DNA from: Peronospora farinosa
Taxonomy: Eukaryota > Oomycota > Peronosporomycetes > Peronosporales > Peronosporaceae
Assembly: GCA_947646735.1 (NCBI GenBank)
Contig: CANTFK010000017.1
Coordinates: 477,836 to 541,835 of the forward strand
DNA: 64,000 nt
Direction: 5' to 3'
Positions 1-64,000 of this stretch are shown here, one piece after another. A model generated the notes under the pieces. It worked only from the letters and a program-made list of their open reading frames with translations. It did no database searches and was not told the origin of the DNA. A program made the translations under genes and the position numbers. Each line of letters starts with the position of its first letter. The first letter of the stretch is position 1.

Positions 1-1463
1 TCGTGTTTGTTGCTCGTAGTACCCTTTGATGCAGGAGAAGCATAGCATCATCGCGCTTAAAATGTCATGGGTGACACCTGACGATGCGAGCTTCTCTTGC
101 TACACCAAAGGCATTCCTCGCTTGAAATAACGACACATTTATACCGCAGGAATGTTACAGCATTGCGTGGAAGTTCAAGCAAAAAGTTGTACGTTTTCGC
201 AAAGCACGCATCCGACGCTTTGTTTGGTCGTTCCTCTGATCTTCACCGTATTCGTCGGGCACAGATAGAAAGCCCACTTCTGTGCAAACCAGTCAAAGAC
301 CCAGGATTCGGCTGAAGCAGAAGCTATAATAGACTCGGCATATCGTGCAAGGTCGCCGTGAATGAGGGCAGTCAAGTTATTACTTTCGAGGCGTCGTCCC
401 AGCCTTACATCTTGGTCAGACTGAAGTTAGCAGCTCCACTTGAATTTGCTAATCGCGTAGACCTGCCGCCTATGAGCATCCTCATGATGTCGGCAGAATC
501 GATTCTGATAGCCACTGCGTAAATCACCACGTCGTTTAATACTTGACATCGTCAATGTTCTTTAATACCGATTCAGATATAATCGATTAAAACGACATGC
601 CCTAGGCTTGCAGAGGGAAAATTGGTATGTAAAACTTACGGATTGTTAGGAATACTTAACTTGGCATGTGCTGGATCGTGTTACATTCAGCAAGAGTGCG
701 ACGCCTTTTGCTAAGACGCGTGGGGCTTCTGCAGATAACCCGCGCGGCGGCGACTGTGCTCGATGTACTCGAAAAAGATGATATCGGATTGTCAAGACGG
801 ACGTAGCGTCTTTTTACTCGGCAAAATACTTTAGTCCAGCTCGAGTCGACCGTGTCCTTTGCCAAGGCGACTGAGAGAGTAACACAGTGTTGTTAGAGAA
901 GAGGATGGACCAGAGACACCTGCGAAAACAAATCAAGTATAGAAGAAGAAGAAGCGCTATGAAAGTGCAAGAAGAAGGTGCCATTGAGTGTCAATGCGGC
1001 TATGTGTTTTGCGGTTGCCATTAGCTCAGAAAATTAGCACAGTTGCAGCTACGATATTAAAACAACTGACGGCGCCAAGCTGATGCGGCGGAATGTCGGA
1101 GGTTGTACGCGCAGAAATTTAAAAAATTGAGATCACTGTTGTACCGCCTGGACTAAAAAATGCGAGGGTTTGAAGAATCATGAAGTCTCGCGTAATGTCG
1201 TAATATCTTAAACGCACGATGATGGACAGATATTCATTTAATGATCTTTTACCCATGTCGTGCTTATTTATCTTTTAGATGGTAGGGCATCGTCATTTAT
1301 TGTTTGTTTACACTAACTTTTGCATTACCGATCCATAATCAGGAAAGTAGCTTATCGTAACGGATTTGAACGTAGTTTATTGTAACGGACAGAAAAAAAT
1401 GTGTCAATTTTTCTGTCCGTCACGACACAAAGCATTGCCATTCTTAAAGTAGTAGCTTTAACC
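1..1463. other. Intergenic, no recognisable gene
   Basis: Short open stretches exist on both strands (for example 656-865 on minus, 69 codons, basic and serine-rich), but none shows a domain, a signal peptide or a convincing splice structure that I recognise. The last 200 bases are AT-rich and are the natural promoter and 5' leader space for the SBDS gene. Nothing further can be supported. Confidence 0.5.
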
Positions 1464-2602
1464 ATGAGTAGTGGCCGCATCAGTCAGCCCGTGGGTAAGA
1501 TTGTGCATACTAATGTGGCTGTAGTTCGCATGCGTAAAGGTGGCAAGCGATTTGAGATTGCGTGCTACAAGAACAAGGTGTTTAATTGGCGCAATGGCGT
1601 CGAGGAGGACATTGACGAGGTCCTACAGATCGCTAAAGTCTACGAGAACGTGTCCAAGGGCAAGTTTGCCAAGAAGAGCGACTGGTCCAAGGCCTTTGAC
1701 GTGCAAAGTGAAGAGCAAGCGTGTCGATTTATCCTTGATCATGGCGAGCTACAGGTTTCGGAGGGAGAGCGCAAGGCACTTGTCGAAAAGTAATCACGCC
1801 ATCAACTGTCTGTCCAATACTCGAGGCTGTTTATGCTAACATTTTCTCGGCATTTTCATTGTTATTCTTCGACAGCATGTATCGAGATATTGCTACAATT
1901 GTAGCGGATAAGTGCGTGAATCCCACGTCCAATCGACCGTATCCGTACACTGTTATTGAGCGGGTAATGAAGGAGATTCACTACGCTGTCATCCCAAACC
2001 GAAGTGCCAAGCAACAGGCGCTCGAGTTGATCAAGAGACTGCCAGAACACATTCCACTCGCGCGTGCAAAGATGAAGATTCAGATCATTACGCCGGCATT
2101 GGGTGTACAGGCGATCAAGACGGAGTTGCTGAAAGAAGGAGCGGAGATTGTCGAGCAGACTGGGAGTGACACGGTGCGGATGGTGGTACTAATTACACCG
2201 GGGTCGTACCGTATCGTCAACTCGCTTATACAGGAGCACACTGCTGGTCACGGTTCACTGGAAGTGATTGACCTGAAAAGCCACCAGGAGGGCGAACACA
2301 CGATCGATGATGAAATTTTACAAAAGACAGAACGTCTTGGTCTATCAAGTACTCCTGCTGCTTCTGAACCTGCTCCCGCGGTAGCAACAGCAGTGGCTAG
2401 TAAGGCGAAGAACAAACGGCCATGCAGCACGTGCGGTGGCGACTTCAGCGCTGACATAAACAAATATCGTGAGCACTTTCGTTCCGAATGGCACCGCTAC
2501 AACCTCAAGCGCAAGTCAAAGAAGCAGCCCGTGATCAACGAAGAAGAGTTCAACGAGCTTGACACCGAAGACGTGGAGGCCTTTTTCACCTCTATGAGCT
2601 AG
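1464..2602 (+). CDS. SBDS: SBDS/Sdo1 ribosome maturation protein with C-terminal C2H2 zinc finger
   Basis: Two exons, 1464-1789 and 1876-2602, give about 350 residues. The 86-bp intron (1790-1875) begins GTAATC and ends GACAG; splicing restores the conserved block continuing into MYRDIATIVADKCVNP. The protein follows SBDS throughout: TNVAVVRM, GKRFEIACYKNKV and VSKG in the N-terminal domain, then the central helical and C-terminal domains. SBDS works with the GTPase Efl1 to release eIF6/Tif6 from late 60S subunits in the cytoplasm (family knowledge). The start at 1464 is the first in-frame ATG and has ACC before it. Compared with the roughly 250-residue human protein there is an extra tail of about 100 residues: an Ala/Pro linker, then a finger with CSTC and two His around EHFRSEWHRYNLKRK, then an acidic end. 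The finger resembles those of ribosome-quality-control proteins of the Vms1/ANKZF1 type. Plant SBDS proteins also carry a zinc-finger tail. Confidence 0.95.
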
Positions 2603-3403
2603 GCCACAGAATTCGTGTTACGCTTAGCGCGCTTAGCTTAAAACACGTAATTTTGGACCGGAATTGTCATGCAGCAATGCTATGCGGTGCAATCGCGGTT
2701 ATTCTTTGAAATTGTAGCGAGTGGTACAGCCAGTTAAGACTGTCGTTCAATCGAAACTTTGATGGCGTCCTCGATTTCTCGTAGCTTGGTTGTTGTCTCC
2801 GTCATTTTTGGTTTATAAACCCAAATGGGGAGTAATTAGTGGAGCTAAACCTGTAAGCAAATTCCGTAGCACATTCAGCGTGCGCACGCGCTCATCTTGG
2901 CCGAGTCTCACCATGCCTAGCTGTTGCCATTACTATTTGTTGTCGAGTATGACGGAGCCAGAAGTATGGATATTGAGTTAGGCTCGCTTTGAGTTGCTGA
3001 AAAGTGTTTTCAAGAGGAAGACAGCGACCGTTCACCACGTCGCAGGAACTTTTGTACTTGCAACTTATTGTCTCGTTTAACAAACTCTTTAGGTGTCACA
3101 CTGTGTTGCTGTTGTTTCTCACTGGAGTCAAACAAATAATAGCAAACAATGAAAAATATTGACGGCAAGAAACGAGTTTTACCATCAAGAACGATCCAAT
3201 GGAGAACGCATCAAAAGGTACTGCACGTACCGGTATATCTCGTCCTGACGGCGGTACAGACTAAGAATACTGTGTTGACCACATCATTCTACCCTCTGAA
3301 ATCCGATTGTTTCTAGTGTACAGAAAACTCAAAGCTGTGCACGCAAGAGACGTAGTATTTCGCGACTTTAGGCCTTAAATCCAGACGTTTGACTGCTCAT
3401 CTA
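2603..3403. other. Intergenic with unassigned coding-like shreds on minus strand
   Basis: No complete gene is visible. On the minus strand three short open pieces look compositionally coding: one ending near 2736 with a TETTTKLREIEDAIK-like helix, one around 2815-2920 and one around 3020-3120. They could be exons or decayed remains of a small helical protein, but I could not join them with clean splice sites and do not recognise the family. The rest is probably the 3' flank of SBDS and the promoter of the next gene. Confidence 0.25.
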
Positions 3404-4516
3404 ATGCTTCAAACGCTTTATTATCGTTGGGTGCTCTTAGTATTGCTCATAGCTTTGATTAAAGCTCGTACAAATGTCGCGAATGCATCCGTGTGCACAG
3501 CGTGTGGATATTTGGCAAAGAACTGCAGTGACTCGAGCGCTAGCGACGGTGTGAGCGTCTGCGACTCCAAAAAAAATATTCAGATAGACGATGTATTCTG
3601 CAATGACGATGAGTGTCAATGTGCCGACCACCACAAATGTGTAAGCACTGTCGTAGGCTGCTCGCACATTTTCCAGGCACGAAATCGACGTCGCTGTCTT
3701 GGTAACGTGACACTGTCTAGACGTTTTAAGAAGTGTGCAATCGATCAAGATCTTACAACACTTGCTGCGTCCAATGTGGCGAGTGACTGGATTTACTTTA
3801 AGCAGCGGAACAAGTGCCAGTCTATGGATTGTCTAGCTGTCAGGATGTTTCATCAGAGTGGCCTCGTGCAATGTGGACATTTGTTGGCTGTGTGGAAGAC
3901 CAACTTATCTAGTTATGAAACGTCAGAGATTGTGACATTAAGCGGCATGAAAGCAGATATGATGTATTATTTTATCGCAGACGGCTCTCGTGCGCTTGAT
4001 ATGAAAGCTGGAACTTTTCTCTACTCGGTTCCTTGGTCTTCAGAGACGTTATCGTTGGTGACAAAACAGACAAACAGCACGGGCATACACTCGTGCTATG
4101 TGCTTCAGACACGGAATCAACCCAATGGTACGTGTGAAGGCTTGTACTTGCAATTCGACTCCAGTGTGCAGTTTGCCAACAGTGAAGAGTACGTGATGTC
4201 CACGTTGAGCTGGCAGGTTTGGCTTGCTGTAGTTGCTAGCGTGGCTGCAGCCATCGCTGCCATTGTTATCATGGGCGTGGTAATGTATCGGTTCCACCAC
4301 ATGGAAATGTTGACTGTCGAAACTGGTGAGGATGGTGGTCTCTTGGGGGAGCTGGAAAGTTTGCGCGATGGCGGAGGCACCAGTCCCATAACTCCAGCTA
4401 GTCTACAACCCCAGTCCCCAGCCTCGGGAGAAGGTCTTCTGCGCACTGATTTACGCCAGCGCGGATCACCCGACGCCACACAGATGGAGGCGAAAGCTGG
4501 CTGGACAGCATTGTAA
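3404..4516 (+). CDS. Putative type I membrane protein with Cys-rich ectodomain
   Basis: A single-exon gene of about 370 residues; I do not recognise a family. The start at 3404 is the first in-frame ATG. It opens with an uncharged stretch (WVLLVLLIALI) ending near an ANA site, a likely signal peptide. The ectodomain has many cysteines, mostly in its first half, several as CxxC, and sequons such as NVTL, NLSS, NSTG and NGTC. One strongly hydrophobic helix follows near residues 272-296 (WLAVVASVAAAIAAIVIMG), then a tail of about 70 residues rich in Gly, Pro, Ser and acidic residues. The layout predicts a surface or endomembrane protein with disulfide-bonded extracellular part. Function is unknown. 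Reading frame, composition and topology make it very likely a real gene. Confidence 0.75.
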   Translation: MLQTLYYRWVLLVLLIALIKARTNVANASVCTACGYLAKNCSDSSASDGVSVCDSKKNIQIDDVFCNDDECQCADHHKCVSTVVGCSHIFQARNRRRCLGNVTLSRRFKKCAIDQDLTTLAASNVASDWIYFKQRNKCQSMDCLAVRMFHQSGLVQCGHLLAVWKTNLSSYETSEIVTLSGMKADMMYYFIADGSRALDMKAGTFLYSVPWSSETLSLVTKQTNSTGIHSCYVLQTRNQPNGTCEGLYLQFDSSVQFANSEEYVMSTLSWQVWLAVVASVAAAIAAIVIMGVVMYRFHHMEMLTVETGEDGGLLGELESLRDGGGTSPITPASLQPQSPASGEGLLRTDLRQRGSPDATQMEAKAGWTAL

Positions 4517-7247
4517 ATAACACCCACAGGAAGTGAGCGGCAATAGTTAACTATTTTGGTGAAGAAAATACAATTTTGGAGCTCTGTCTAACTTGGAACC
4601 TCGAGTATTGAAAAGTTGAAGAATATCTAAACTGCTCAGTCCAGCAATCCGGTAGTCCTAAACTATCGTTGTATCAGAAAAGTGCAGAGAAACACCATGG
4701 ATGACGGAAGTACGTACCGTGTGTTGGAGCTAGAATCTGTCCGAATACTCTACCGATAAGCTGTTGTGCGAACGTGTGGTGGTCACCTTAAACAGCGCAG
4801 TATGACAACCTGAGGAATGCTGCTGGCCTGACGATATGTCTTAGCTGCTGGCTTTGTCATGCCGTCCATCTCAAAACAATAAGAATAAGGCACGCATACT
4901 TATAACTTTTTGTTTGCAGTCTGAAACATGGCTAATGTTAGGCGAGATTAACTCGACATCGCTGAGAAGAAAAAGCAGCCGCTGTTTGCTCGACATTCGA
5001 TCCTCCTGTGCGGAAAGCTGTCTGATGTTGCTCAATAACGGCAAAGTAAGAATCTATTAAACAAAAAGTAGGTCTCATCTACCTAACAAGAATCACCGTT
5101 CGTGGACATTTAGAGTCGTCAGTGAGTCTGCTCTACTTTGCGCTGTCACGCTTCAACGTCCTTATCTTTTATTATTCTAATCATTCTCCGTGTTGTGACC
5201 TACATCAGTCACGAGGGTCAGTTCATCCGGAACAGGTTGCTTCCCAGAGAACAAAAGCTCAGGCTTTTATGAGCGTGCGTTTTCTACGGCGAGAAAAAGT
5301 CGCTCAACAATAACCGATGCAGCTGAAAAACCATGATAGTTTTTTTAAGTTATCACCCTTGACCTCTCCGTGTCCTGATTGACGTAGTAGACGGCAGTAT
5401 TGCCGAATCAACATGTAATGGTAGCGTCGTCGTGGGATCATTTTCATACGGTTCTAATAACTCAACTCTTAATGTATGTTGCGCATTTTATCGCCGGTAG
5501 AAGACCCAAGAAACCTCAGGAGGCGTATCGTAGGATATTGGCCTGCCCAGCAGTCGTATCCATTCCACAGTCCTGCATAGTCGTGAAGCTCACGGCTGCA
5601 AAGCTGTCGACTTTTCAACATATTAACAATTGCATTCAGACGATGTTATAGCTCAGGACAATCCACTAGTACTTCATTAAAATGTCGCGAGTAATGACGA
5701 ACGAAGACGTTTTGTCACAAGCTTCATTATCGCCGTGTCACCCACAAGATTCACTATTTGCTGTGCTTTTCTGTGCTCGGTGGATACTTCATGATCTTTG
5801 ACTGCTTAATGAACCTGTTACAACCGTTCCATAGAGACTAAGCTAAGCCTGAGAGATGTAATTCAAAATAAGAAGTGATCGTCCTCATACTCTTGTAATG
5901 TCTTCCATTTCTGAAAGAATTATTTGCGTCAAACAACCGAGTGTAATGATTTCACTTTATATGAATGGATGCTGGATAGCTCGCATGATACCAAAAGACT
6001 CTTGCATTTGCGATACGAAGCATAACAATATATTTATTGTATAGACTTCGTTCATAACAATCTTTATTGTCCGACCTCTGCTTACATGACATGACCTAAA
6101 AGTTGCCATGATCTTTTTTTGTATTGATCTAGTCTTCTTGCTAATGGTATAGCCATTCTTGACAATGTTTCTTGTGCTGGAAAGCTTTTTTTATACTGAA
6201 GGTAGTGGCAGCATTGGCTAGCAAACGCGGTAACAACACATTGGATAAGCCGCGCTGACCAATGCCATTCAATCGGACCTGCAGCACGCCAAGCGATCGG
6301 CGTGTTTCGTTTAGAACAACCTCGACCACTGCTTTCGTGTCTTCTTCTTATTTGCTCGTTTTATCCTCAGTCCTGTATCTAGACGTTTTGCTTTAAAAGC
6401 TTGCGATCGAGAAGGAGTATCTTGTGTTCAGGTCCTGGAAGCCATAAGTGACAGCCCCGGCAAGCTAACGGCACTCAAGCATTTACCAAGCAAAGTGAGC
6501 ATAGCGTTTGTCGAAAAGAAAAGCAACAAGTTGAACACGCTTGTCCTACTGACAGCAAAAAAAGCTCTACCGTTTCGCGTAGTAGGGCAAGATAGTCATG
6601 TGATGGGTCGTGGATGCTCTTCGATTTTCATATCATCGAGGCGTATGTACTTTTGCTTCCCTTCACAAGCTTCGGCTATGAGTTGCGAATCACGAGACAC
6701 TTTAACTACCTGTATGATCAATTTTGCTACATATCGCAGGTTATGCCGTCTTCATATTGATATTTGCTCAACGCAGTGGCGGGTTGTCTCAACAAATAAT
6801 TCAGAATACAAGTTACCACTTGACAAGCAACGAACACTCATTGAAGCTTATCAGCTTCTACCTTGCATAAAGTTTAAGCCTACCAAAAGTCTACCAAACA
6901 AATTTTACTAAGACTTCAGGGATGTGACAGCATGCTTGACATTCGTTTACCAAGCAAAAAGTTAACATTCATAGTTTATAGAAGACTCGTCTCATAGAAG
7001 AACTGGATGGAAATATTCCACCACAAAGGTACAGTCTTGGTCTACGTCCAGTAATAATACCGGTAAAAGCTGGACATTGAAGCGTGACGCTTAGGTGGAG
7101 CCAATCACGCTAGAGGAGCTCCTCGTGATAAGCGCTTTATAAATTTAAACAAATGTTCCGAAACTTTGTTTGCAAGACCGTACTGAGGGTACGTCGTCAG
7201 CTTCACAAGTAGGCTAGCAAGTATACTGTACTGGAGACAAGAGATAT
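4517..7247. other. Long intergenic stretch, no supported gene
   Basis: About 2.7 kb with only short, low-complexity open stretches on both strands. The longest (6495-6911, plus, 138 codons) begins at GTG rather than ATG, has no recognisable domain and no homologue I know. A TTTGCAG before 4920 could act as a splice acceptor, but I found no matching coding upstream. No RNA gene or transposon end was recognised. Confidence 0.4.
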
Positions 7248-7759
7248 TCATACGATTAGATACAGGAACGCTTTTAACCTAGCGGTATCTTCTGTACAAA
7301 AGACCCAAAGCTTTTGCTGCGCACTATAAACAACGCTTTTAAGCACATTCAAGATAGAGATGAAGAAGTGGCGGTTATCCAATGCGTAGACAATTTCTTC
7401 AAACATCAAAGTAGATGGCTCCATATTGGCGACAAGTGGATACCTCGCACTTAAACGGATATCAGATGCACATTTCGTAGTAAAAAAAACAGTTACATTT
7501 TGATGATATTCAGACCCGACTATGTACGTGTTGTTTATTAAGCTTTTTGCAATCATTCCCGCAATCGCATCGCTGCAGAAAAGAGAGATTTAAAGTCCGA
7601 ATTAACAGTGCCATCTGTTGACAATTTAATACAATCGACGTAATAGTAAAACAGACTTTTCTGTCCAGATGCAAGATAATAATACTCCATCCATAATAAG
7701 TACTGGCAACCAAGCGAAGCGACCGTCCCATTGTCAGTCAATACGTTGGTAGTAGCCAT
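7248..7759 (-). pseudogene. Possible decayed gene, two open stretches in different frames
   Basis: Reading leftward, an ATG at 7759 opens about 68 codons, and a second frame continues from 7556 to 7248 for about 100 codons. One frameshift near 7555 would link them into about 170 residues rich in Leu, Tyr and Phe. I recognise no family. The start lies only 8 bp from the ATG of the divergent plus-strand gene at 7767, which is unusually close and argues that this may be chance. Confidence 0.2.
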
Positions 7760-7766
7760 TGAGAAA

Positions 7767-9158
7767 ATGAACGTCGCAGATCAACGTAACAGCTCATCGC
7801 CAATACCCATCGAGGTCAGCGTCGTAAGCGACACTACCATTAGCAGCAGTGACCGCTCCCGTTCTGACTCTAGCTCGGACTCGAGTGCCGATGCGCTAGA
7901 CGACGACTACGGTGCACATGTCCTGTCGTCATCAGAAGATGATGACGAGATGAACAATGACGACGAGCTAAGAGATAAAGGGCAGGACGTTCAGCAGGAC
8001 ATTACAAACCATCTTCTGGTCAAGTCGATGACCTCTGGACTACAGGGATGCCCCGTAGACGACTTGGCCGTCGAGGATGAAAAACGACGGAGACGCTCGC
8101 GTCGGAATCTGAAGAAGAAAAGCAAAGGTAAGAACGCGCCGCTCATGGGCATTAGCCGTGATACAGAGAGTCTTCCGTCGATGCTCAGGCCAATCATGGT
8201 ACGCACTCGTCGCAGTGGTAGCTCTCCAGTGCTCAGTGTACCAAATATGTCTACAAGCAGCACTACTTCCGTCAGTTACAATCGTCCCAGCAGTGCTAGA
8301 GGAAGAGGACAAACAGTGGCATTATCACCAGCTGCAGTAGTTCTTTCAAACGACACTGGTGTTGCATCCACCTCACCTTTGCTTCGAAAAGACTCAGCAG
8401 CAATTCGAAGACAATACTGGAGCCAATTGGGTTTCAGTCTATCTCGCAGCGATTTGGAAAAGAGTACAGGACGTAAGAAAGAACGCCGTGACGGCTTGAA
8501 AGTACGGTTGAATGACGCTGACTCGAAAAACAAACAGGGCGCCAAAAGCTTCTTCCGGTTCATCGCAAGCTGGTACGCGCCGGTAACGGCAGTGAGTGGC
8601 GAAGACAAGACTTCACGGAAAGACAGGGATCGTACAGCCAGTGCAAGACAATTGCGGTCGTCACTCTTACGACACTCGTTGTCCAGTGTCGGTGACAACA
8701 GCGATGTCTTAAAACCGAAGAAGGGTGTGCAATTTAACGAAGAGGCCGAGTTGTTTTACATTCCGCTGCATCGTGACTATTCAAAGCGACAACGTGAGTG
8801 TATGTGGCCAACACGTGCTGATTTTGTCGCAATGGTAGAGCGCAATCTGGACGCTGTGTATGATGAAATGGAGCGTGAGTACGAGGCGCAGCTAGAGAAC
8901 GAGTATCTGGAGAATGAAGGCATGGCACGTGAAGAGACCCGGCAACGGACTATCGAAGCTCAGGAGCGGAAGGCTGCCGAGTCAGCTGCCGAGTCGCGAC
9001 GCAGCCTCTCACCGCCACGAAGCCGCAGTTCGAGTACCATATCATCCTCTGTGCCGATGCTCGCACTGTCGCAGAAACAGGTGATAGTTTCACCTCGTGC
9101 TCGTTCTTCACACGACCTTCGTTTCAAGTACCTTAAACATCTTGGCATTGACAGTTAA
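7767..9158 (+). CDS. Ser/Arg-rich protein with a PP1-docking-like motif
   Basis: Single exon, about 463 residues, starting at the first in-frame ATG (AAAATGAAC). It is mostly disordered in appearance: serine/aspartate-rich at the start, then a basic KRRRRSRRNLKKKSKGK patch that could be a nuclear-localisation signal, then Ser/Arg-rich linkers. The best-ordered part is near residues 320-370: KKGVQFNEE, followed by a tryptophan/arginine-rich block (RECMWPTRADFVAMVERN) and an acidic coiled-coil-like helix. KGVQF matches the RVxF pattern by which regulators bind protein phosphatase 1, and this motif plus a downstream MW-F block recurs in PP1 regulatory proteins; that link is inference. No enzyme domain is visible. 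The downstream neighbour on the same strand is an SR-protein kinase, a possible but unproven functional association. Confidence 0.7.
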   Translation: MNVADQRNSSSPIPIEVSVVSDTTISSSDRSRSDSSSDSSADALDDDYGAHVLSSSEDDDEMNNDDELRDKGQDVQQDITNHLLVKSMTSGLQGCPVDDLAVEDEKRRRRSRRNLKKKSKGKNAPLMGISRDTESLPSMLRPIMVRTRRSGSSPVLSVPNMSTSSTTSVSYNRPSSARGRGQTVALSPAAVVLSNDTGVASTSPLLRKDSAAIRRQYWSQLGFSLSRSDLEKSTGRKKERRDGLKVRLNDADSKNKQGAKSFFRFIASWYAPVTAVSGEDKTSRKDRDRTASARQLRSSLLRHSLSSVGDNSDVLKPKKGVQFNEEAELFYIPLHRDYSKRQRECMWPTRADFVAMVERNLDAVYDEMEREYEAQLENEYLENEGMAREETRQRTIEAQERKAAESAAESRRSLSPPRSRSSSTISSSVPMLALSQKQVIVSPRARSSHDLRFKYLKHLGIDS

Positions 9159-9471
9159 ATGGAGAGCTACAATGGGTTCATACTGTAACACTTGTATACT
9201 GTATGTGACGGTAATCAGATAAGTTATTTGAATTGACTTGTTTTCTATCAAATACACAAATTTTAGTCTTTTGTGTAAGCCAATCAACGAAAGGTGGTAG
9301 TCGGTCCAGCGCCGTAGCTCCTCAGTCCCGCTCTTTACGCAGCTCCATGAACGCCTCCACCGTATTAACAGCTGTCAGCTCTAGTTGTATGTATAGATCT
9401 CTATCTTGTCTAGCATCTTGTGTCTAATTATATTTATCAATGCTGATTATTCTTGCTCAATAGCGACCAAG

Positions 9472-12054
9472 ATGGAGCTTCCACCAGCCAATAAGAAGAC
9501 CCGCAATCGCAAGAAAAAAAGACGTCGAGCGGCTCCTGCAACTTCTACAATTGCTGCTACACCTGTGATGACGTCATCATTGAGCCCGGACACTCTGGAG
9601 GACGTCGAGTCTAACTCGTCCAAGAGTATTGATGGCTCCAATTCGACAGCATGTCGCTCCTTTTCACCGCTGAGTGGCAGTAGTGGCCAGAGATTCAGTA
9701 GTGGAGAGGAAGAAGATTATGAAGATAACGAGTACTCGTCCGAGAGCGAGGAAGAAGGAGAAAGTAGCTATAAGCCAGGAGGCTACCACCGTGTGCAGAT
9801 TGGTGAGGTGTATAATCAAAGGTTTGAGGTGCTGGAGAAGCTCGGTTGGGGACATTTTTCTACCGTATGGAAGTGTTTAGATAGACAAACAGGAGATACG
9901 GTGGCCATGAAGGTGCAAAAAAGCGCGCGTCATTATACGGAAGCTGCCAGAGATGAGATTGAACTATTGGAATGCTCAGTGCGTGCGGCCCGGGCAGAGT
10001 TTGAATCGACGGAGCAGCAAGAGGCGATTAAGGTGGTTTGTCTTGTCGATTCGTTCGAACACAAGGGTCCCAATGGCGTGCATGTGTGCATGGTATTTGA
10101 AATGATGGGGGATAATTTGCTGACTCTTATCAAGTACTATAATTACCGGGGAGTGCCCTTGCAGCTGGTGCAGCGTCTTACGAAAGATATCATGGAAGGA
10201 CTGGCGTTCCTTCACGACAAATGTCAGATCATTCACACTGATTTGAAGCCCGAAAATGTGCTTCTCTCCCATCATATCCCGCAGCTTCCAGCGATACGGA
10301 AGTCGCAGTGGGACGCGTTCTATGCGATGCGTCGTGCACGGCGCGAGAAGGGAGCAAAAACACCTACAAATAGAGACGATACAGCCAGCAGTGCTTACGA
10401 TGTTGCTGCAAATGGCACTGAGATGTTAAAAGAAGAGAAAAAGCGTTTAAAGAATAGACTGAAAAAGAAGCGGCAAAAGCTAAGGAAACAGGCTGGACGC
10501 GAGGCTTCTATGGACGGTGATGTTGCATGTGGCAAAAAGGATATCACTGCGCGTCCTACAGTTACTACGAGCGATTCATGTGTTGATGCCTTGAGTAGCA
10601 GCTTGTCACAACTCGCGGTCTCTAAAAATGCTGGAATCAACATACCAGCCGAGGCAGTTTTCAAATCGAATTTTATTGGAGATGTCAATGATACGATCAA
10701 AGATGACACATGCACATCATCAGACGTAACGCGGACATGGTATCATCAGGTTGGACAGCTTGGTGATGAAGAAGATAAAAACTGGGTGCACTTACCTCCG
10801 GCATTTGCGGCACGAGTAATGCTTTTGCTACCAGAGGGCCGTGTTGCTGGCTCGAAGCACAAGGAGCGTGAATTTACTTTGACTGTGGCGACTAAGCCAA
10901 GACAACCGTCAGTGAAAAGTGCGAATGATGAAAATGGAAATGAAGTTGTGGAGACGTCATTTGCTTTAAGGTATCTGGACCACGTGGATGACGATGTGAT
11001 AAGGTCGATTGAAGAACAGGTTTTAGGGCTGCGTGAATGCAGCACACCTCAAAAACCCACCGTTTCGACTAAAATGATGTACCGTGTATGGAGACTTGAG
11101 TTTGATGCAAGATACATGCATGCTGTGTTGGGTGCGTACATGTCTGTGTTGCATTCCCACGACCTATCTACTTGCTAATCTTATTATTCTTTTGCTACGG
11201 TATTAGATTATTTGGAACGTCGTATTGAAGGCCTGCGTTTCTTGAACATAGTGCATTCTTCTTGTGTTGCGCTTCCTGGATTCTTTCTACCGAAGCCACC
11301 TAGCAACGGATGTATCACAAGCACGGCGAAGAACAAGAAATCTGACGTTTTTATGCCCGATGTCGTCATACAGGGAATCAATCTTGCATCGTTGACTGGA
11401 TTGTTCGAGAAGAGTTTGGAAGTAAAACCGCTCCAGCAACGACTCGGCTGCTGGGCTTCGCGCTTAAACAAGCTCGCCAACAGTGAAGGTTTTGATCTCA
11501 TAAAACTCAATGCAAAGATTTGCGACCTTGGCAACGCATGCTGGACCACGAAGCATTTTACGAACGACATCCAGACGCGTCAGTACCGGTGCCCTGAGGT
11601 TATCCTTGGCAAACGTTACGACACATCAGCAGACATTTGGTCCATGGCATGCTTTGTGTTTGAGCTGCTGACGGGAGACCTTCTTTTCGACCCGAAAAGT
11701 GGCCGAAATTTCAATCGCGATGAGGACCACCTGGCTCAAATGATTGAATTGCTTGGTCGCATGCCGAAGTCGTTTAGCGGATCCCAGCGCGGTTTACGTG
11801 AGTTCTTCAACCGCAAGGGCGATCTGAAGAGGATTCGTAACCTGAAGTTCTGGAGCTTGCAACAAGTGCTTTTTGAAAAGTACCATTTCTCGCGTCATGA
11901 CGCAGAATGTCTTGCATCATTCCTAGGCCCCATGTTACGCTACGAGCCGTCAAAGCGTGCTACAGCCTACGAATGTCTTGCGCACCCGTGGCTTGCTCAT
12001 GTGGATGGGGCTGTAGAGAAGAAGGATCCCGAGGGTAGCAGTCTTTGTAGATAG
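9472..12054 (+). CDS. SRPK-type serine/arginine protein kinase with long kinase insert
   Basis: Exons 9472-11131 and 11207-12054 give about 835 residues. The 75-bp intron starts GTGCGT and ends TATTAG, and its removal keeps frame. The N-terminus is lysine-rich then acidic. The kinase domain starts with the glycine loop LGWGHFSTVWKC (about residue 124) and VAMKV lysine. The catalytic loop is IIHTDLKPEN, and the magnesium loop is DLGNACW rather than DFG; both are hallmarks of SRPKs, which phosphorylate RS-domain splicing factors. The C-lobe has RQYRCPEVILG, SADIWSMACFVFEL and the closing HPWL. Between the catalytic loop and DLGNACW lies an insert of about 385 residues, the SRPK spacer that in other species controls nuclear or cytoplasmic location; here it holds a KKRLKNRLKKKRQKLRK patch and the intron. 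The start is the first in-frame ATG (AAGATGG). Confidence 0.93.
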
Positions 12055-13130
12055 AGATGTCGTGCGGTGTTGCGAGTGGTGCTGAGCTTTTGTATTGCCC
12101 GTCGAAGGCAACACCATAGCCTGGAGAATGAAAGTACCCTGAAGCGCACTGATACGAAGGGATTACAAGCGGTGAGTGTTGCCCCGTCATTGACATCTTA
12201 GCCAACACTGGCCTCAGAGCATGAACGTACAAAGTTAGCACGGCGTTAATGGAGAGCAAAACGAAACGACCAGGTGGATGAAGAAAAGCTGAAATTTTAA
12301 TCATTTGAAGCATTGCAAAGCAGACAATACTACACAAATGGCGCCATTGTGCCTCACACGTCCTTCCAACCTTCTACCAGTCTTGTGTACCTCTCTGCTG
12401 AGGAACTTGGTGCGCTACAAGGTCTGCGTTGTACTGCTAAGCTACTTTAATGGCCGGTGACCAAACACGTTTTCATGTTGTAGCCATGTTTCGATGTGTA
12501 CGATACGGCTGCATCAGGATGCATCACTAGGAACACACTTTAGAGACCCTGGATAAACATCTCTTTCGGGGTGAGATACGTCGGAAGATAAGCCTGAGGT
12601 TGGAACTATATGTAGATGTGTTGTGGCTGGCCAAGTAGAGCTTTTGAACAACTAGACGACTTCGCGAGCGATCGTATTCAGCTTTGGAGACTGGTAGTGC
12701 TCACCCAACCACGTGCTGCGACAGGCACAAGGACTGGCAGGTGATGATACGGCGTTAGGTAAGCGACTCCGGCCTAGCTTAGATCCATAAGGAGAAGTAT
12801 CATTGAGAGGCACGATGCGAATACTCTTGTCAGTTGGACTGGTGACAATTTTTTGACTTATTCCGCGCTTCGAGTCAAGAACTTGGATTGTAATGAAGAA
12901 AAGATATCGCTATCGACTTGATATACGTGAAGCTGCATGGGAGCGACGAGGTACTAGTTTGGTGTGCTCATTGATCCATTACATGGAATAAGCTCGGTGC
13001 AAGCAATCTTGGAAGAGAAATTCCCTGGCAGCTGTAGATCAGCCTCTATCATATTCCAGATATGCCCAGGCATTGGTCAAAGTTTTAGTGCATCTATCTA
13101 ACCCATCCGATCAGATGCACTAGTTGAGCA
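12055..13130. other. Intergenic between kinase and effector remnant
   Basis: I see no gene here. An open stretch on minus over 11960-12337 overlaps the end of the kinase and is a shadow. The segment probably holds the kinase 3' end and upstream sequences of the effector gene. Confidence 0.45.
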
Positions 13131-13147
13131 TCCATTCGCATTTTGCG
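13131..13147 (+). promoter_or_regulatory. Oomycete Inr+FPR-like core promoter of effector remnant
   Basis: TCCATTCGCATTTTGCG lies 57-73 bases before the effector ATG. It fits the oomycete core promoter in which an initiator of type YTCANTYY is followed directly by a flanking region of type CAWTTT. A closely similar block stands before the second effector (61,138-61,153). The match is by eye. Confidence 0.55.
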
Positions 13148-13203
13148 CGGTAGTAAACAGTCTACTGTCCTCCTCAGTTTTCTTTCGACGTTTCTCAAGA
13201 TAA

Positions 13204-13580
13204 AATGACAAGCTTGCGCTTTACCTATATCCTCGTGGTGGTTTTTGCCGCCATTCTTTACAACAGTGGCGTTACGGTCTGCGATGGAAAATCTCGACAC
13301 GTTTTTCATCGAAACTACGGCACCAATTGATGTTGATCTTGATTCGGATGCTCAGCGGCGTCTACGTGATGCCATGAAACAAGACCCGACCGACGAAGAA
13401 AGAGGACCATCACATGCTGCGGGTCTTGAGAAGATGTTCAACAACCGAAACAATAGTTGGATGACGCGCTTCGTCGAAATAATGAAGAAGATAAAATTGA
13501 GCATTGACAAACAATGGATCAAGTTGAAATGTTTTATCAAGGGAATGAAAAAGAGTCGTACTGCGGGCGGAAAATTTTAG
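13204..13580 (+). pseudogene. Frameshifted RxLR-dEER secreted effector
   Basis: The ATG at 13204 opens a classical signal peptide (TSLRFTYILVVVFAAIL), but the frame closes at a stop at 13327-13329. A second frame, open from about 13284 to 13580, carries RRLR (13356-13367) and DEER (13392-13403), the paired host-targeting motifs of oomycete RxLR effectors, with correct spacing behind the signal peptide. One single-base loss near 13280 explains the two frames. The remaining C-terminal part is only about 57 residues, lysine-rich, with no clear WY fold. RxLR effectors are secreted and act in plant cells (family knowledge); this copy as sequenced cannot make a secreted RxLR protein. A relative with the same signal peptide style and leader lies at 60,640-61,078. 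An assembly error at the frameshift cannot be excluded. Confidence 0.8.
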
Positions 13581-13649
13581 GCAAGAGAGATTTTGAAGAG
13601 TTGAAAGAGGAGTCGAAGGTAGGGGGTCCTTACTTTTCTACCAGCCCCC

Positions 13650-14030
13650 TCGTGGCTAATACAATTGCTCTTTGTGCTAAAGTTGTTTGTATTGAGTGTC
13701 ATTCTTCTACCATGTGCAGCAGGCAAAGGGTTCTAGTGTAGACTATCTACAGCTCGACGATCGTAACATAAGGGGTGCTGCCTCGGATCCAACAGACACT
13801 GTTGTGGCTATTCAAGCTGTCCTTATTACCTCTAACATATAAAACAAATAAAGGCACACACATTGTGGCTGCGTCCAACCCTCTCGATGACCATGCGGTG
13901 CATGTATTTGTGGCTTAATTTACAGTATTAGATCTTGCATTTGAACTGCAAGCAGATCTGCTGTACAAAACTTCCTCTACTCGTTAGTCATTCGCTTTGC
14001 CATGAATGAAACCTGTTACAAATGCATAGG
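13650..14030 (+). repeat. Effector 3' flank, diverged copy of 54,515-54,870
   Basis: Sequence downstream of the first effector matches 54,515-54,870 in the same orientation over roughly 370 bp with many substitutions and small indels. Landmarks shared in order include GGGTGCTGCCT, ATCCAACAGACA, GCTATTCAAGCTGTCCT, CAACCCTCTCGA, TTGTGGCTTAATTTA and AAATGCATAGGT. This marks an old duplication now split by the transposon nest. No coding function is visible. The remainder to 14,373 is plain intergenic sequence. Confidence 0.8.
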
Positions 14031-14373
14031 TCCAAGGAACACTACAGGCTGCCAGGTAACAATCATGATCCAAAACCCGTATATGACAAAAGTATCGTAC
14101 TTTTCAACATCACCGTCGTGGTCGTTCACAAGCCAACTTCGTGACACTTTTTCACACTTCCCTTCCATTGGAAATGTTTTTCTTGAGCACGGTCAAAGAC
14201 CAGATAGTCTTCTTATCAAGTGATGGCATGCTGCGCATGTCCGAGACTCGGTCTCTTCCTCTTTGAGCAAGAAGTATAGACCGCAGTGTTTGGGTACTTC
14301 CTGCGTTTTCACCACCATCCCTACGTAGCGATGTTCAGCTTGGACGGGTTGTCAAGGGCGTCCGATGGCTTTG

Positions 14374-17300
14374 TCACGGCGTTGATCGTTTAATATCGGC
14401 GTCTGGTTCAGCGTCTAAAACCCTGGCAGCCCAAGCTTGGATACGCGGCAACGCGTACTTGTAGCCGACTTCAATGATCTCTTCCATCTTGCTAAACTCC
14501 AAGGTACCATAGTCCTTGACCGGTGGCCGTAGATACAAATCAATGCATTCCTCCTTCACGCGGTTCTTGTGCTGCTCCGATGAAACGTACGCCAACGCAG
14601 CTGACACATCGCCCATGGAAGGCACCACTACCGTCTTGGCAAACGGATTGAGCTTGTTCCACAGCAACCACCATCCCGATAGTGCGCTACCATAGTGGTA
14701 AAACTGAGTGCGCGATTCGCTGGCCACATCCACAGCGAAAATGTACTTGATGCCACCTTCCTCCTTCATGACATCAGCTGGAAGGTTGTTCATATACCCA
14801 CCATCCAGCAGCAGTGAACCATTTTCTGAAACTGGAGGGAAATACCCTTGCAAACTCATGGATGCCCGCACATACTTCCAAGCCGGGCCACTGCGGTGTA
14901 CACTCATACGCGACTTTGCAATATCCGTAGACACGCAGAAATAATTCAGCATTAAATCCTCGATCGACAGGTCGTAGAAATGCGCGCGGATACTTTTGTT
15001 AAAACGCGTGCCATTGAAGAAGGAAGTAATGGGCAATGTCATGTCTCGCAGCTTCTCAGACATACTGCTTAAACCTGTTGAGAGCTGCTGTACCTTGGCC
15101 TCAACCAAGCTTAAATTATTTGGGTGGAGCGCGAAGATGCCACCAATGAACGCACCAATGCTAGTACCCCCGACGACATCTACATGGATACCGCACTCCT
15201 GAAGCGCGCGCAGCACGCCTATGTGTGCAAGACCTCTTGCACCGCCTCCACCAAGCACTAAACCCACGGCATTGCCGGTGATTCGCCGACTCAGGCGCAT
15301 AAAGTCCGACCGGTGGTCCTCAAACGGAATTTGCACATTGTGGAACCCACTAATCCACTCGTACTTCTCCATAGGAAGGATAAAGCGCGGCAGCAACGGA
15401 CTATCCATCTGTAGACAAATTTTTCTCTTTAACGCGTAAGAGCGTGAGGATCCATTAGCCTCTTCTATTGCGGCCGCCTCCAGTGCAGCCAGTGTCCAGT
15501 CCTTTTCGCGGATACGTACGACGTTAATCTTAGCATCTCTTTTGTCCCAAGCATCCTTCAAAATCGATATCATGTCACTCACAAAGGCCTGCTGTGGGTG
15601 TGCATCAGAGCAGAGTAGCAAGATGTGATCCGCCTGGCGAATACAAAGCTTTGTCCAGGCAGTCAACTGTAGATCAGCTTCGTAAATTACCAGTCCACTG
15701 GAGCTCTCGATTTCCCCCATCCAGGCTGTGAGGTTTGCCCGTGATACGCGGGAGTTACTGATCCACTGTTCACCGAGAAATGCTTTGGCTTTTTGGGATG
15801 ACACTAGCTCCACTGAAGCTAGTGTTTTCAGCGACATCTTTAAGTGACAACAGAAAGTCGTGATCTTCGTCATCTTTGTTAGAGAGAGAACGGCAATGGT
15901 GCCAATTGGGAGATTGCTGCCCGCTTTTTGCCCATCGGTAGCAGCGGGACTCGAGCCAAGAGAAAGCAAGTCGTTACTACGAGACTTGATGCCACTGGCG
16001 TCAGCGTTTCGGGAAATTACTCGAGGAGTTGGCATTCGACGCGCCAAACTTTTTGTAAAATGAATAATCACGGACGGGTACTTGCTTACAACATAATCGA
16101 ACACGTTCCGTGACATTTGAGATATTTGGGAATCACGGATCGCAAACACAGAAGAATTGCTGGCTCCAGCTGCAAGCATATCCATTGCACCCAGCGTGGC
16201 ACCTCGAACAAGATCATTCATCGTCTCCAGTTCTTTGCCGCGATGCGAGTGCATTTGCACGACACGAAGGCGACCGCTGATGACTGTAAAAACAGCATCA
16301 CACAAGTCTCCGCGATCAAACAAGCTTTCACCACTGCGGAGATGCAGCCATTCGAACGACGTATCGGCCACACATACTAGGCCAGAGTACTGCTGGATTA
16401 TATGGCGTGTACATTTAACAGCAACGGGGTTGACTTGCAGCAAACTGCAAAAGAGTGCTTCGGGGATCCACAACAAGGTCGTATCCTCGAGGCATACATA
16501 GCGAGTCGCGAAGAAATGCGATCCAACAAAACACGTAGAAATACCTAGTTCACACCCCTTCGTAGCTTTATACAGCTCAGCATACTTTTGCGGGGCAGTG
16601 GCAACTTGGCTGCTAACCGATCCATCCAGTACAATGTGAACACCCAGTGCACTCGAGGAATCGCCAGCCTTACGGATTATCTGGTTCTTTGAACGCTTAA
16701 TAACTTCCACAGAGCTAGCAAGCGTTGCTCGCAACTCCGAATCAAATAACCCGATCGCGTCCGCGACATTGTTCACAATCTCGTCTACAGCACTGCCTTC
16801 TTCACCACTCGAGGACGGCAAGCACACTAAAGGAGTAATATTGATGATCTCAGATGAAAGTCCAAAGTGATCGATCAGGGACTTGGCCGTGATCTTTTTC
16901 ACTTGGCTAAGAGTAGCCTGTGATAGTCGGTAAAAAGCCTCAGGGTATTTTTCAAGCACTTTTTTGATCGAATGTATCGGGATCTTAAACAGACGAGTGC
17001 CGTTTTCTTCTGCTCTTGCAAACAAGTTCTCGCACACTTTTTTCACCTGGGCACTGCATTCTCCGTTCTCCAACTCATTTACAAGCACTGTCAATAAAGG
17101 CAGCGATGACGTCAATGTGTCACCACATCGCAGTAACTTGGAGAACCGTTGGTCTGCTTTGTCACTCTGGATCGTCAACGACGCCGAGCCGTTGACAATG
17201 ACCAAGATGGATCCATCTAGCTCTCCTTGTTTGAAAATAGTCTCACCCTCCGCAAAACGTAGAATCCTTAAATCACGTGCCAGTGACTCAACAAATTCAC

Positions 17301-17784
17301 CAGGTAAGAACGAAAAAATCTTGGACAATGTATCATAAATAAACTTGAGATTCTCTGGACCGCAACTCTGACGCAATTCCTTGGGAAATGTAATATGATC
17401 TTCCAACTCCAAGTGACGAATCTCTTGCATACGTTCACGTTCTGCTTGCAACAAATCAGAGAATGATTTCGAGTGTCTCGAATGATGACGCATGCGCTTG
17501 GATGTCGGTGACGACGGTCGCATTTCAAGCTTGGGCATTGTCTTTCGTGGTCGCACTTGGCGTGACGCTACCCACACAAACAATACACTAAGGATTAAGG
17601 CCACTGTCAATAAAGTTGCAACACCGCCTACTGCGTACGGGTTCTGCCCTTCTACATGACCACATACATTTGCAGCCAATCGCGACGTCTTGTGAGCTGC
17701 TTTGGCACCTACGTACGTAAAGACGGCAAGACGTAGACTGACCCAATTCCAGAATTCTAATATGGTATTATCTATCCACTGCAT
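14374..17784 (-). CDS. NTE/PNPLA6-like patatin lysophospholipase with cNMP-binding domains
   Basis: Single exon of 1136 residues. An N-terminal membrane helix (about 51-73, VALILSVLFVWV) is followed by a basic stretch. Cyclic-nucleotide-binding-like domains come next: FAEGETIFKQGELDGSILVIVNG (about 177-199) and a later HLRSGESLFDRGDLCDAVFTVISG, with a degenerate one between them. The C-terminal patatin domain has the oxyanion loop GGGGARG (about 844), the nucleophile GTSIG (Ser about 872) and the DGG dyad aspartate (about 993). This order matches neuropathy target esterase, an ER-anchored phospholipase and lysophospholipase that degrades phosphatidylcholine (family knowledge). All catalytic residues are present. 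The ATG at 17,784 is the first in frame after a short divergent promoter. Length is slightly below the animal enzymes (about 1,300 residues). Confidence 0.93.
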   Translation of the reverse strand: MQWIDNTILEFWNWVSLRLAVFTYVGAKAAHKTSRLAANVCGHVEGQNPYAVGGVATLLTVALILSVLFVWVASRQVRPRKTMPKLEMRPSSPTSKRMRHHSRHSKSFSDLLQAERERMQEIRHLELEDHITFPKELRQSCGPENLKFIYDTLSKIFSFLPGEFVESLARDLRILRFAEGETIFKQGELDGSILVIVNGSASLTIQSDKADQRFSKLLRCGDTLTSSLPLLTVLVNELENGECSAQVKKVCENLFARAEENGTRLFKIPIHSIKKVLEKYPEAFYRLSQATLSQVKKITAKSLIDHFGLSSEIINITPLVCLPSSSGEEGSAVDEIVNNVADAIGLFDSELRATLASSVEVIKRSKNQIIRKAGDSSSALGVHIVLDGSVSSQVATAPQKYAELYKATKGCELGISTCFVGSHFFATRYVCLEDTTLLWIPEALFCSLLQVNPVAVKCTRHIIQQYSGLVCVADTSFEWLHLRSGESLFDRGDLCDAVFTVISGRLRVVQMHSHRGKELETMNDLVRGATLGAMDMLAAGASNSSVFAIRDSQISQMSRNVFDYVVSKYPSVIIHFTKSLARRMPTPRVISRNADASGIKSRSNDLLSLGSSPAATDGQKAGSNLPIGTIAVLSLTKMTKITTFCCHLKMSLKTLASVELVSSQKAKAFLGEQWISNSRVSRANLTAWMGEIESSSGLVIYEADLQLTAWTKLCIRQADHILLLCSDAHPQQAFVSDMISILKDAWDKRDAKINVVRIREKDWTLAALEAAAIEEANGSSRSYALKRKICLQMDSPLLPRFILPMEKYEWISGFHNVQIPFEDHRSDFMRLSRRITGNAVGLVLGGGGARGLAHIGVLRALQECGIHVDVVGGTSIGAFIGGIFALHPNNLSLVEAKVQQLSTGLSSMSEKLRDMTLPITSFFNGTRFNKSIRAHFYDLSIEDLMLNYFCVSTDIAKSRMSVHRSGPAWKYVRASMSLQGYFPPVSENGSLLLDGGYMNNLPADVMKEEGGIKYIFAVDVASESRTQFYHYGSALSGWWLLWNKLNPFAKTVVVPSMGDVSAALAYVSSEQHKNRVKEECIDLYLRPPVKDYGTLEFSKMEEIIEVGYKYALPRIQAWAARVLDAEPDADIKRSTP

Positions 17785-18027
17785 GGAGAGTCAGTGATTG
17801 ATCAGAGCTATTACTAGTCAAGTACTATGTACTATTTTTTATTACTACTTTAGGGCTTGATTTGTTAATGTCAAATTTCGTAATGAAGCTTTTCAAGTGA
17901 TGCGGATCCAAAATGACGGGGCTGTTTTTTGTAACAGCATTACTACTGCAAAAGTCTTTTTTTGTGAAATAATGACATCCTCTGTCGAGTGACTCGTCCC
18001 ATTAGCCAGCCATTCGATTCAATTACT
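17785..18027. promoter_or_regulatory. Short divergent promoter region
   Basis: Only 243 bp separate the start codons of the minus-strand phospholipase and the plus-strand Rsa3-like gene, so both promoters and 5' leaders must lie here. The stretch is AT-rich. I did not find a convincing Inr+FPR match. Confidence 0.5.
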
Positions 18028-18768
18028 ATGACCAATGACGAAACGAAAGGTGCTCAACTGATGGCACGCTATGACCGTCTGATTGCTGCATTAAGTAAAG
18101 ATGCATTTCAATCTTCTACAGGAGTTTATGCACGAATGGAAGACGCTTTTGCTGCGATTGAAAAGGCTGAGAATGACGAGCAGAGACAACAACTGCTGAC
18201 TGCTGCTACCGACAAGAGCATACGCTGTGCAGAGCTCATTGCCAAGAGTTTAGAAGCCTCTGCAAGCCTTTCTAGACTACAACAGACATTGAAAGTTTCA
18301 TATAATTATTGTCAACAAGATGAAAGTGATGAGGATGAGGAGATGGATTGTGAGGAGGATACACCGATAGATGAAGGCACGACATTATTGCTGCAGGACT
18401 TGGTAGTGGCAGGAGATGCGGTGGAGGATGCAGCCAAGAACTACGCATGTCTGGGTGTTGTACGCAAGACAACGCGTGCCAGTCATGATCTACTGACGTC
18501 AGCGGAGAGCCATCTGAAGGAATATCTGGCGAGCGAGTCGGCTACGGTAGGAGACGTCGCTAGCCAGAACGACTTTCGAGAGCTGTACATGGAGGAGTTT
18601 ACGACGGCTTTTGGTGATGAACTGGACCAGTTTCGTCAGGAAGAACGCTTTGAGAGCAAGGATGTAACCTATTTAATTTCCTGTATCCATGCAGGCGGGG
18701 ACATCTTTTCGCCGCTGCAGAAAAAGCTCTTCGTTGAATCGGTTGGGGCTAGTCAAGCGATGGAATAG
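18028..18768 (+). CDS. Acidic helical protein, Rsa3-like C-terminal domain (tentative)
   Basis: Single exon, 246 residues, from the first in-frame ATG. The N-terminal half is helical (repeated Ala, Glu, Leu, Gln). An acidic run follows near residues 96-110 (DESDEDEEMDCEEDTP). The last 60 residues contain LYMEEFTTAFGDELDQFR and LISCIHAGGDIFSPLQKKLF. This resembles the C-terminal domain of ribosome-assembly protein 3 (Rsa3), which has an LY-x-x-x-T-x-x-F-x-x-ELD start and an LI-x-x-x-x-x-G-x-D-x-FS end; Rsa3 acts in 60S precursor particles. The match is from memory of the pattern, not a search, so the assignment is tentative. A nucleolar role would fit the acidic region. Confidence 0.6.
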   Translation: MTNDETKGAQLMARYDRLIAALSKDAFQSSTGVYARMEDAFAAIEKAENDEQRQQLLTAATDKSIRCAELIAKSLEASASLSRLQQTLKVSYNYCQQDESDEDEEMDCEEDTPIDEGTTLLLQDLVVAGDAVEDAAKNYACLGVVRKTTRASHDLLTSAESHLKEYLASESATVGDVASQNDFRELYMEEFTTAFGDELDQFRQEERFESKDVTYLISCIHAGGDIFSPLQKKLFVESVGASQAME

Positions 18769-18952
18769 AATTAGCTAGCACCGACCGGTACGAGCAATAC
18801 AGTTAACACCTATGTAGCGTATACAAATTGTTTTCTTTTAGACCGGTTGTTTCCCGTATACGAACAACGTAGTGCTAGTTGTACTGTGGTCCTACAATAA
18901 GACCAGGCAGTCTAGACGACACACTTCCCCATGTTTTAACAGCAGAACGAGC

Positions 18953-20203
18953 CTAGACACGTAGATTGCGCTTCGTCGACCTCGTCGTTTTCTTCTTTTC
19001 TTGCTGCGGTAAACTACCAGAAGTCGCAACAACGTACGACTTGACCGTGGGGTAGTAAGAGTCCATCGGTCGCTCGCGCAACTCGCGCTTTTGTCGACGG
19101 GTTCGTCCTGCATTCACCTGGCCAAAAAAGTCGTCGATCCACAAGAGCATGCCATCACGGCCGCCCTTCAGCAGCTCGATGCCTCTGCTGAAAAGAGGAT
19201 CTACAGACAGCGGTGGGCAGCTTGCATTGTTGGGTGGAGACATCTTCACAGCCACTTGCTCACTTTCTGGTTCACTTTCCTCATCAGTCGCCACCACGCG
19301 TCGATAAAAGTAGCACTGGTGTCCCTCACTTGAGCCTGCCATCGATGTAGCCACTCGTCCAATGTTTTCGACCGAGAACCCGTACGCGTCCACAACTTTC
19401 CGTGGCGAATGAAAGCTGACAAAGTATTTGCCTGAGCTACGGTTAAACATATCCGCCATCTTGTGCATCACATCCGGTGGAAAGCCCACGTCAAAACTAT
19501 ACACGTGTGAAAATGGTTCGAACGTGTGTGCGTGTGTGATGTCCCCGACGGTAAACACCGTCGAAAGATGTTTGTGATGCTGTGAATCCAGCGACAAGAC
19601 GCTGCGCAAGTTGTGCAACGACAAATGCCAGCGTAACTCCTCAAGTTCAATGCCGTAGGAGACCTGTACACCAGGATCCACAGACACGTGAAAATTGGGC
19701 TTACCAAGTCCAGAGCCCACGTCCACGAAACAACTGGTCGTTGTAAGTTCACAATTGTCTTTAAGATAGTCGACTACCCGTTGAAATGAAGCTTGTGTAA
19801 TCTCTCCGTAGATGGCTCCACCTGCTGCGTTACCTCCTAGACTTCCCGTTTGCTTGCGGATGGCTTTGTAAACCTCCGAAACTTCATGCTCTGTGAACGT
19901 CCTCTGAAGCTCCATTTCTCGAGCATCATCCAAAGGAGTTGCTTTACCCGGAAGACCGATCGATAGTCTTTTCCTTTTTTTATTAGACACTGGTATGGTA
20001 CTGCTACTGTTTGGCAAAATGGAGGGGGTACTGGAGCTTAAACGTTTACGCTTCCGACCTATAATCACAACATTACCGGAAGATTGAAAAGACTCATCTG
20101 GGAAAGATATGGACGACGTTGCCTTTATAGACTTTTTAAGACTATCGCCGCGTATGGGAGACAGGAACGAGCCTGTAGGCGCAGGAGGCGACATAACTCT
20201 CAT
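18953..20203 (-). CDS. DOT1-like histone methyltransferase
   Basis: Single exon, 416 residues. The first 90 residues are low complexity with two KRKR-type clusters (GRKRKRLSS, NKKRKRLS), likely nuclear-localisation signals. The catalytic part shows the DOT1 order: EVYKAIRK helix, IYGEIT (about 131-136), the SAM-binding motif FVDVGSGLGKPNFHVS (about 159-174), YGIELEELR (about 183-191) and the VYSFDVGFPP strand (about 240). DOT1 enzymes methylate H3K79 in the nucleosome core. The tail is basic (KKKTTRSTKRNLRV), like the Lys-rich DNA-binding segment used by other DOT1 proteins. It is compact compared with animal DOT1L. Whether it methylates H3K79 specifically is inferred from the fold. The ATG at 20,203 faces the F-box gene across 178 bp. 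Confidence 0.85.
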   Translation of the reverse strand: MRVMSPPAPTGSFLSPIRGDSLKKSIKATSSISFPDESFQSSGNVVIIGRKRKRLSSSTPSILPNSSSTIPVSNKKRKRLSIGLPGKATPLDDAREMELQRTFTEHEVSEVYKAIRKQTGSLGGNAAGGAIYGEITQASFQRVVDYLKDNCELTTTSCFVDVGSGLGKPNFHVSVDPGVQVSYGIELEELRWHLSLHNLRSVLSLDSQHHKHLSTVFTVGDITHAHTFEPFSHVYSFDVGFPPDVMHKMADMFNRSSGKYFVSFHSPRKVVDAYGFSVENIGRVATSMAGSSEGHQCYFYRRVVATDEESEPESEQVAVKMSPPNNASCPPLSVDPLFSRGIELLKGGRDGMLLWIDDFFGQVNAGRTRRQKRELRERPMDSYYPTVKSYVVATSGSLPQQEKKKTTRSTKRNLRV

Positions 20204-20381
20204 TCACTTGATTGATACAGAGGGAGCGTAGAGTGGATGGACGACTATAGTTTAAAATTCAAAAAGTCAAAAACGGGTTTCATAGAAATTGACCCATGGG
20301 TTGAAGCAGTTTAGTGTGCTCGACATGAACTTTCCAACTTGATACCAAACTTCGACATTGTCTTCAACTCTTCTTCTCTTA
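20204..20381. promoter_or_regulatory. 178-bp divergent promoter region
   Basis: This is the whole space between the start codons of the DOT1-like gene (minus) and the F-box gene (plus). Shared control is plausible from the geometry alone; no specific element was recognised. Confidence 0.45.
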
Positions 20382-20864
20382 ATGAATTTCTCTTCTTCTC
20401 GTGCAATCATTCTACACCCCCTCGTTGCATCTGTGAGTGATGACATCTTGGAGGAAGATCGAGCTGTAGTCGAATGCCAGCATTTCCTCACCTCTTCGTC
20501 CTCTTACGAGCTCTCCTCACTGAGTCTCGTGGACTTTACGTGCGACGAGACCGTCCACATGGTGTTAAGCTTCCTGGATGGACCTTCACTCTGCTCAGCA
20601 CGCAGCGTGTGTCGCTCGTGGCACCAATTGAGCAATGACGATCAGCTGTGGCTCCATTTGTGTCACCAGGAGTTTCATGTGTCGCCCACGCAGCTCGTTA
20701 AGCAGCCCGAAAGCTATCAGAAGCTGTACCAGTTCACCTGTCGCTCGCTCAAGACGCTCCTCCGTGACTACTTGCATGAGCAATGTCTCTCCAATCTACA
20801 AAACTCGCTTCAGATCCCTAGAGCGGCCGCGTTGACGCTAATTGCGTCACGCTCGTCTGTCTGA
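20382..20864 (+). CDS. Short F-box protein
   Basis: Single exon, 160 residues, from the first in-frame ATG at 20,382. An F-box lies at about residues 55-97: MVLSFLDGPSLCSARSVCRSW followed by LSNDDQLWLHLC, with the Pro/Leu pair, the VCRSW tryptophan and the closing LW seen in F-boxes that bind Skp1. About 60 residues follow with no WD40, LRR or kelch repeats, so substrate binding is not evident. It probably serves as an SCF ubiquitin-ligase adaptor (family inference). Confidence 0.8.
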   Translation: MNFSSSRAIILHPLVASVSDDILEEDRAVVECQHFLTSSSSYELSSLSLVDFTCDETVHMVLSFLDGPSLCSARSVCRSWHQLSNDDQLWLHLCHQEFHVSPTQLVKQPESYQKLYQFTCRSLKTLLRDYLHEQCLSNLQNSLQIPRAAALTLIASRSSV

Positions 20865-22376
20865 CGCGATTAATATGTCAAACGTGAGGCATTTAGCCCT
20901 CTGTGTTTCGTGCGAAACACTAACAAATTCAAGATAGAAAGAAAGACACAAACAGACATTCGCAAACATAAGGGCATTTGACAAATAAATACAAGACTTT
21001 CTAGTGTCTGAGGAGGTTTTACATGTATCGATCGTTGTCTTAAGTTGTTCTCTTCTCCATTGGACGAGCTGGAGTCCAGGTGTGTGTGTGACGCATCATA
21101 CCACTTCACAAAACTCGGCTTCTTATTCGGGCGACAGTTAAATGTGACCAGCTAGAACTGCTGGTTGCCTGCTTGTTACGAACAACGTCTCCTATACAAG
21201 TTTTTTTCTCTACCAACAACGCCCTAGCGTTAAACTCGTCGTAAATTTAGCTGTACGACCGCTGGTTCCACGGGTACTGTCATGAGCTTTTCAGTGCAGC
21301 TTTGGTCGCTAAAGAGCTCAGCTATATAGTCGAGCTTAACTCCTTCGTGTTAGCGAAACAGTCATTGACAATGCTTGGCTGAATACTTGCGCTGCAGACT
21401 TGTTGCTGCTGTGTAGGTGCAAGGCGTATAGGTACGATGTCCTGTGCAGCGAATCTACTGTCAGGTGCATTGCAGTACAGGCAATCTCGAACTCGCATTC
21501 TGATGCCTTCGTTCTTGCTTGGTATTCAATCTGCATACGAGTGGGCTATGAGTGAGTTGCTCTTTTGTGGCTACACGATACAAGCGCAAAGTAAGGCGAC
21601 CTTGCCGTCGTTAGTTCTGGAGCTAGATTTGCAGTGGCCTTGCTTGTCTGGAATGGGTGTTGCCGTTTTCTGTGACTTTAGACCTTAGACGACGGGTCTA
21701 AGAGGACACTACCGCTTAACCTCCTGTCCTTGAAAAAGCCGAGTCAGCGGCAATTTCTGCCAGCAAAGGACCAAGCAAGACGTCATGCCACGTAAGGAGG
21801 TTCCTTGCCTTTTCCAATAAACCAGGGCATGCGCTGACTTCGTTTTCAGTGGCAAAACGTGCGTGCGTTTCATTCTAGCTTCGCCCACATCGATTAAGCA
21901 CCAGCTCATCGACCACTCACTTGTTTCTTGTAAAAATTCTACGATGGCCAAAAAGTGCAGCGTTTGAGTCAGTAGACGCTTGTGTGGAGGGCGCGTCGTC
22001 CCAACTCATAGCGCGAGAGATGAATTAGATAAGCAGACGTAAACAATAAGCTAATTGGGTTTAGTAAGGCGTGACTGGGACGAAATTTCTGCTGAACCAT
22101 TGATAAGCTACCTGAAATATAATAAGCGCTCCGCTTCTCGCCTCGTGTGGATTCGCACAAAAAAAATTAGATGCACTACAACTCGAAGCCGAGCGCTAAT
22201 TTACTTAATAAAGACATGGAAAATCATACTTTATACCTGCTCCGACCCCAAAAGGCACTACCTTATCAAATGCAGCAAGCTACTGCGTCCGTAATCGAAA
22301 AGGAAGCGATAAGCGAAACGACTACTAAAAAAGAAAAACCCTTGATGATGCGGAAAAGCAGCAACACTGATCGTCT
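20865..22376. other. Intergenic, left flank of the transposon nest
   Basis: No recognised gene. An ATG-initiated open stretch at 21,437-21,688 (83 codons, plus) has no domain I know. The segment ends at the target-site duplication of element D. Confidence 0.45.
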
Positions 22377-22381
22377 ATCGT
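22377..22381. repeat. Element D target-site duplication, left
   Basis: ATCGT precedes the D LTR here; ATTGT follows the other D LTR at 53,963-53,967. The one difference is a C/T transition, expected for an old insertion. Confidence 0.6.
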
Positions 22382-22432
22382 TGTAGACGGGCACTTCCAC
22401 GAAATTGCCTCGTACTACTAGCACACACCTTA
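22382..22432 (-). repeat. Element D 3' LTR, outer fragment
   Basis: These 51 bp match 53,362-53,412 (TGTAGACGGGCACTT, then AGCACACACCTT). The LTR resumes at 37,922-37,926 after the insertion of element C, whose target duplication is CCTTA (22,428-22,432) against CCTTG (37,922-37,926). Confidence 0.88.
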
Positions 22433-23078
22433 TGTAGCGGAGCTGCACAGCTCTTTATCCAGAGGAAGACTTTAGGCTGGAAGCCTCTTAGTTCTAGAGA
22501 ACTAAATAGAGTTAAGGCTAAAAGCCACTTGGTTCTAAGGAACTAATTAAAACGACTTAAAGTCACCCTGTTCTACAGTAAGGAACTAGGAAAGAGACTT
22601 TAGTCAGTCAAGCAATAAGCTTTAGGTTTAGAGAACCAACGCACAGAGTGCAAGAACAAGCTAGAAGCTTAGGGGTTCAGAGAACCAACGCACGAAGTGC
22701 ACAAGAGAACAAGTCAGAACGACTTGCGATCTTAAACTCAAAATGAGAACTGATTTTGTTTAGGCTTTAAGATTTTGTGAATAGTCCTACTCTAAGTACA
22801 CTACACTAGATTAATTACTATAATAGTAATTATTATATGCAGACTTTGCTATTGGACGACGTATCGTCTAAACATCTGTGTATGATGTACTTAATACAGC
22901 GTTATCGATTTATCGAATCCAAATCGATAAGATACGGTATTACCGAATACCTTATTAAAACGCTCATACTTAATACCTCTCTAAAGAGAAGTATCAAAAT
23001 GCATTATATGCAATACAAAGGAGAGTTTTAACGGAAACTCTCGGAAAGACGCTACAACCGTCGTGTAACCCCGTTACA
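22433..23078 (-). repeat. Element C 3' LTR
   Basis: About 646 bp, read on minus from TGTAACGGGG to the TACA end. It matches 37,277-37,921 and, inverted, 61,361-61,996. It contains a cluster of inverted repeats between about 22,900 and 23,010. Confidence 0.93.
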
Positions 23079-23090
23079 CCCTCCCCCACC
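23079..23090 (-). promoter_or_regulatory. Element C polypurine tract
   Basis: On minus this reads GGTGGGGGAGGG directly before the 3' LTR, the usual plus-strand-DNA priming site of an LTR element. Confidence 0.75.
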
Positions 23091-23109
23091 AGACTGACGT
23101 TCTCATAGA

Positions 23110-24093
23110 ATGTCACTCGACATCTTTCCTCTTAGAGGTAGTGCTTTAGCGAACGTTAAAATCTTCCGTTTTTTCAATGCACATAGCATGACGCCTCCTG
23201 GCAGTGAGTCACAGACTCTTCGGGACCTCATTGAAGACGACCTTGACGAAGCGGTTGATTACGAAAGTGACACCGTCTTTGTGGGACCCGATGGGTACCC
23301 TTTAGCCACCCTCACGGGTAAAGATGACACTAGTCATGCACCGAATCCGTTCCCTGAACGTGGCGCTGCAGATGCGCTAACAGCGTTACGTGACCCGCCT
23401 GACGTATCATTAACGGTAACCGTTACCAACCCACTCGACGAGCAGCAGCAGCAGACCATCGACCAAGAGGAAGGCGCCAAGCGCCGGACGAAGACTATGG
23501 CGAGACTTCAGGTCCACCGACAGTATAAGTTCAATTCACCTACAGTGGAAGAGCGCCTGAAAGTGGCATCTGGCCAGTCCCTTTCTGGCTGGGCCATTGG
23601 GCCTGAGGCCATTTCACCTGAGGATGTTGCCACGCGCACGGCACTTCGACAACGATATCTGGAACCCCACATCACTACACAAAGCCAATACTTGGCACGC
23701 CTTAACAGGCAAGTGCGCGGTGCGCCAGTTCCTCCCATAGAGGGTGTTCCCATCCTTGTTCGCGGGGGAAACCGAGGACGAAGAAGACACGGCTTTCAGC
23801 CGCTGGGCGCATTATGCGCGACGTTTAAGCAGCATGTGGGCCCTGCGGGCAAGTGCCGATGTGGCAGATGTTCGACTCGAGCGAAAGATGCGTACGATTA
23901 CGCTAAATTGAAGGCCCGGGGAAAATTGAAATCCCAACGAACGCATTATGCGTCTGCTACCCAGCATCCCAATGTTTCGGCTACCCCTGTAGCCGCGAGT
24001 CCACGACAGCCCGAGGCCGCAAACCCGCCTACCCTCACCATTAATGGTGAGAAGCGTCAGCGCCAACAGGCTGACCCTGCGCACGACGCTTAA
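23110..24093 (+). CDS. Antisense ORF of element C
   Basis: An intact ORF of 327 codons on the strand opposite to element C, beginning 31 bp inside the 3' LTR boundary and ending 53 bp beyond the stop of the sense pol frame (24,041). The product is hydrophilic. It has an acidic N-terminal part (DLIEDDLDEAVDYESD), a QQQQ run, a basic middle (NRGRRRHG), a CRCGRC cluster that could bind zinc, and a Lys/Arg/Pro-rich end. It has no similarity I can see to gag or pol or to the antisense proteins of A and B. Its position relative to the 3' LTR is the same as in A, B and D, so the LTR may provide its promoter. Function unknown. It may be an accessory protein or a chance ORF; intactness in an otherwise broken element favours the former. 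Confidence 0.6.
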   Translation: MSLDIFPLRGSALANVKIFRFFNAHSMTPPGSESQTLRDLIEDDLDEAVDYESDTVFVGPDGYPLATLTGKDDTSHAPNPFPERGAADALTALRDPPDVSLTVTVTNPLDEQQQQTIDQEEGAKRRTKTMARLQVHRQYKFNSPTVEERLKVASGQSLSGWAIGPEAISPEDVATRTALRQRYLEPHITTQSQYLARLNRQVRGAPVPPIEGVPILVRGGNRGRRRHGFQPLGALCATFKQHVGPAGKCRCGRCSTRAKDAYDYAKLKARGKLKSQRTHYASATQHPNVSATPVAASPRQPEAANPPTLTINGEKRQRQQADPAHDA

Positions 24094-24174
24094 AAACGTC
24101 CACGGCGTATGGGCAATCCTGCCGAAGGGGAACCTCAAACTCCCATGAGTTCCACGACTCGGGATAACCCCGCC
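24041..24174 (-). pseudogene. Element C pol 3' end (chromodomain C-terminal half)
   Basis: On minus, the frame from 31,855 upstream resumes here once element A and one TSD copy are removed. It supplies the second half of a chromodomain (a GYPESWNSWE-type segment and a DCPYAVDVF-like helix) and stops with TAA at 24,041. This confirms that A landed inside the chromodomain codons of C. Confidence 0.85.
24170..24174. repeat. Element A target-site duplication, left (CCGCC)
   Basis: CCGCC before the 5' LTR is repeated exactly at 31,850-31,854 after the 3' LTR. A 5-bp duplication is normal for Gypsy integrase. Confidence 0.92.
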
Positions 24175-24516
24175 TGTAATGGGCTACATTACACATATAG
24201 CATTAACACAAATAAACAATTACATGTGTAGGCAGGTGCTGAGCCCGAATAGCGGGCACAGCGTGGTAATTTATTATTGGTTTATTATTGGGCCTAAAGT
24301 CCCCAATATGGACCAATGATAAATCAACCTGAAATTGTGTGGTTCCCGAAAGGCGGGAACACTGTCGTATTTATTACGACTAAAATCTTCGTAATTAGTA
24401 CGAATTAAAACCAAAATAAAAATCAGAGTTAAATTTACTTAATACCTAATACTTGGGCTTGAGTCTTCCTCGAGCGCGCGTGTAAGCTATTGACGGTACG
24501 TTCTAGCCCCGTTACA
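24175..24516 (+). repeat. Element A 5' LTR
   Basis: It runs from TGTAATGGGC to CCCCGTTACA, 342 bp. Inside are several inverted repeats: GTAAT/ATTAC at the start, GCCCG/CGGGC, a long TTTATTATTGG / CCAATGATAAAT pair and GTTCCCG/CGGGAAC. Confidence 0.95.
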
Positions 24517-24534
24517 CCTGGTAGCACTTTGTAG
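24517..24534 (+). promoter_or_regulatory. Element A primer-binding site
   Basis: CCTGGTAGCACTTTGTAG follows the LTR. TGGTAGCA fits the complement of an initiator-tRNA-Met 3' end (GCTACCA). Element B has TGGTAGCACTTCG at the same place and element D has TGGTATCACT. Confidence 0.6.
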
Positions 24535-24542
24535 TCCTTCCT

Positions 24543-25592
24543 ATGCCCGAGTTTGGGATGAGCGAATCGTCGTACTTTGACGCTCCAGATTTATTTCTGG
24601 AGCACGCGACCTTCCCCCATCTTACTGGTGTTGAGTGGGAAGCCCTTAATCGCCTCGCGGCGATATCGGGAGAGGCATTCGTCGCGTCGTTGATGAGATC
24701 AGCGACCCCTGACGCGCAACGTCTCGCCATACATGAGTTTATGGCACGCGAGCTCGCCGAATCCAACCGGCGAGGCTTAACTCCCTCGCGCCCTTCACGT
24801 AATGAGGCCGTGAAGATGGAAACCTCCTCCTACTCTGGAGAAGGTAAGGACCGGTTATCGCTGAACCGGTGGTTCCGAGAAGTTGATATCGCCATCGCCT
24901 CGAGACTTCTTGAGGCTCCACAGGCGAAGGTCAACTTTCTTCTTTCCCGCCTCACCGGGAAGGCCAAGGAGTGGGCCCTTGGTAAACTCGTTGTGGACGA
25001 GCACGCATTTCCCACCTTGGATACCATCCAGGACGATCTCCGTCTTGCCTTCGAGCCACCACAAGAGGAGAAACTGGTGCGATCAAGATTCCTGTCGATG
25101 CGACAGGGTAAAATGGCGATGCGCGACTACGTACAGATGGCTAGGCATCTGGCGTCGTGTATTATCACGCACCCCATGGACATGTACACACAGGTGAATG
25201 TCTTTGTCGATGGTATGCGTGAGGGGCAGACCCGCTTATCGCTGGAGCGCGCCGAGCCTGCCACATTGGAGGAGGCATTCGCCATCGCACTCCGTGAAGA
25301 CTTTAGGGTCACAAAGGCCTATGCCAAACCCTCGGTCGTCAGCGTTCCCCGGCCTTCTGGCCCAGAACCTATGGAGATCGACGTTATTGAGTCGTCGGGT
25401 GACCGACGACGTGTCTTTCATCATAAAGGTGACGCTCGCACCGGTCGTCAAATGGTTTGCTTTCGTTGTCGCAAGCCAGGACATCGCGCGGCAGAGTGCC
25501 GTGCGCCAGCTCCAATATCGGTGCAAGTAGTGGACGCCCATCATGAGGGTGCTGTACCGGCCGTACGTCCCAAAAACGGTCGGGACCAGTAG
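24543..25592 (+). CDS. Element A Gag
   Basis: An intact frame of 349 residues from ATG to TAG. The capsid-like retrotransposon gag domain covers about residues 100-230 ([39 protein letters not shown]). A CCHC zinc knuckle, [14 protein letters not shown], lies near residue 305 and would bind the element RNA. The stop codon lies inside a stem-loop and behind a slippery sequence, and pol continues in the -1 frame. The product would form cytoplasmic virus-like particles (family knowledge). Confidence 0.92.
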
Positions 25593-25612
25593 GTGCAGGG
25601 CGCCCTACTGGT
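25571..25612 (+). promoter_or_regulatory. Element A probable -1 frameshift signal at gag/pol
   Basis: C-AAA-AAC (25,571-25,577, in the Gag frame) is followed by a 7-8-nt spacer and a stem ACCAGTAGG (25,585-25,593) pairing with CCTACTGGT (25,604-25,612). The Gag stop TAG (25,590-25,592) is in the stem. The Pol frame is -1 relative to Gag and passes through as P-V-G-A-G-R-P-T-G. Confidence 0.65.
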
Positions 25613-27808
25613 TGGAACGGAGGTCCGGGTCCCCCGGTGGCAGCCTAACCTTCCAGTCCTCCTGCGCTACGCGCACGGTTAAATGCCACCACTACGAGTG
25701 GTGATTCACGTCTAATTATTGTCAGTTTACATGTCGCCGGCGTCCGGCGACCTCTGCGAGCACTCCTGGACTCAGGAGCAACAAACAATTTCTTTCGTGA
25801 ATCTTGTTTGTCGATGCTGCCTCCCAGCATTCAGGTCCGTGAGGGACCTGGCCAAGTCGTCGTCAAGTTGGCTGACGGGAAACCACACCGCGTATCGCGG
25901 CGCGAAGTGTCGTTGCCGTATACGTTTGATGGCTTTCGCAGTAATGATGATTTCTTGGTGATCGCAATGAATTATGCATTCGATTGCATACTGGGCATGC
26001 CATGGTTGGCACGTTATAAGCCCCAGATCGACTGGTTAGCCAGATCAGTGAGACGTCGACGCAAATTCGATGTCAGTGAAGTGTTTACCCATCTCTTGGT
26101 ATCTCCAAGTGACTGGCCGAACGTCACAGTCGTGGATCGTGATTCCACGACTTTGGCGGTGCACAGAGCGAGCGATGGCCCTCTCTGCACTGCCTGTGCT
26201 GTTCTTCGAGACACAAGTGACAGTGACTCCTCGCTACAGAGCGAAGAGGACGACGAGGACGACGCGGTCGAACAGGGGTTCCCGCGCGTCATTAATGCGG
26301 TTGAACAGGGGTTCCCGCACGTGAATGCAGTGGTTGAACCGGGGTTCCCATCTGCACCTATTGTGGTCGAGAAGGGGCTCCCACAAGGGAATTGTGGCGA
26401 CGAGCAAGAGCTCGCCAGCGAGTGTGACGTGGACGGACAGGAGTCCCCACGCGAGAGCATGATGGTCGAACCGGGGTTCCCATCATCACCCACTGTGGTC
26501 GAACCGAGGTTCCCACATGGGCATACTGTGGTTGAGCAGGGGCTCCCACGCGGGTTTACGGCGGCCGAGCAGGAGCTCCCGCATCAAGTGTCGACGGTCG
26601 AGTTTGGGGTACTCCCGTTTAGTGTTTCCGGCATCTTGGATGACGACATCCAGTGCTTAGAGGGGGGTGATGGTTTATCACCTGACTGCGGTTCGCCAGC
26701 TTCGAGTAGTGACTCGAAGCACGATGGGGACAGCAGCACCGAGAATTTAGCGTTGGAATGTGTCCACGCTATCGTGTACGTGGAAGGGAGTCTACAAAGG
26801 CGCCAATATATCGAGGTCGAGAGTCCTCCTCGTAATGCGTCTTCCATTACAAGTCTTCCAGGGCTTTCCTGGAAGCATTTCCTACGTGACCTTAAGGGAG
26901 GCACTGTGGAACAAGTGTGTCTAATCACCAACGAGGTGGTTACCGTGGCAAACGAGGAGCATATGGCGCGTCCTCGAAGCGCAGATCCGAATTCTGCGCG
27001 TGAAGAAAGGTTTGCATCACAGTCATGGGAGGCCCTGCGAGAGTCTGGTAACCCCGTCTACGACATTGCTCGTGAGTATGCAGACGTGTTCCCGGACAAG
27101 ATCCCGGCTGAACTTCCTGCGGACCGCGGTGTTCGGCACGAGATTGATCTCGTGCCAGGGTCGAAGTATTGTGTGACACGGAAGTGGCCGTTGCCTCGAG
27201 ATCAAGTCGAAGCTATTGACGCATTCTTTGAAGGTCGCCGCAAAGCGGGTCATGTGCGGGAGAGTATCTCACCACATTCGAGTCCAACCTTCTGCGTGAA
27301 GAAGGCTACGGGAGGCTGGCGGATAGTGCATGCGTTCAATAAGTTGAATGATGCCACTATTCCTGCGCAAACGCCAATTCCCAGGAAGGACATGGTGCTG
27401 AATGCCATGTCAGGTAGTGTCATCTTCAGTGCCATCGACTTGACCGATGGCTTTTACCAGATTTTGGTGCGCCCGAGCGATATCCCACTCACCGCGGTGA
27501 GCACCCCGAGTGGCATGTTATGGGAGTGGCTGGTAATGCCACAAGGGTTGAAGAACGCTCCGGCCACTTTCAATCGCATGGTGTCTCAAGTATTGAGACC
27601 TCTTCGGAACTTTGCCCCAAGTTATTTTGACGATATCTTCGTCCATAGTCGCGCCGAGAGCAACCTCAACGATGTCCAAGTTCACCTTCAACACCTGAAG
27701 CAAGTGTTTCAAGTTATGCGGGACAACAAGTTGTACGCGAATCTCAAGAAGTGTGTCTTTTGTGCACCGGAGATTCCGGTGTTAGGTTGCTATGTGAGTT
27801 CGAGCTGA
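25593..27808 (+). pseudogene. Element A pol: protease, repeat linker and RT
   Basis: The Pol frame carries the aspartic protease motif [11 protein letters not shown] (about 25,764-25,796). A stop (TAA, about 25,650) lies before it. A tandem-repeat linker follows, then the RT with [36 protein letters not shown] and the catalytic [10 protein letters not shown] (about 27,622-27,650). The frame breaks near 27,797 where a short deletion removes the NKEGV segment seen in element B. RT and protease active sites themselves are intact. Confidence 0.9.
26255..26620 (+). repeat. Element A protease-RT linker repeats
   Basis: About nine imperfect units of roughly 30-36 bp encode variants of [14 protein letters not shown]. 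They separate protease from RT. Element B has the same repeat type in the same place, C and D have unrelated repeats there. Confidence 0.85.
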
Positions 27809-29504
27809 TCCAGAGAAGGTGTCGTCCATCTGTTCTTGGCCCACGCCCAAGAACCCTACGGAGTTGCGCCAGTGGCTCGGCTTGGCTAATTATTTGCACA
27901 AGTATACGAAGGATTATGCTGGTTCTATCCAGCCTTTGTCGTCACTCTTGAAGAAAGACGCCACGTGGTTGTGGCGTCCCGAGCACCAAGCAGCCTTCGA
28001 AGCAGTAAAGAAGAGCCTAGCGTCAGCGCCAGTCCTGGTCCTACCAGACGATTCCAAGCCGTTCCACGTGGTTTGCGACGCCAGTGATTTTGCAATCGGT
28101 TGTGCCCTCATGCAATTTGATGATGAGGGCCGTGAACGAGTCGTGAGCTATCAGTCGCGACAGATGAAGCCAGCTGAGAAGAACTATCCGGTTCACGACA
28201 AGGAATTATAAGCGATGCGCTATGCACTCATCAAGTTTCGCGTGCATCTCCTTGGTGAAAGTACGTTTGCTTTGTACACCGATCATGCATCGCTGCGCAC
28301 AGCGATGAAGAGCCCACACCTGTCCCAACGGATGGCACGATGGCTCTCATTCTTCTCTGAGTACAACTTCGTCGTGCATTACAAGCCAGGCAAGACCAAT
28401 ATTCTCGCTGACGCCTTGTCACGACGTCCCGACTACGATCCTCGGACTGCTCTGAGTCGCCAGGCTACTGATGACGAGGACGATGATGACCGATGTGCAA
28501 TGTGTGTATCGCTGAACTTAACTCGGGTTACACCCGAGCCGTGTTTATTTGATGAGATCGTCGCAGCGTACAAGGGTGACTCAGATTATGCAGACATTAT
28601 CGAGTATCTGCGTGCTCCCAGCGATGCTGCACTGGGAGCATTATCCCGTACCAAGCGCGACCATATTCATCGATACAGTTTAGATGGCGATTTGCTTCTG
28701 TGTAGCATCGACCAATTCGATTCTCCTCGCACGGTGATTGCCAATGACATGGATTTGCGTGCAAGAATCATTCACGAGTATCACGATGCTCCTGCTGGCG
28801 GCCATTTAGGCCGCGAAAAGACTTTCGCGGCTGTGTCTCGAGACTTCTTCTGGCCCCACATGTATAAGTGGGTACGCAACTGGATCCGAACGTGCGAAAT
28901 ATGCCAGCGTGTGAAGCCATCTCCATCGTCACAGGCTCCCTTGCGATCGTTGCCAATTGCAGCAGAGGCCTGGAGATCAGTTTCGATGGACTTTATCTTC
29001 GGGCTTGCGCCCGATAGCCAAGCTCGAACGGGCATCTTGGTCTTTGTTGACAGATTCAGCAAGATGACACATCTCGTGCCTGTTCACGCTAAGGTCACCG
29101 CGGCAGAGACCGCGGCGCACTTCATCGACGCGGTGTTCCGTCATCATGGCCTTCCAGAAAATATTGTTTCGGACCGTGATCCGCGATTTACGTCCGCATT
29201 TTGGACATCACTTTTCGAGCTCCTCGGGACAAAACTGCTGATGTCGACGGCAGCCCATCCGGAAACGGATGGGCAGACCGAGCGCGTGAACCGAGTCCTC
29301 GAAGATGTTCTTCGGAGTTATGCTACGTCATTTACAAGTTGGAGTGCATTTTTACCACTCGCTGAGTTCGCACTCAACAACGCCGTACACGCGTCTACAG
29401 GGTTGACGCCATTTTTTGTGAATTCGGCTCGACACCCTCGTGTTCCTACTGTCCTGGCCGTGGGGCGACCCACAACACCTAGTGGCTCCACACAGGGGGG
29501 ATAA
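27809..29504 (+). pseudogene. Element A pol: RNase H and integrase
   Basis: RNase H (FHVVCDASDFAIGCALMQ, YTDHASLRT) is cut by a stop TAA at 28,209-28,211 where the homologue has a leucine codon. The integrase follows: the HHCC zinc domain (HEYHDAPAGGHLGREKTF to CEICQR, about 28,770-28,912) and the DD-E core with MDFIFGL (about 28,987), SDRDPRF (about 29,170) and QTERVNR (about 29,275). The frame ends at 29,504 near a run of six G, a likely slip point. Confidence 0.9.
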
Positions 29505-30890
29505 AGGTGATAAACAAGGATCGAGTGCAGCTCACGGTATTTTGAGCGCGAATGCAGTAACACGATCCAAGGCAAAGACGGCCATTTTGACGCCACAAGA
29601 CGTGGCGTCCCCATTAGCTCGATGGACTGCGCAGACATTGATTGACCCGTCTTCGGGTAAGCGTTCCCCTACTGCCAACTACGCGCCGATTGAGTCGGCG
29701 CGACCAATTGATGACATGGCCGTGTCGGAATTTATACTCCAACGTCAAGCCATCACCAGGTTTGTACGCGACGCACTACAAACTGCTGTAGACCTACAGA
29801 AGGAGAACGCTGACAAACATGGAAGAAAGAACATGAGAAAGTTTGAGAAAGGTGACCGTGTATTATTATCGACGGAAGGTTTAAGGGATTCTGCGGTCAC
29901 TAATCTGGGCGCGAGTAAACTCGCGCCACGCTTCATCGGTCCATTCAAGGTTCTGAAGTCAATTGGCGACGCTTATACACTCGACGTCCCCTCTTCACTG
30001 CGACTCCACCCGACATTCTATGTCGGGCGGCTGAAGGATATCGTCCGGCTACGCTTCACGGTTTGGCTCCGACGCCGGCTTCAGGGGTTCGTAAGTCGAA
30101 CGGCCTTCCCGTCGCGCTCGACGCGCCGATGACATGGGGCGGGGTCTCGATCCCGTCTGAACCTGACCAAGCATCTGGCGCTCCAGAATCCTTATCCGCT
30201 CGAGCAGTTCACGGTTCGACTGCCAGGTCTCACTCGAAGTCTTCTCCGCCTGGGCAGCACGTTCACTGGCAGCCTCAGCCTCCAGCCGAGCATCGGCAGC
30301 TATATTCACGGCCTGATCAACATCGTCCTGAGCAACCAGGACGCCAGCTCTACCACCGCGAGAGCCCTCCTCCGCTTGTTGATGCGGAGGGACAGGTGCG
30401 CTGGATTGTAGACCGCATTGTGGGTCACGAGGACCCTCCACAACCATTACTGCAGTCGGCTCATGAGAAGCGTGCGGTTCCATCCGTGCGTAGGTACCGA
30501 GTACGTTGGCTTGGATTCCCTCCCGAGCAGGATACATGGGAACCACGTTCCTCGCTCCTTCGTGACGTTCCAGATGTGGTTCTGTCGTATGAAGCCACGA
30601 AGTCGGACTATTCCAAGGCGGGCGAGCACGCGAACGCTCTCGTGACAAACGAGAGCGGTAAGGAGATTCACGTTGTCGGAAACGGGAACGATGACCAGAA
30701 CGAGAACGATGTCGCGAACGAGAACGACGCCGTGAACGAGAACGTCGCGGTGAATACATATCACGATTGCGAGGCGAGAATCGCGCAACTGGACGGACAA
30801 GCGAACGTGTCGCTGCCCTGCGCTGATGATCCCGCGGAGATTGTCTCCGCTGTCGCGAGTGGTGCTGCCAGCGAGGCGCACCACGAATAA
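29505..30890 (+). pseudogene. Element A pol C-terminus: GPY/F module and chromodomain
   Basis: In one frame up to 30,132 there is the integrase GPY/F-type module (LAPRFIGPFKVLKSIGDAYTL, HPTFYVGRLK). From 30,063 another frame runs to 30,890 with a chromodomain (WIVDRIVGHE, YRVRWLGFPPEQDTWEP, about 30,395-30,570), which in chromoviruses guides integration to modified histones. A frameshift near 30,040 separates them. The antisense ORF overlaps this region from 30,049. Confidence 0.85.
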
Positions 30891-31494
30891 CTGCGCTTCT
30901 CCGTTCGCTCAGACTTCGCTCATACTTTGCAATCCAACTTCGTTCGCGATCGCTGAGTGGACACTCAGCGATGTGTCGTCGCCATTCGTCATGAGTTGGG
31001 CGTGGAGTCGAGTCACAAGATTGGCATCCTTCATTGACATGGACAAAGCAGAGACGGTCCTCATTCCAAGCTTCCTCACACACTCTTTCGCGTAGCGCGC
31101 CGATGGAGTGATCGGCGCGAAGTTCCTCTCGATTGGCGAGCCATAACTGGAAGCTGCTACCATCCTCGAGCATCCGATTCCAACGTTGGATGAAGGCGCA
31201 CCAAGAACGTTGTAGAGCTTCATGCTCGATTCCATCAAGACCTTTCCCGCGCAGTTTTCGAAATCGGCGGAAGTATTCCCGCATCATGTCCAGTGAGTCC
31301 GGAGCGTGAGCTCCGGACAAGTCGTACAGCGACCAAGGTATGAGCTGCCGCGCCATGATGCTGGTTGATGCATTCCCGCTGATGTATCTTGGGCGTCCTG
31401 CTGGATTGGGTTCTGGGTCTCCGGACATTGCTTGTTCGTTTGTGGGCGAAGGGTTTTCGACAGTTGAGCACTCACGGTTGGTGAGTGCTGTCAT
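30049..31494 (-). CDS. Antisense ORF of element A, 481 residues
   Basis: An intact ATG-started frame opposite to pol, opening 14 bp inside the 3' LTR. Residues about 1-200 lie where no sense ORF exists (30,891-31,494). There the product shares with the element B antisense frame: an LxPWxLYxLxGA start block, MxxxFxRxRxxRGK, ALQRSWCAFI, a WLxxRE block, and LxxVHxxEGCxxC followed by WIAxYERSLSE. CQSC with downstream H and C could bind zinc. A long Ser/Arg stretch (RRSRSRRRSRSRHRSRS) and a coiled-coil-like end with AAQAEKTSSETWQSNRELLER follow. RS-type proteins bind RNA or splicing factors, so a role with element RNA is a guess. A promoter in the 3' LTR is implied by position. No known family was recognised. 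Confidence 0.7.
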   Translation of the reverse strand: MTALTNRECSTVENPSPTNEQAMSGDPEPNPAGRPRYISGNASTSIMARQLIPWSLYDLSGAHAPDSLDMMREYFRRFRKLRGKGLDGIEHEALQRSWCAFIQRWNRMLEDGSSFQLWLANREELRADHSIGALRERVCEEAWNEDRLCFVHVNEGCQSCDSTPRPTHDEWRRHIAECPLSDRERSWIAKYERSLSERRSAVIRGAPRWQHHSRQRRQSPRDHQRRAATRSLVRPVARFSPRNRDMYSPRRSRSRRRSRSRHRSRSGHRSRFRQRESPYRSRLSRERSRARPPWNSPTSWLHTTEPHLERHEGARNVVPMYPAREGIQANVLGTYARMEPHASHEPTAVMVVEGPRDPQCGLQSSAPVPPHQQAEEGSRGGRAGVLVAQDDVDQAVNIAADARLEAEAASERAAQAEKTSSETWQSNRELLERIRILERQMLGQVQTGSRPRPMSSARRARREGRSTYEPLKPASEPNREA

Positions 31495-31507
31495 GAGAAG
31501 GGGGTGA
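31495..31507 (+). promoter_or_regulatory. Element A polypurine tract
   Basis: GAGAAGGGGGTGA lies directly before the 3' LTR. Confidence 0.8.
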
Positions 31508-31849
31508 TGTAATGGGCTACATTACACATATAGCATTAACACAAATAAACAATTACATGTGTAGGCAGGTGCTGGGCCCGAATAGCGGGCACAGCGTGGT
31601 AATTTATTATTGGTTTATTATTGGGCCTAAAGTCCCCAATATGGACCAATGATAAATCAACCTGAAATTGTGTGGTTCCCGAAAGGCGGGAACACTGTCG
31701 TATTTATTACGACTAAAATCTTCGTAATTAGTACGAATTAAAACCAAAATAAAAATCAGAGTTAAATTTACTTAATACCTAATACTTGGGCTTGAGTCTT
31801 CCTCGAGCGCGCGTGTAAGCTAGTGACGGTACGTTCTAGCCCCGTTACA
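31508..31849 (+). repeat. Element A 3' LTR
   Basis: 342 bp, identical to the 5' LTR except for two substitutions by eye. CCGCC follows as target duplication (31,850-31,854). Confidence 0.96.
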
Positions 31850-31854
31850 CCGCC

Positions 31855-32812
31855 ACTTTACCAGATACTGGTTTTGACCATGGCGGCGACGTTTCTGCAA
31901 CAGACGTTCGACATGGAACTGAAGGTTCCCCTGCGCATTGATCAAAGCCGGAGGAGGCCGGTGTATCGGCACAAGCTCATGCCGAGCTTGTTCAAGAGGT
32001 GCGGTTCCTCCATGAGGATAGGCAGTCGATGAACTCCCGGCTTGAGTCACTGGAGGAGAGCCGAACCCGAGTGCAGGGTCAGCTTGACCTGTTGGTGCAG
32101 ATGCTTCGTCCCGCGACAATGCCAATGGGCTCGGCGCGAGCGCCTTAATGTTTACTTGGGACGGATCCCGATATAGTTTCAGCATGCCGACGTAGAACAC
32201 AGGATGTGTACGCAATTTGCGCGTCAAGTTAAGCGTATACGCTGTGCCTTTCTTTGCAATGACCGTAAAGGGTACGATAAAGCGCGGACGCAACTTCGTC
32301 TTAAAGACAGCAGATACTACATTGGTAGGTAGATTTTTCGCATTTAGTAATACTTGGTCTTCGACCTCATAATCATTAATACAACCTTCTGTCTTTCGCA
32401 TCTGCATATTCTTTTGTTTATCTTGACTATCAGACATTGCATCTTGCACATGTCGTAAGACATTTAGTCGCGTTGCGAGAAACGCATTCACCTGTTTCCT
32501 AACAGTATTAGGGCTGACATCAGCAAGCCGATCGGCAACCTCTCCCCCACCAAGCCCTGAACCACTCGGTGGTAGCGTTAAAGGAACGCGTGGGTGTGTG
32601 AGACCATTCACATAGAACGGAGTGTAGCCGGTAGAAGCGTGCACGGAATTATTGAGTGCAAACTCAACTACAGGGAGCATAGTGCTCCATCGCTTAGGTG
32701 TTTCAGCACAAACGCTGCGTAGGATATCTTCCGCAACGCGATTTACGCGTTCGGTTTGACCATCGGTCTGCGGATGATCCGCCGTGGACATGTCCAAACG
32801 GGTGCCCAGCAC
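31855..32812 (-). pseudogene. Element C integrase C-terminus and chromodomain start
   Basis: An open minus frame covers the end of the integrase core (DMSTADHPQTDGQTERVNRV with the catalytic Glu), the GPY/F module (LRPRFIVPFTVIAKKGTAYTL), a Pro/Ala-rich linker and the first half of the chromodomain (FHVERLLQKRR, NQYLVKW). It is interrupted by element A and resumes at 24,174. Confidence 0.9.
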
Positions 32813-33391
32813 CTGGAAGACGGACTTCCAAATTTACTCGTAAAACGAGGATCACGATCAGAAACAATTGCCACTGGCAAGCCATGTTGGCGAAACACAC
32901 GATCGATAAACGGCTCCGCTGTACCCACACCATCGATCGAATCTGGCACAGCCGCTAAGTGAGCCATCTTGCTCAAACGGTCAACAAAGACCACAATACC
33001 TGTATTGCCATGCGAATCTTTCGGTAGGCCAAATACAAAGTCCATACTAATGGACTCTTAGCACCCAGTGGGAATAGGCAAACTAGCCAGCGGCGCTGCC
33101 GAATGGGGCGAGGGTTTCACCCGTTGACACGTTTCACATGTACGCACAATATGTGCTCACCCATTTATATAATTTGGGCCACCAATAACGTTGGCATACT
33201 GCCCCATAGGTCTTTTCACGACCCAAATGACCACCGATGGCGGATTCATGTACCTCATAGAGGATACGATACTTCAAGTCCTCGTCGTGAGGAACCACAA
33301 TACGCGGAGGATCCGCCACATCCGTACGATAGTACAACAGCCCCTTATCGATAGAATATCGATGGAGGCTCGGACGTAATCGTGCCGACAA
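32743..33391 (-). pseudogene. Element C integrase N-terminal and core domains
   Basis: Frames 33,391-33,134 and 33,045-32,743 carry the zinc-binding domain (YEVHESAIGGHLGREKTY, YWWPKLYKWV) and the core (MDFVFGLPKDS, VFVDRLSKMAHL, SDRDPRFTSKF). A break between them and a frameshift near 32,810 show decay. Confidence 0.88.
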
Positions 33392-35258
33392 TTAGATGTC
33401 CGAGTCTTTAAACTCCTCACTGCTAAGAGCATGTAGAAACGCTATACAGTGATCATCTTTAGCATACGCCGATCGAATGAGATCACTGACAGAAGACGAC
33501 AACGTTGTAACATGAGCAAGCTCATAGTCAGGTCTGCGTGAAAACGCATCAGCCAAAACATTTGCTTGCCTGGCTTATATTTTACCTCGAAATTATATTC
33601 GGCAAAGAGTGACAGCCATCTGGCCATTCTCTGCGAGAGATGCGGCGACTGAGTCGCAGTGCGTAAGGACGCATGATCGGTATAGATCACAAAAGGCTTT
33701 GAGCCCAGCAGATGAACTCTGAATTTGACCAGAGCATACTTCATCGCAAGTAGCTCGTTTTCATGAGCTGAAAAGTTCTTTTCTGCAGCTTTCAGCTAGC
33801 AAGATTCAAAAGCGATCACACGCTCACGGCCTTCATCATCTGTTTGTGACAGATCACTGCCAATGGCAAAATCCGACGCGTCACAGAAGACGCTAAACGA
33901 TCGATCAGGATCTGGCAAACCCAATATAGGAGTATGTACAAGGCTAGCCTTTGCTGCTTGAAAAGCATCCTCGTGTTCGCCATGCCAACACCATTCCACA
34001 TCCTTTTTTTAGGAGATTGGATAACGGCCGAGCCATATCAGCGTAATTCTCGCTGTACTTGTGTAAGTAATTGGCAAGGCCAAGACATTTACGCAAGCCC
34101 TTCTAAGACTGTGGAACAGGCCAATCGACTATGGCTTTGACCTTGGCGGGATCCGCTTTTAGGCCTCGTTTCCCAATGAAGCACCCTAGAAAGGGAATTT
34201 CTTCGGCCCCGAAGATGCACTTAGATGCATTAGCATATAATTTATTAGTGCGCATGCACTCGAGCACTGCTCATAAATGAACAATATGATTCTCAATATT
34301 TGACCGCCCATGTTCAGCTCGACTATGGACAAAAATGTCATCAAAGTACGTCTGTGCATAACTTCGATGGGGTCGAAACAATTGCGTCACCAAAAGGTTA
34401 AACGTAGCCGGAGCATTAGATAGCCCCTGGGGCATCACTAACCATACCGCTCGGAGTACTTACAGCAGTAAGCGGAATATCGCTAGCTCGCATGAGAAAT
34501 TGGTAATAACCATCGACTAAGTCGAGCGCACTGTACATGGTACAACCGACCATATTGTTCTGAAGAACATCCTTTCTAGGTATTGGCGTCTGTGCAGGTA
34601 TAGTGGCTGCATTGAGCTTATTATAAGCATGAACGATACGCCATTTACCATTCGGTTTCTTAACACAGAAAGTGGGTGTCGAGTGCGGAGATTTGCTCTC
34701 GCGCACCATGCCCGCCGCGTGCTTTGCACGAAAGAACTCGTCAATGACGTCACACTGTTCTTTGGGTAAAGGCCACTGCCGTGTTACACAGTATTTGGTT
34801 CCGGGAACCAAGTCAATTTCATGACGTACACCCCTATCAGGTGGTAGAACCGACGGTGGATCGTGACACACCACGTACTGGAATTCCTTAACTAAAGGAT
34901 AGTAGGGATCTGAAGGGTCCTTCAGAATAGATGCCCCACTACGTGCACTTAGTGCCGCCTTTGTATCTTCGAGGACTGTCTCATCGACAAGCGAGGATGA
35001 GTTCAGCTCGAGGTTAGGTCGAATGACCACCATATCGGATAGAGCACCTGCCTTCAAGGCCTGATGAAATTCATCCACAGACATTTCGTCTAGCTCTAAA
35101 AGAGCATTTAATGATAGGAGGGCCTCAAGGTCAACCTCACCATCTACATCACCTTTCACTCCGTTGACCAGAGTGTACAACTGATCACTGACATTACTAC
35201 GCGATAAAACAGACGTTTTGCATCTCGCAGCCGCCATCTGGCGACGCTGCCGTCTCAT
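33392..35258 (-). pseudogene. Element C reverse transcriptase and RNase H
   Basis: RT blocks on minus are [32 protein letters not shown] and [10 protein letters not shown] short deletion near 34,450 shifts the frame just before the PQGL block. The catalytic [12 protein letters not shown] codons are at about 34,315-34,355. RNase H (CDASDFAIG, YTDHASLRT) lies at 33,442-33,999 with further breaks. Confidence 0.88.
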
Positions 35259-35275
35259 TGACGAGACCGTACAAT

Positions 35276-36157
35276 TTAAAGTATTTGGGATACTATCATC
35301 CCCAAGTCAACTGATCCCTTGACCATAAACTGCCCTATACGAGGGCCGATGTCAATATTGACATTCAGTGAGTCACTAGTACCAGTGAATTCACTAACAA
35401 GGCCATCGACCTTCACTTGCTCTATACGAGAGCCGATGTCATTACCGACATCCAGTGAGTCACTAGTACCAGTGACTTCACTAACAAGGTCATCGACCTT
35501 AACTTGCTCTATACGAGAGCCGATGTCATTACCGACATCCATTGTCTCAATATTACTTTGAGTTTCATTCAACGGAGTACGTGCCGTTCCACTAGGTGTC
35601 ACTGAGCTCTGCTCGACACTATTATTGTTGACATTGAAGTTTATAAACTCAGACACTCCAATGTCCAGCACACTAACTGACTCAGTTAATGGCTCGCGCC
35701 AATAGCACTTTTGTTTCCTAGCGAAGGTGGGTTCATGACTCTCCAAAGCTTCGCTAGGAACATTGCGCGTTGCGCCTAAAGTTTTGGATCTCCAATCGAT
35801 CCACGGCTCATGGCGTTCCAGCCAGGCCATACCGAGAATGAGATCATATCTCGAGTCCAAATCTAGGACAAGACAGCATTCAACGCTATTGAAGTCTAAG
35901 AACTTCACACCAAAGTTAAACGGAACTTTAGGAGCGGTGACACGTACACCGGTCGCGAGACGCACAGTTATACTGTCACCCTCTTGTTCTTCTAGCGCCT
36001 CAGCATACAGCTGACTCCCTTCAAGGAAACGACGTCGGACATAATTACCTGACGCCCCTGAGTCAATTAAAATTGACCATGTTTTCTCAAAACCATTAAT
36101 GATTGCCGACACAACCAACAAGCCTGGCTTGTAATCTTGTTCTATGGGAGCCTCCAC
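35276..36157 (-). pseudogene. Element C protease with three-unit repeat linker
   Basis: The frame holds the aspartic protease (ILIDSGASGNYV, and LILGMAWLERHEPWIDW as the second conserved block). It ends in about three copies of a 28-29-residue repeat (DIGSRIEQVKVDDLVSE followed by TGTSDSL), encoded around 35,330-35,550. RT lies in another frame after the TAA at 35,276. The family copy at 63,116 has the same end, so this frame change may be a family trait. Confidence 0.88.
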
Positions 36158-36188
36158 AGAACCACCTGGGGCTAAGCCCTGTTTACCT

Positions 36189-37250
36189 TTACCACCTAAA
36201 GATCCAACAGAACTTTGTTCTTTCCCAGTAGGGCGCCCCGCGCCTACTGGGAGCTGACGTTTTCCCCTGCGGTGCTCTCCTTTTGGCTAGGAGCAGGGTT
36301 TCGGCTTTGCCGATTTGAACGTTGCTTTTGCAACGGAAGCTAGGGCGGAGATGCCTAGTGCTTCCGCACATATAACGTCTACGGATGTTACCTTGCTGCT
36401 CAGCAGCTGGAAGCTCAGCTTCTTCAGCTTGACTGAGATCCATGGGTTCCGCCCTGTTAGAGATATTTGATTGATACCAGGGCAGACCATATCTAGCAGA
36501 TTTAAAATTAAATTCAGCGTTAAACGCTATGCTTACTGCCTCTTCAAAAGTCGAAGGCTGGACACGGATAACTTCCGTCCTGGCGACCCCAGTGCGAAGT
36601 CCTTCCATAAAAATGGTTACTCGGACTTCCTCTGCCAGTGGGTCCTGCTGCATAGTAGCAATGAGAGTTCTAAACTCTTGGACATAGTACGACAATTCTT
36701 TCTTACCCTGTCGGGTAGCTAAGAAGCGTGAGCGCACACGATAAGCCTAATTAGGCGGTGCAAACACGCTAGTTAATTGCTTTTTCAGCATTTACCATGT
36801 GGGGAATGCGGCATTTACAGAGACATCGCTCGTTAGAGCCCACTCTCTAGTCCTTCCACCAAGCTTCGAAATGGCCAAGCCAACTCGTTGCTGATCTGAT
36901 ACAAGCATGGCGGCATCCATTGCCATTTCAACTTCTCGGATTCAGAGGAGAAGGTTCTCTCCCTCCTTCCCCTCAAAGGCCTTTACGTTTAAAACAAGTG
37001 GGCGAGCCTTTGGCTCTGCATCGGGCACAGGTACCGGAATGTACTGTGTAGGCGCAGCTGACGCTGCCTGGTCATTGACCTGCCCGAGGAGCGTTGCTTC
37101 ATAACGCATAAAGGCCTCATGATGAGCATTTAGAACCTCGGGGTCTTGGGCCAAAAGGGCCTCGATTTGATCGGGCCCGACGAACGCCGATTGTTTATCT
37201 AAAGCGAGTCGTTGTGCCTCAGAGAGGTGATTTTGATTTTTCATCCTCAC
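36189..37250 (-). pseudogene. Element C gag with stop codons
   Basis: The frame starts with ATG at 37,250 or 37,244 (MRMKNQN). It is cut by a TGA at 36,942 (a Trp codon in the 62,023 copy), a TAA and a TAG (about 36,795 and 36,750) that are also present in that copy. It then continues through a RSRFLATRQGKKELSYYVQE gag block. The zinc knuckle is degenerate: it reads RYMCGSTRHLRPSF, with its first cysteine replaced. The hinge stem-loop (36,224-36,251) lies at the end. Confidence 0.88.
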
Positions 37251-37276
37251 AGAGGGTCAGCCTTTAAAGACTAAGG

Positions 37277-37921
37277 TGTAGGAGCTTCACAGCTCTTTAT
37301 CCAGAGGAAGACTTTAGGCTGGAAGCCTCTTAGTTCTAGAGAACTAAATAGAGTTAAGGCTAAAAGCCACTTGGTTCTAAGGAACTAATTAAAACGACTT
37401 AAAGTCACCCTGTTCTACAGTAAGGAACTAGGAAAGAGACTTTAGTCAGTCAAGCAATAAGCTTTAGGCTTAGAGAACCAACGCACAGAGTGCAAGAACA
37501 AGCTAGAAGCTTAGGGGTTCAGAGAACCAACGCACGAAGTGCACAAGAGAACAAGTCAGAACGACTTGCGATCTTAAACTCAAAATGAGAACTGATTTTG
37601 TTTATGCTTTAAGATTTTGTGAATAGTCCTACTCTAAGTACACTACACTAGATTAATTACTATAATAGTAATTATTATATGCAGACTTTGCTATTGGACG
37701 ACGTATCGTCTAAACATCTGTGTATGATGTACTTAGTACAGCGTTATCGATTTATCGAATCCTAATCGATAAGATACGGTATTACCGAATACCTTATTAA
37801 AACGCTCATACTTAATACCTCTCTAAAGAGAAGTATCAAATTGCATTATATGCAATACAAAGGGGAGCTCTAACCGTAAACTCTCGAAAAAAAGCTACAA
37901 CCGTCGTGTAACCCCGTTACA
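37277..37921 (-). repeat. Element C 5' LTR
   Basis: About 645 bp on minus, matching 22,433-23,078. Sequence after the LTR (CCTTAGTCTTTAAAGG) does not begin with the TGG expected of a tRNA primer site. Confidence 0.93.
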
Positions 37922-38475
37922 CCTTGTGCACAAGCGAGGAAGCGGTTAAACCGTCTTACCTTTGCGTGCGAGGGTGGTTAGGAGGTTGTTCGACTGCTTA
38001 AGAAGCCGTACCACCAGTTGCCTCTCACTAAAGAGAGAGTGCAACGAACTTCTAACTAAGAAGGCACCGGCATCACGCAGAAGCTTTTTCAGCTTCTCGT
38101 GCGCGGTGCTTTCGATGTTAGCAAATTCAAGACTGAGATATATTTGATTAATTATAACTAAATATATACTTAACTACTGATTGGCTATATATGTATATAG
38201 ATGGAATACGCGACTCTTTAGAATCGTATCCTGTCGCATGAACTTAAATCTAGATTTAAGTTTGAGAATGACGTTCTTCTGAGATGTCGTGATGCCTAGC
38301 TTCAACTAGCGTCATCCCTTCCCATGTGAATCCATAAATGGATATCACATTCACGAGGGTGTATCACGTTTGTGTATCGCACCCAAGTGACAGGTCAAAA
38401 GTAATCATGGATACTTTTAGACCAAACATTAAGTATATTAATTAATGTTTACGTGTAACTAGATGCCCTGTTACA
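37922..38475 (-). repeat. Element D 3' LTR, main part
   Basis: Matches 53,408-53,962. It ends, read on plus, at CCCTGTTACA. A perfect 20-bp palindrome ACTTAAATCTAGATTTAAGT and further inverted repeats are inside. On minus, GATGG-type purines (GAGGGATGG, 38,476-38,484) precede it as polypurine tract. Confidence 0.92.
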
Positions 38476-38580
38476 CCATCCCTCGTTTAAGAACGATGTT
38501 TACATTTTGTAAAACATCGCCTAAGAGACAGAGCGACTTGCGAGCCGTTATAAACGCGCCGCTTAGCCTACTCAATTCTC

Positions 38581-40031
38581 ATGCCACCGAAACGTGGTAA
38601 GGCTGATGGGTCGCCTGCAAAGGCAACCATGCAGTCCAGCACTAAGCGCACGCGCCGCGATTTATCGCAGCCGTCGCAAAGTGCTTCAGGCACTGAGGTG
38701 AATCTTCCATCTCACTATAATGTGGATGAAGATCCATCTCTCATTGTAGACTACAATGAGACTACGCCATTGTCATCACCCCAAAGTGGAGATGAGCAAA
38801 CCGCGTTAATAGGACATATGTACCCATCATTTGAGGCACCCGTCCTTGAGGGAGCGTTGATGCTTCCTGCAAGAGAAGGTAAAGCCTCGTCGCCTGCGCC
38901 TACGAGCGCAGCGACTAAGACTAAACGCTCTACTTCGAGAGGAGTAGTCGCGACTCAGTCAGATGTGACTCCTCAAGCTGATGTCTTGACAATCCATAAT
39001 GGAGAGTCAAACTCAGGTGAGTGTGAGCATACAGCTCCACCAAGTACACCTTCGGCCTCACGAGCCCGCCGTCGCGAGGGCGGCTACAGGAGTGGCGGCT
39101 TGCCACCAATGCCACCTCCATCTGAGTGGATGAACTCGGATGGGTCTAGTGCAGCGCTTTGCAGCGTGCCACTATTGAGGCTCTTAAGTTTTATAGCGTC
39201 TTTCCCTTGTGGAAAAAGCAGGGCAAAGCACTTGGCCGTGCTTTCCCAATCCAGTCGTGCTGCGTTCTAACGAAACAGCCGACGAATATGAAGCTGAACT
39301 TCGGCGCCGTGTTACCTTGCATGAAGATGCAACGAAACAACTGTTGCAGCGAATAAGCTTCGCCATGAAGCGTGCGCATGAAATTTTGGGTGGTAAGCCA
39401 CCCCCAATTAGTTCTCGCCACGCTTCTTCTGCTAGTCCGTCCGGACCTAGCAGAAAGACGACAGCTGGTGCTGCTTCACATAAGCAGCACCAGCCCAGGC
39501 ACGTCAACGCGCAAAACGACCACAGGCTCCTACGAGTCAAAGCTCGTTGTGTAACCCTTCCACTGGACCAGGATTTGGAGCTTTCGCTTCACAAACCGGT
39601 GGGCCAACAGCTTTCAAACAAGGAAGCGCGTATTCCCTTCCGTGTCCACCAACACAGGTGGCGCCCTATAGGAGTGGCGATTACGCCCACCTACTCGCGG
39701 CTGCCTACCCTGCTGCTATTCAGTCGCAGGATGAGTTCGCTGCGCTGAAGAGGCAGATGAGAGATCTCAAGAGTCAAGTCCCGCGACCGAACTCGGATCT
39801 GCGCGATGTAAGGACGAGGGACCGTCAGGGGTATGACCGCCTGAAGACCCGTTTTGACATCTTAGAGCGACTGGTGATGAGAGACCCGCGTCAGGCGCGG
39901 AGTTCTCCTCGATCGCCGAGTCCTCTATCGCATCGTTCGTATACGGGGAGCCTCTCGGCTTCCTCGTCGCCTAATCGGTCGCGACGCTCGACTCACAGTC
40001 GACGTCACCATCGGTCTAACGAGACCGATGT
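38581..40031 (+). pseudogene. Antisense ORF of element D, frameshifted and cut by element B
   Basis: ATG at 38,581 opens a plus frame opposite to element D, 106 bp after its 3' LTR. It reads 229 codons, shifts frame near 39,160 and again near 39,600, and reaches 40,031 where element B entered. After removing B the frame meets a TGA at 47,804-47,806. The product would be about 490 residues: a basic start (MPPKRGKADG, TKRTRRDL), an acidic Ser/Thr-rich middle, helices of EYEAELRRRVTLHEDATKQLL type, a coiled-coil-like DEFAALKRQMRDLK segment and a Ser/Arg end (RSRRSTHSRRHHR). It overlaps the end of D pol on minus (stop about 39,924). The RS-rich and coiled-coil content recalls the A protein but I see no alignable motif. 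Confidence 0.6.
40027..40031. repeat. Element B target-site duplication, left (GATGT)
   Basis: GATGT is repeated exactly at 47,792-47,796. Confidence 0.92.
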
Positions 40032-40350
40032 TGTAATGGGTCTACCTATTACATAAGTAGTTATAGGATTAATACATAATTACGTAAGTAGGCATAGGGC
40101 AGTATCCGATTAGCGGATACTGCGCGTCATTTTATTATTGGTTTATTACTGGGGTGCCAGAACCAATAATTAACCAATAATAAATTGACTTCCACATTGA
40201 GTGGTTCCCATGAGCTAGGGAACATATTCGCACTTACTGCGAATTAAAACTAAAACAAAAATAAAACAGAGCTATATTTACGAGTTAATTAAGAGCGCTT
40301 CCTCAACGCCCTTTTAGTGTAAGACGGTAACGGGTCCTTAGCCCGTTACA
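40032..40350 (+). repeat. Element B 5' LTR
   Basis: Begins TGTAATGGGTC and ends GCCCGTTACA. Inverted repeats sit at the same relative positions as in A but with different sequence, e.g. AGTATCCG/CGGATACT and GTTCCC/GGGAAC. Confidence 0.95.
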
Positions 40351-40370
40351 CCTGGTAGCACTTCGTAGTC
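40351..40370 (+). promoter_or_regulatory. Element B primer-binding site
   Basis: CCTGGTAGCACTTCGTAGTC directly follows the LTR and is nearly the same as in element A; TGGTAGCA fits an initiator tRNA-Met 3' end. Confidence 0.6.
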
Positions 40371-40376
40371 CTTCCA

Positions 40377-41415
40377 ATGACCAGATTCGAGATGAACATG
40401 GGCGAGTCTTCGGTGGCTCCAGCGGTCTCGCTGGAGCATTCTGTTTTCCCACATCTCACCTCGGTGGAGTGGCAGGCACTACATCGCCTCGCGGCGGTGT
40501 CTGATGAAACTATTGTGACGTCGCTGCTTAGCACAGCGACGCCTGATGATCAACGTGCCGCCATCCAAGACTTTATGGTGCACAAGCTCGACGAAGCGAA
40601 TCGGCGAGTATCGACTCCCTCGCGCACTTCGCACCATGACGCTATCAAGATGGAGACGTCAACGTACTCCGGTGATGGTCCGGATCGTCTCCCCCTCAAT
40701 CGCTGGTTTCGCGAGGTGGATATTGCAATAGCGTCAAGATTAATTGACGCTCCGACGGCCAAGGTCAATTTCCTGTTGTCTCGTCTTGCCGGCAAAGCCA
40801 AGGAATGGGCCCTCGGAAAGCTTGTCGTAGATGAGTCGGCGTTTCCTACGCTGGACGATATCCAGCGTGACTTACGACTGGCTTTCGAGCCTCCTCAAGA
40901 TGAATCTCGCTTGCGTGAAGATTTCTTCTCACTCCGACAGGGCAAGCTGCCGATGCGTGACTACGTGCAGAAGACACGTCATCTTGCTTCGTGCATTACC
41001 ACGCAGCTAATTGACATGGCTTCAAAAGTCCATGTCTATTTTTGGTATGCAAGAGGGCATGACGCGTTACTGCCTCACACGTGCTGAGCCAAAGTCCCTC
41101 GAGGAGGCATTTGCCCTCGCGCTTCGTGAGGATTACACTGTCGCGTCGTCGTACCTGCACGCAGCGTCACAACATTCCCGGATGTCTGGCCCAGAGCCAA
41201 GGGAAATTGATGCAATTGAGTCCTCTCGTGGTCGCGGCAAATCATTAAGCCGCGACATTCGCAATCCTAACACGATGAAGTGTTTTCGCTGTGGTAAAAC
41301 AGGCCATCGTGCGGCTGTCTGTCGTGCACCTGCGCCGGTGACGATGAGCACAGCTGTCTCACGAGGAGACGCTGTGTCGTCGGTGGTCCCGCCAAAAAAC
41401 GAGCGGTTCCAGTAG
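40377..41415 (+). pseudogene. Element B gag, one frameshift
   Basis: ATG at 40,377 opens the gag domain ([43 protein letters not shown]). An extra base in the TATTTTTGG run near 41,040 moves the frame; the downstream frame has the knuckle CFRCGKTGHRAAVC and ends with TAG at 41,413-41,415 inside the hinge stem-loop. Confidence 0.9.
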
Positions 41416-41434
41416 GCGTGGGGCGCCCTACTGG
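41394..41434 (+). promoter_or_regulatory. Element B probable -1 ribosomal frameshift signal
   Basis: A-AAA-AAC (41,394-41,400) is a classical slippery heptamer placed in the Gag frame. It is followed by an 8-nt spacer and a stem CCAGTAGG (41,409-41,416) with CCTACTGG (41,427-41,434). The Gag stop TAG (41,413-41,415) is inside the stem. The protease frame is -1 and open from the heptamer onward. Confidence 0.75.
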
Positions 41435-43137
41435 TAGAAATGGAGCCCCGAGTACTCAGGTGGCAGCTCGGGCTCCTAGCCCCAAAGTGGTTCATACCCA
41501 CTTCAATGCCACCACCATGCGCGATGATTCGAGACTGATTATTATCAGTCTCATCGTCGCTAGAGTGAAGCGACCACTTCGAGCGTTGTTGGATTCTGGC
41601 GCTTCCAACAACTTCTTTCGTGCATCCTGCTTGTCCCTTCTCCTGTCTACTGTTACGGTTCGAGAAGATCCAGGTGACATCGTTGTCAAACTTGCCAATG
41701 GACAACCAAAACGTGTCCCGCGTAAAAAAGTGGTTTTGCCGTACACTTTCGACGATTTCCATAGCAACGACAAATTCTTGGTGTACGAGATGAACTATGC
41801 ATTTGATTGCATACTTGGGATACCGTGGCTGTCACGGTATCAGCCGAAGATAGATTGGCTATCTCGGTCCGTCAAACGACGAAGTGGATATGACGTCAGT
41901 GGAGTGTTTACTCATTTGTTGGTCGCTTCATTCGATTGGCCTCACGTCAGGGTCGTGAACGAACTTGTCACAAATAGTAGTCAACACAGAGAGAGCGATG
42001 GCCCTCTGTGCGCAGTATGTTCCGTTACACTGACGGAGCCACAGAACGAAGCGGTCGAACAGCGGTTCCCGCATACACAGACATCGGTCGAACAGGGGTT
42101 CCCGATGCACAACGAGGCGGTCGAACCTCGGTTCCCGCATACACAGACATCGGTCGAACAGGGGTTCCCGATTCACAGCGAGGCGGTTGAACAGCGGTTC
42201 CCGCACACACACACATCGGTCAAACAGGGGTCCCGATTCACAGCGAGGCGGTCGAGCAGGGGCTCCCGCATACAAGCACATCGGACGAGCAGAGGCTCCC
42301 GATCAATTTCGAGGCGGTCGAGCAGGGGCTCCCGCATACAAGCACATCGGACGAGCAGAGGCTCCCGATCAATTTCGAGGCGGTCGAGCAGGGGCTCCCG
42401 CGTACAAGTACATCGGACGAGCAGAGGCTCCCGATAAATATCGAGGCGGTCGAGTAGGGGCTCCGGCAAACAAGTAAAGCGGTCGAAGACGAGCTCCCGC
42501 TTTTGATTAACGAGAATGAGCGGACTACGGATCCGCATGAGACCGACGTGGTGGAGACAGAGCTCCCACGTCTAGAGGGGGGGGGGGTACATCATCCTCT
42601 TGTGATAGCGACGTGCCAGTCTCGAGCAGGGGCTCGAGACGCAAGAGAAAACGCAAGAAAGGAGCACGCCGGTCACCGAGACGACGAAATTCACGTCAAG
42701 ATGCTGATGCATTTGCATCCGTAGTGACGGAATCCGTATGCGCGCTTGAATATGTGGAGGGATCCCCACATCGTGGCCGCTACATTGAGGTTGCGAGTCC
42801 ACCGTGCACTGCTGCAGATATCACATCTCTGCCAGACCTTACATGGAAAGACTTCCTTCATGACCTCAAGGCCGGCGACATCGAGCAAGTGTGCATCGTT
42901 TCAGCCACCGAAGCAGCCAGTGAAGCGGTTCTGAAGTCTCGCCCGAAGAGCGCCGAGCCTAAATCAGCTCGCGAAGAACGCTTCGCGGCACAGTCTTGGG
43001 ATGCTCTTCGTGCTTCGGGCAACCATGTATACGATATCGCCCGTGAGTACGCCGACATTTTCCCGGAGAAAATTCCAGCTGAGCTTCCGGCGGATCGTGG
43101 TGTGCGGCACGAGATAGATCTCGTGCCAGGATCGTAA
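41418..43137 (+). pseudogene. Element B protease and repeat linker
   Basis: The protease has ALLDSGASNNFF (about 41,584) and DCILGIPWLSRYQPKIDW. Tandem repeats follow (42,050-42,480). One missing T near 42,227 shifts the frame, a TAG stands at about 42,454, and a run of eleven G at about 42,577-42,587 shifts it again. The last part (42,613-43,137) holds EYVEGSPHRGRYIEV and [13 protein letters not shown] and stops at TAA 43,135-43,137 at a lysine position. Confidence 0.88.
42050..42480 (+). repeat. Element B protease-RT linker tandem repeats
   Basis: About seven 60-66-bp units, each giving two peptides of the EAVEQRFPHTQTSVEQGFP type. The three central units (GAGGCGGTCGAGCAGGGGCT and following) are almost identical, which points to recent unequal exchange or slippage. 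Confidence 0.92.
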
Positions 43138-43143
43138 TATTGC

Positions 43144-45609
43144 GTGACACGGCAGTGGCCGTTACCGCGCGACCAAGTCATCGCTATTGATGAATATTTC
43201 GAGGGTCGCCGCAAGGCTGGCCATGTCCGCGAGAGTATCTCGCCACACTCGAGTCCGACTTTCTGTGTGAAGAAAGCCACCGGCGGTTGGCGCATTGTGC
43301 ACGCCTTCAACAAGCTGAATGACGCCACGATCCCGGCTCAAACTCCTATCCCTCGAAAAGACATGGTATTAAATACCATGTCCGGGAGCGAGATCTACAG
43401 CGCCATAGATCTGACGGACGGTTTCTATCAGATCCTCATGAGGGACAGTGACATTCCGTTCACTGCGGTCAGCACCCCAAGCGGAATGCTTTGGGAGTGG
43501 TTAGTCATGCCACAAGGTCTTAAGAACGCTCCATCTACGTTCGATCGGATGGTGACACAAGTACTTCGCCCACTTCGCGACTTTACACCGAGCTACTTTG
43601 ACGACATTTTCGTTCACAGCCGCGCTGAGCAAAAGCTCAGCGCTACGGAGGTACACCTTCGACACTTGAAGCAGGTGTTTCAAGTTATGCGCGAAAATAT
43701 TTTGTATGCTAATTTGAAGAAATGTGTCTTCTGCGCTCCCGAGATTCCAGTACTCGGTTGCTACGTCAACAAGGAAGGTGTCCGCGCTGATCCTGAGAAG
43801 ATCTCATCAATCTGTTCCTGGCCAACGCCCAGGAACCAAACTGAATTACGTCAATGGCTCGGTCTGGCGAATTACTTGCATAAGTATACGAAGAACTATG
43901 CTGAGCTAATTCAGCCATTATCGACTTTGCTCAAGAAAGATGCAGTATGGTTATGGACGGCAGAACATCAATCTGCCTTCGACTCCGTAAAGAAGAGCTT
44001 GTCCGAGGCACCGGTGCTGATGTTACCTGATGACTCTAAGCCATTCCACGTCGTGTGTGACGCGAGCAATTTCGCTATAGGATGTGCCCTCATGCAATTT
44101 GATGACGAGGGTCGAGAGCGCGTTGTGAGCTTTCAATCACGACAGATGAAACCTGCAGAGAAAAATTATCCGGTACACGACAAGGAACTTTTGGCTATGC
44201 GTTACGCGCTAATCAAGTTTAGAGTATATTTGCTCGGAGAAAAGATGTTTTCTATCTACACAGATCACGCATCATTGCGTACCGCCGTCAAGAGTCCTCA
44301 CTTGTCCCAACGTATGGCACGGTGGTTGTCATTTTTTGCCGAGTATAATTTTGTGGTGCATTACAAGCCTGGCAAGAGTAACATTCTCGCCGATGCGCTT
44401 TCTCGTCGTCCTGATTACGATCCTCGGCGTGATATGGGTCATCAAACGGAGTATGTTGATGACGACGAAGATATCTGTGTGTGTTGTATTGAACTGGGAC
44501 TTAATGCGGTAATTTCGACCCCCGTGCTTTCGATCCGAACTCAGATCGCTGAATCCTACGCGAATGATTCCTTCTATGCAGGAATCATCAGCTATCTCAG
44601 GGACCCGAGCGAAAAATTGCTCGCGAAGTTGACGAAACCGACACGCGACAACATCAAGCGTTACGCGCTTGACGGTCCGCTGCTGACGTACACGATGGAC
44701 GTCTTTGATTCCCCGCGTGTCGTCATCCCTGCTGATGACGACCTTCGAGCCCGATTGGTTCATGAATTTCACGACAGCCCAGCTGGCGGACACCTGGGTC
44801 GCGAAAAGACGTTTGCGGCTATTTCTCGCGTATTTTTCTGGCCGCGAATGTATAAATACATCCAGAAATGGGTGCGCTCCTGTGAAACCTGTCAGCGTGT
44901 GAAGCCTGCGCCGTCTTCACAAGCCCCATTGCGTCCGCTTCCGATTGCTACGGAAGCCTGGCGCTCGGTCAGCATGGATTTTATCTTTGGCCTTCCACCG
45001 GATGAACAGAAACGCACGGGCGTATTGGCTCTAGTGGATCGATTCAGCAAAATGGTGCATTTTGCTCCGGTCTCCGCCAACATTACGGCGGAGACGACAG
45101 CGAAGATCTTCATTGACCTTATCTTTAGGCATCACGGCTTGCCAGAATCTATTGTTTCGGACCGTGACCCGCGTTTCACTTCGGCTTTCTGGGTTGAATT
45201 ATTCCAGCTATTAGGCACGCGGTTGCTCATGTCTGCGGCGGCCCATCCAGAGACGGATGGGCAAACGGAGCGTGTATACAGAGTGTTCGAAGATGTCTTG
45301 CGCAGTTATGCAACATCGTTCTCATCATGGAGTTCATTTCTCCCACTTGCAGAGTTTGCAATTATTAATGCTGTCCATGCATCAACCGGGTTGACGCCCT
45401 TCTTCGTTAACAACGCGAGGCATCCTCGCGTTCCGGCGCTACTTGCTCTCTCAGCTTCAGAACCTCCTGTCTCCAAGCTTGGTGGGGGAGTATCTACCGA
45501 TGCAACTGCGCCGAAGATATTGATGTTTGATTACGATGCGCATAAGGTTGCTGCAGATGCAGCCAATGCTGGTACCAAATTTTGTGGTCAACGGCATATC
45601 GACTCCTGA
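43144..45609 (+). CDS. Element B RT, RNase H and integrase (open 821 codons)
   Basis: A long intact part of pol. [59 protein letters not shown]. RNase H: FHVVCDASNFAIGCALMQ, YTDHASLRTAVKSPHLSQRM. Integrase: HEFHDSPAGGHLGREKTF with CETCQR, MDFIFGLPPDE, SDRDPRFTSAFW and HPETDGQTERVYR, so the HHCC and D-D-E residues are all present. RT copies the RNA, RNase H removes it and integrase inserts the DNA. It lacks its own start because it is normally part of Gag-Pol. Upstream lesions prevent expression from the element promoter as sequenced. Confidence 0.93.
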   Translation: MTRQWPLPRDQVIAIDEYFEGRRKAGHVRESISPHSSPTFCVKKATGGWRIVHAFNKLNDATIPAQTPIPRKDMVLNTMSGSEIYSAIDLTDGFYQILMRDSDIPFTAVSTPSGMLWEWLVMPQGLKNAPSTFDRMVTQVLRPLRDFTPSYFDDIFVHSRAEQKLSATEVHLRHLKQVFQVMRENILYANLKKCVFCAPEIPVLGCYVNKEGVRADPEKISSICSWPTPRNQTELRQWLGLANYLHKYTKNYAELIQPLSTLLKKDAVWLWTAEHQSAFDSVKKSLSEAPVLMLPDDSKPFHVVCDASNFAIGCALMQFDDEGRERVVSFQSRQMKPAEKNYPVHDKELLAMRYALIKFRVYLLGEKMFSIYTDHASLRTAVKSPHLSQRMARWLSFFAEYNFVVHYKPGKSNILADALSRRPDYDPRRDMGHQTEYVDDDEDICVCCIELGLNAVISTPVLSIRTQIAESYANDSFYAGIISYLRDPSEKLLAKLTKPTRDNIKRYALDGPLLTYTMDVFDSPRVVIPADDDLRARLVHEFHDSPAGGHLGREKTFAAISRVFFWPRMYKYIQKWVRSCETCQRVKPAPSSQAPLRPLPIATEAWRSVSMDFIFGLPPDEQKRTGVLALVDRFSKMVHFAPVSANITAETTAKIFIDLIFRHHGLPESIVSDRDPRFTSAFWVELFQLLGTRLLMSAAAHPETDGQTERVYRVFEDVLRSYATSFSSWSSFLPLAEFAIINAVHASTGLTPFFVNNARHPRVPALLALSASEPPVSKLGGGVSTDATAPKILMFDYDAHKVAADAANAGTKFCGQRHIDS

Positions 45610-46064
45610 CGTGATGCATTCTATTGCGCCTCCCGTTGCTAATATTGCTCCAAAAGAGCATTTGTTGCCTGTAAGTTAGGCTGCATTAACCTAGTTTCTC
45701 CTATTACGACAAAGAATCATGCGTTTTTTACGTGATGTAGCACAAGAGGCAGTCGACAAGAAAGGAGAATGCAGATAGAAGAGGTCAAAAGAATATGTTG
45801 GCATTTTGAGAAGTTGACAGAGTATTGTTATCAACAAGTGGATTACCGATCACCTCAGTGACGAATTTGGGCGCTAGTACGTTAGCGCCAAAATATATTG
45901 GCCCATTTCGGGTTGTTAAGGTGCATGGTGACGCTTACACGCTAGCCATACCTACATCTATGCGTTTGCATCCGACGTTCTACGTCAGGCGCCTCAAGGC
46001 TTACCTACCCGAAATCCGACATCCCTTGACGACGACGTTGACGACGACTGGGACCAAGTCCTGA
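45610..46064 (+). pseudogene. Element B pol, GPY/F region
   Basis: After the stop at 45,609 the sequence is poorly preserved up to about 45,820. Then NLGASTLAPKYIGPFRVVKVHGDAYTL and HPTFYVRRLKAYLPE are recognisable as the integrase C-terminal GPY/F module. Confidence 0.8.
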
Positions 46065-47357
46065 CCGAACGCGTGCAGACTCGATCTGCTGGGGGCCCTC
46101 CGAACGCAGTCGTCTCAAGTTGACGCAGGCGCTCAAATAGCACCCGCTGCTCTCGCTGAGTCCGCTCAGCAGCCTCAGTCGCAGCATCCGCACGATCTTG
46201 AGTTCTCTCAGCCATCTCGCGAGCATCAAGTAGGGCATTCTTCGATTACTCAGCTTCAGCGCGGAGTAGGCGCAGCTCATCATTCGACTGTACAGGCGCC
46301 CGATTACGAGAATCGGCGCTCATCACCAGAGGCCTTCCGTCGTGATGCTCCTCCTCCATTAGTCGATGCATCGGGTGCGCGACGCTGGATTGTCGACCGA
46401 ATTGTCGATACCGAGGATCACAAGTCCCAGGCGCCGAGTAATAACTCGGTGCTCATGAAGAAGCGTGTCGAGAAACATTACAGGGTTCGCTGGTTGGGAT
46501 ATTCCCCGGCGGACGATACATGGGAGCCATCGAGTACGCTGTCCCAAGATGTCCCGGACGTGGTCGAGGACTACGAGTCCCGTAGAAAGACGGTGATCGC
46601 GACCGACGCTGACGGTTCCATCCCCGATCTCGCGAGCCGTAATGCTCGCGAGCAACAAAACCGCGACGACCTCCCGAGCGACTCCGAGACCGAGACCTAT
46701 TACGAGGCTCGGGAGCATATGGATGATACGGTTGGCGATCTCGGCTACGTGAATGCCCTCGGCGATCGTAAGGACGCGCTCTCACTCGCCGTAGCTCGGA
46801 AACCTGGAGCTCCGAAAGGCTTCTCTCATAACGGGCAATCCATGGGCGAATATGATCGGGCATGCCTCGCGCGCACACCAAGTCGTCCCATTCCTACCGG
46901 ACCGGTCGCGATCTGCCCACGTTGCACGTTGGACATCCCTCACGAATGTGGACGTAACGAAGGTGATGCTCGTCACACGTCATGCGACAGATGCGCCGGC
47001 GCAGGTCGTTAATAGCGTGTCTATCACGCGTTCCCTCGCGACCGTCTAACCAGGACGTGAAGGACGTCCATTGACGTTGACTCGCGTTTAGCGCCTGATG
47101 AAGGCACACCAAGACCTCTGCAACGCATCATCGGTATATGCGTTGTTCGTCGCCTTGCCTCTCACTGTACGGTATCGCGTGAAAAGGTCCTTCATGACCT
47201 CCAGTGGCTCGGGTTCGACAGCACCTTCAAGACCATACAAGCGCCACGGTTTCAAGTCCCCATCCATGACCTGCGGCGCCTGCTCTCTACGGATTGTCGC
47301 TTGGTGTTCCCAGTTCTGGCTGTCAGAGACATTGTTTCGTGGGCGCCTAGTGTCCAT
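46005..47357 (-). pseudogene. Antisense ORF of element B, decayed
   Basis: ATG at 47,357 opens PWRLYGLEGA, VMKDLFTRYRTVRGK and ALQRSWCAFI. A frameshift near 47,100 moves to a frame with SWLDGREG, AINDLRRRIC and YVHIREGCPTC, then one stop (46,894) followed by EWDD and WIARYERSLSEL. An RS-rich part (RNRSRSRSRSGGRR) and a coiled-coil end (ERTQREQRVLFERLRQLE) complete it. All of these blocks line up with the intact element A antisense protein. Confidence 0.75.
46374..47012 (+). pseudogene. Element B chromodomain and C-terminal tail
   Basis: RWIVDRIVDTED upstream of 46,449 and HYRVRWLGYSPADDTWEPSS after it form a chromodomain. An acidic tail with a CPRC-x-LDIPHEC cluster follows to 47,012. The same DNA carries the antisense frame. 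Confidence 0.85.
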
Positions 47358-47455
47358 GCTGCTCAGTTATGTCTATCTGAGCAGGTTCGAAGTTACGCCG
47401 TTGGTCGAGAAAATACTTTCTGCGATTCGCGCTTACGTTGAGGTAAGCGCAACTT

Positions 47456-47469
47456 AAAGAGGGGGATGA
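47456..47469 (+). promoter_or_regulatory. Element B polypurine tract
   Basis: AAAGAGGGGGATGA directly before the 3' LTR. Confidence 0.8.
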
Positions 47470-47791
47470 TGTAATGGGTCTACCTATTACATAAGTAGTT
47501 ATAGGATTAATACATAATTACGTAAGTAGGCATAGGGCAGTATCCGATTAGCGGATACTTTGCGTCATTTTTTATTATTTGTTTATTATTGGGGTGTCAG
47601 ACCCAATAATTAGCCAATAATAAATTGACGTCCATATTTGAGTGGTTACCATGAGCTAGGGAACATATTCGCACTTACTGCGAATTAAAACTAAAACAAA
47701 AATAAAACAGAGTTATATTTACGAGTTAATTAAGAGCGCTTCCTCAACGCCCTTTTAGTGTAAGACGGTAACGGGTCCTTAGCCCGTTACA
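47470..47791 (+). repeat. Element B 3' LTR
   Basis: 322 bp, about 96 percent identical to 40,032-40,350 by eye. GATGT follows at 47,792-47,796. Confidence 0.95.
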
Positions 47792-47796
47792 GATGT

Positions 47797-49153
47797 GGAT
47801 ATGTGATCTCTTCTGGATCAACATACCGTTTCAGACGACCCACGTAAAATACGGGGTGCGTCTTCATATACGGTGGAAGAGTGAGCCTATAATTTAGGTC
47901 TCCAACTTCTTCAATCACTGTAAAGGGCCCAATGGCAATAGCTTAGTAGTACTACCAGGTAGTACAGAGATTGCATGTTTAGGTAGGGTAGCAGTACTTA
48001 ATAGCAATTTTTTCCCCACACTAAAGTGTTCATTGTTTTTGCGACCATGTTGGTCCGCATATTGTTTTTGCTTGTCCTGTGCGCTTGCCATCGCGTCACG
48101 GACTTTACGTGTGATGGCCAATCACTCATCCACAAAGCGCTGAGCTTCGCTCACGCTCTTAGCATCCAGCTCGCCTATGACGCCTCCAAGAGGTCGTTCA
48201 TGGGTCGACGCTGTTGATAACACTATAGTGTCATCGTCAAGGAGAACTGGCATTTCTTGCCGTACCTTCTCTGTGACACCTATAGGCGACGTGACCACTG
48301 CTAAATTATCAGTGTCACTAGGGAAAGCTTGGCCCTCTTTGGCATTCGCACCGAGCGAAGTGAGGAGGCCTCCCCCACTAAGACTCGGGCTGCGTACAAA
48401 CGAGACTGGCGTTCGAGGATGACGCAGTCCGTTAATGTAAAACGGTGTTTCACCCGTACTGGCGTGAACACTGTTATTAATAGCGAACTCCACGAATGGC
48501 AATTGCTTGCTCCATTCTTTGGGAGTCGCTATTGTACGCAACACATCCGCTACGACTCGATTAGCTCGTTCCGTTTGGCCATCGGTCTGGGGATGATCAG
48601 CGGTTGACATGTGGAGCTTGCTACCCAGAAGCTCGAACACATGTCGCCAAAAACCCGACGTAAAACGCGGATCCCGGTCCGATGCTATGGACTCAGGCAT
48701 CCCGTGTAGTCGATACACATGATCCAGGAACAAGAGGGCAGTCTCTTTTCCTGAGATCTTGGTGCTACATGGTGCCAAATGCACCATCTTGCTCAGTCTG
48801 TCTACAAAGACGACGAGCCACGTCCTGGCTTTATGGTCAGGCGGTAAGCCAAACATGAAGTCCAAACTGACCGACTTCCAACATTCAGTTGGAATCGGCA
48901 GTGGCTTCAGTGGCGCACTGTTCGAAGGTGCAGGCTTTATGCGCTGACACTATTCGCAAGAGCGAATATAGTTGGCCAGCCACCGATATAGGTGAGACCA
49001 CCAAAATTCCTCTGAAACTCGTAAGAATGTCTTTTCACGGCCCAGATGCCCACTAGATGGCGAATCATGGCACTCGTGAAGTATCATCAGCTTGAGATCT
49101 GTGTCATGAGAGACATAGATTCTCAAGGGATCACAAGGTGACAGTTGATGCCA
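47797..49153 (-). pseudogene. Element D integrase and pol C-terminus
   Basis: On minus: an HHCC region with a TAG in CE*CQR, then from 48,865 the core with MDFMFGLPPDHK, VFVDRLSKMVHL, SDRDPRFTSGFW and HPQTDGQTERANR. A TGA at 48,122 interrupts it; the GPY/F-like region and HPVFYVGRLK follow to 47,797 and the frame continues left of element B to about 39,924. I found no chromodomain in D. Confidence 0.87.
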
Positions 49154-50746
49154 TCATAGGCCATCGCTGTAACTAAAGCGATTTAGTTTCGCTTTGAGGT
49201 GCGACGTAAGGGTAACCTTTCGTCCACCAAAATGATCCAACAGCAGGCGACAATGTTCGTCCTGACTGTAACACTCCTTTATATTGGAGGCCATTGAGCT
49301 CGTCACATGGTAGGCCTTCATGGCTGCCAATGTTGACGACTCAACTTGTGCTTTCGCACGAGACACACTATCCTGGTGTCTTGCCTCGAAGTCTGGACTG
49401 CGCGATAATGCGTCAGCCAAGACATTCGACTTACCCGGCTTATATTCAACTTTACAATTAAAATTAAAAGAAGAATGTTAGCCATCTCGCCATTCTCGGC
49501 GAGAGGTGCGGTGAATTGATAGCGGTCCGCAGTGATGCGTGGTCCGTATAAACCACAAAAGATTCGGTGCCCAAGAGGTGCACCCGAAACTTTACTAGGG
49601 CATAATTAATTGAAAGTATCTCCTTGTCATGCACAGGGTAATTCAGCTCGGCAGCTTTTAAAAGCCGAAACGATACGATATGACACGGTCAACTCCGTTG
49701 TCATCCTTCTGCATAAGCGCGCTGCCAATTGCAAAATTGCTTGCATCGCGGACGACGCTAAAGGGCTTATCTGCGTCTGGCAATGCCAAGACCGGTGCCT
49801 CTACAAGAGATTGCTTCACTGATGTGAACGCATCTTCTTGCTCCTTTGACCAAGTCCATTCTGTATCCTTTTTCAAAAGATCATACAATGGCTTAGTCTG
49901 CTCCGCATAATTCTTGCTGTACTTATGCAAGTAATTAGCGAGCCCAAGGAATTGGCGCAGATCCTTCACATGTCGTGGGACTGGCCATTCCTTGATAGCC
50001 TTGACCTTTTCTGGGTCTGCTCGTACACCATGTGCACCTACGATGCAGCCCAGTACAGGTATCTCGGGGACCCCTATTACGCACTTTTGCAAGTTCACGT
50101 ATAATTGGGCGTCACCCAGAGTCTGCAACACAGCGTCTAAATGACGCTTGTGCGACTCTATCGCGCTCAGACCGTCCTCCGCCCTACTATGCACGAACAT
50201 CGTCAAAGTAATGGGGCGCGTAGGTACGGTGCTGACGCATCACGTGAGCCACCACTCGGTTGAATGTTGCCGGAGCATTTTTCAACCCTTGTGGCATCAC
50301 AAGCCACTCCCACAGCATACCGCTTGGGGTTCTTACTGCCGTTTTGGCTACATCAGTATCTCTCATGAGAACTTAAAAGTAGCCATCCTTCAGATCCAAC
50401 GCGGAAAAGATGGTTGACTTTCCCATTGAGTTCAACAGGACATCTTTCCGCGGGATCGGCGTTTGAGCCGGAATGGTGGCCGTGTTCAGCTTATTATAAG
50501 CATTAACACGCACCATCCACCCGTGGCTTTACGCACACAGAAGGTCGGGCTGCAGTAAGGCGACTTGCTCTCACGTACATGTCCCGCCTTGGCTCGCTTG
50601 TCGAAGAACTCATCGATGTAATCGACTTGTTCCTTCGGCAACGGCCATTGCCTGGTCACACAATACTTGGAGCCAGGCTCCAGGTCAATCTCGTGCCTGA
50701 TGCCCCTATCGGCCGGTAGGCGTCTCGGCACTTCTGCTGGAAACAC
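49154..50746 (-). pseudogene. Element D RT and RNase H
   Basis: RT blocks: [21 protein letters not shown] and ESKSPYCSPTFCVRKATGGW (50,486-50,746). The catalytic YFDD codons near 50,205 are followed by a loss of two bases so that the frame breaks at the active site. VLGCIVGAHGVRADPEK and LGLANYLHKYSKNYAE follow, then RNase H (DASNFAIGSALMQ) and DALSRSPDFE at 49,154-49,420, in different frames. Confidence 0.87.
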
Positions 50747-51672
50747 ATCACGGTGTTTCCACAGAACATCATAAAACTAGCTGTCCTTCAAGGCTTCCCA
50801 GCCTTGAGCAGCGAACCGTTACTTTTTGTCGGTCTCCAAGACGCTCTCATCCATTGTGGATGAAGAGCAACAGTCCACCATGTTCTCTTCTGGAACTGTC
50901 GCGACTATCTCGTGGATCTTTCCTTTCTTTAGTTCGGACAGGAACAGATCCCACGTCATCTCCGAGAGATTTAATATCTCCTCGGCAGACACCAAGAAAC
51001 GTTGAAGCACCTCAACAGAGGATGCCTCCGGCATTTTGTATTCGACGGCCTCGAACAACTCGCTCATAGGTCCGCCCTCTTGGACCGAGACTGATCCAAG
51101 GGTCACTCGTTTCGACGTGTCCTTGATCGTCTTAATACGTCTGGTGCTCGTTCTTCACGTCAGGTCATCTTCAGAGCGCAAAGCGAGGCTATCATTCTCC
51201 TGTACCGTAGCCTCTGCAATGCTGACTAAGAAGAGATCGCCACCAGGCATGATCTGCACCTCTTATTCGGGCTCCACAACCACTGTAGCTGTGCCTTGCA
51301 TTATGATGGCCGGTCCGCTATACTTCGCACCACGCCTTTCAAGGAGATCTTCATGGAGGTAGCACCACGACCTTTGACCTGGAAGAAGGTGTTGTTGCTA
51401 TCTCAGCTAACGCACTCCTTCCAACCGCACCAGGCCCATGGCTCTGTGCCGGTTCTTGTGACGCTTGACTTCCTGTCAGCCCACCATCAACTGCCACAGG
51501 CTCTCGGCTCTGTGCAGGACTATGGACGCATGACTACTTGTCATCGCCCCATTCACTACACCAGTCTTTTCGACCTGGGTAGGAATTGGTGTCACCTGGC
51601 TTTCCGCCAGTGCACTCCCAACTACACCACTTCTTTCGAGCTGGGTAGTTCCTGGTGTCGATTGACATACCG
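50747..51672 (-). pseudogene. Element D protease-RT linker
   Basis: An acidic linker with SELFEAVEYKMPEAS and LSEMTWDLFLSELKKG (50,819-51,106), aligned in position with the TWKDFLHDLKAG block of B. Between about 51,420 and 51,670 imperfect repeats of roughly 66-72 bp encode TTQLERSGVV and PTQVEKTGVV variants. Confidence 0.7.
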
Positions 51673-52338
51673 TCATCGCACCCTCGACTGTGTTGGACAC
51701 AGCATCAGCCACATAAGCCTCTCGCAAGAAACATTCTTTCTAGTGTCCTGCGTAGAGCTAGCGACTGTGCGTATACGCCAGTCTATCCATGGTTGGTGTT
51801 TAGCCAACCAAGGCATGCCTAGGATGAGGTCATACGGATTCTCCATACCTAGCACTGTGAACTTCTCTTTACAAGAGAAGTCACTGAAACTGAAGGCGAG
51901 TTCAACTTGAACTCTCTCCGATTTAACGAGCGCGCCGTTCGCTAAACGAACGATCGCCTCTTCTCGCTTGCCATCCTGGCAAAGCGACTCATAACTCGCC
52001 GGTCTCTTTTTCAGAGCCGCAAGTTTCACAAAGTTTTGTGATGCACCCGAATCCACGAGAAGGGTCATCACTTGGTCATAGCCTTGTACTCGAGCGCTAT
52101 AGACCAAAAGGGTTGAAGTCCGACCTTTCGGAACCTCAGGGACTATGCTACCCATTTGTTCGATCACTCTGAACTCAGGGGTAGCTTCAGAACCCGCGAC
52201 AGTAGGACATCCCGCCCCTACTGCGCTCCCGCATTTCCCGACCCATCTTGGGGGCAGGTGCTGAACCCGTGCGTCGTGCACGCTGGTTTTTCGCACCTCC
52301 CTTAGGGTTAAAAGACTTTTTGCTGGCTGCCTTAGCAT
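51673..52338 (-). pseudogene. Element D protease region
   Basis: The open minus frame contains the hinge peptide AVGAGCPT, then LLVDSGASQNFV (aspartic protease) and [19 protein letters not shown]. It overlaps the end of gag in a +1 frame relation. Confidence 0.85.
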
Positions 52339-53317
52339 CAGCAGCTATTTTGGCATAGCAGCGAGCCATCATATGGCCTCGCTTGCCGCACTTGTAGCAG
52401 ATCACATCTGCATTGTCTAACTCCATAGGAGTGGCCTCATACCTTTCGGTCGACGGCCTGTATTAGGCTGTCGCCGAGGCGCTGTTGTAGGATTGCTCCT
52501 CAACTAAGGCAATGTCAATTGCCTCTTCCATCGTCGCTGGCACCTTTCTGAAAAGGGCCTGACGCGATGGCCCGTGACTAAGTCCATTCATGAACGTGGC
52601 CACCTTGATACGCTCTGGTATAGGTTCCCCATTGATGGACGCCGACAGCGAACGCATCTCCTGCACAAATTCTTGCAGAGAGCGTTTCGCCTGTCGTGCT
52701 CCAAAGAAGCTCACCATAAGCAACACTTCGTTGTTAGGCGGCTGATACATGGCGCGAATCTTTGTTTGAAAGATCGCCCATGATGGAAACGCATCAGCAT
52801 TAGCCATCAGCGCAGGGTATACCCACTCTGACGCTTTGCCACGCAAGTTGGACATGGCATACGACACCATTCTGGTGTCGTCTTCGATGAGCTGCGCCAC
52901 TCCACATTGCTCAACTGCTAATAGCCAGTGAACAATCGTGTGAGGGCTAGTTCCATCGAACTTCGGAGGGTCCATCCGAATGGGCCTCGGTTGAGCAGGC
53001 CGGGCAGAGAGCGTCTCAACAGTTCTGTTGAGCGCCTCATTACGTGCCTGCTCAAGCCTAAGCTCATCCTGAGTCTTAGTGATGGACTCAGCGGTGGCTT
53101 GGCTGTTTACCTCGGACGCGTTTCTACGCTGTCCGAGCACAAACGTCTCAAATTGCTCCAACTGAGCAATATGGTGCTCAGGAGGACAATGCAAGAGGCT
53201 GACCAGGACTTGTTCACCAAGTCCCTGCGCCATATGCTCTGCCACCTCCCTATGATGTTGGGAGAGGTGAGGGAAGTCACTCCAGTCCATATTAAGGACC
53301 ATCTTAACCACACGCAC
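52187..53317 (-). pseudogene. Element D gag, one stop codon
   Basis: Likely start ATG 53,302. The gag domain includes FDGTSPHTIVHWLLAVEQCG, SEWVYPALM and RSLQEFVQEMRSL. A TAA at 52,463-52,465 interrupts it; the same frame goes on with the zinc knuckle CYKCGKRGHMMARC and ends at 52,187. Confidence 0.88.
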
Positions 53318-53339
53318 GCTCAGAGAGACGGGTCGTGGG

Positions 53340-53361
53340 AAGGACTACTAGTGATACCAAG
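53340..53361 (-). promoter_or_regulatory. Element D primer-binding site
   Basis: On minus the LTR is followed by CTTGGTATCACTAGTAGTCC. TGGTATCA is the start of the widespread initiator-tRNA-Met primer site. Confidence 0.65.
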
Positions 53362-53962
53362 TGTAGACGGGCACTTCTACGAAGTTGCCTCGTGCTACTA
53401 GCACACACCTTCAGCACAAGCGAGGAAGCAGCTAGACCGTCTTACCTTCGCGTGCGAGGGTGGTTAGAAGGTTGTTCGACTGCTCAAAGAAGCCGTACCA
53501 CCAGTTGCCTCTCGCTTAAGAGAGAGTGCAACGAACTTCTAAACAAGAAGGCACCGGCATCACGCAGAAGCTTTTAGAGCTTCTCGTGCGCGGTGCTTTC
53601 GATGTTAGCAAATTCAAGACTGAGATATATTTGATTAATTATAACTAAATATATACTTAACTACTGATTGGCTATATATGTATATAGATGGAATACGCGA
53701 CTCTTTAGAATCGTATCCTGTCGCATGAACTTAAATCTAGATTTAAGTTTGAGAATGACGTTCTTCTGAGATGTCGCGATGCCTAGCTTGAACTAGCGTC
53801 ATCCCTTCCCATGTGAATCCATAAATGGATATCACATTCACTAGGGTGGATCACATTTGTGTATCGCACCCAAGTGACAGGTCAAAAGTAATCATGGATA
53901 CTTTTAGACCAAACATTAAGTATATTAATTAATGTTTACGTGTAACTAGATACCATGTTACA
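53362..53962 (-). repeat. Element D 5' LTR
   Basis: 601 bp matching the split LTR at 22,382-22,432 plus 37,922-38,475. ATTGT follows at 53,963. Confidence 0.93.
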
Positions 53963-55109
53963 ATTGTAAAGAAAGTATAGAGCGAGCCATCTCTTGTGTA
54001 CAAATGCTCAAGCAAATGGCTCGCGGTGATGGCCACTTAATGCAGCATTGAGAATATCTCTGACTGAGAAATAGCAAGATCATTTTCGAGTACAAGCAGC
54101 ATGGAAACGAGTCCCTCAGTGCAGTGGATGGTCTTGATGTCGTTTATTATTGTTCCAGAATGCGGAGATACATGTCTACATATTGCCTACACCGCATATG
54201 CATTTAATTTACAGCTAAATTACGGTCTCATTCATTCATCGCTAGCGCCTGTTCTGCAGCGGAGATGGCTTCAAATACAAATAGGAGGGATACATCAATT
54301 AGACCCATAACGATGCTTGCGAGTCGATATCAGAAATTGCGATCGCAACAACCCCTTAGTTTGTGACTTATTGACGTAATTCGAGGTTTGGCCAACCATT
54401 TGGACTTGATTGCGGACAAACACGAGATATTGTACCTGCTGTGAGCTAAGAGAAGGCCGTTGTCGCTTTCCAGCTAAGCGAGTATCGACGAAACCAAAGC
54501 AAGAAAACCTGCTTTGGTGAAATAATTGCCTTTGCGCTAAACTTGTTTGCATTGTAGTGTTGATTCTTCTGACAAAGTACTGCAGAAGTTCTATGGCTGA
54601 ACGATCAACATGAGGGTGCTGCCTTGAATCCAACAGACATATTGTTTCGGCTATTCAAGCTGTCCTAATTTTCAAGTCTAATTCCTAAAACAAGATCATA
54701 CTCATCAGTACTCACACATTGCGACTAGGTTCAACCCTCTCGACAACCTACCTGTGCATGTACTTGTGGCTTAATTTAGTAAATATTGGCAACTGAATTG
54801 CAAGTAGATCGGCTGTACGAAGCTACCACACTCATTATCCATTCGTTTAAAAATATGTTAAAAATGCATAGGTTCAAGTAGATATACATTAACGTTTTTC
54901 GGAAAAAAAGTTGAACGCTGTTAAATACGCTAGTGTTAATCGCGGAGTGTAGAAATGATACCGTAGAATGCATCTGTGACGAAGTACAAGATGTCGTGTC
55001 CCTGACTCTAAGGTGGGACATCGAACAGTTAGTCGTATGATGCGGGGCCGCATCGTTACCGTTGACAGTTGAGGTATACCTGTTGGTATCTACTGTAGTC
55101 TAGTCTAAC
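53963..55109. other. Host intergenic segment between D and the Copia element
   Basis: No gene recognised. Open stretches at 54,101-54,310 (plus) and 54,295-54,633 (minus) have no domain. Part of it is the old duplication described separately. Confidence 0.45.
54515..54870 (+). repeat. Diverged copy of the effector 3' flank (13,650-14,030)
   Basis: Collinear with 13,650-14,030 through landmarks such as GGGTGCTGCCTT, ATCCAACAGACA, GGCTATTCAAGCTGTCCT and TTGTGGCTTAATTTA. No effector coding sequence is left immediately upstream. Confidence 0.8.
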
Positions 55110-55118
55110 AGAGGGGGT

Positions 55119-55255
55119 TGTCACCTACGAGGTTTTCCCTCCTCAATCCCAAAATTACTCAGTGGGAAGCAAGTGTTCCGTGTTCTCTATTCCCTACTCT
55201 GTATTACTGTATTCCAGAACCAACGACACTCACCTGCGCAGTGATAAGTGTGACA
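55119..55255 (+). repeat. Copia LTR
   Basis: 137 bp from TGTCACC to GTGTGACA. Its last 87 bp recur at 59,773-59,859. AGAGGGGG stands just before it, like a polypurine tract, although that belongs before a 3' LTR. Confidence 0.7.
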
Positions 55256-55272
55256 GGTTATGAGCCCAAGTC
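55256..55272 (+). promoter_or_regulatory. Copia primer-binding site, half-tRNA type
   Basis: GGTTATGAGCCCAAGTC is complementary to the anticodon arm of initiator tRNA-Met (GGGCTCATAACC), the priming mode known from Drosophila copia, which uses a cleaved half tRNA. Confidence 0.7.
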
Positions 55273-55329
55273 TACTTGCGCTGTCCAAGTAACAAGTAAC
55301 CTATTAACCCAAGGTTTGGAGTAAGTGAG

Positions 55330-56313
55330 ATGTCGTCAAATGATACAGCCACTAGTGATGTGTTGACGAGCGTGAGTAATGTTGCGACCGCTGTGAGTAC
55401 TGTGACGTCTGGTATTGCACCTAGTGGATTGAGTGGGGATTTTGCCACCGCAACCGTGCAACCAGCTATCCCATTACCTGGATCAGGATTTCGACGGAAA
55501 GGCCTAATGCTGATGGCTCACTACTTGAAGCTGGTGGGATACTTTCCCCTATGCGTGAAGTGAATCAAGCACCTGACGGTGGCTTTGGCATGAAGCTCGA
55601 CAACAAACCGCTGATCATGCATGGGAGTTTTGATCTGTATGCGGTTGAGCTGGAAACGTTCTTACGCCGCATTCATGTGAGGGGTGTAATTGACAATGAG
55701 TCGGTTGTACGAGCTTCGACAACAATTACACAGTTTGCGTTGATGGATAATGTTGCTCGTGGTGCTATACTGCATTGTATTCCAACAGCCGATGCTGAGC
55801 TTGTCTGTCACGAGGCAAGCGCTCACGCGATGTGGTCGCGTTTTGTCGATAAGCAAACCAAGAGAGAGTATGTGAATTACATCTTTGCACGACAACTACT
55901 GTATGCAAACAAGTATACGCATGAAATATATATGAATGATTGGCTACAGAGACACATTCAGCAACCCTGGAAACAGAAGCGACGAGGTCGAAGTCAATAT
56001 AAGGCCCATGGCAGCAACCATTACCAGAAGTCGGGTGAAGTAGTGGCAAGGCTTTAACAGTAAAGAAGTATCATGGAGACAATCTTAAATGCTGGAACTG
56101 TCATGAAAAGGCCATATCCAGCAAGATTGCACACGACCAAAGTACGCCATAGATGCTTTCTATTTTCCGGAGCGTAAACGCTGGGAAAATAGAAAGCAGA
56201 TTAGAGGCCAGTTTGGGAACAGAAGAGAAGTTGCCATGCTGTCGCGTCAAGCGGATGAGACGATCAATGCTATTAAGAACGATACAAGTGATATGACCAT
56301 TGAATGGGTCCTT
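55330..56313 (+). pseudogene. Copia gag and first protease codons
   Basis: ATG at 55,330 opens a Ser/Thr/Ala-rich start. A second frame (55,551-56,057) has the gag helices (GSFDLYAVELETFLRRI, DNVARGAILHCIPTADAEL, SRFVDKQTKREYVNY). A CCHC knuckle (CWNCHEKG then HIQQDC) at about 56,090-56,130 is split by a one-base loss. The frame reaches MTIEWVL, the start of the protease region, and ends at the inversion junction. Confidence 0.8.
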
Positions 56314-57489
56314 CGTCCACATTATCATAGTGCTGCATTCCGCCGCAGCCACAAATTCGGAACAGCATGTATCATCTGTAATTAATCGTTGTTTATGGCT
56401 TGTATATGCGTAAGTAAAACCCTCCATTTGTAGTACATATTCGGTCACAGAGCGTCGATCATCTCTTTCATTTCCCAAATCAGCATCCGCATATGCCACA
56501 ATCTGCACTTCGATTGTAGGTCTTGATGCATTTACATACACATCCTTCGGTACGCTTGTCTTGTTAGACAATGTTCAAAGTAGTCCGTAGTCAGATGATC
56601 CTCTCAAATAACGGAACACTCTTTTTACCAAGACATAGTGCTCTCTCGTATAACAATTCAGAAATTTGCCCAACGTTCGCACTGCGTTGGCAATATCTGG
56701 ACGCGTGCAGTGGACTAAATATTGTAACGATCCCACAATTTGGCGATAATCCATATCTGGATCTGGGTCTACACACACCGGTTCCACATCCGGGTTTCCT
56801 GGCATCGGAAAGTTGCCTTGCACTTGTAGTGTAGGAAGGCTTACACTTTGTCATTTTCAACCGTGTTAAAATCTTCTTAATATAGCCGTGTTGGGTAATC
56901 GACATCCGACACCCTGGCATGTATGATATCTCCATTCCAAGTAAATGCTTTACAGGACCCAAGTCCTTAATTTTAAACTTGCTTCGAAGCTGTACTAAAA
57001 CCCTCTCAATGTCGGATTCCGTTCCCACAATTAAGAGATCATCCACATATACGGTAATGTAGACTTTGTTCTCTCCCAATGTTCGCAGTATACACCTGCA
57101 TCCATTTTTGTACGTCGAAACCCGCACTTCCTTAAATACTCATCCAGCATTTTGTACCAGATACGAGGTGCTTGACGTAAACCATATAGACTTTGTAACA
57201 GCTTGCAACCAGAACCAGAACCTTCATTAAAGTAATCGGGCTGTTTCAAATAGATATCTACATCATCGAGAGGCCCATTCAAAAACGCTGTCACAAAATC
57301 AATTTGGCGACAAGGCAGGCCCAAGAACAGAGCGAGAAGCAAAACAAATTTCACGGACTCAGCCTTCGCTACTGGAGCGTAGGTCTCCCAAAAGCTGACA
57401 CCAAACTCTTGCTGGCATCCCTTAATCGTAATTCGCGGCGATACCGGCACACGTCGCCTTGCGCATTTCGTTTGCGCACAAATATCCAC
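56314..57489 (-). pseudogene. Copia RT and RNase H, inverted block
   Basis: On minus: KAESVKFVLLLALFLGLPCRQIDF, TAFLNGPLDDVDIYLKQP, LYGLRQAPRIWY, then YVDDLLIVGTESD in a shifted frame and LLGMEISYMPG. RNase H (AYADADLGNERDDRRSVTEY, HKQRLITDDTCCSEFVAAAE) is cut at 56,314 by the inversion. Confidence 0.87.
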
Positions 57490-58656
57490 TTATTCTTTAG
57501 AATCTCTACCCCCGAAGGCCGATCCACTAGCTTCCATACGTGATTACGCATCAATTCGTGATACTCAGTCTCAAGAGCTTTTATCCATTGCTTTGCATCC
57601 GGGGCACTTAAAGCTTCAGTAACGGACATGGGCTCAAGCAGATCATTCACTGCTTGAATTACCAATGCTGCAGCAATATTCAGTTCATAATCCGATAGAC
57701 GTACATTTTGTCGTCGTACTCGGGAAGACCGCCGAAAAGCCGCCTCAGGGTCAATTCCAGCTTTCATTTCACCGGGTCTAACAATAATTGGTCTTTTTTC
57801 TTCTGCTTCTTCTTCCTCAAAAGGTGTGGGAGTCTGTTCCATATCACTCATGCCCAGGTAATCATCGTCAGCACTGAGAGATGGCAGGCAAGTCGAAGGC
57901 ACAGAGCCTCGGCGGTTAGACCGACCTCCAGTGTTACGACAAGGGGCAGGCATACTGCGGGTAGACAAGTCCATGCCACCTTCTCTGCCGCCTTCTCCTC
58001 CATTAGTGACGATGCGATACCAATCGGGACTGTATCCAGCTAGACCACGATAACGATACGACCCCATCTCAGCCTGTGCTGGACTTGCCGTTCGATCACG
58101 ACACGACCCCATCTCAGCCTGCGCTGGACTTGCCGTTCGTGGACGTGACGACCGAGCATTAGTTCCTGCTAATCTCGTCGGATTTTCGCTCAACAATACG
58201 CTTCCAGGCCCCCCAGCCCATGCTGGCATGCCATTGTGTGGAGCATCATCTACTGAATCTAAGCCACCACGACTGTTACAGTCATGACGACAACACCTCT
58301 TCTTACGATGTCCTATGTTACTTGGCATTCCCAAAGACAATGCACTACTCGGTGCAGTGAAGAAACCTCCCACGCGAACATACGGGATCGTGGTAGATAG
58401 GGTAAACTTGCCATGACAATACCGATTAAAGAGCAGCTTGTCGATATATGCCCGGTCAATTGTCCAATCCTCCACAAACTGTACAGTGCGCAACTCTTGA
58501 ATAGTTCCCGAACGGGCATCCAAAAATACGATAACTGATCGAATTCTTCGCGTAGCCAAGAAAGATCGCCGGTTTACCGGGATTTTCTAAATTAGTTTTC
58601 CGTAAAATCTTCTGTGTAAATACGAACACTAAACAACCCCGTATCCGGACATTTGT
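57490..58656 (-). pseudogene. Copia pol, integrase C-terminal and linker
   Basis: A minus frame (57,369-58,559) gives a linker with two near copies of an RTASPAQAEMGS unit, an acidic part (EEEEAEEKRP) and then the RT entry (DAKQWIKALETEYHELMRN, VWKLVDRPSG, KNKWIFVRKRN). Confidence 0.8.
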
Positions 58657-59772
58657 TTAATCAGGACGTCTTCCAAAACGTCGAGTATATGGTGTGTCAC
58701 CATCTAAAGCTTCACTGGGTATGATAATTAATATCTCCAACGAAAATGTAAATGCATCGCCCCATAACAGATCCGGCATGTCCACCGTTGTAAGCAGGCT
58801 GCGTACACGGGACATCACGATGCCGTTCATCCGTTCAACTAAGCCGTTCTCTTCTGGGCTATACGCATTAGTCCACAATATTTTTACTCCGTGTTGGCGA
58901 AGGAACTGTTTGAATTGTCGGTTCACAAGTTCCCTTCCTTGGTCAATGGAAAACACTTGAATGTGATGGCCTTGTGCAATAAGCCATGCCAAATGAAAAA
59001 TTACGACTGCAGTAGCCTCTCGTTTTTCTTTTAGTAAAAAAAACCATACGTAACGTGTTGCCTCATCTTGAATGAGCTGGAAGTGTTTATACCCGTCATA
59101 CGTACCCACACCAATGTAGCACATATCAGACATTCGCTTCTGATATGGTACTGTCGACCGTGTAGTTACTAAGTTTTTGTAGGACATTCGCTGCATACGT
59201 GATTGGATACATGTCCAGCATCGGTTTCTCGGGGTACGAACGTTACCAGTCATAGCCAAACCATGCACTGTATTGTTTCTTATCATCCGCTGCAAGGCCC
59301 CATAATTGATGTGACCAAGGCGGGTATGCCATATAGCGAAAACTCGCTCATTAGCACGTGAAAGGGACTTCACTTGGCTCACCGGGACAGCTAAGGATAT
59401 GAGGCGATAACGACCATGTTTTTTCACTAATTGCAGTAGCAAATCACCTTTTTTCAGCCAAGCGCATTGCTGTTGCTTGAACTTGAGAAAGTCCCATCCA
59501 TCTTGTTCCAGCCTATCCAAGCTCAACAAATTTGTTGTTCCAGTCGGTGTGCAAAGGACGTTCGATAAAGAAAGGGAATTCATAGCATGAGGGGGAGTCT
59601 CATTCCTTACTCTGAGTTCCACTTCCCCAATCTGTTCTGTATATTGGGAAGCTTTGCCTTCCCAGTCAAACACCATTGGTCCATCATTGAATCGCAAATT
59701 CATCAGAATCTCCTTATTCGTGCATACATGACAATCACTTGCTGAATCAAGGACCCATTCAATGGTCATATC
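58657..59772 (-). pseudogene. Copia protease and integrase core, inverted block
   Basis: 370 open codons on minus. EWVLDSASDCHVC is the Copia-type aspartic protease. IWHTRLGHINYGALQRM with CWTCIQSR is the GAG-pre-integrase zinc domain. QDEATRYVWFFLL, FSIDQGRELVN and SPEENGLVERMNG give the D, D and E of the integrase core. Confidence 0.9.
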
Positions 59773-59900
59773 GCAAGTGTTCCGTGTTCTCTATTCCCTA
59801 CTCTGTATTACTGTATTCCAGAACCAACGACACTCACCTGCGCAGTGATAAGTGTGACAGCATCACCTGCGCAGTGATAAGTGTGACAGCATCACCTGCC
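59773..59900 (+). repeat. Copia LTR fragment with 29-bp tandem unit
   Basis: 87 bp match the end of the LTR, then the unit CACCTGCGCAGTGATAAGTG plus nine bases is repeated, with a third partial copy. It forms the right end of the rearranged element. Confidence 0.75.
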
Positions 59901-60639
59901 GCACAGTCAGTCAGAACAATCAAGGCACGGCGAAGGCGAACATACGTAGCCGCGGAGGGCGCACGCTACTCGGGACTGATAGTGGTTATGGTAGAACAAC
60001 AGACATATACCTAATAGTGAGAATCTCACGATCGTTACCGTTAATTTTCCATATTTGCTTGCTTACTACGATTGGCATGCCTAAGAACTTCAAGATCAAA
60101 AAGCTTACTATGAACCGAGCAGCCTGTATTATTCCTAGGATGTGCATAAGAACAGTGATGATCTTGTTTTGTGGTCTAAGTTTTGCAATTATACACACCT
60201 AATTAATATTACTCGAAGTACCATGGCTGTTAGTTACAGGATGCCAATATATTCTTAAACATATTTAGTTTGAGGGATAAAAAAATTGCTGGAGAAGAAG
60301 ACGGTACAATCTAGAAACGTCTAATAAATTGAACGCTCGTGCAGCTACGTTTGACATACAAGTGTCTGCCACTCGGCTTATTTAGTTGGCCACTAATGGC
60401 AACACGAACAGTTTAAGAAGCGATGAAAGGTTTATTTTTAAAACAACAGCAAACGGATCGGTGTTGAAACGACATTTATTTGATTTTGAGAAAGGCTAGT
60501 GTGTAAAAATGACGTTGATAGCACACGGCTAGTAATTCTGGCTCCTTGTGTTATAAACACAAGGTATAGTGCCTTCATCGAACAATTGTATTTTGGAGCA
60601 ATACCCATCGATGACCAGGCACCTTCGATTTAATGCCAA
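59901..60639. other. Intergenic, right flank of Copia and 3' of effector
   Basis: No gene recognised. ACACAAGG and its complement around 60,545-60,565 form a small inverted repeat (CTTGTGTTATAAACACAAG) that could end effector transcripts. Confidence 0.4.
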
Positions 60640-61078
60640 TTAGACGGTTTTTTGTTGTTGCTTCAAAGTTTCTATGGTCCTGAGTGTCAATGAAATTAAT
60701 TCGCTCATCTTGATCCAGGAGGCACCACCACGTTTCGACTTTTTAGAAAACTTCGAAAACCACGCAGATAAGGGCTTCATTCGCTCCTTTACGCGTATCT
60801 TCTCCAGCAAACTAGTCAAAGTATTCATGGATAAAACAACCTTTACCTTTTCGAACCCTGTCGCCACAGCAACCCGCCCCTAATATCCCTCTTTCTTCGT
60901 TGGCGAGGTCTTTTGTCTCGGTACCACGCAGAACTTGCTGAACATAATCACGACCGGCACCCGCATTCGCCGTTGAGGCCGTGTCGGAATTCTCCATTGC
61001 AGAGACTGCAACGCCACTAAAGTGGAAAATGGCGGCGAAAATCACCACGAAGACATAAGCAAGGCGCACGCGGGTCAT
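60640..61078 (-). pseudogene. Frameshifted RxLR-like (QxLR-EER) secreted effector
   Basis: ATG at 61,078 opens a signal peptide (TRVRLAYVFVVIFAAIF), then QVLR (residues 48-51) and NEER (60-63). QxLR in place of RxLR occurs in downy-mildew effectors. After the EER motif the frame ends at 60,812. A second minus frame, open to 60,640, carries a lysine-rich tail (LLEKIRVKERMKPLSAW, FSKFSKKSKRGG). An indel between about 60,870 and 60,890 explains the break. Compared with the 13,204 copy the signal peptide, the SAMEN/AMEN joint and the leader DNA are alike, so they are paralogues. The targeting half is intact but the effector half is out of frame. Confidence 0.78.
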
Positions 61079-61137
61079 TTCGTCTTGATATACGTAGAAA
61101 TAGTGAGAAGGTCAACATGGTAAATATGAGGAACCGC

Positions 61138-61153
61138 GCGAAATGCCGAATGA
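61138..61153 (-). promoter_or_regulatory. Inr+FPR-like core promoter of second effector
   Basis: On minus TCATTCGGCATTTCGC, 60-75 bases before the ATG, fits an initiator plus flanking region and matches the block at 13,131-13,147. Confidence 0.6.
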
Positions 61154-61360
61154 ACGCTCGATTGGTACTACGCTATCAACTTTGCAACCAAGTTATGATC
61201 GGAGTCACCCATTATCTAATTCCTGCTATTTTACGTCCGCCTTCCCGTCGCCAATCCGTTTGCCGAGCGCGAATCCCTGTCCCACGAAGTGAATTTGCCA
61301 AGAACGCGAGGCGATCGGCCCACTCAGATGCGTCAATGGTCAGTCGGGAATGATCGGAGT

Positions 61361-61996
61361 TGTAACGGGGTTACACGACGGTTGTCGCGTAAGTTTACGG
61401 TTGAGCTCCCTTTTGTATTGCATATAATGCATTTTGATACTTCTCTTTAGAGAGGTATTAAGTATGAGCGTTAAGATACGGTATTCGGTAATACCGTATC
61501 TTATCGATTGGGATTCGATAAATCGATAACGCTGTATTAAGTACATATACACAGATGTTTAGATGATACGTCGTCCAATAGCAAAGTCTGCATATAATAA
61601 TTACTATTATAGTAATTAATCTAGTGTAGTGGTACTTAGAGTAGGACTATTCACAAAATCTTAAAGCATAAATAAAATCAGTTCTCATTTTGAGTTTAAG
61701 ATCGCAAGTCGTTCTGACTTGTTCTCTTGTGCACTTCGTGCGTTGGTTCTCTGAACCCCTAAGCTTCTAGCTTGTTCTTGCACTCTGTGCGTTGGTTCTC
61801 TAAGCCTAAAGCTTATTGCTTGACTGACTAAAGTCTCTTTCCTAGTTCCTTACTGTAGAACAGGGTGACTTTAAGTCGTTTTAATTAGTTCCTTAGAACC
61901 AAGTGGCTTTTAGCCTTAACTCTATTTAGTTCTCTAGAACTAAGAGGCTTCCAGCCTAAAGTCTTCCTCTGGATAAAGAGCTGTGAAGCTCCTACA
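61361..61996 (+). repeat. 5' LTR of the second family C copy
   Basis: 636 bp from TGTAACGGGG to GCTCCTACA. It contains a 13-bp perfect stem AAGATACGGTATT/AATACCGTATCTT (about 61,472-61,501). Confidence 0.94.
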
Positions 61997-62022
61997 CCTT
62001 AGTCTTTAAAGGCTGACCCTCT

Positions 62023-63069
62023 GTGAGGATGAAAAATCAAAATCACCTCTCTGAGGCACAACGACTCGCTTTAGATAAACAATCGGCGTTCGTCGGGCCC
62101 GATCAAATCGAGGCCCTTTTGGCCCAAGACCCCGAGGTTCTAAATGCTCATCATGAGGCCTTTATGCGTTATGAAGCAACGCTCCTCGGGCAGGTCAATG
62201 ACCAGGCAGCGTCAGCTGCGCCTACACAGTACATTCCGGTACCTGTGCCCGATGCAGAGCCAAAGGCTCGTCCACTTGTTTTAAGTGTCAAGACCTTCGA
62301 GGGGAAGGAGGGAGAGAACCTTCTCCTCTGGATCCGAGAAGTTGAAATGGCAATGGATGCCGCCATGCTTGTATCAGATCAGCAACGAGTTGGCTTGGCC
62401 ATTTCGAAGCTTGGTGGAAGGACTAGAGAGTGGGCTCTAACGAGCGATGTCTCTGTAAATGCCGCATTCCCCACATGGTAAATGCTGAAAAAGCAATTAA
62501 CTAGCGTGTTTGCACCGCCTAATTAGGCTTATCGTGTGCGCTCACGCTTCTTAGCTACCCGACAGGGTAAGAAAGAATTGTCGTACTATGTCCAAGAGTT
62601 TAGAACTCTCATTGCTACTATGCAGCAGGACCCACTGGCAGAGGAAGTCCGAGTAACCATTTTTATGGAAGGACTTCGCACTGGGGTCGCCAGGACGGAA
62701 GTTATCCGTGTCCAGCCTTCGACTTTTGAAGAGGCAGTAAGCATAGCGTTTAACGCTGAATTTAATTTTAAATCTGCTAGATATGGTCTGCCCTGGTATC
62801 AATCAAATATCTCTAACAGGGCGGAACCCATGGATCTCAGTCAAGCTGAAGAAGCTGAGCTTCCAGCTGCTGAGCAGCAAGGTAACATCCGTAGACGTTA
62901 TATGTGCGGAAGCACTAGGCATCTCCGCCCTAGCTTCCGTTGCAAAAGCAACGTTCAAATCGGCAAAGCCGAAACCCTGCTCCTAGCCAAAAGGAGAGCA
63001 CCGCAGGGGAAAACGTCAGCTCCCAGTAGGCGCGGGGCGCCCTACTGGGAAAGAACTAAGTTCTGTTGA
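62023..63069 (+). pseudogene. Gag of the second family C copy
   Basis: ATG at 62,029 (or 62,023 GTG-like entry); the frame contains [33 protein letters not shown] and TREWAL, then TAA (62,479-62,481) and TAG (about 62,524) before RSRFLATRQGKKELSYYVQ. Both stops are shared with element C, but this copy keeps the Trp codon that is TGA in C. The degenerate knuckle and the hinge stem-loop (63,022-63,049) are also shared. Confidence 0.88.
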
Positions 63070-63115
63070 ATCTTTAGGAGGTAAAGGTAAACAGGGCTTA
63101 GCCCCAGGTGGTTCT

Positions 63116-63997
63116 GTGGATGCTCCCATAGAACAAAATTACAAGCCAGGCTTGTTGGTTGTGTCGGCAACCGTTAAGGGTTTTGAGAAAACATGGTCAA
63201 TTTTAATTGACTCAGGGGCGTCAGGGAATTATGTCCGACGTCGCTCCCTTGAGGGGAGTCAGCTGTATGCTGAGGCGCTAGAAGAACAAGAGGGTGACAG
63301 TATAACTGTGCGTCTCGCGACCGGTGTACGTGTCACCGCTCCTAAAGTTCCGTTTAACTTTGGTGTGAAGTTCTTAGACTTCAATAGCGTTGAATGCTGT
63401 CTTGTCCTAGATTTGGACTCGAGATATGATCTCATTCTCGGTATGGCCTGGCTGGAACGCCATGAGCCGTGGATCGATTGGAGATCCAAAACTTTAGGCG
63501 CAACGCGCAATGTTCCTAGCGAAGCTTTGGAGAGTCATGAACCCACCTTCGCTAGGAAACAAAAGTGCTATTGGCGCGAGCCATTAACTGAGTCAGTTAG
63601 TGTGCTGGACATTGGAGTGTCTGAGTTTATAAACTTCAATGTCAACAATAATAGTGTCGAGCAGAGCTCAGTGACACCTAGTGGAACGGCACGTACTCCG
63701 TTGAATGAAACTCAAAGTAATATTGAGACAATGGATGTCGGTAATGACATCGGCTCTCGTATAGAGCAAGTTAAGGTCGATGACCTTGTTAGTGAAGTCA
63801 CTGGTACTAGTGACTCACTGGATGTCAATATTGACATCGGCTCTCGTATAGAGCAAGTAAAGGTCGATGACCTTGTTAGTGAATTCACTGGTACTAGTGA
63901 CCCATTGGATGTCAATATTGACATCGGCCCTCGTATAGGGCAGTTTATGGTCAAGGGATCTGTTGACTTGGGGATGATAGTATCCCAAATACTTTAA
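63116..63997 (+). CDS. Protease and repeat linker of second family C copy (partial pol)
   Basis: An open frame with ILIDSGASGNYV and LILGMAWLERHEPWIDW, then three 28-29-residue repeats (DIGSRIEQVKVDDLVSE, TGTSDSL) that differ in detail from those of C. It ends TAA at the window edge as in C, so RT would have to be reached in another frame. Confidence 0.85.
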   Translation: MDAPIEQNYKPGLLVVSATVKGFEKTWSILIDSGASGNYVRRRSLEGSQLYAEALEEQEGDSITVRLATGVRVTAPKVPFNFGVKFLDFNSVECCLVLDLDSRYDLILGMAWLERHEPWIDWRSKTLGATRNVPSEALESHEPTFARKQKCYWREPLTESVSVLDIGVSEFINFNVNNNSVEQSSVTPSGTARTPLNETQSNIETMDVGNDIGSRIEQVKVDDLVSEVTGTSDSLDVNIDIGSRIEQVKVDDLVSEFTGTSDPLDVNIDIGPRIGQFMVKGSVDLGMIVSQIL

Positions 63998-64000
63998 ATT

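What the first reader, a model, noticed from the sequence alone, without database searches (positions are those of the whole stretch)
30049..31494. Homologous antisense protein-coding frame in Gypsy elements A and B
Element A has an intact 481-codon ORF opposite to pol, starting 14 bp from the 3' LTR. The element B antisense strand (47,357-46,005) encodes the same protein in decayed form: PWxLYxLxGA, FxRxRxxRGK, ALQRSWCAFI, VHxxEGCxxC, WIAxYERSLSE, an RS-rich stretch and a coiled-coil end. Much of this homology lies at 30,891-31,494 and 47,013-47,357, where no sense ORF exists, so it is not a shadow of pol. The sense frame of A is broken several times while the antisense frame is whole. Antisense genes near the 3' LTR are known from some retroviruses; I know of no description for this family.
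Basis: partly seen in the sequence, partly recalled or inferred. Interest (0 to 1): 0.88.

Follow-up and report, generated by a model that had tools for sequence, protein, structure and literature searches.

The report
Conserved antisense gene in oomycete retrotransposons
In what is likely a downy-mildew genome, four families of Gypsy retrotransposons each carry, on the strand opposite to their replication genes and next to the 3' end repeat, a protein gene that selection has kept; its product is predicted to be a nuclear protein that would regulate the element itself.

Summary
Element A (24175-31850) has a 481-codon ORF opposite pol, its ATG 13 bp from the 3' LTR; element B has the same gene in decayed form. 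It is not a shadow of pol: in codons 23-200, beyond pol, the antisense frame has stops in 10 of 64 genomic copies, each other frame in 64 of 64, and internal-branch N/S is 0.40 of neutral (0.38 in 30 B-family copies); the two deepest A subfamily copies give dN/dS 0.34-0.35. Against it, the 35 closest copies give 1.03 on few changes. Relatives occur in Phytophthora, Peronospora and Hyaloperonospora. Best reading: an LTR-driven nuclear accessory gene. [quoted passage not shown] my searches found none described in oomycetes.

The parts
24175..31850 (+). Element A, Ty3/Gypsy LTR retrotransposon, nested in element C
   Evidence: LTR pair, 5-bp target repeat CCGCC at 24170-24174 and 31851-31855, gag/RT/IN/chromodomain by Pfam
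24175..24517 (+). 5' LTR of A, 343 bp
   Evidence: 2 differences from the 3' LTR
31508..31850 (+). 3' LTR of A; should hold the antisense promoter unless flanking DNA does (inference)
   Evidence: ATG only 13 bp away
31495..31507 (+). Purine-rich tract (PPT-like) between antisense ATG and 3' LTR
   Evidence: sequence
30049..31494 (-). Antisense ORF of A, 481 aa
   Evidence: 89 merged loci in the genome; 26 database relatives
30891..31494 (-). Antisense-only part, codons 1-201
   Evidence: no sense frame open in any of 64 copies; internal-branch omega 0.40 over codons 23-200
30886..31314 (-). Predicted helical N-domain, residues 61-203
   Evidence: AlphaFold2 block means 67-88 over residues 61-200; conserved across species
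31015..31080 (-). Four-cysteine stretch C139, C149, C157, C160, possibly zinc-binding (inference)
   Evidence: C139 and C149 in 19 of 19 rows, C157 in 16 of 19, C160 in 18 of 19
30625..30885 (-). Arg/Ser-rich segment, residues 204-290, predicted disordered
   Evidence: 27 RS/SR dipeptides in the protein against 16.8 by composition; pLDDT mostly under 50
30169..30330 (-). Predicted long helix (coiled coil), residues 389-442, opposite the SH3-chromodomain linker of pol
   Evidence: place
24543..25592 (+). gag of A
   Evidence: Pfam Retrotrans_gag, zf-CCHC
25808..29504 (+). pol of A (protease, RT, RNase H, integrase), broken in this copy
   Evidence: Pfam; frames 25808-27808, 27819-28211, 28215-29504
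29440..30132 (+). pol 3' part with SH3_Tf2-1 domain
30063..30890 (+). pol end with chromodomain, opposite antisense codons 202-478
   Evidence: Pfam Chromo 3.8e-8
40032..47791 (+). Element B, nested in element D
   Evidence: LTR pair 40032-40350 / 47470-47791, starts trimmed by eye; pol by Pfam
46011..47357 (-). Decayed antisense gene of B in three pieces
   Evidence: 93-99% to a B-family protein; 3 stops in the middle piece
22433..37921 (-). Element C (about), host of A
   Evidence: LTR pair 97.8%; SH3, and a cut chromodomain just under its Pfam cut-off
23110..24093 (+). Antisense ORF of C, N-terminal part; its gene is cut by element A
   Evidence: 123 genome matches; omega 0.22-0.26 against two family copies
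31851..32148 (+). C-terminal coiled-coil part of C's antisense gene, on the far side of A, with one stop inside
   Evidence: like the ends of intact family copies
37919..53962 (-). Element D (about), host of B
   Evidence: LTR pair 96%; RT match
38581..40031 (+). Antisense gene of D, frameshifted, cut by element B
   Evidence: frames 38581-39270, 39209-39748, 39547-40056; 152 genome matches to the first frame

Best explanation
This is a real protein-coding gene on the antisense strand of Ty3/Gypsy retrotransposons, likely transcribed leftward from the 3' LTR and predicted to make a nuclear, coiled-coil accessory protein that would regulate the element's own RNA or transcription. Shown: ORF, place, conservation and purifying selection in the part free of pol; the same layout in four element families (A, B, C, D). 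Inferred: the promoter lies in the LTR, because in A only 13 bp separate ATG and LTR. Predicted: a folded N-terminal domain (modelled for A and C), a basic disordered middle (RS-rich in A and B, lysine/arginine clusters in C and D) and a long helix that would form a coiled coil. Untested: expression, nuclear entry, target. Proposed mechanism: the 3' LTR of an integrated copy makes the RNA, the protein enters the nucleus through its basic segments, dimerises through the coil, binds element RNA or LTR-bound factors with the family-specific N-domain, and tunes transcription, processing or export of the genomic RNA. My odds: real gene 0.95, LTR-driven 0.75, nuclear regulator 0.5.
For: Internal-branch N/S against neutral 0.40 in 64 A copies (N=80, S=80, 1 stop) and 0.38 in 30 B copies (N=31, S=32, 1 stop); the other frames give 1.30-2.85, apart from the wobble-sharing mirror frame at 0.44 and 0.56. 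Binomial p 1e-8 and 1e-4, branches not fully independent. A against the two deepest subfamily copies 0.34 (0.21-0.54) and 0.35 (0.23-0.52). C 0.22 and 0.26 against window C. C and D antisense-only part (268-289 codons): 0 stops in the antisense frame and 7-28 in each other frame in 8 of 8 copies, which I had picked as stop-free. LTR beside the ORF in 39 of 39 A loci with flank, that is 35 distinct copies, in 9 of 9 B copies and in 8 of 8 C and D copies. Same phase in 6 of 6 copies tested from four families. Four of nine B copies hold the whole 471-codon antisense frame and an open 505-512-codon pol end at once. AlphaFold2: N-domain of A block means 67-88 over residues 61-200; N-domain of C 77-94 over residues 81-250. 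Relatives in Phytophthora, Peronospora and Hyaloperonospora. The nuclear reading rests on sequence only: K/R clusters in all four proteins.
Against: No transcript or peptide was seen. In the 35 closest A copies the internal-branch value in the antisense-only part is 1.03 (N=33, S=13), while pol-only gives 0.23. Pairs with L001 range from 0 to 1.53 over 63 copies. Two of six D pairs have intervals that reach above 1, and pairs with window D give 0.41-0.89. The position test in the overlap is inconclusive in A, C and D. No Pfam, PDB or viral fold match tells a function.
Confidence: 0.6

Rival explanations
1. The ORF is a shadow of pol: sense constraint and codon bias keep the opposite frame open by chance.
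For: About 280 of 481 codons lie opposite the pol end in A, and the only profile match between the A and C proteins falls on the part opposite the chromodomain.
Against: The N-terminal 200 codons (A) and about 285 codons (C, D) lie beyond pol, have no open sense frame and show antisense-frame constraint; the N-domain is conserved across genera.
Confidence: 0.04
2. The antisense RNA acts, not the protein: leftward LTR transcripts pair with genomic RNA and feed or block silencing.
For: Small RNAs of both orientations map to two abundant Gypsy elements in Phytophthora infestans (PMC3522703, passages); RNA roles are discussed for plant antisense ORFs (PMC7264820, passages).
Against: An RNA-only role does not explain codon-position-specific constraint in all four families or a confidently folded product. 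It can act in addition.
Confidence: 0.1
3. The protein is a structural or RNA-packaging partner (a second nucleocapsid-like or Gag-like protein) rather than a regulator.
Confidence: 0.2
4. A host gene captured by the element (transduction) or an unrelated gene inserted there.
For: The N-terminal halves of A/B, C and D show no relation by profile comparison, with shallow alignments for D and partly for C.
Against: Same end point just past SH3, same phase opposite the chromodomain and a coil in the four families point to common descent in place; every named database relative listed is a hypothetical, unnamed or uncharacterised protein.
Confidence: 0.1

Closest known systems
Antisense additional ORFs between pol and 3' LTR (aORF-3R) of plant Gypsy elements: maize Grande gene23, rice RIRE2, Silene Retand
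   Same: Antisense to gag-pol, beside the 3' LTR, in most copies and several species; some products nuclear (Grande) or with coil-like Smc or Mis12 hits (PMC7264820, passages and sections 5 and 7; PMC11963269, abstract, Background, Discussion, passages and first part of one Results section).
   Different: No TRP28 domain found; the element has a chromodomain; the pol-to-LTR gap is about 0.6 kb in A, not 2.9-6.6 kb; the gene runs about 142 (C) to 354 (B) codons into pol (coordinates); host is likely an oomycete.
Boty of Botrytis and Sclerotinia
   Same: Non-plant element named as having an antisense ORF there (PMC7264820, section 5).
   Different: Sequence not at hand; not compared.
HBZ and other antisense genes of deltaretroviruses
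   Same: Antisense gene with an antisense promoter in the 3' LTR of HTLV (PMC7264820 passage) and a nuclear protein (PMC11963269 Background); HBZ's bZIP is recalled.
   Different: No bZIP match; no transcript known here.
Chronos Gypsy elements of oomycetes (PMC5348765, abstract and passages)
   Same: Oomycete Gypsy with a chromodomain at the pol end.
   Different: Chronos has a second, archaeal-type RNase H; B's open RT-to-IN frame shows only the RT_RNaseH types. The paper's main text has no word 'antisense'.
MchSLE-1 of Mytilus (PMC10974842, passages)
   Same: LTR element with an antisense transcript and ORF.
   Different: ORF of 67 aa only.

Membership tests
aORF-3R (antisense additional ORF between pol and 3' LTR) | ORF antisense to gag-pol, between pol and 3' LTR | tested here: met
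   with the qualifier that its 3' part overlaps pol
aORF-3R (antisense additional ORF between pol and 3' LTR) | Present in most copies of a family and conserved across species | tested here: met
   54 of 64 examined A copies stop-free over codons 23-200, indels ignored; the whole gene open from codon 23 in 17 of 35; relatives in three genera. Copies were found by this gene, so elements without it were not counted
aORF-3R (antisense additional ORF between pol and 3' LTR) | Antisense transcription | not testable with these tools
   no RNA data
Retand lineage | TRP28 domain (PF04195) in the antisense product | tested here: not met
   not among the families listed at E up to 1 for 19 A-type and 25 C-type proteins; HMMER filters drop most hits above 0.1
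Retand lineage | Non-chromovirus, long pol-3' LTR region (2.9-6.6 kb) | tested here: not met
   chromodomain; about 0.6 kb in A
HBZ-type retroviral antisense gene | bZIP domain | tested here: not met
   no bZIP among the Pfam hits listed; a long C-terminal helix is predicted
HBZ-type retroviral antisense gene | Transcript starts in the 3' LTR | not testable with these tools
   position only: 13 bp from the LTR in A
Ty3/Gypsy with chromodomain | RT, RNase H, integrase, SH3 and chromodomain in that order | tested here: met
   Pfam on the pieces of A; RT to IN in B and SH3 with a sub-threshold cut chromodomain in C
Chronos | Second, archaeal-type RNase H | tested here: not met
   B's 821-aa RT-to-IN frame, 8 families listed, none of that type

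The most novel reading that the evidence does not exclude
One ancient antisense gene, born before these oomycete chromodomain Gypsy lineages split, has been kept in all of them, locked in one phase against the pol chromodomain, while its N-terminal domain was replaced or raced ahead of recognition (45% identity between A and B where the reverse transcriptase is 89% identical). It would be a retrotransposon counterpart of HBZ, evolved apart from plants, whose fast N-domain is shaped by conflict with host silencing.
Probability: 0.4. Interest if true: 0.8.

Novelty: new variant of a known kind. Interest (0 to 1): 0.62.

Why it matters
Antisense genes are known in a few retroviruses, plant Gypsy lineages and one fungal element, and their role in retrotransposons is unknown. 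Here four families in one 64-kb window, in what looks like a crop-pathogen genome, carry one, under measurable protein-level selection, with up to about 354 codons open on both strands. That makes function testable: the copies are many, the selection can be mapped by codon, and published oomycete RNA-seq can be searched. It also shows that gene catalogues of these pathogens list such transposon proteins as 'hypothetical protein'.

Full report
What is there. Element A is a Ty3/Gypsy element with both LTRs, 24175-31850; the 343-bp LTRs differ at two sites and a 5-bp target repeat flanks it, so the insertion is young. Pfam finds gag with a zinc knuckle, RT, RNase H, integrase, an SH3 domain and a chromodomain, spread over broken frames. 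Opposite the pol end lies a 481-codon ORF, 30049-31494(-). Its ATG is 13 bp from the 3' LTR. Codons 202-478 lie opposite the pol end that holds the chromodomain; codons 1-201 lie beyond pol.

Copies in the genome. The window's genome (46.85 Mb) holds 103 matches to the protein, 89 loci after merging, a lower bound. Among 35 copies with the full region, 11 are open from the ATG to the reference stop (12 by the looser cut) and 17 are open from codon 23. Thirteen of 64 copies have a stop at codon 21, just before an ATG at codon 23, so translation may start there. In codons 23-200 the antisense frame has 14 stops in 10 of 64 copies; each of the other five frames has stops in all 64.

Selection. 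On a tree of 64 A copies, internal branches carry 80 replacement and 80 silent changes where 2.49 to 1 is expected under neutrality, a ratio of 0.40; terminal branches give 0.68, as expected if many copies are dead. In 30 B copies the values are 0.38 and 0.71. Shifted and sense frames give 1.30-2.85 on internal branches, except the mirror frame, which shares the wobble column (0.44 and 0.56); in A that frame has stops in all 64 copies, in B in 8 of 30. A against its two deepest subfamily copies gives 0.34 and 0.35 at dS 0.41 and 0.66, with no bootstrap of 1000 reaching 1. Against this, the 35 closest copies give 1.03 on internal branches from 13 silent changes, while pol-only gives 0.23, and single pairs with the window copy range from 0 to 1.53. 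So the constraint is clear over longer times, not among the youngest copies.

Element B. It belongs to a second family: the LTRs of nine fetched B-family copies are 91-96% identical to window B's, and window B's antisense gene is a frameshifted copy at 93-99% identity. Four of the nine have the whole 471-codon antisense frame (counted stop to stop; 468 aa from its first ATG) together with an open 505-512-codon pol end, so about 354 codons are open on both strands. A and B antisense N-domains are 45% identical over 161 residues while their RTs are 89% identical: the antisense protein evolves much faster than RT.

Elements C and D. A and B are nested in two other elements on the minus strand. 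Both have long plus-strand ORFs beside their 3' LTR: C 23110-24093, whose gene is cut by A and goes on, with one stop, to 32148, and D 38581 to about 40031, frameshifted and cut by B. The genome holds 123 and 152 matches to their first frames. I fetched four copies of each, picked as stop-free: C has 443-codon frames, D 500-521 (stop to stop; 427 and 481 aa from the shared ATG), each beside an LTR and opposite pol, ending just past the SH3 domain. Their antisense-only parts (268-289 codons) have no stop in the antisense frame, and 7-28 in every other frame. C against window C gives omega 0.22-0.26; D pairs give 0.37-0.64, two of six with intervals above 1, and 0.41-0.89 against window D. In all four families the antisense codon position 1 lies opposite the sense codon position 1. 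Profile comparison sees no relation between the N-terminal halves of A/B, C and D (the D alignment has only two rows); the coils of C and D match (87%, E 4e-6), those of A and D weakly (11%, E 0.003). RT pieces of C and D match A's at 55-83%. I read this as one gene in place with exchanged or fast-changing N-domains, which is inference.

The proteins. A-type relatives: 26 database proteins, the named ones from Phytophthora, Peronospora and Hyaloperonospora. C-type: 67, the best 96% identical in Peronospora effusa, one from P. sojae. AlphaFold2 predicts in A a helical domain (61-203), a disordered RS-rich middle and a 54-residue helix near the end; in C a domain at 81-250 (block means 77-94), a disordered middle and a 46-residue helix. 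Cysteines 139, 149, 157 and 160 of A are kept in 19, 19, 16 and 18 of 19 rows. All four proteins have lysine/arginine clusters. Pfam gives nothing consistent: the commonest family is matched by 6 of 19 A-type proteins (an alanine zipper on the helix, under its cut-off in A, best E 0.0003) and by 2 of 25 C-type proteins. No fold match stands out.

How it likely works. With 13 bp between ATG and LTR in A, and about 97-111 bp in B, C and D, the promoter should lie in the LTR, as reported for HTLV (PMC7264820 passage). The basic middle and the coil suggest a nuclear dimer that acts on element RNA or LTR-bound factors. Every step after the ORF is untested.

Against what is known. [quoted passage not shown] PMC11963269). 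The plant Retand proteins have TRP28, not seen here, and some have coil-like Smc or Mis12 hits; Grande's is nuclear: similar working plan, not shown kinship. An oomycete chromodomain Gypsy group, Chronos, is described without the word antisense in its main text, and B lacks its second RNase H. I saw no description of an oomycete antisense gene in my listings.

Verdict. Observation confirmed, interpretation supported and widened from two to four families. New variant of a known kind.

Noticed in passing
23110-24093 (+) and 38581-40031 (+): Elements C and D, hosts of A and B, carry their own antisense genes beside the 3' LTR, with no detectable relation in the N-terminal half to those of A and B.
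   Followed up: yes
26265-26582 and 42052-42500: 33-bp tandem repeats in the spacer between protease and RT of A and B, coding for units like VEQGFP in A.
   Followed up: no
24273-24324, 31606-31657, 40134-40181, 47574-47621: Inverted repeat with CCAAT boxes on both strands in the U3 part of the LTRs of A and B; a candidate two-way promoter core, but not better retained than its surroundings.
   Followed up: partly
31432-31434 (antisense codon 21 of A): Thirteen of 64 A copies have a stop at this codon, just before an in-frame ATG, which suggests that translation can start at codon 23.
   Followed up: partly
L041, L042, L043, L048: In these B copies the pol frame runs past the chromodomain into a Cys-rich tail opposite the antisense N-domain.
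   Followed up: no
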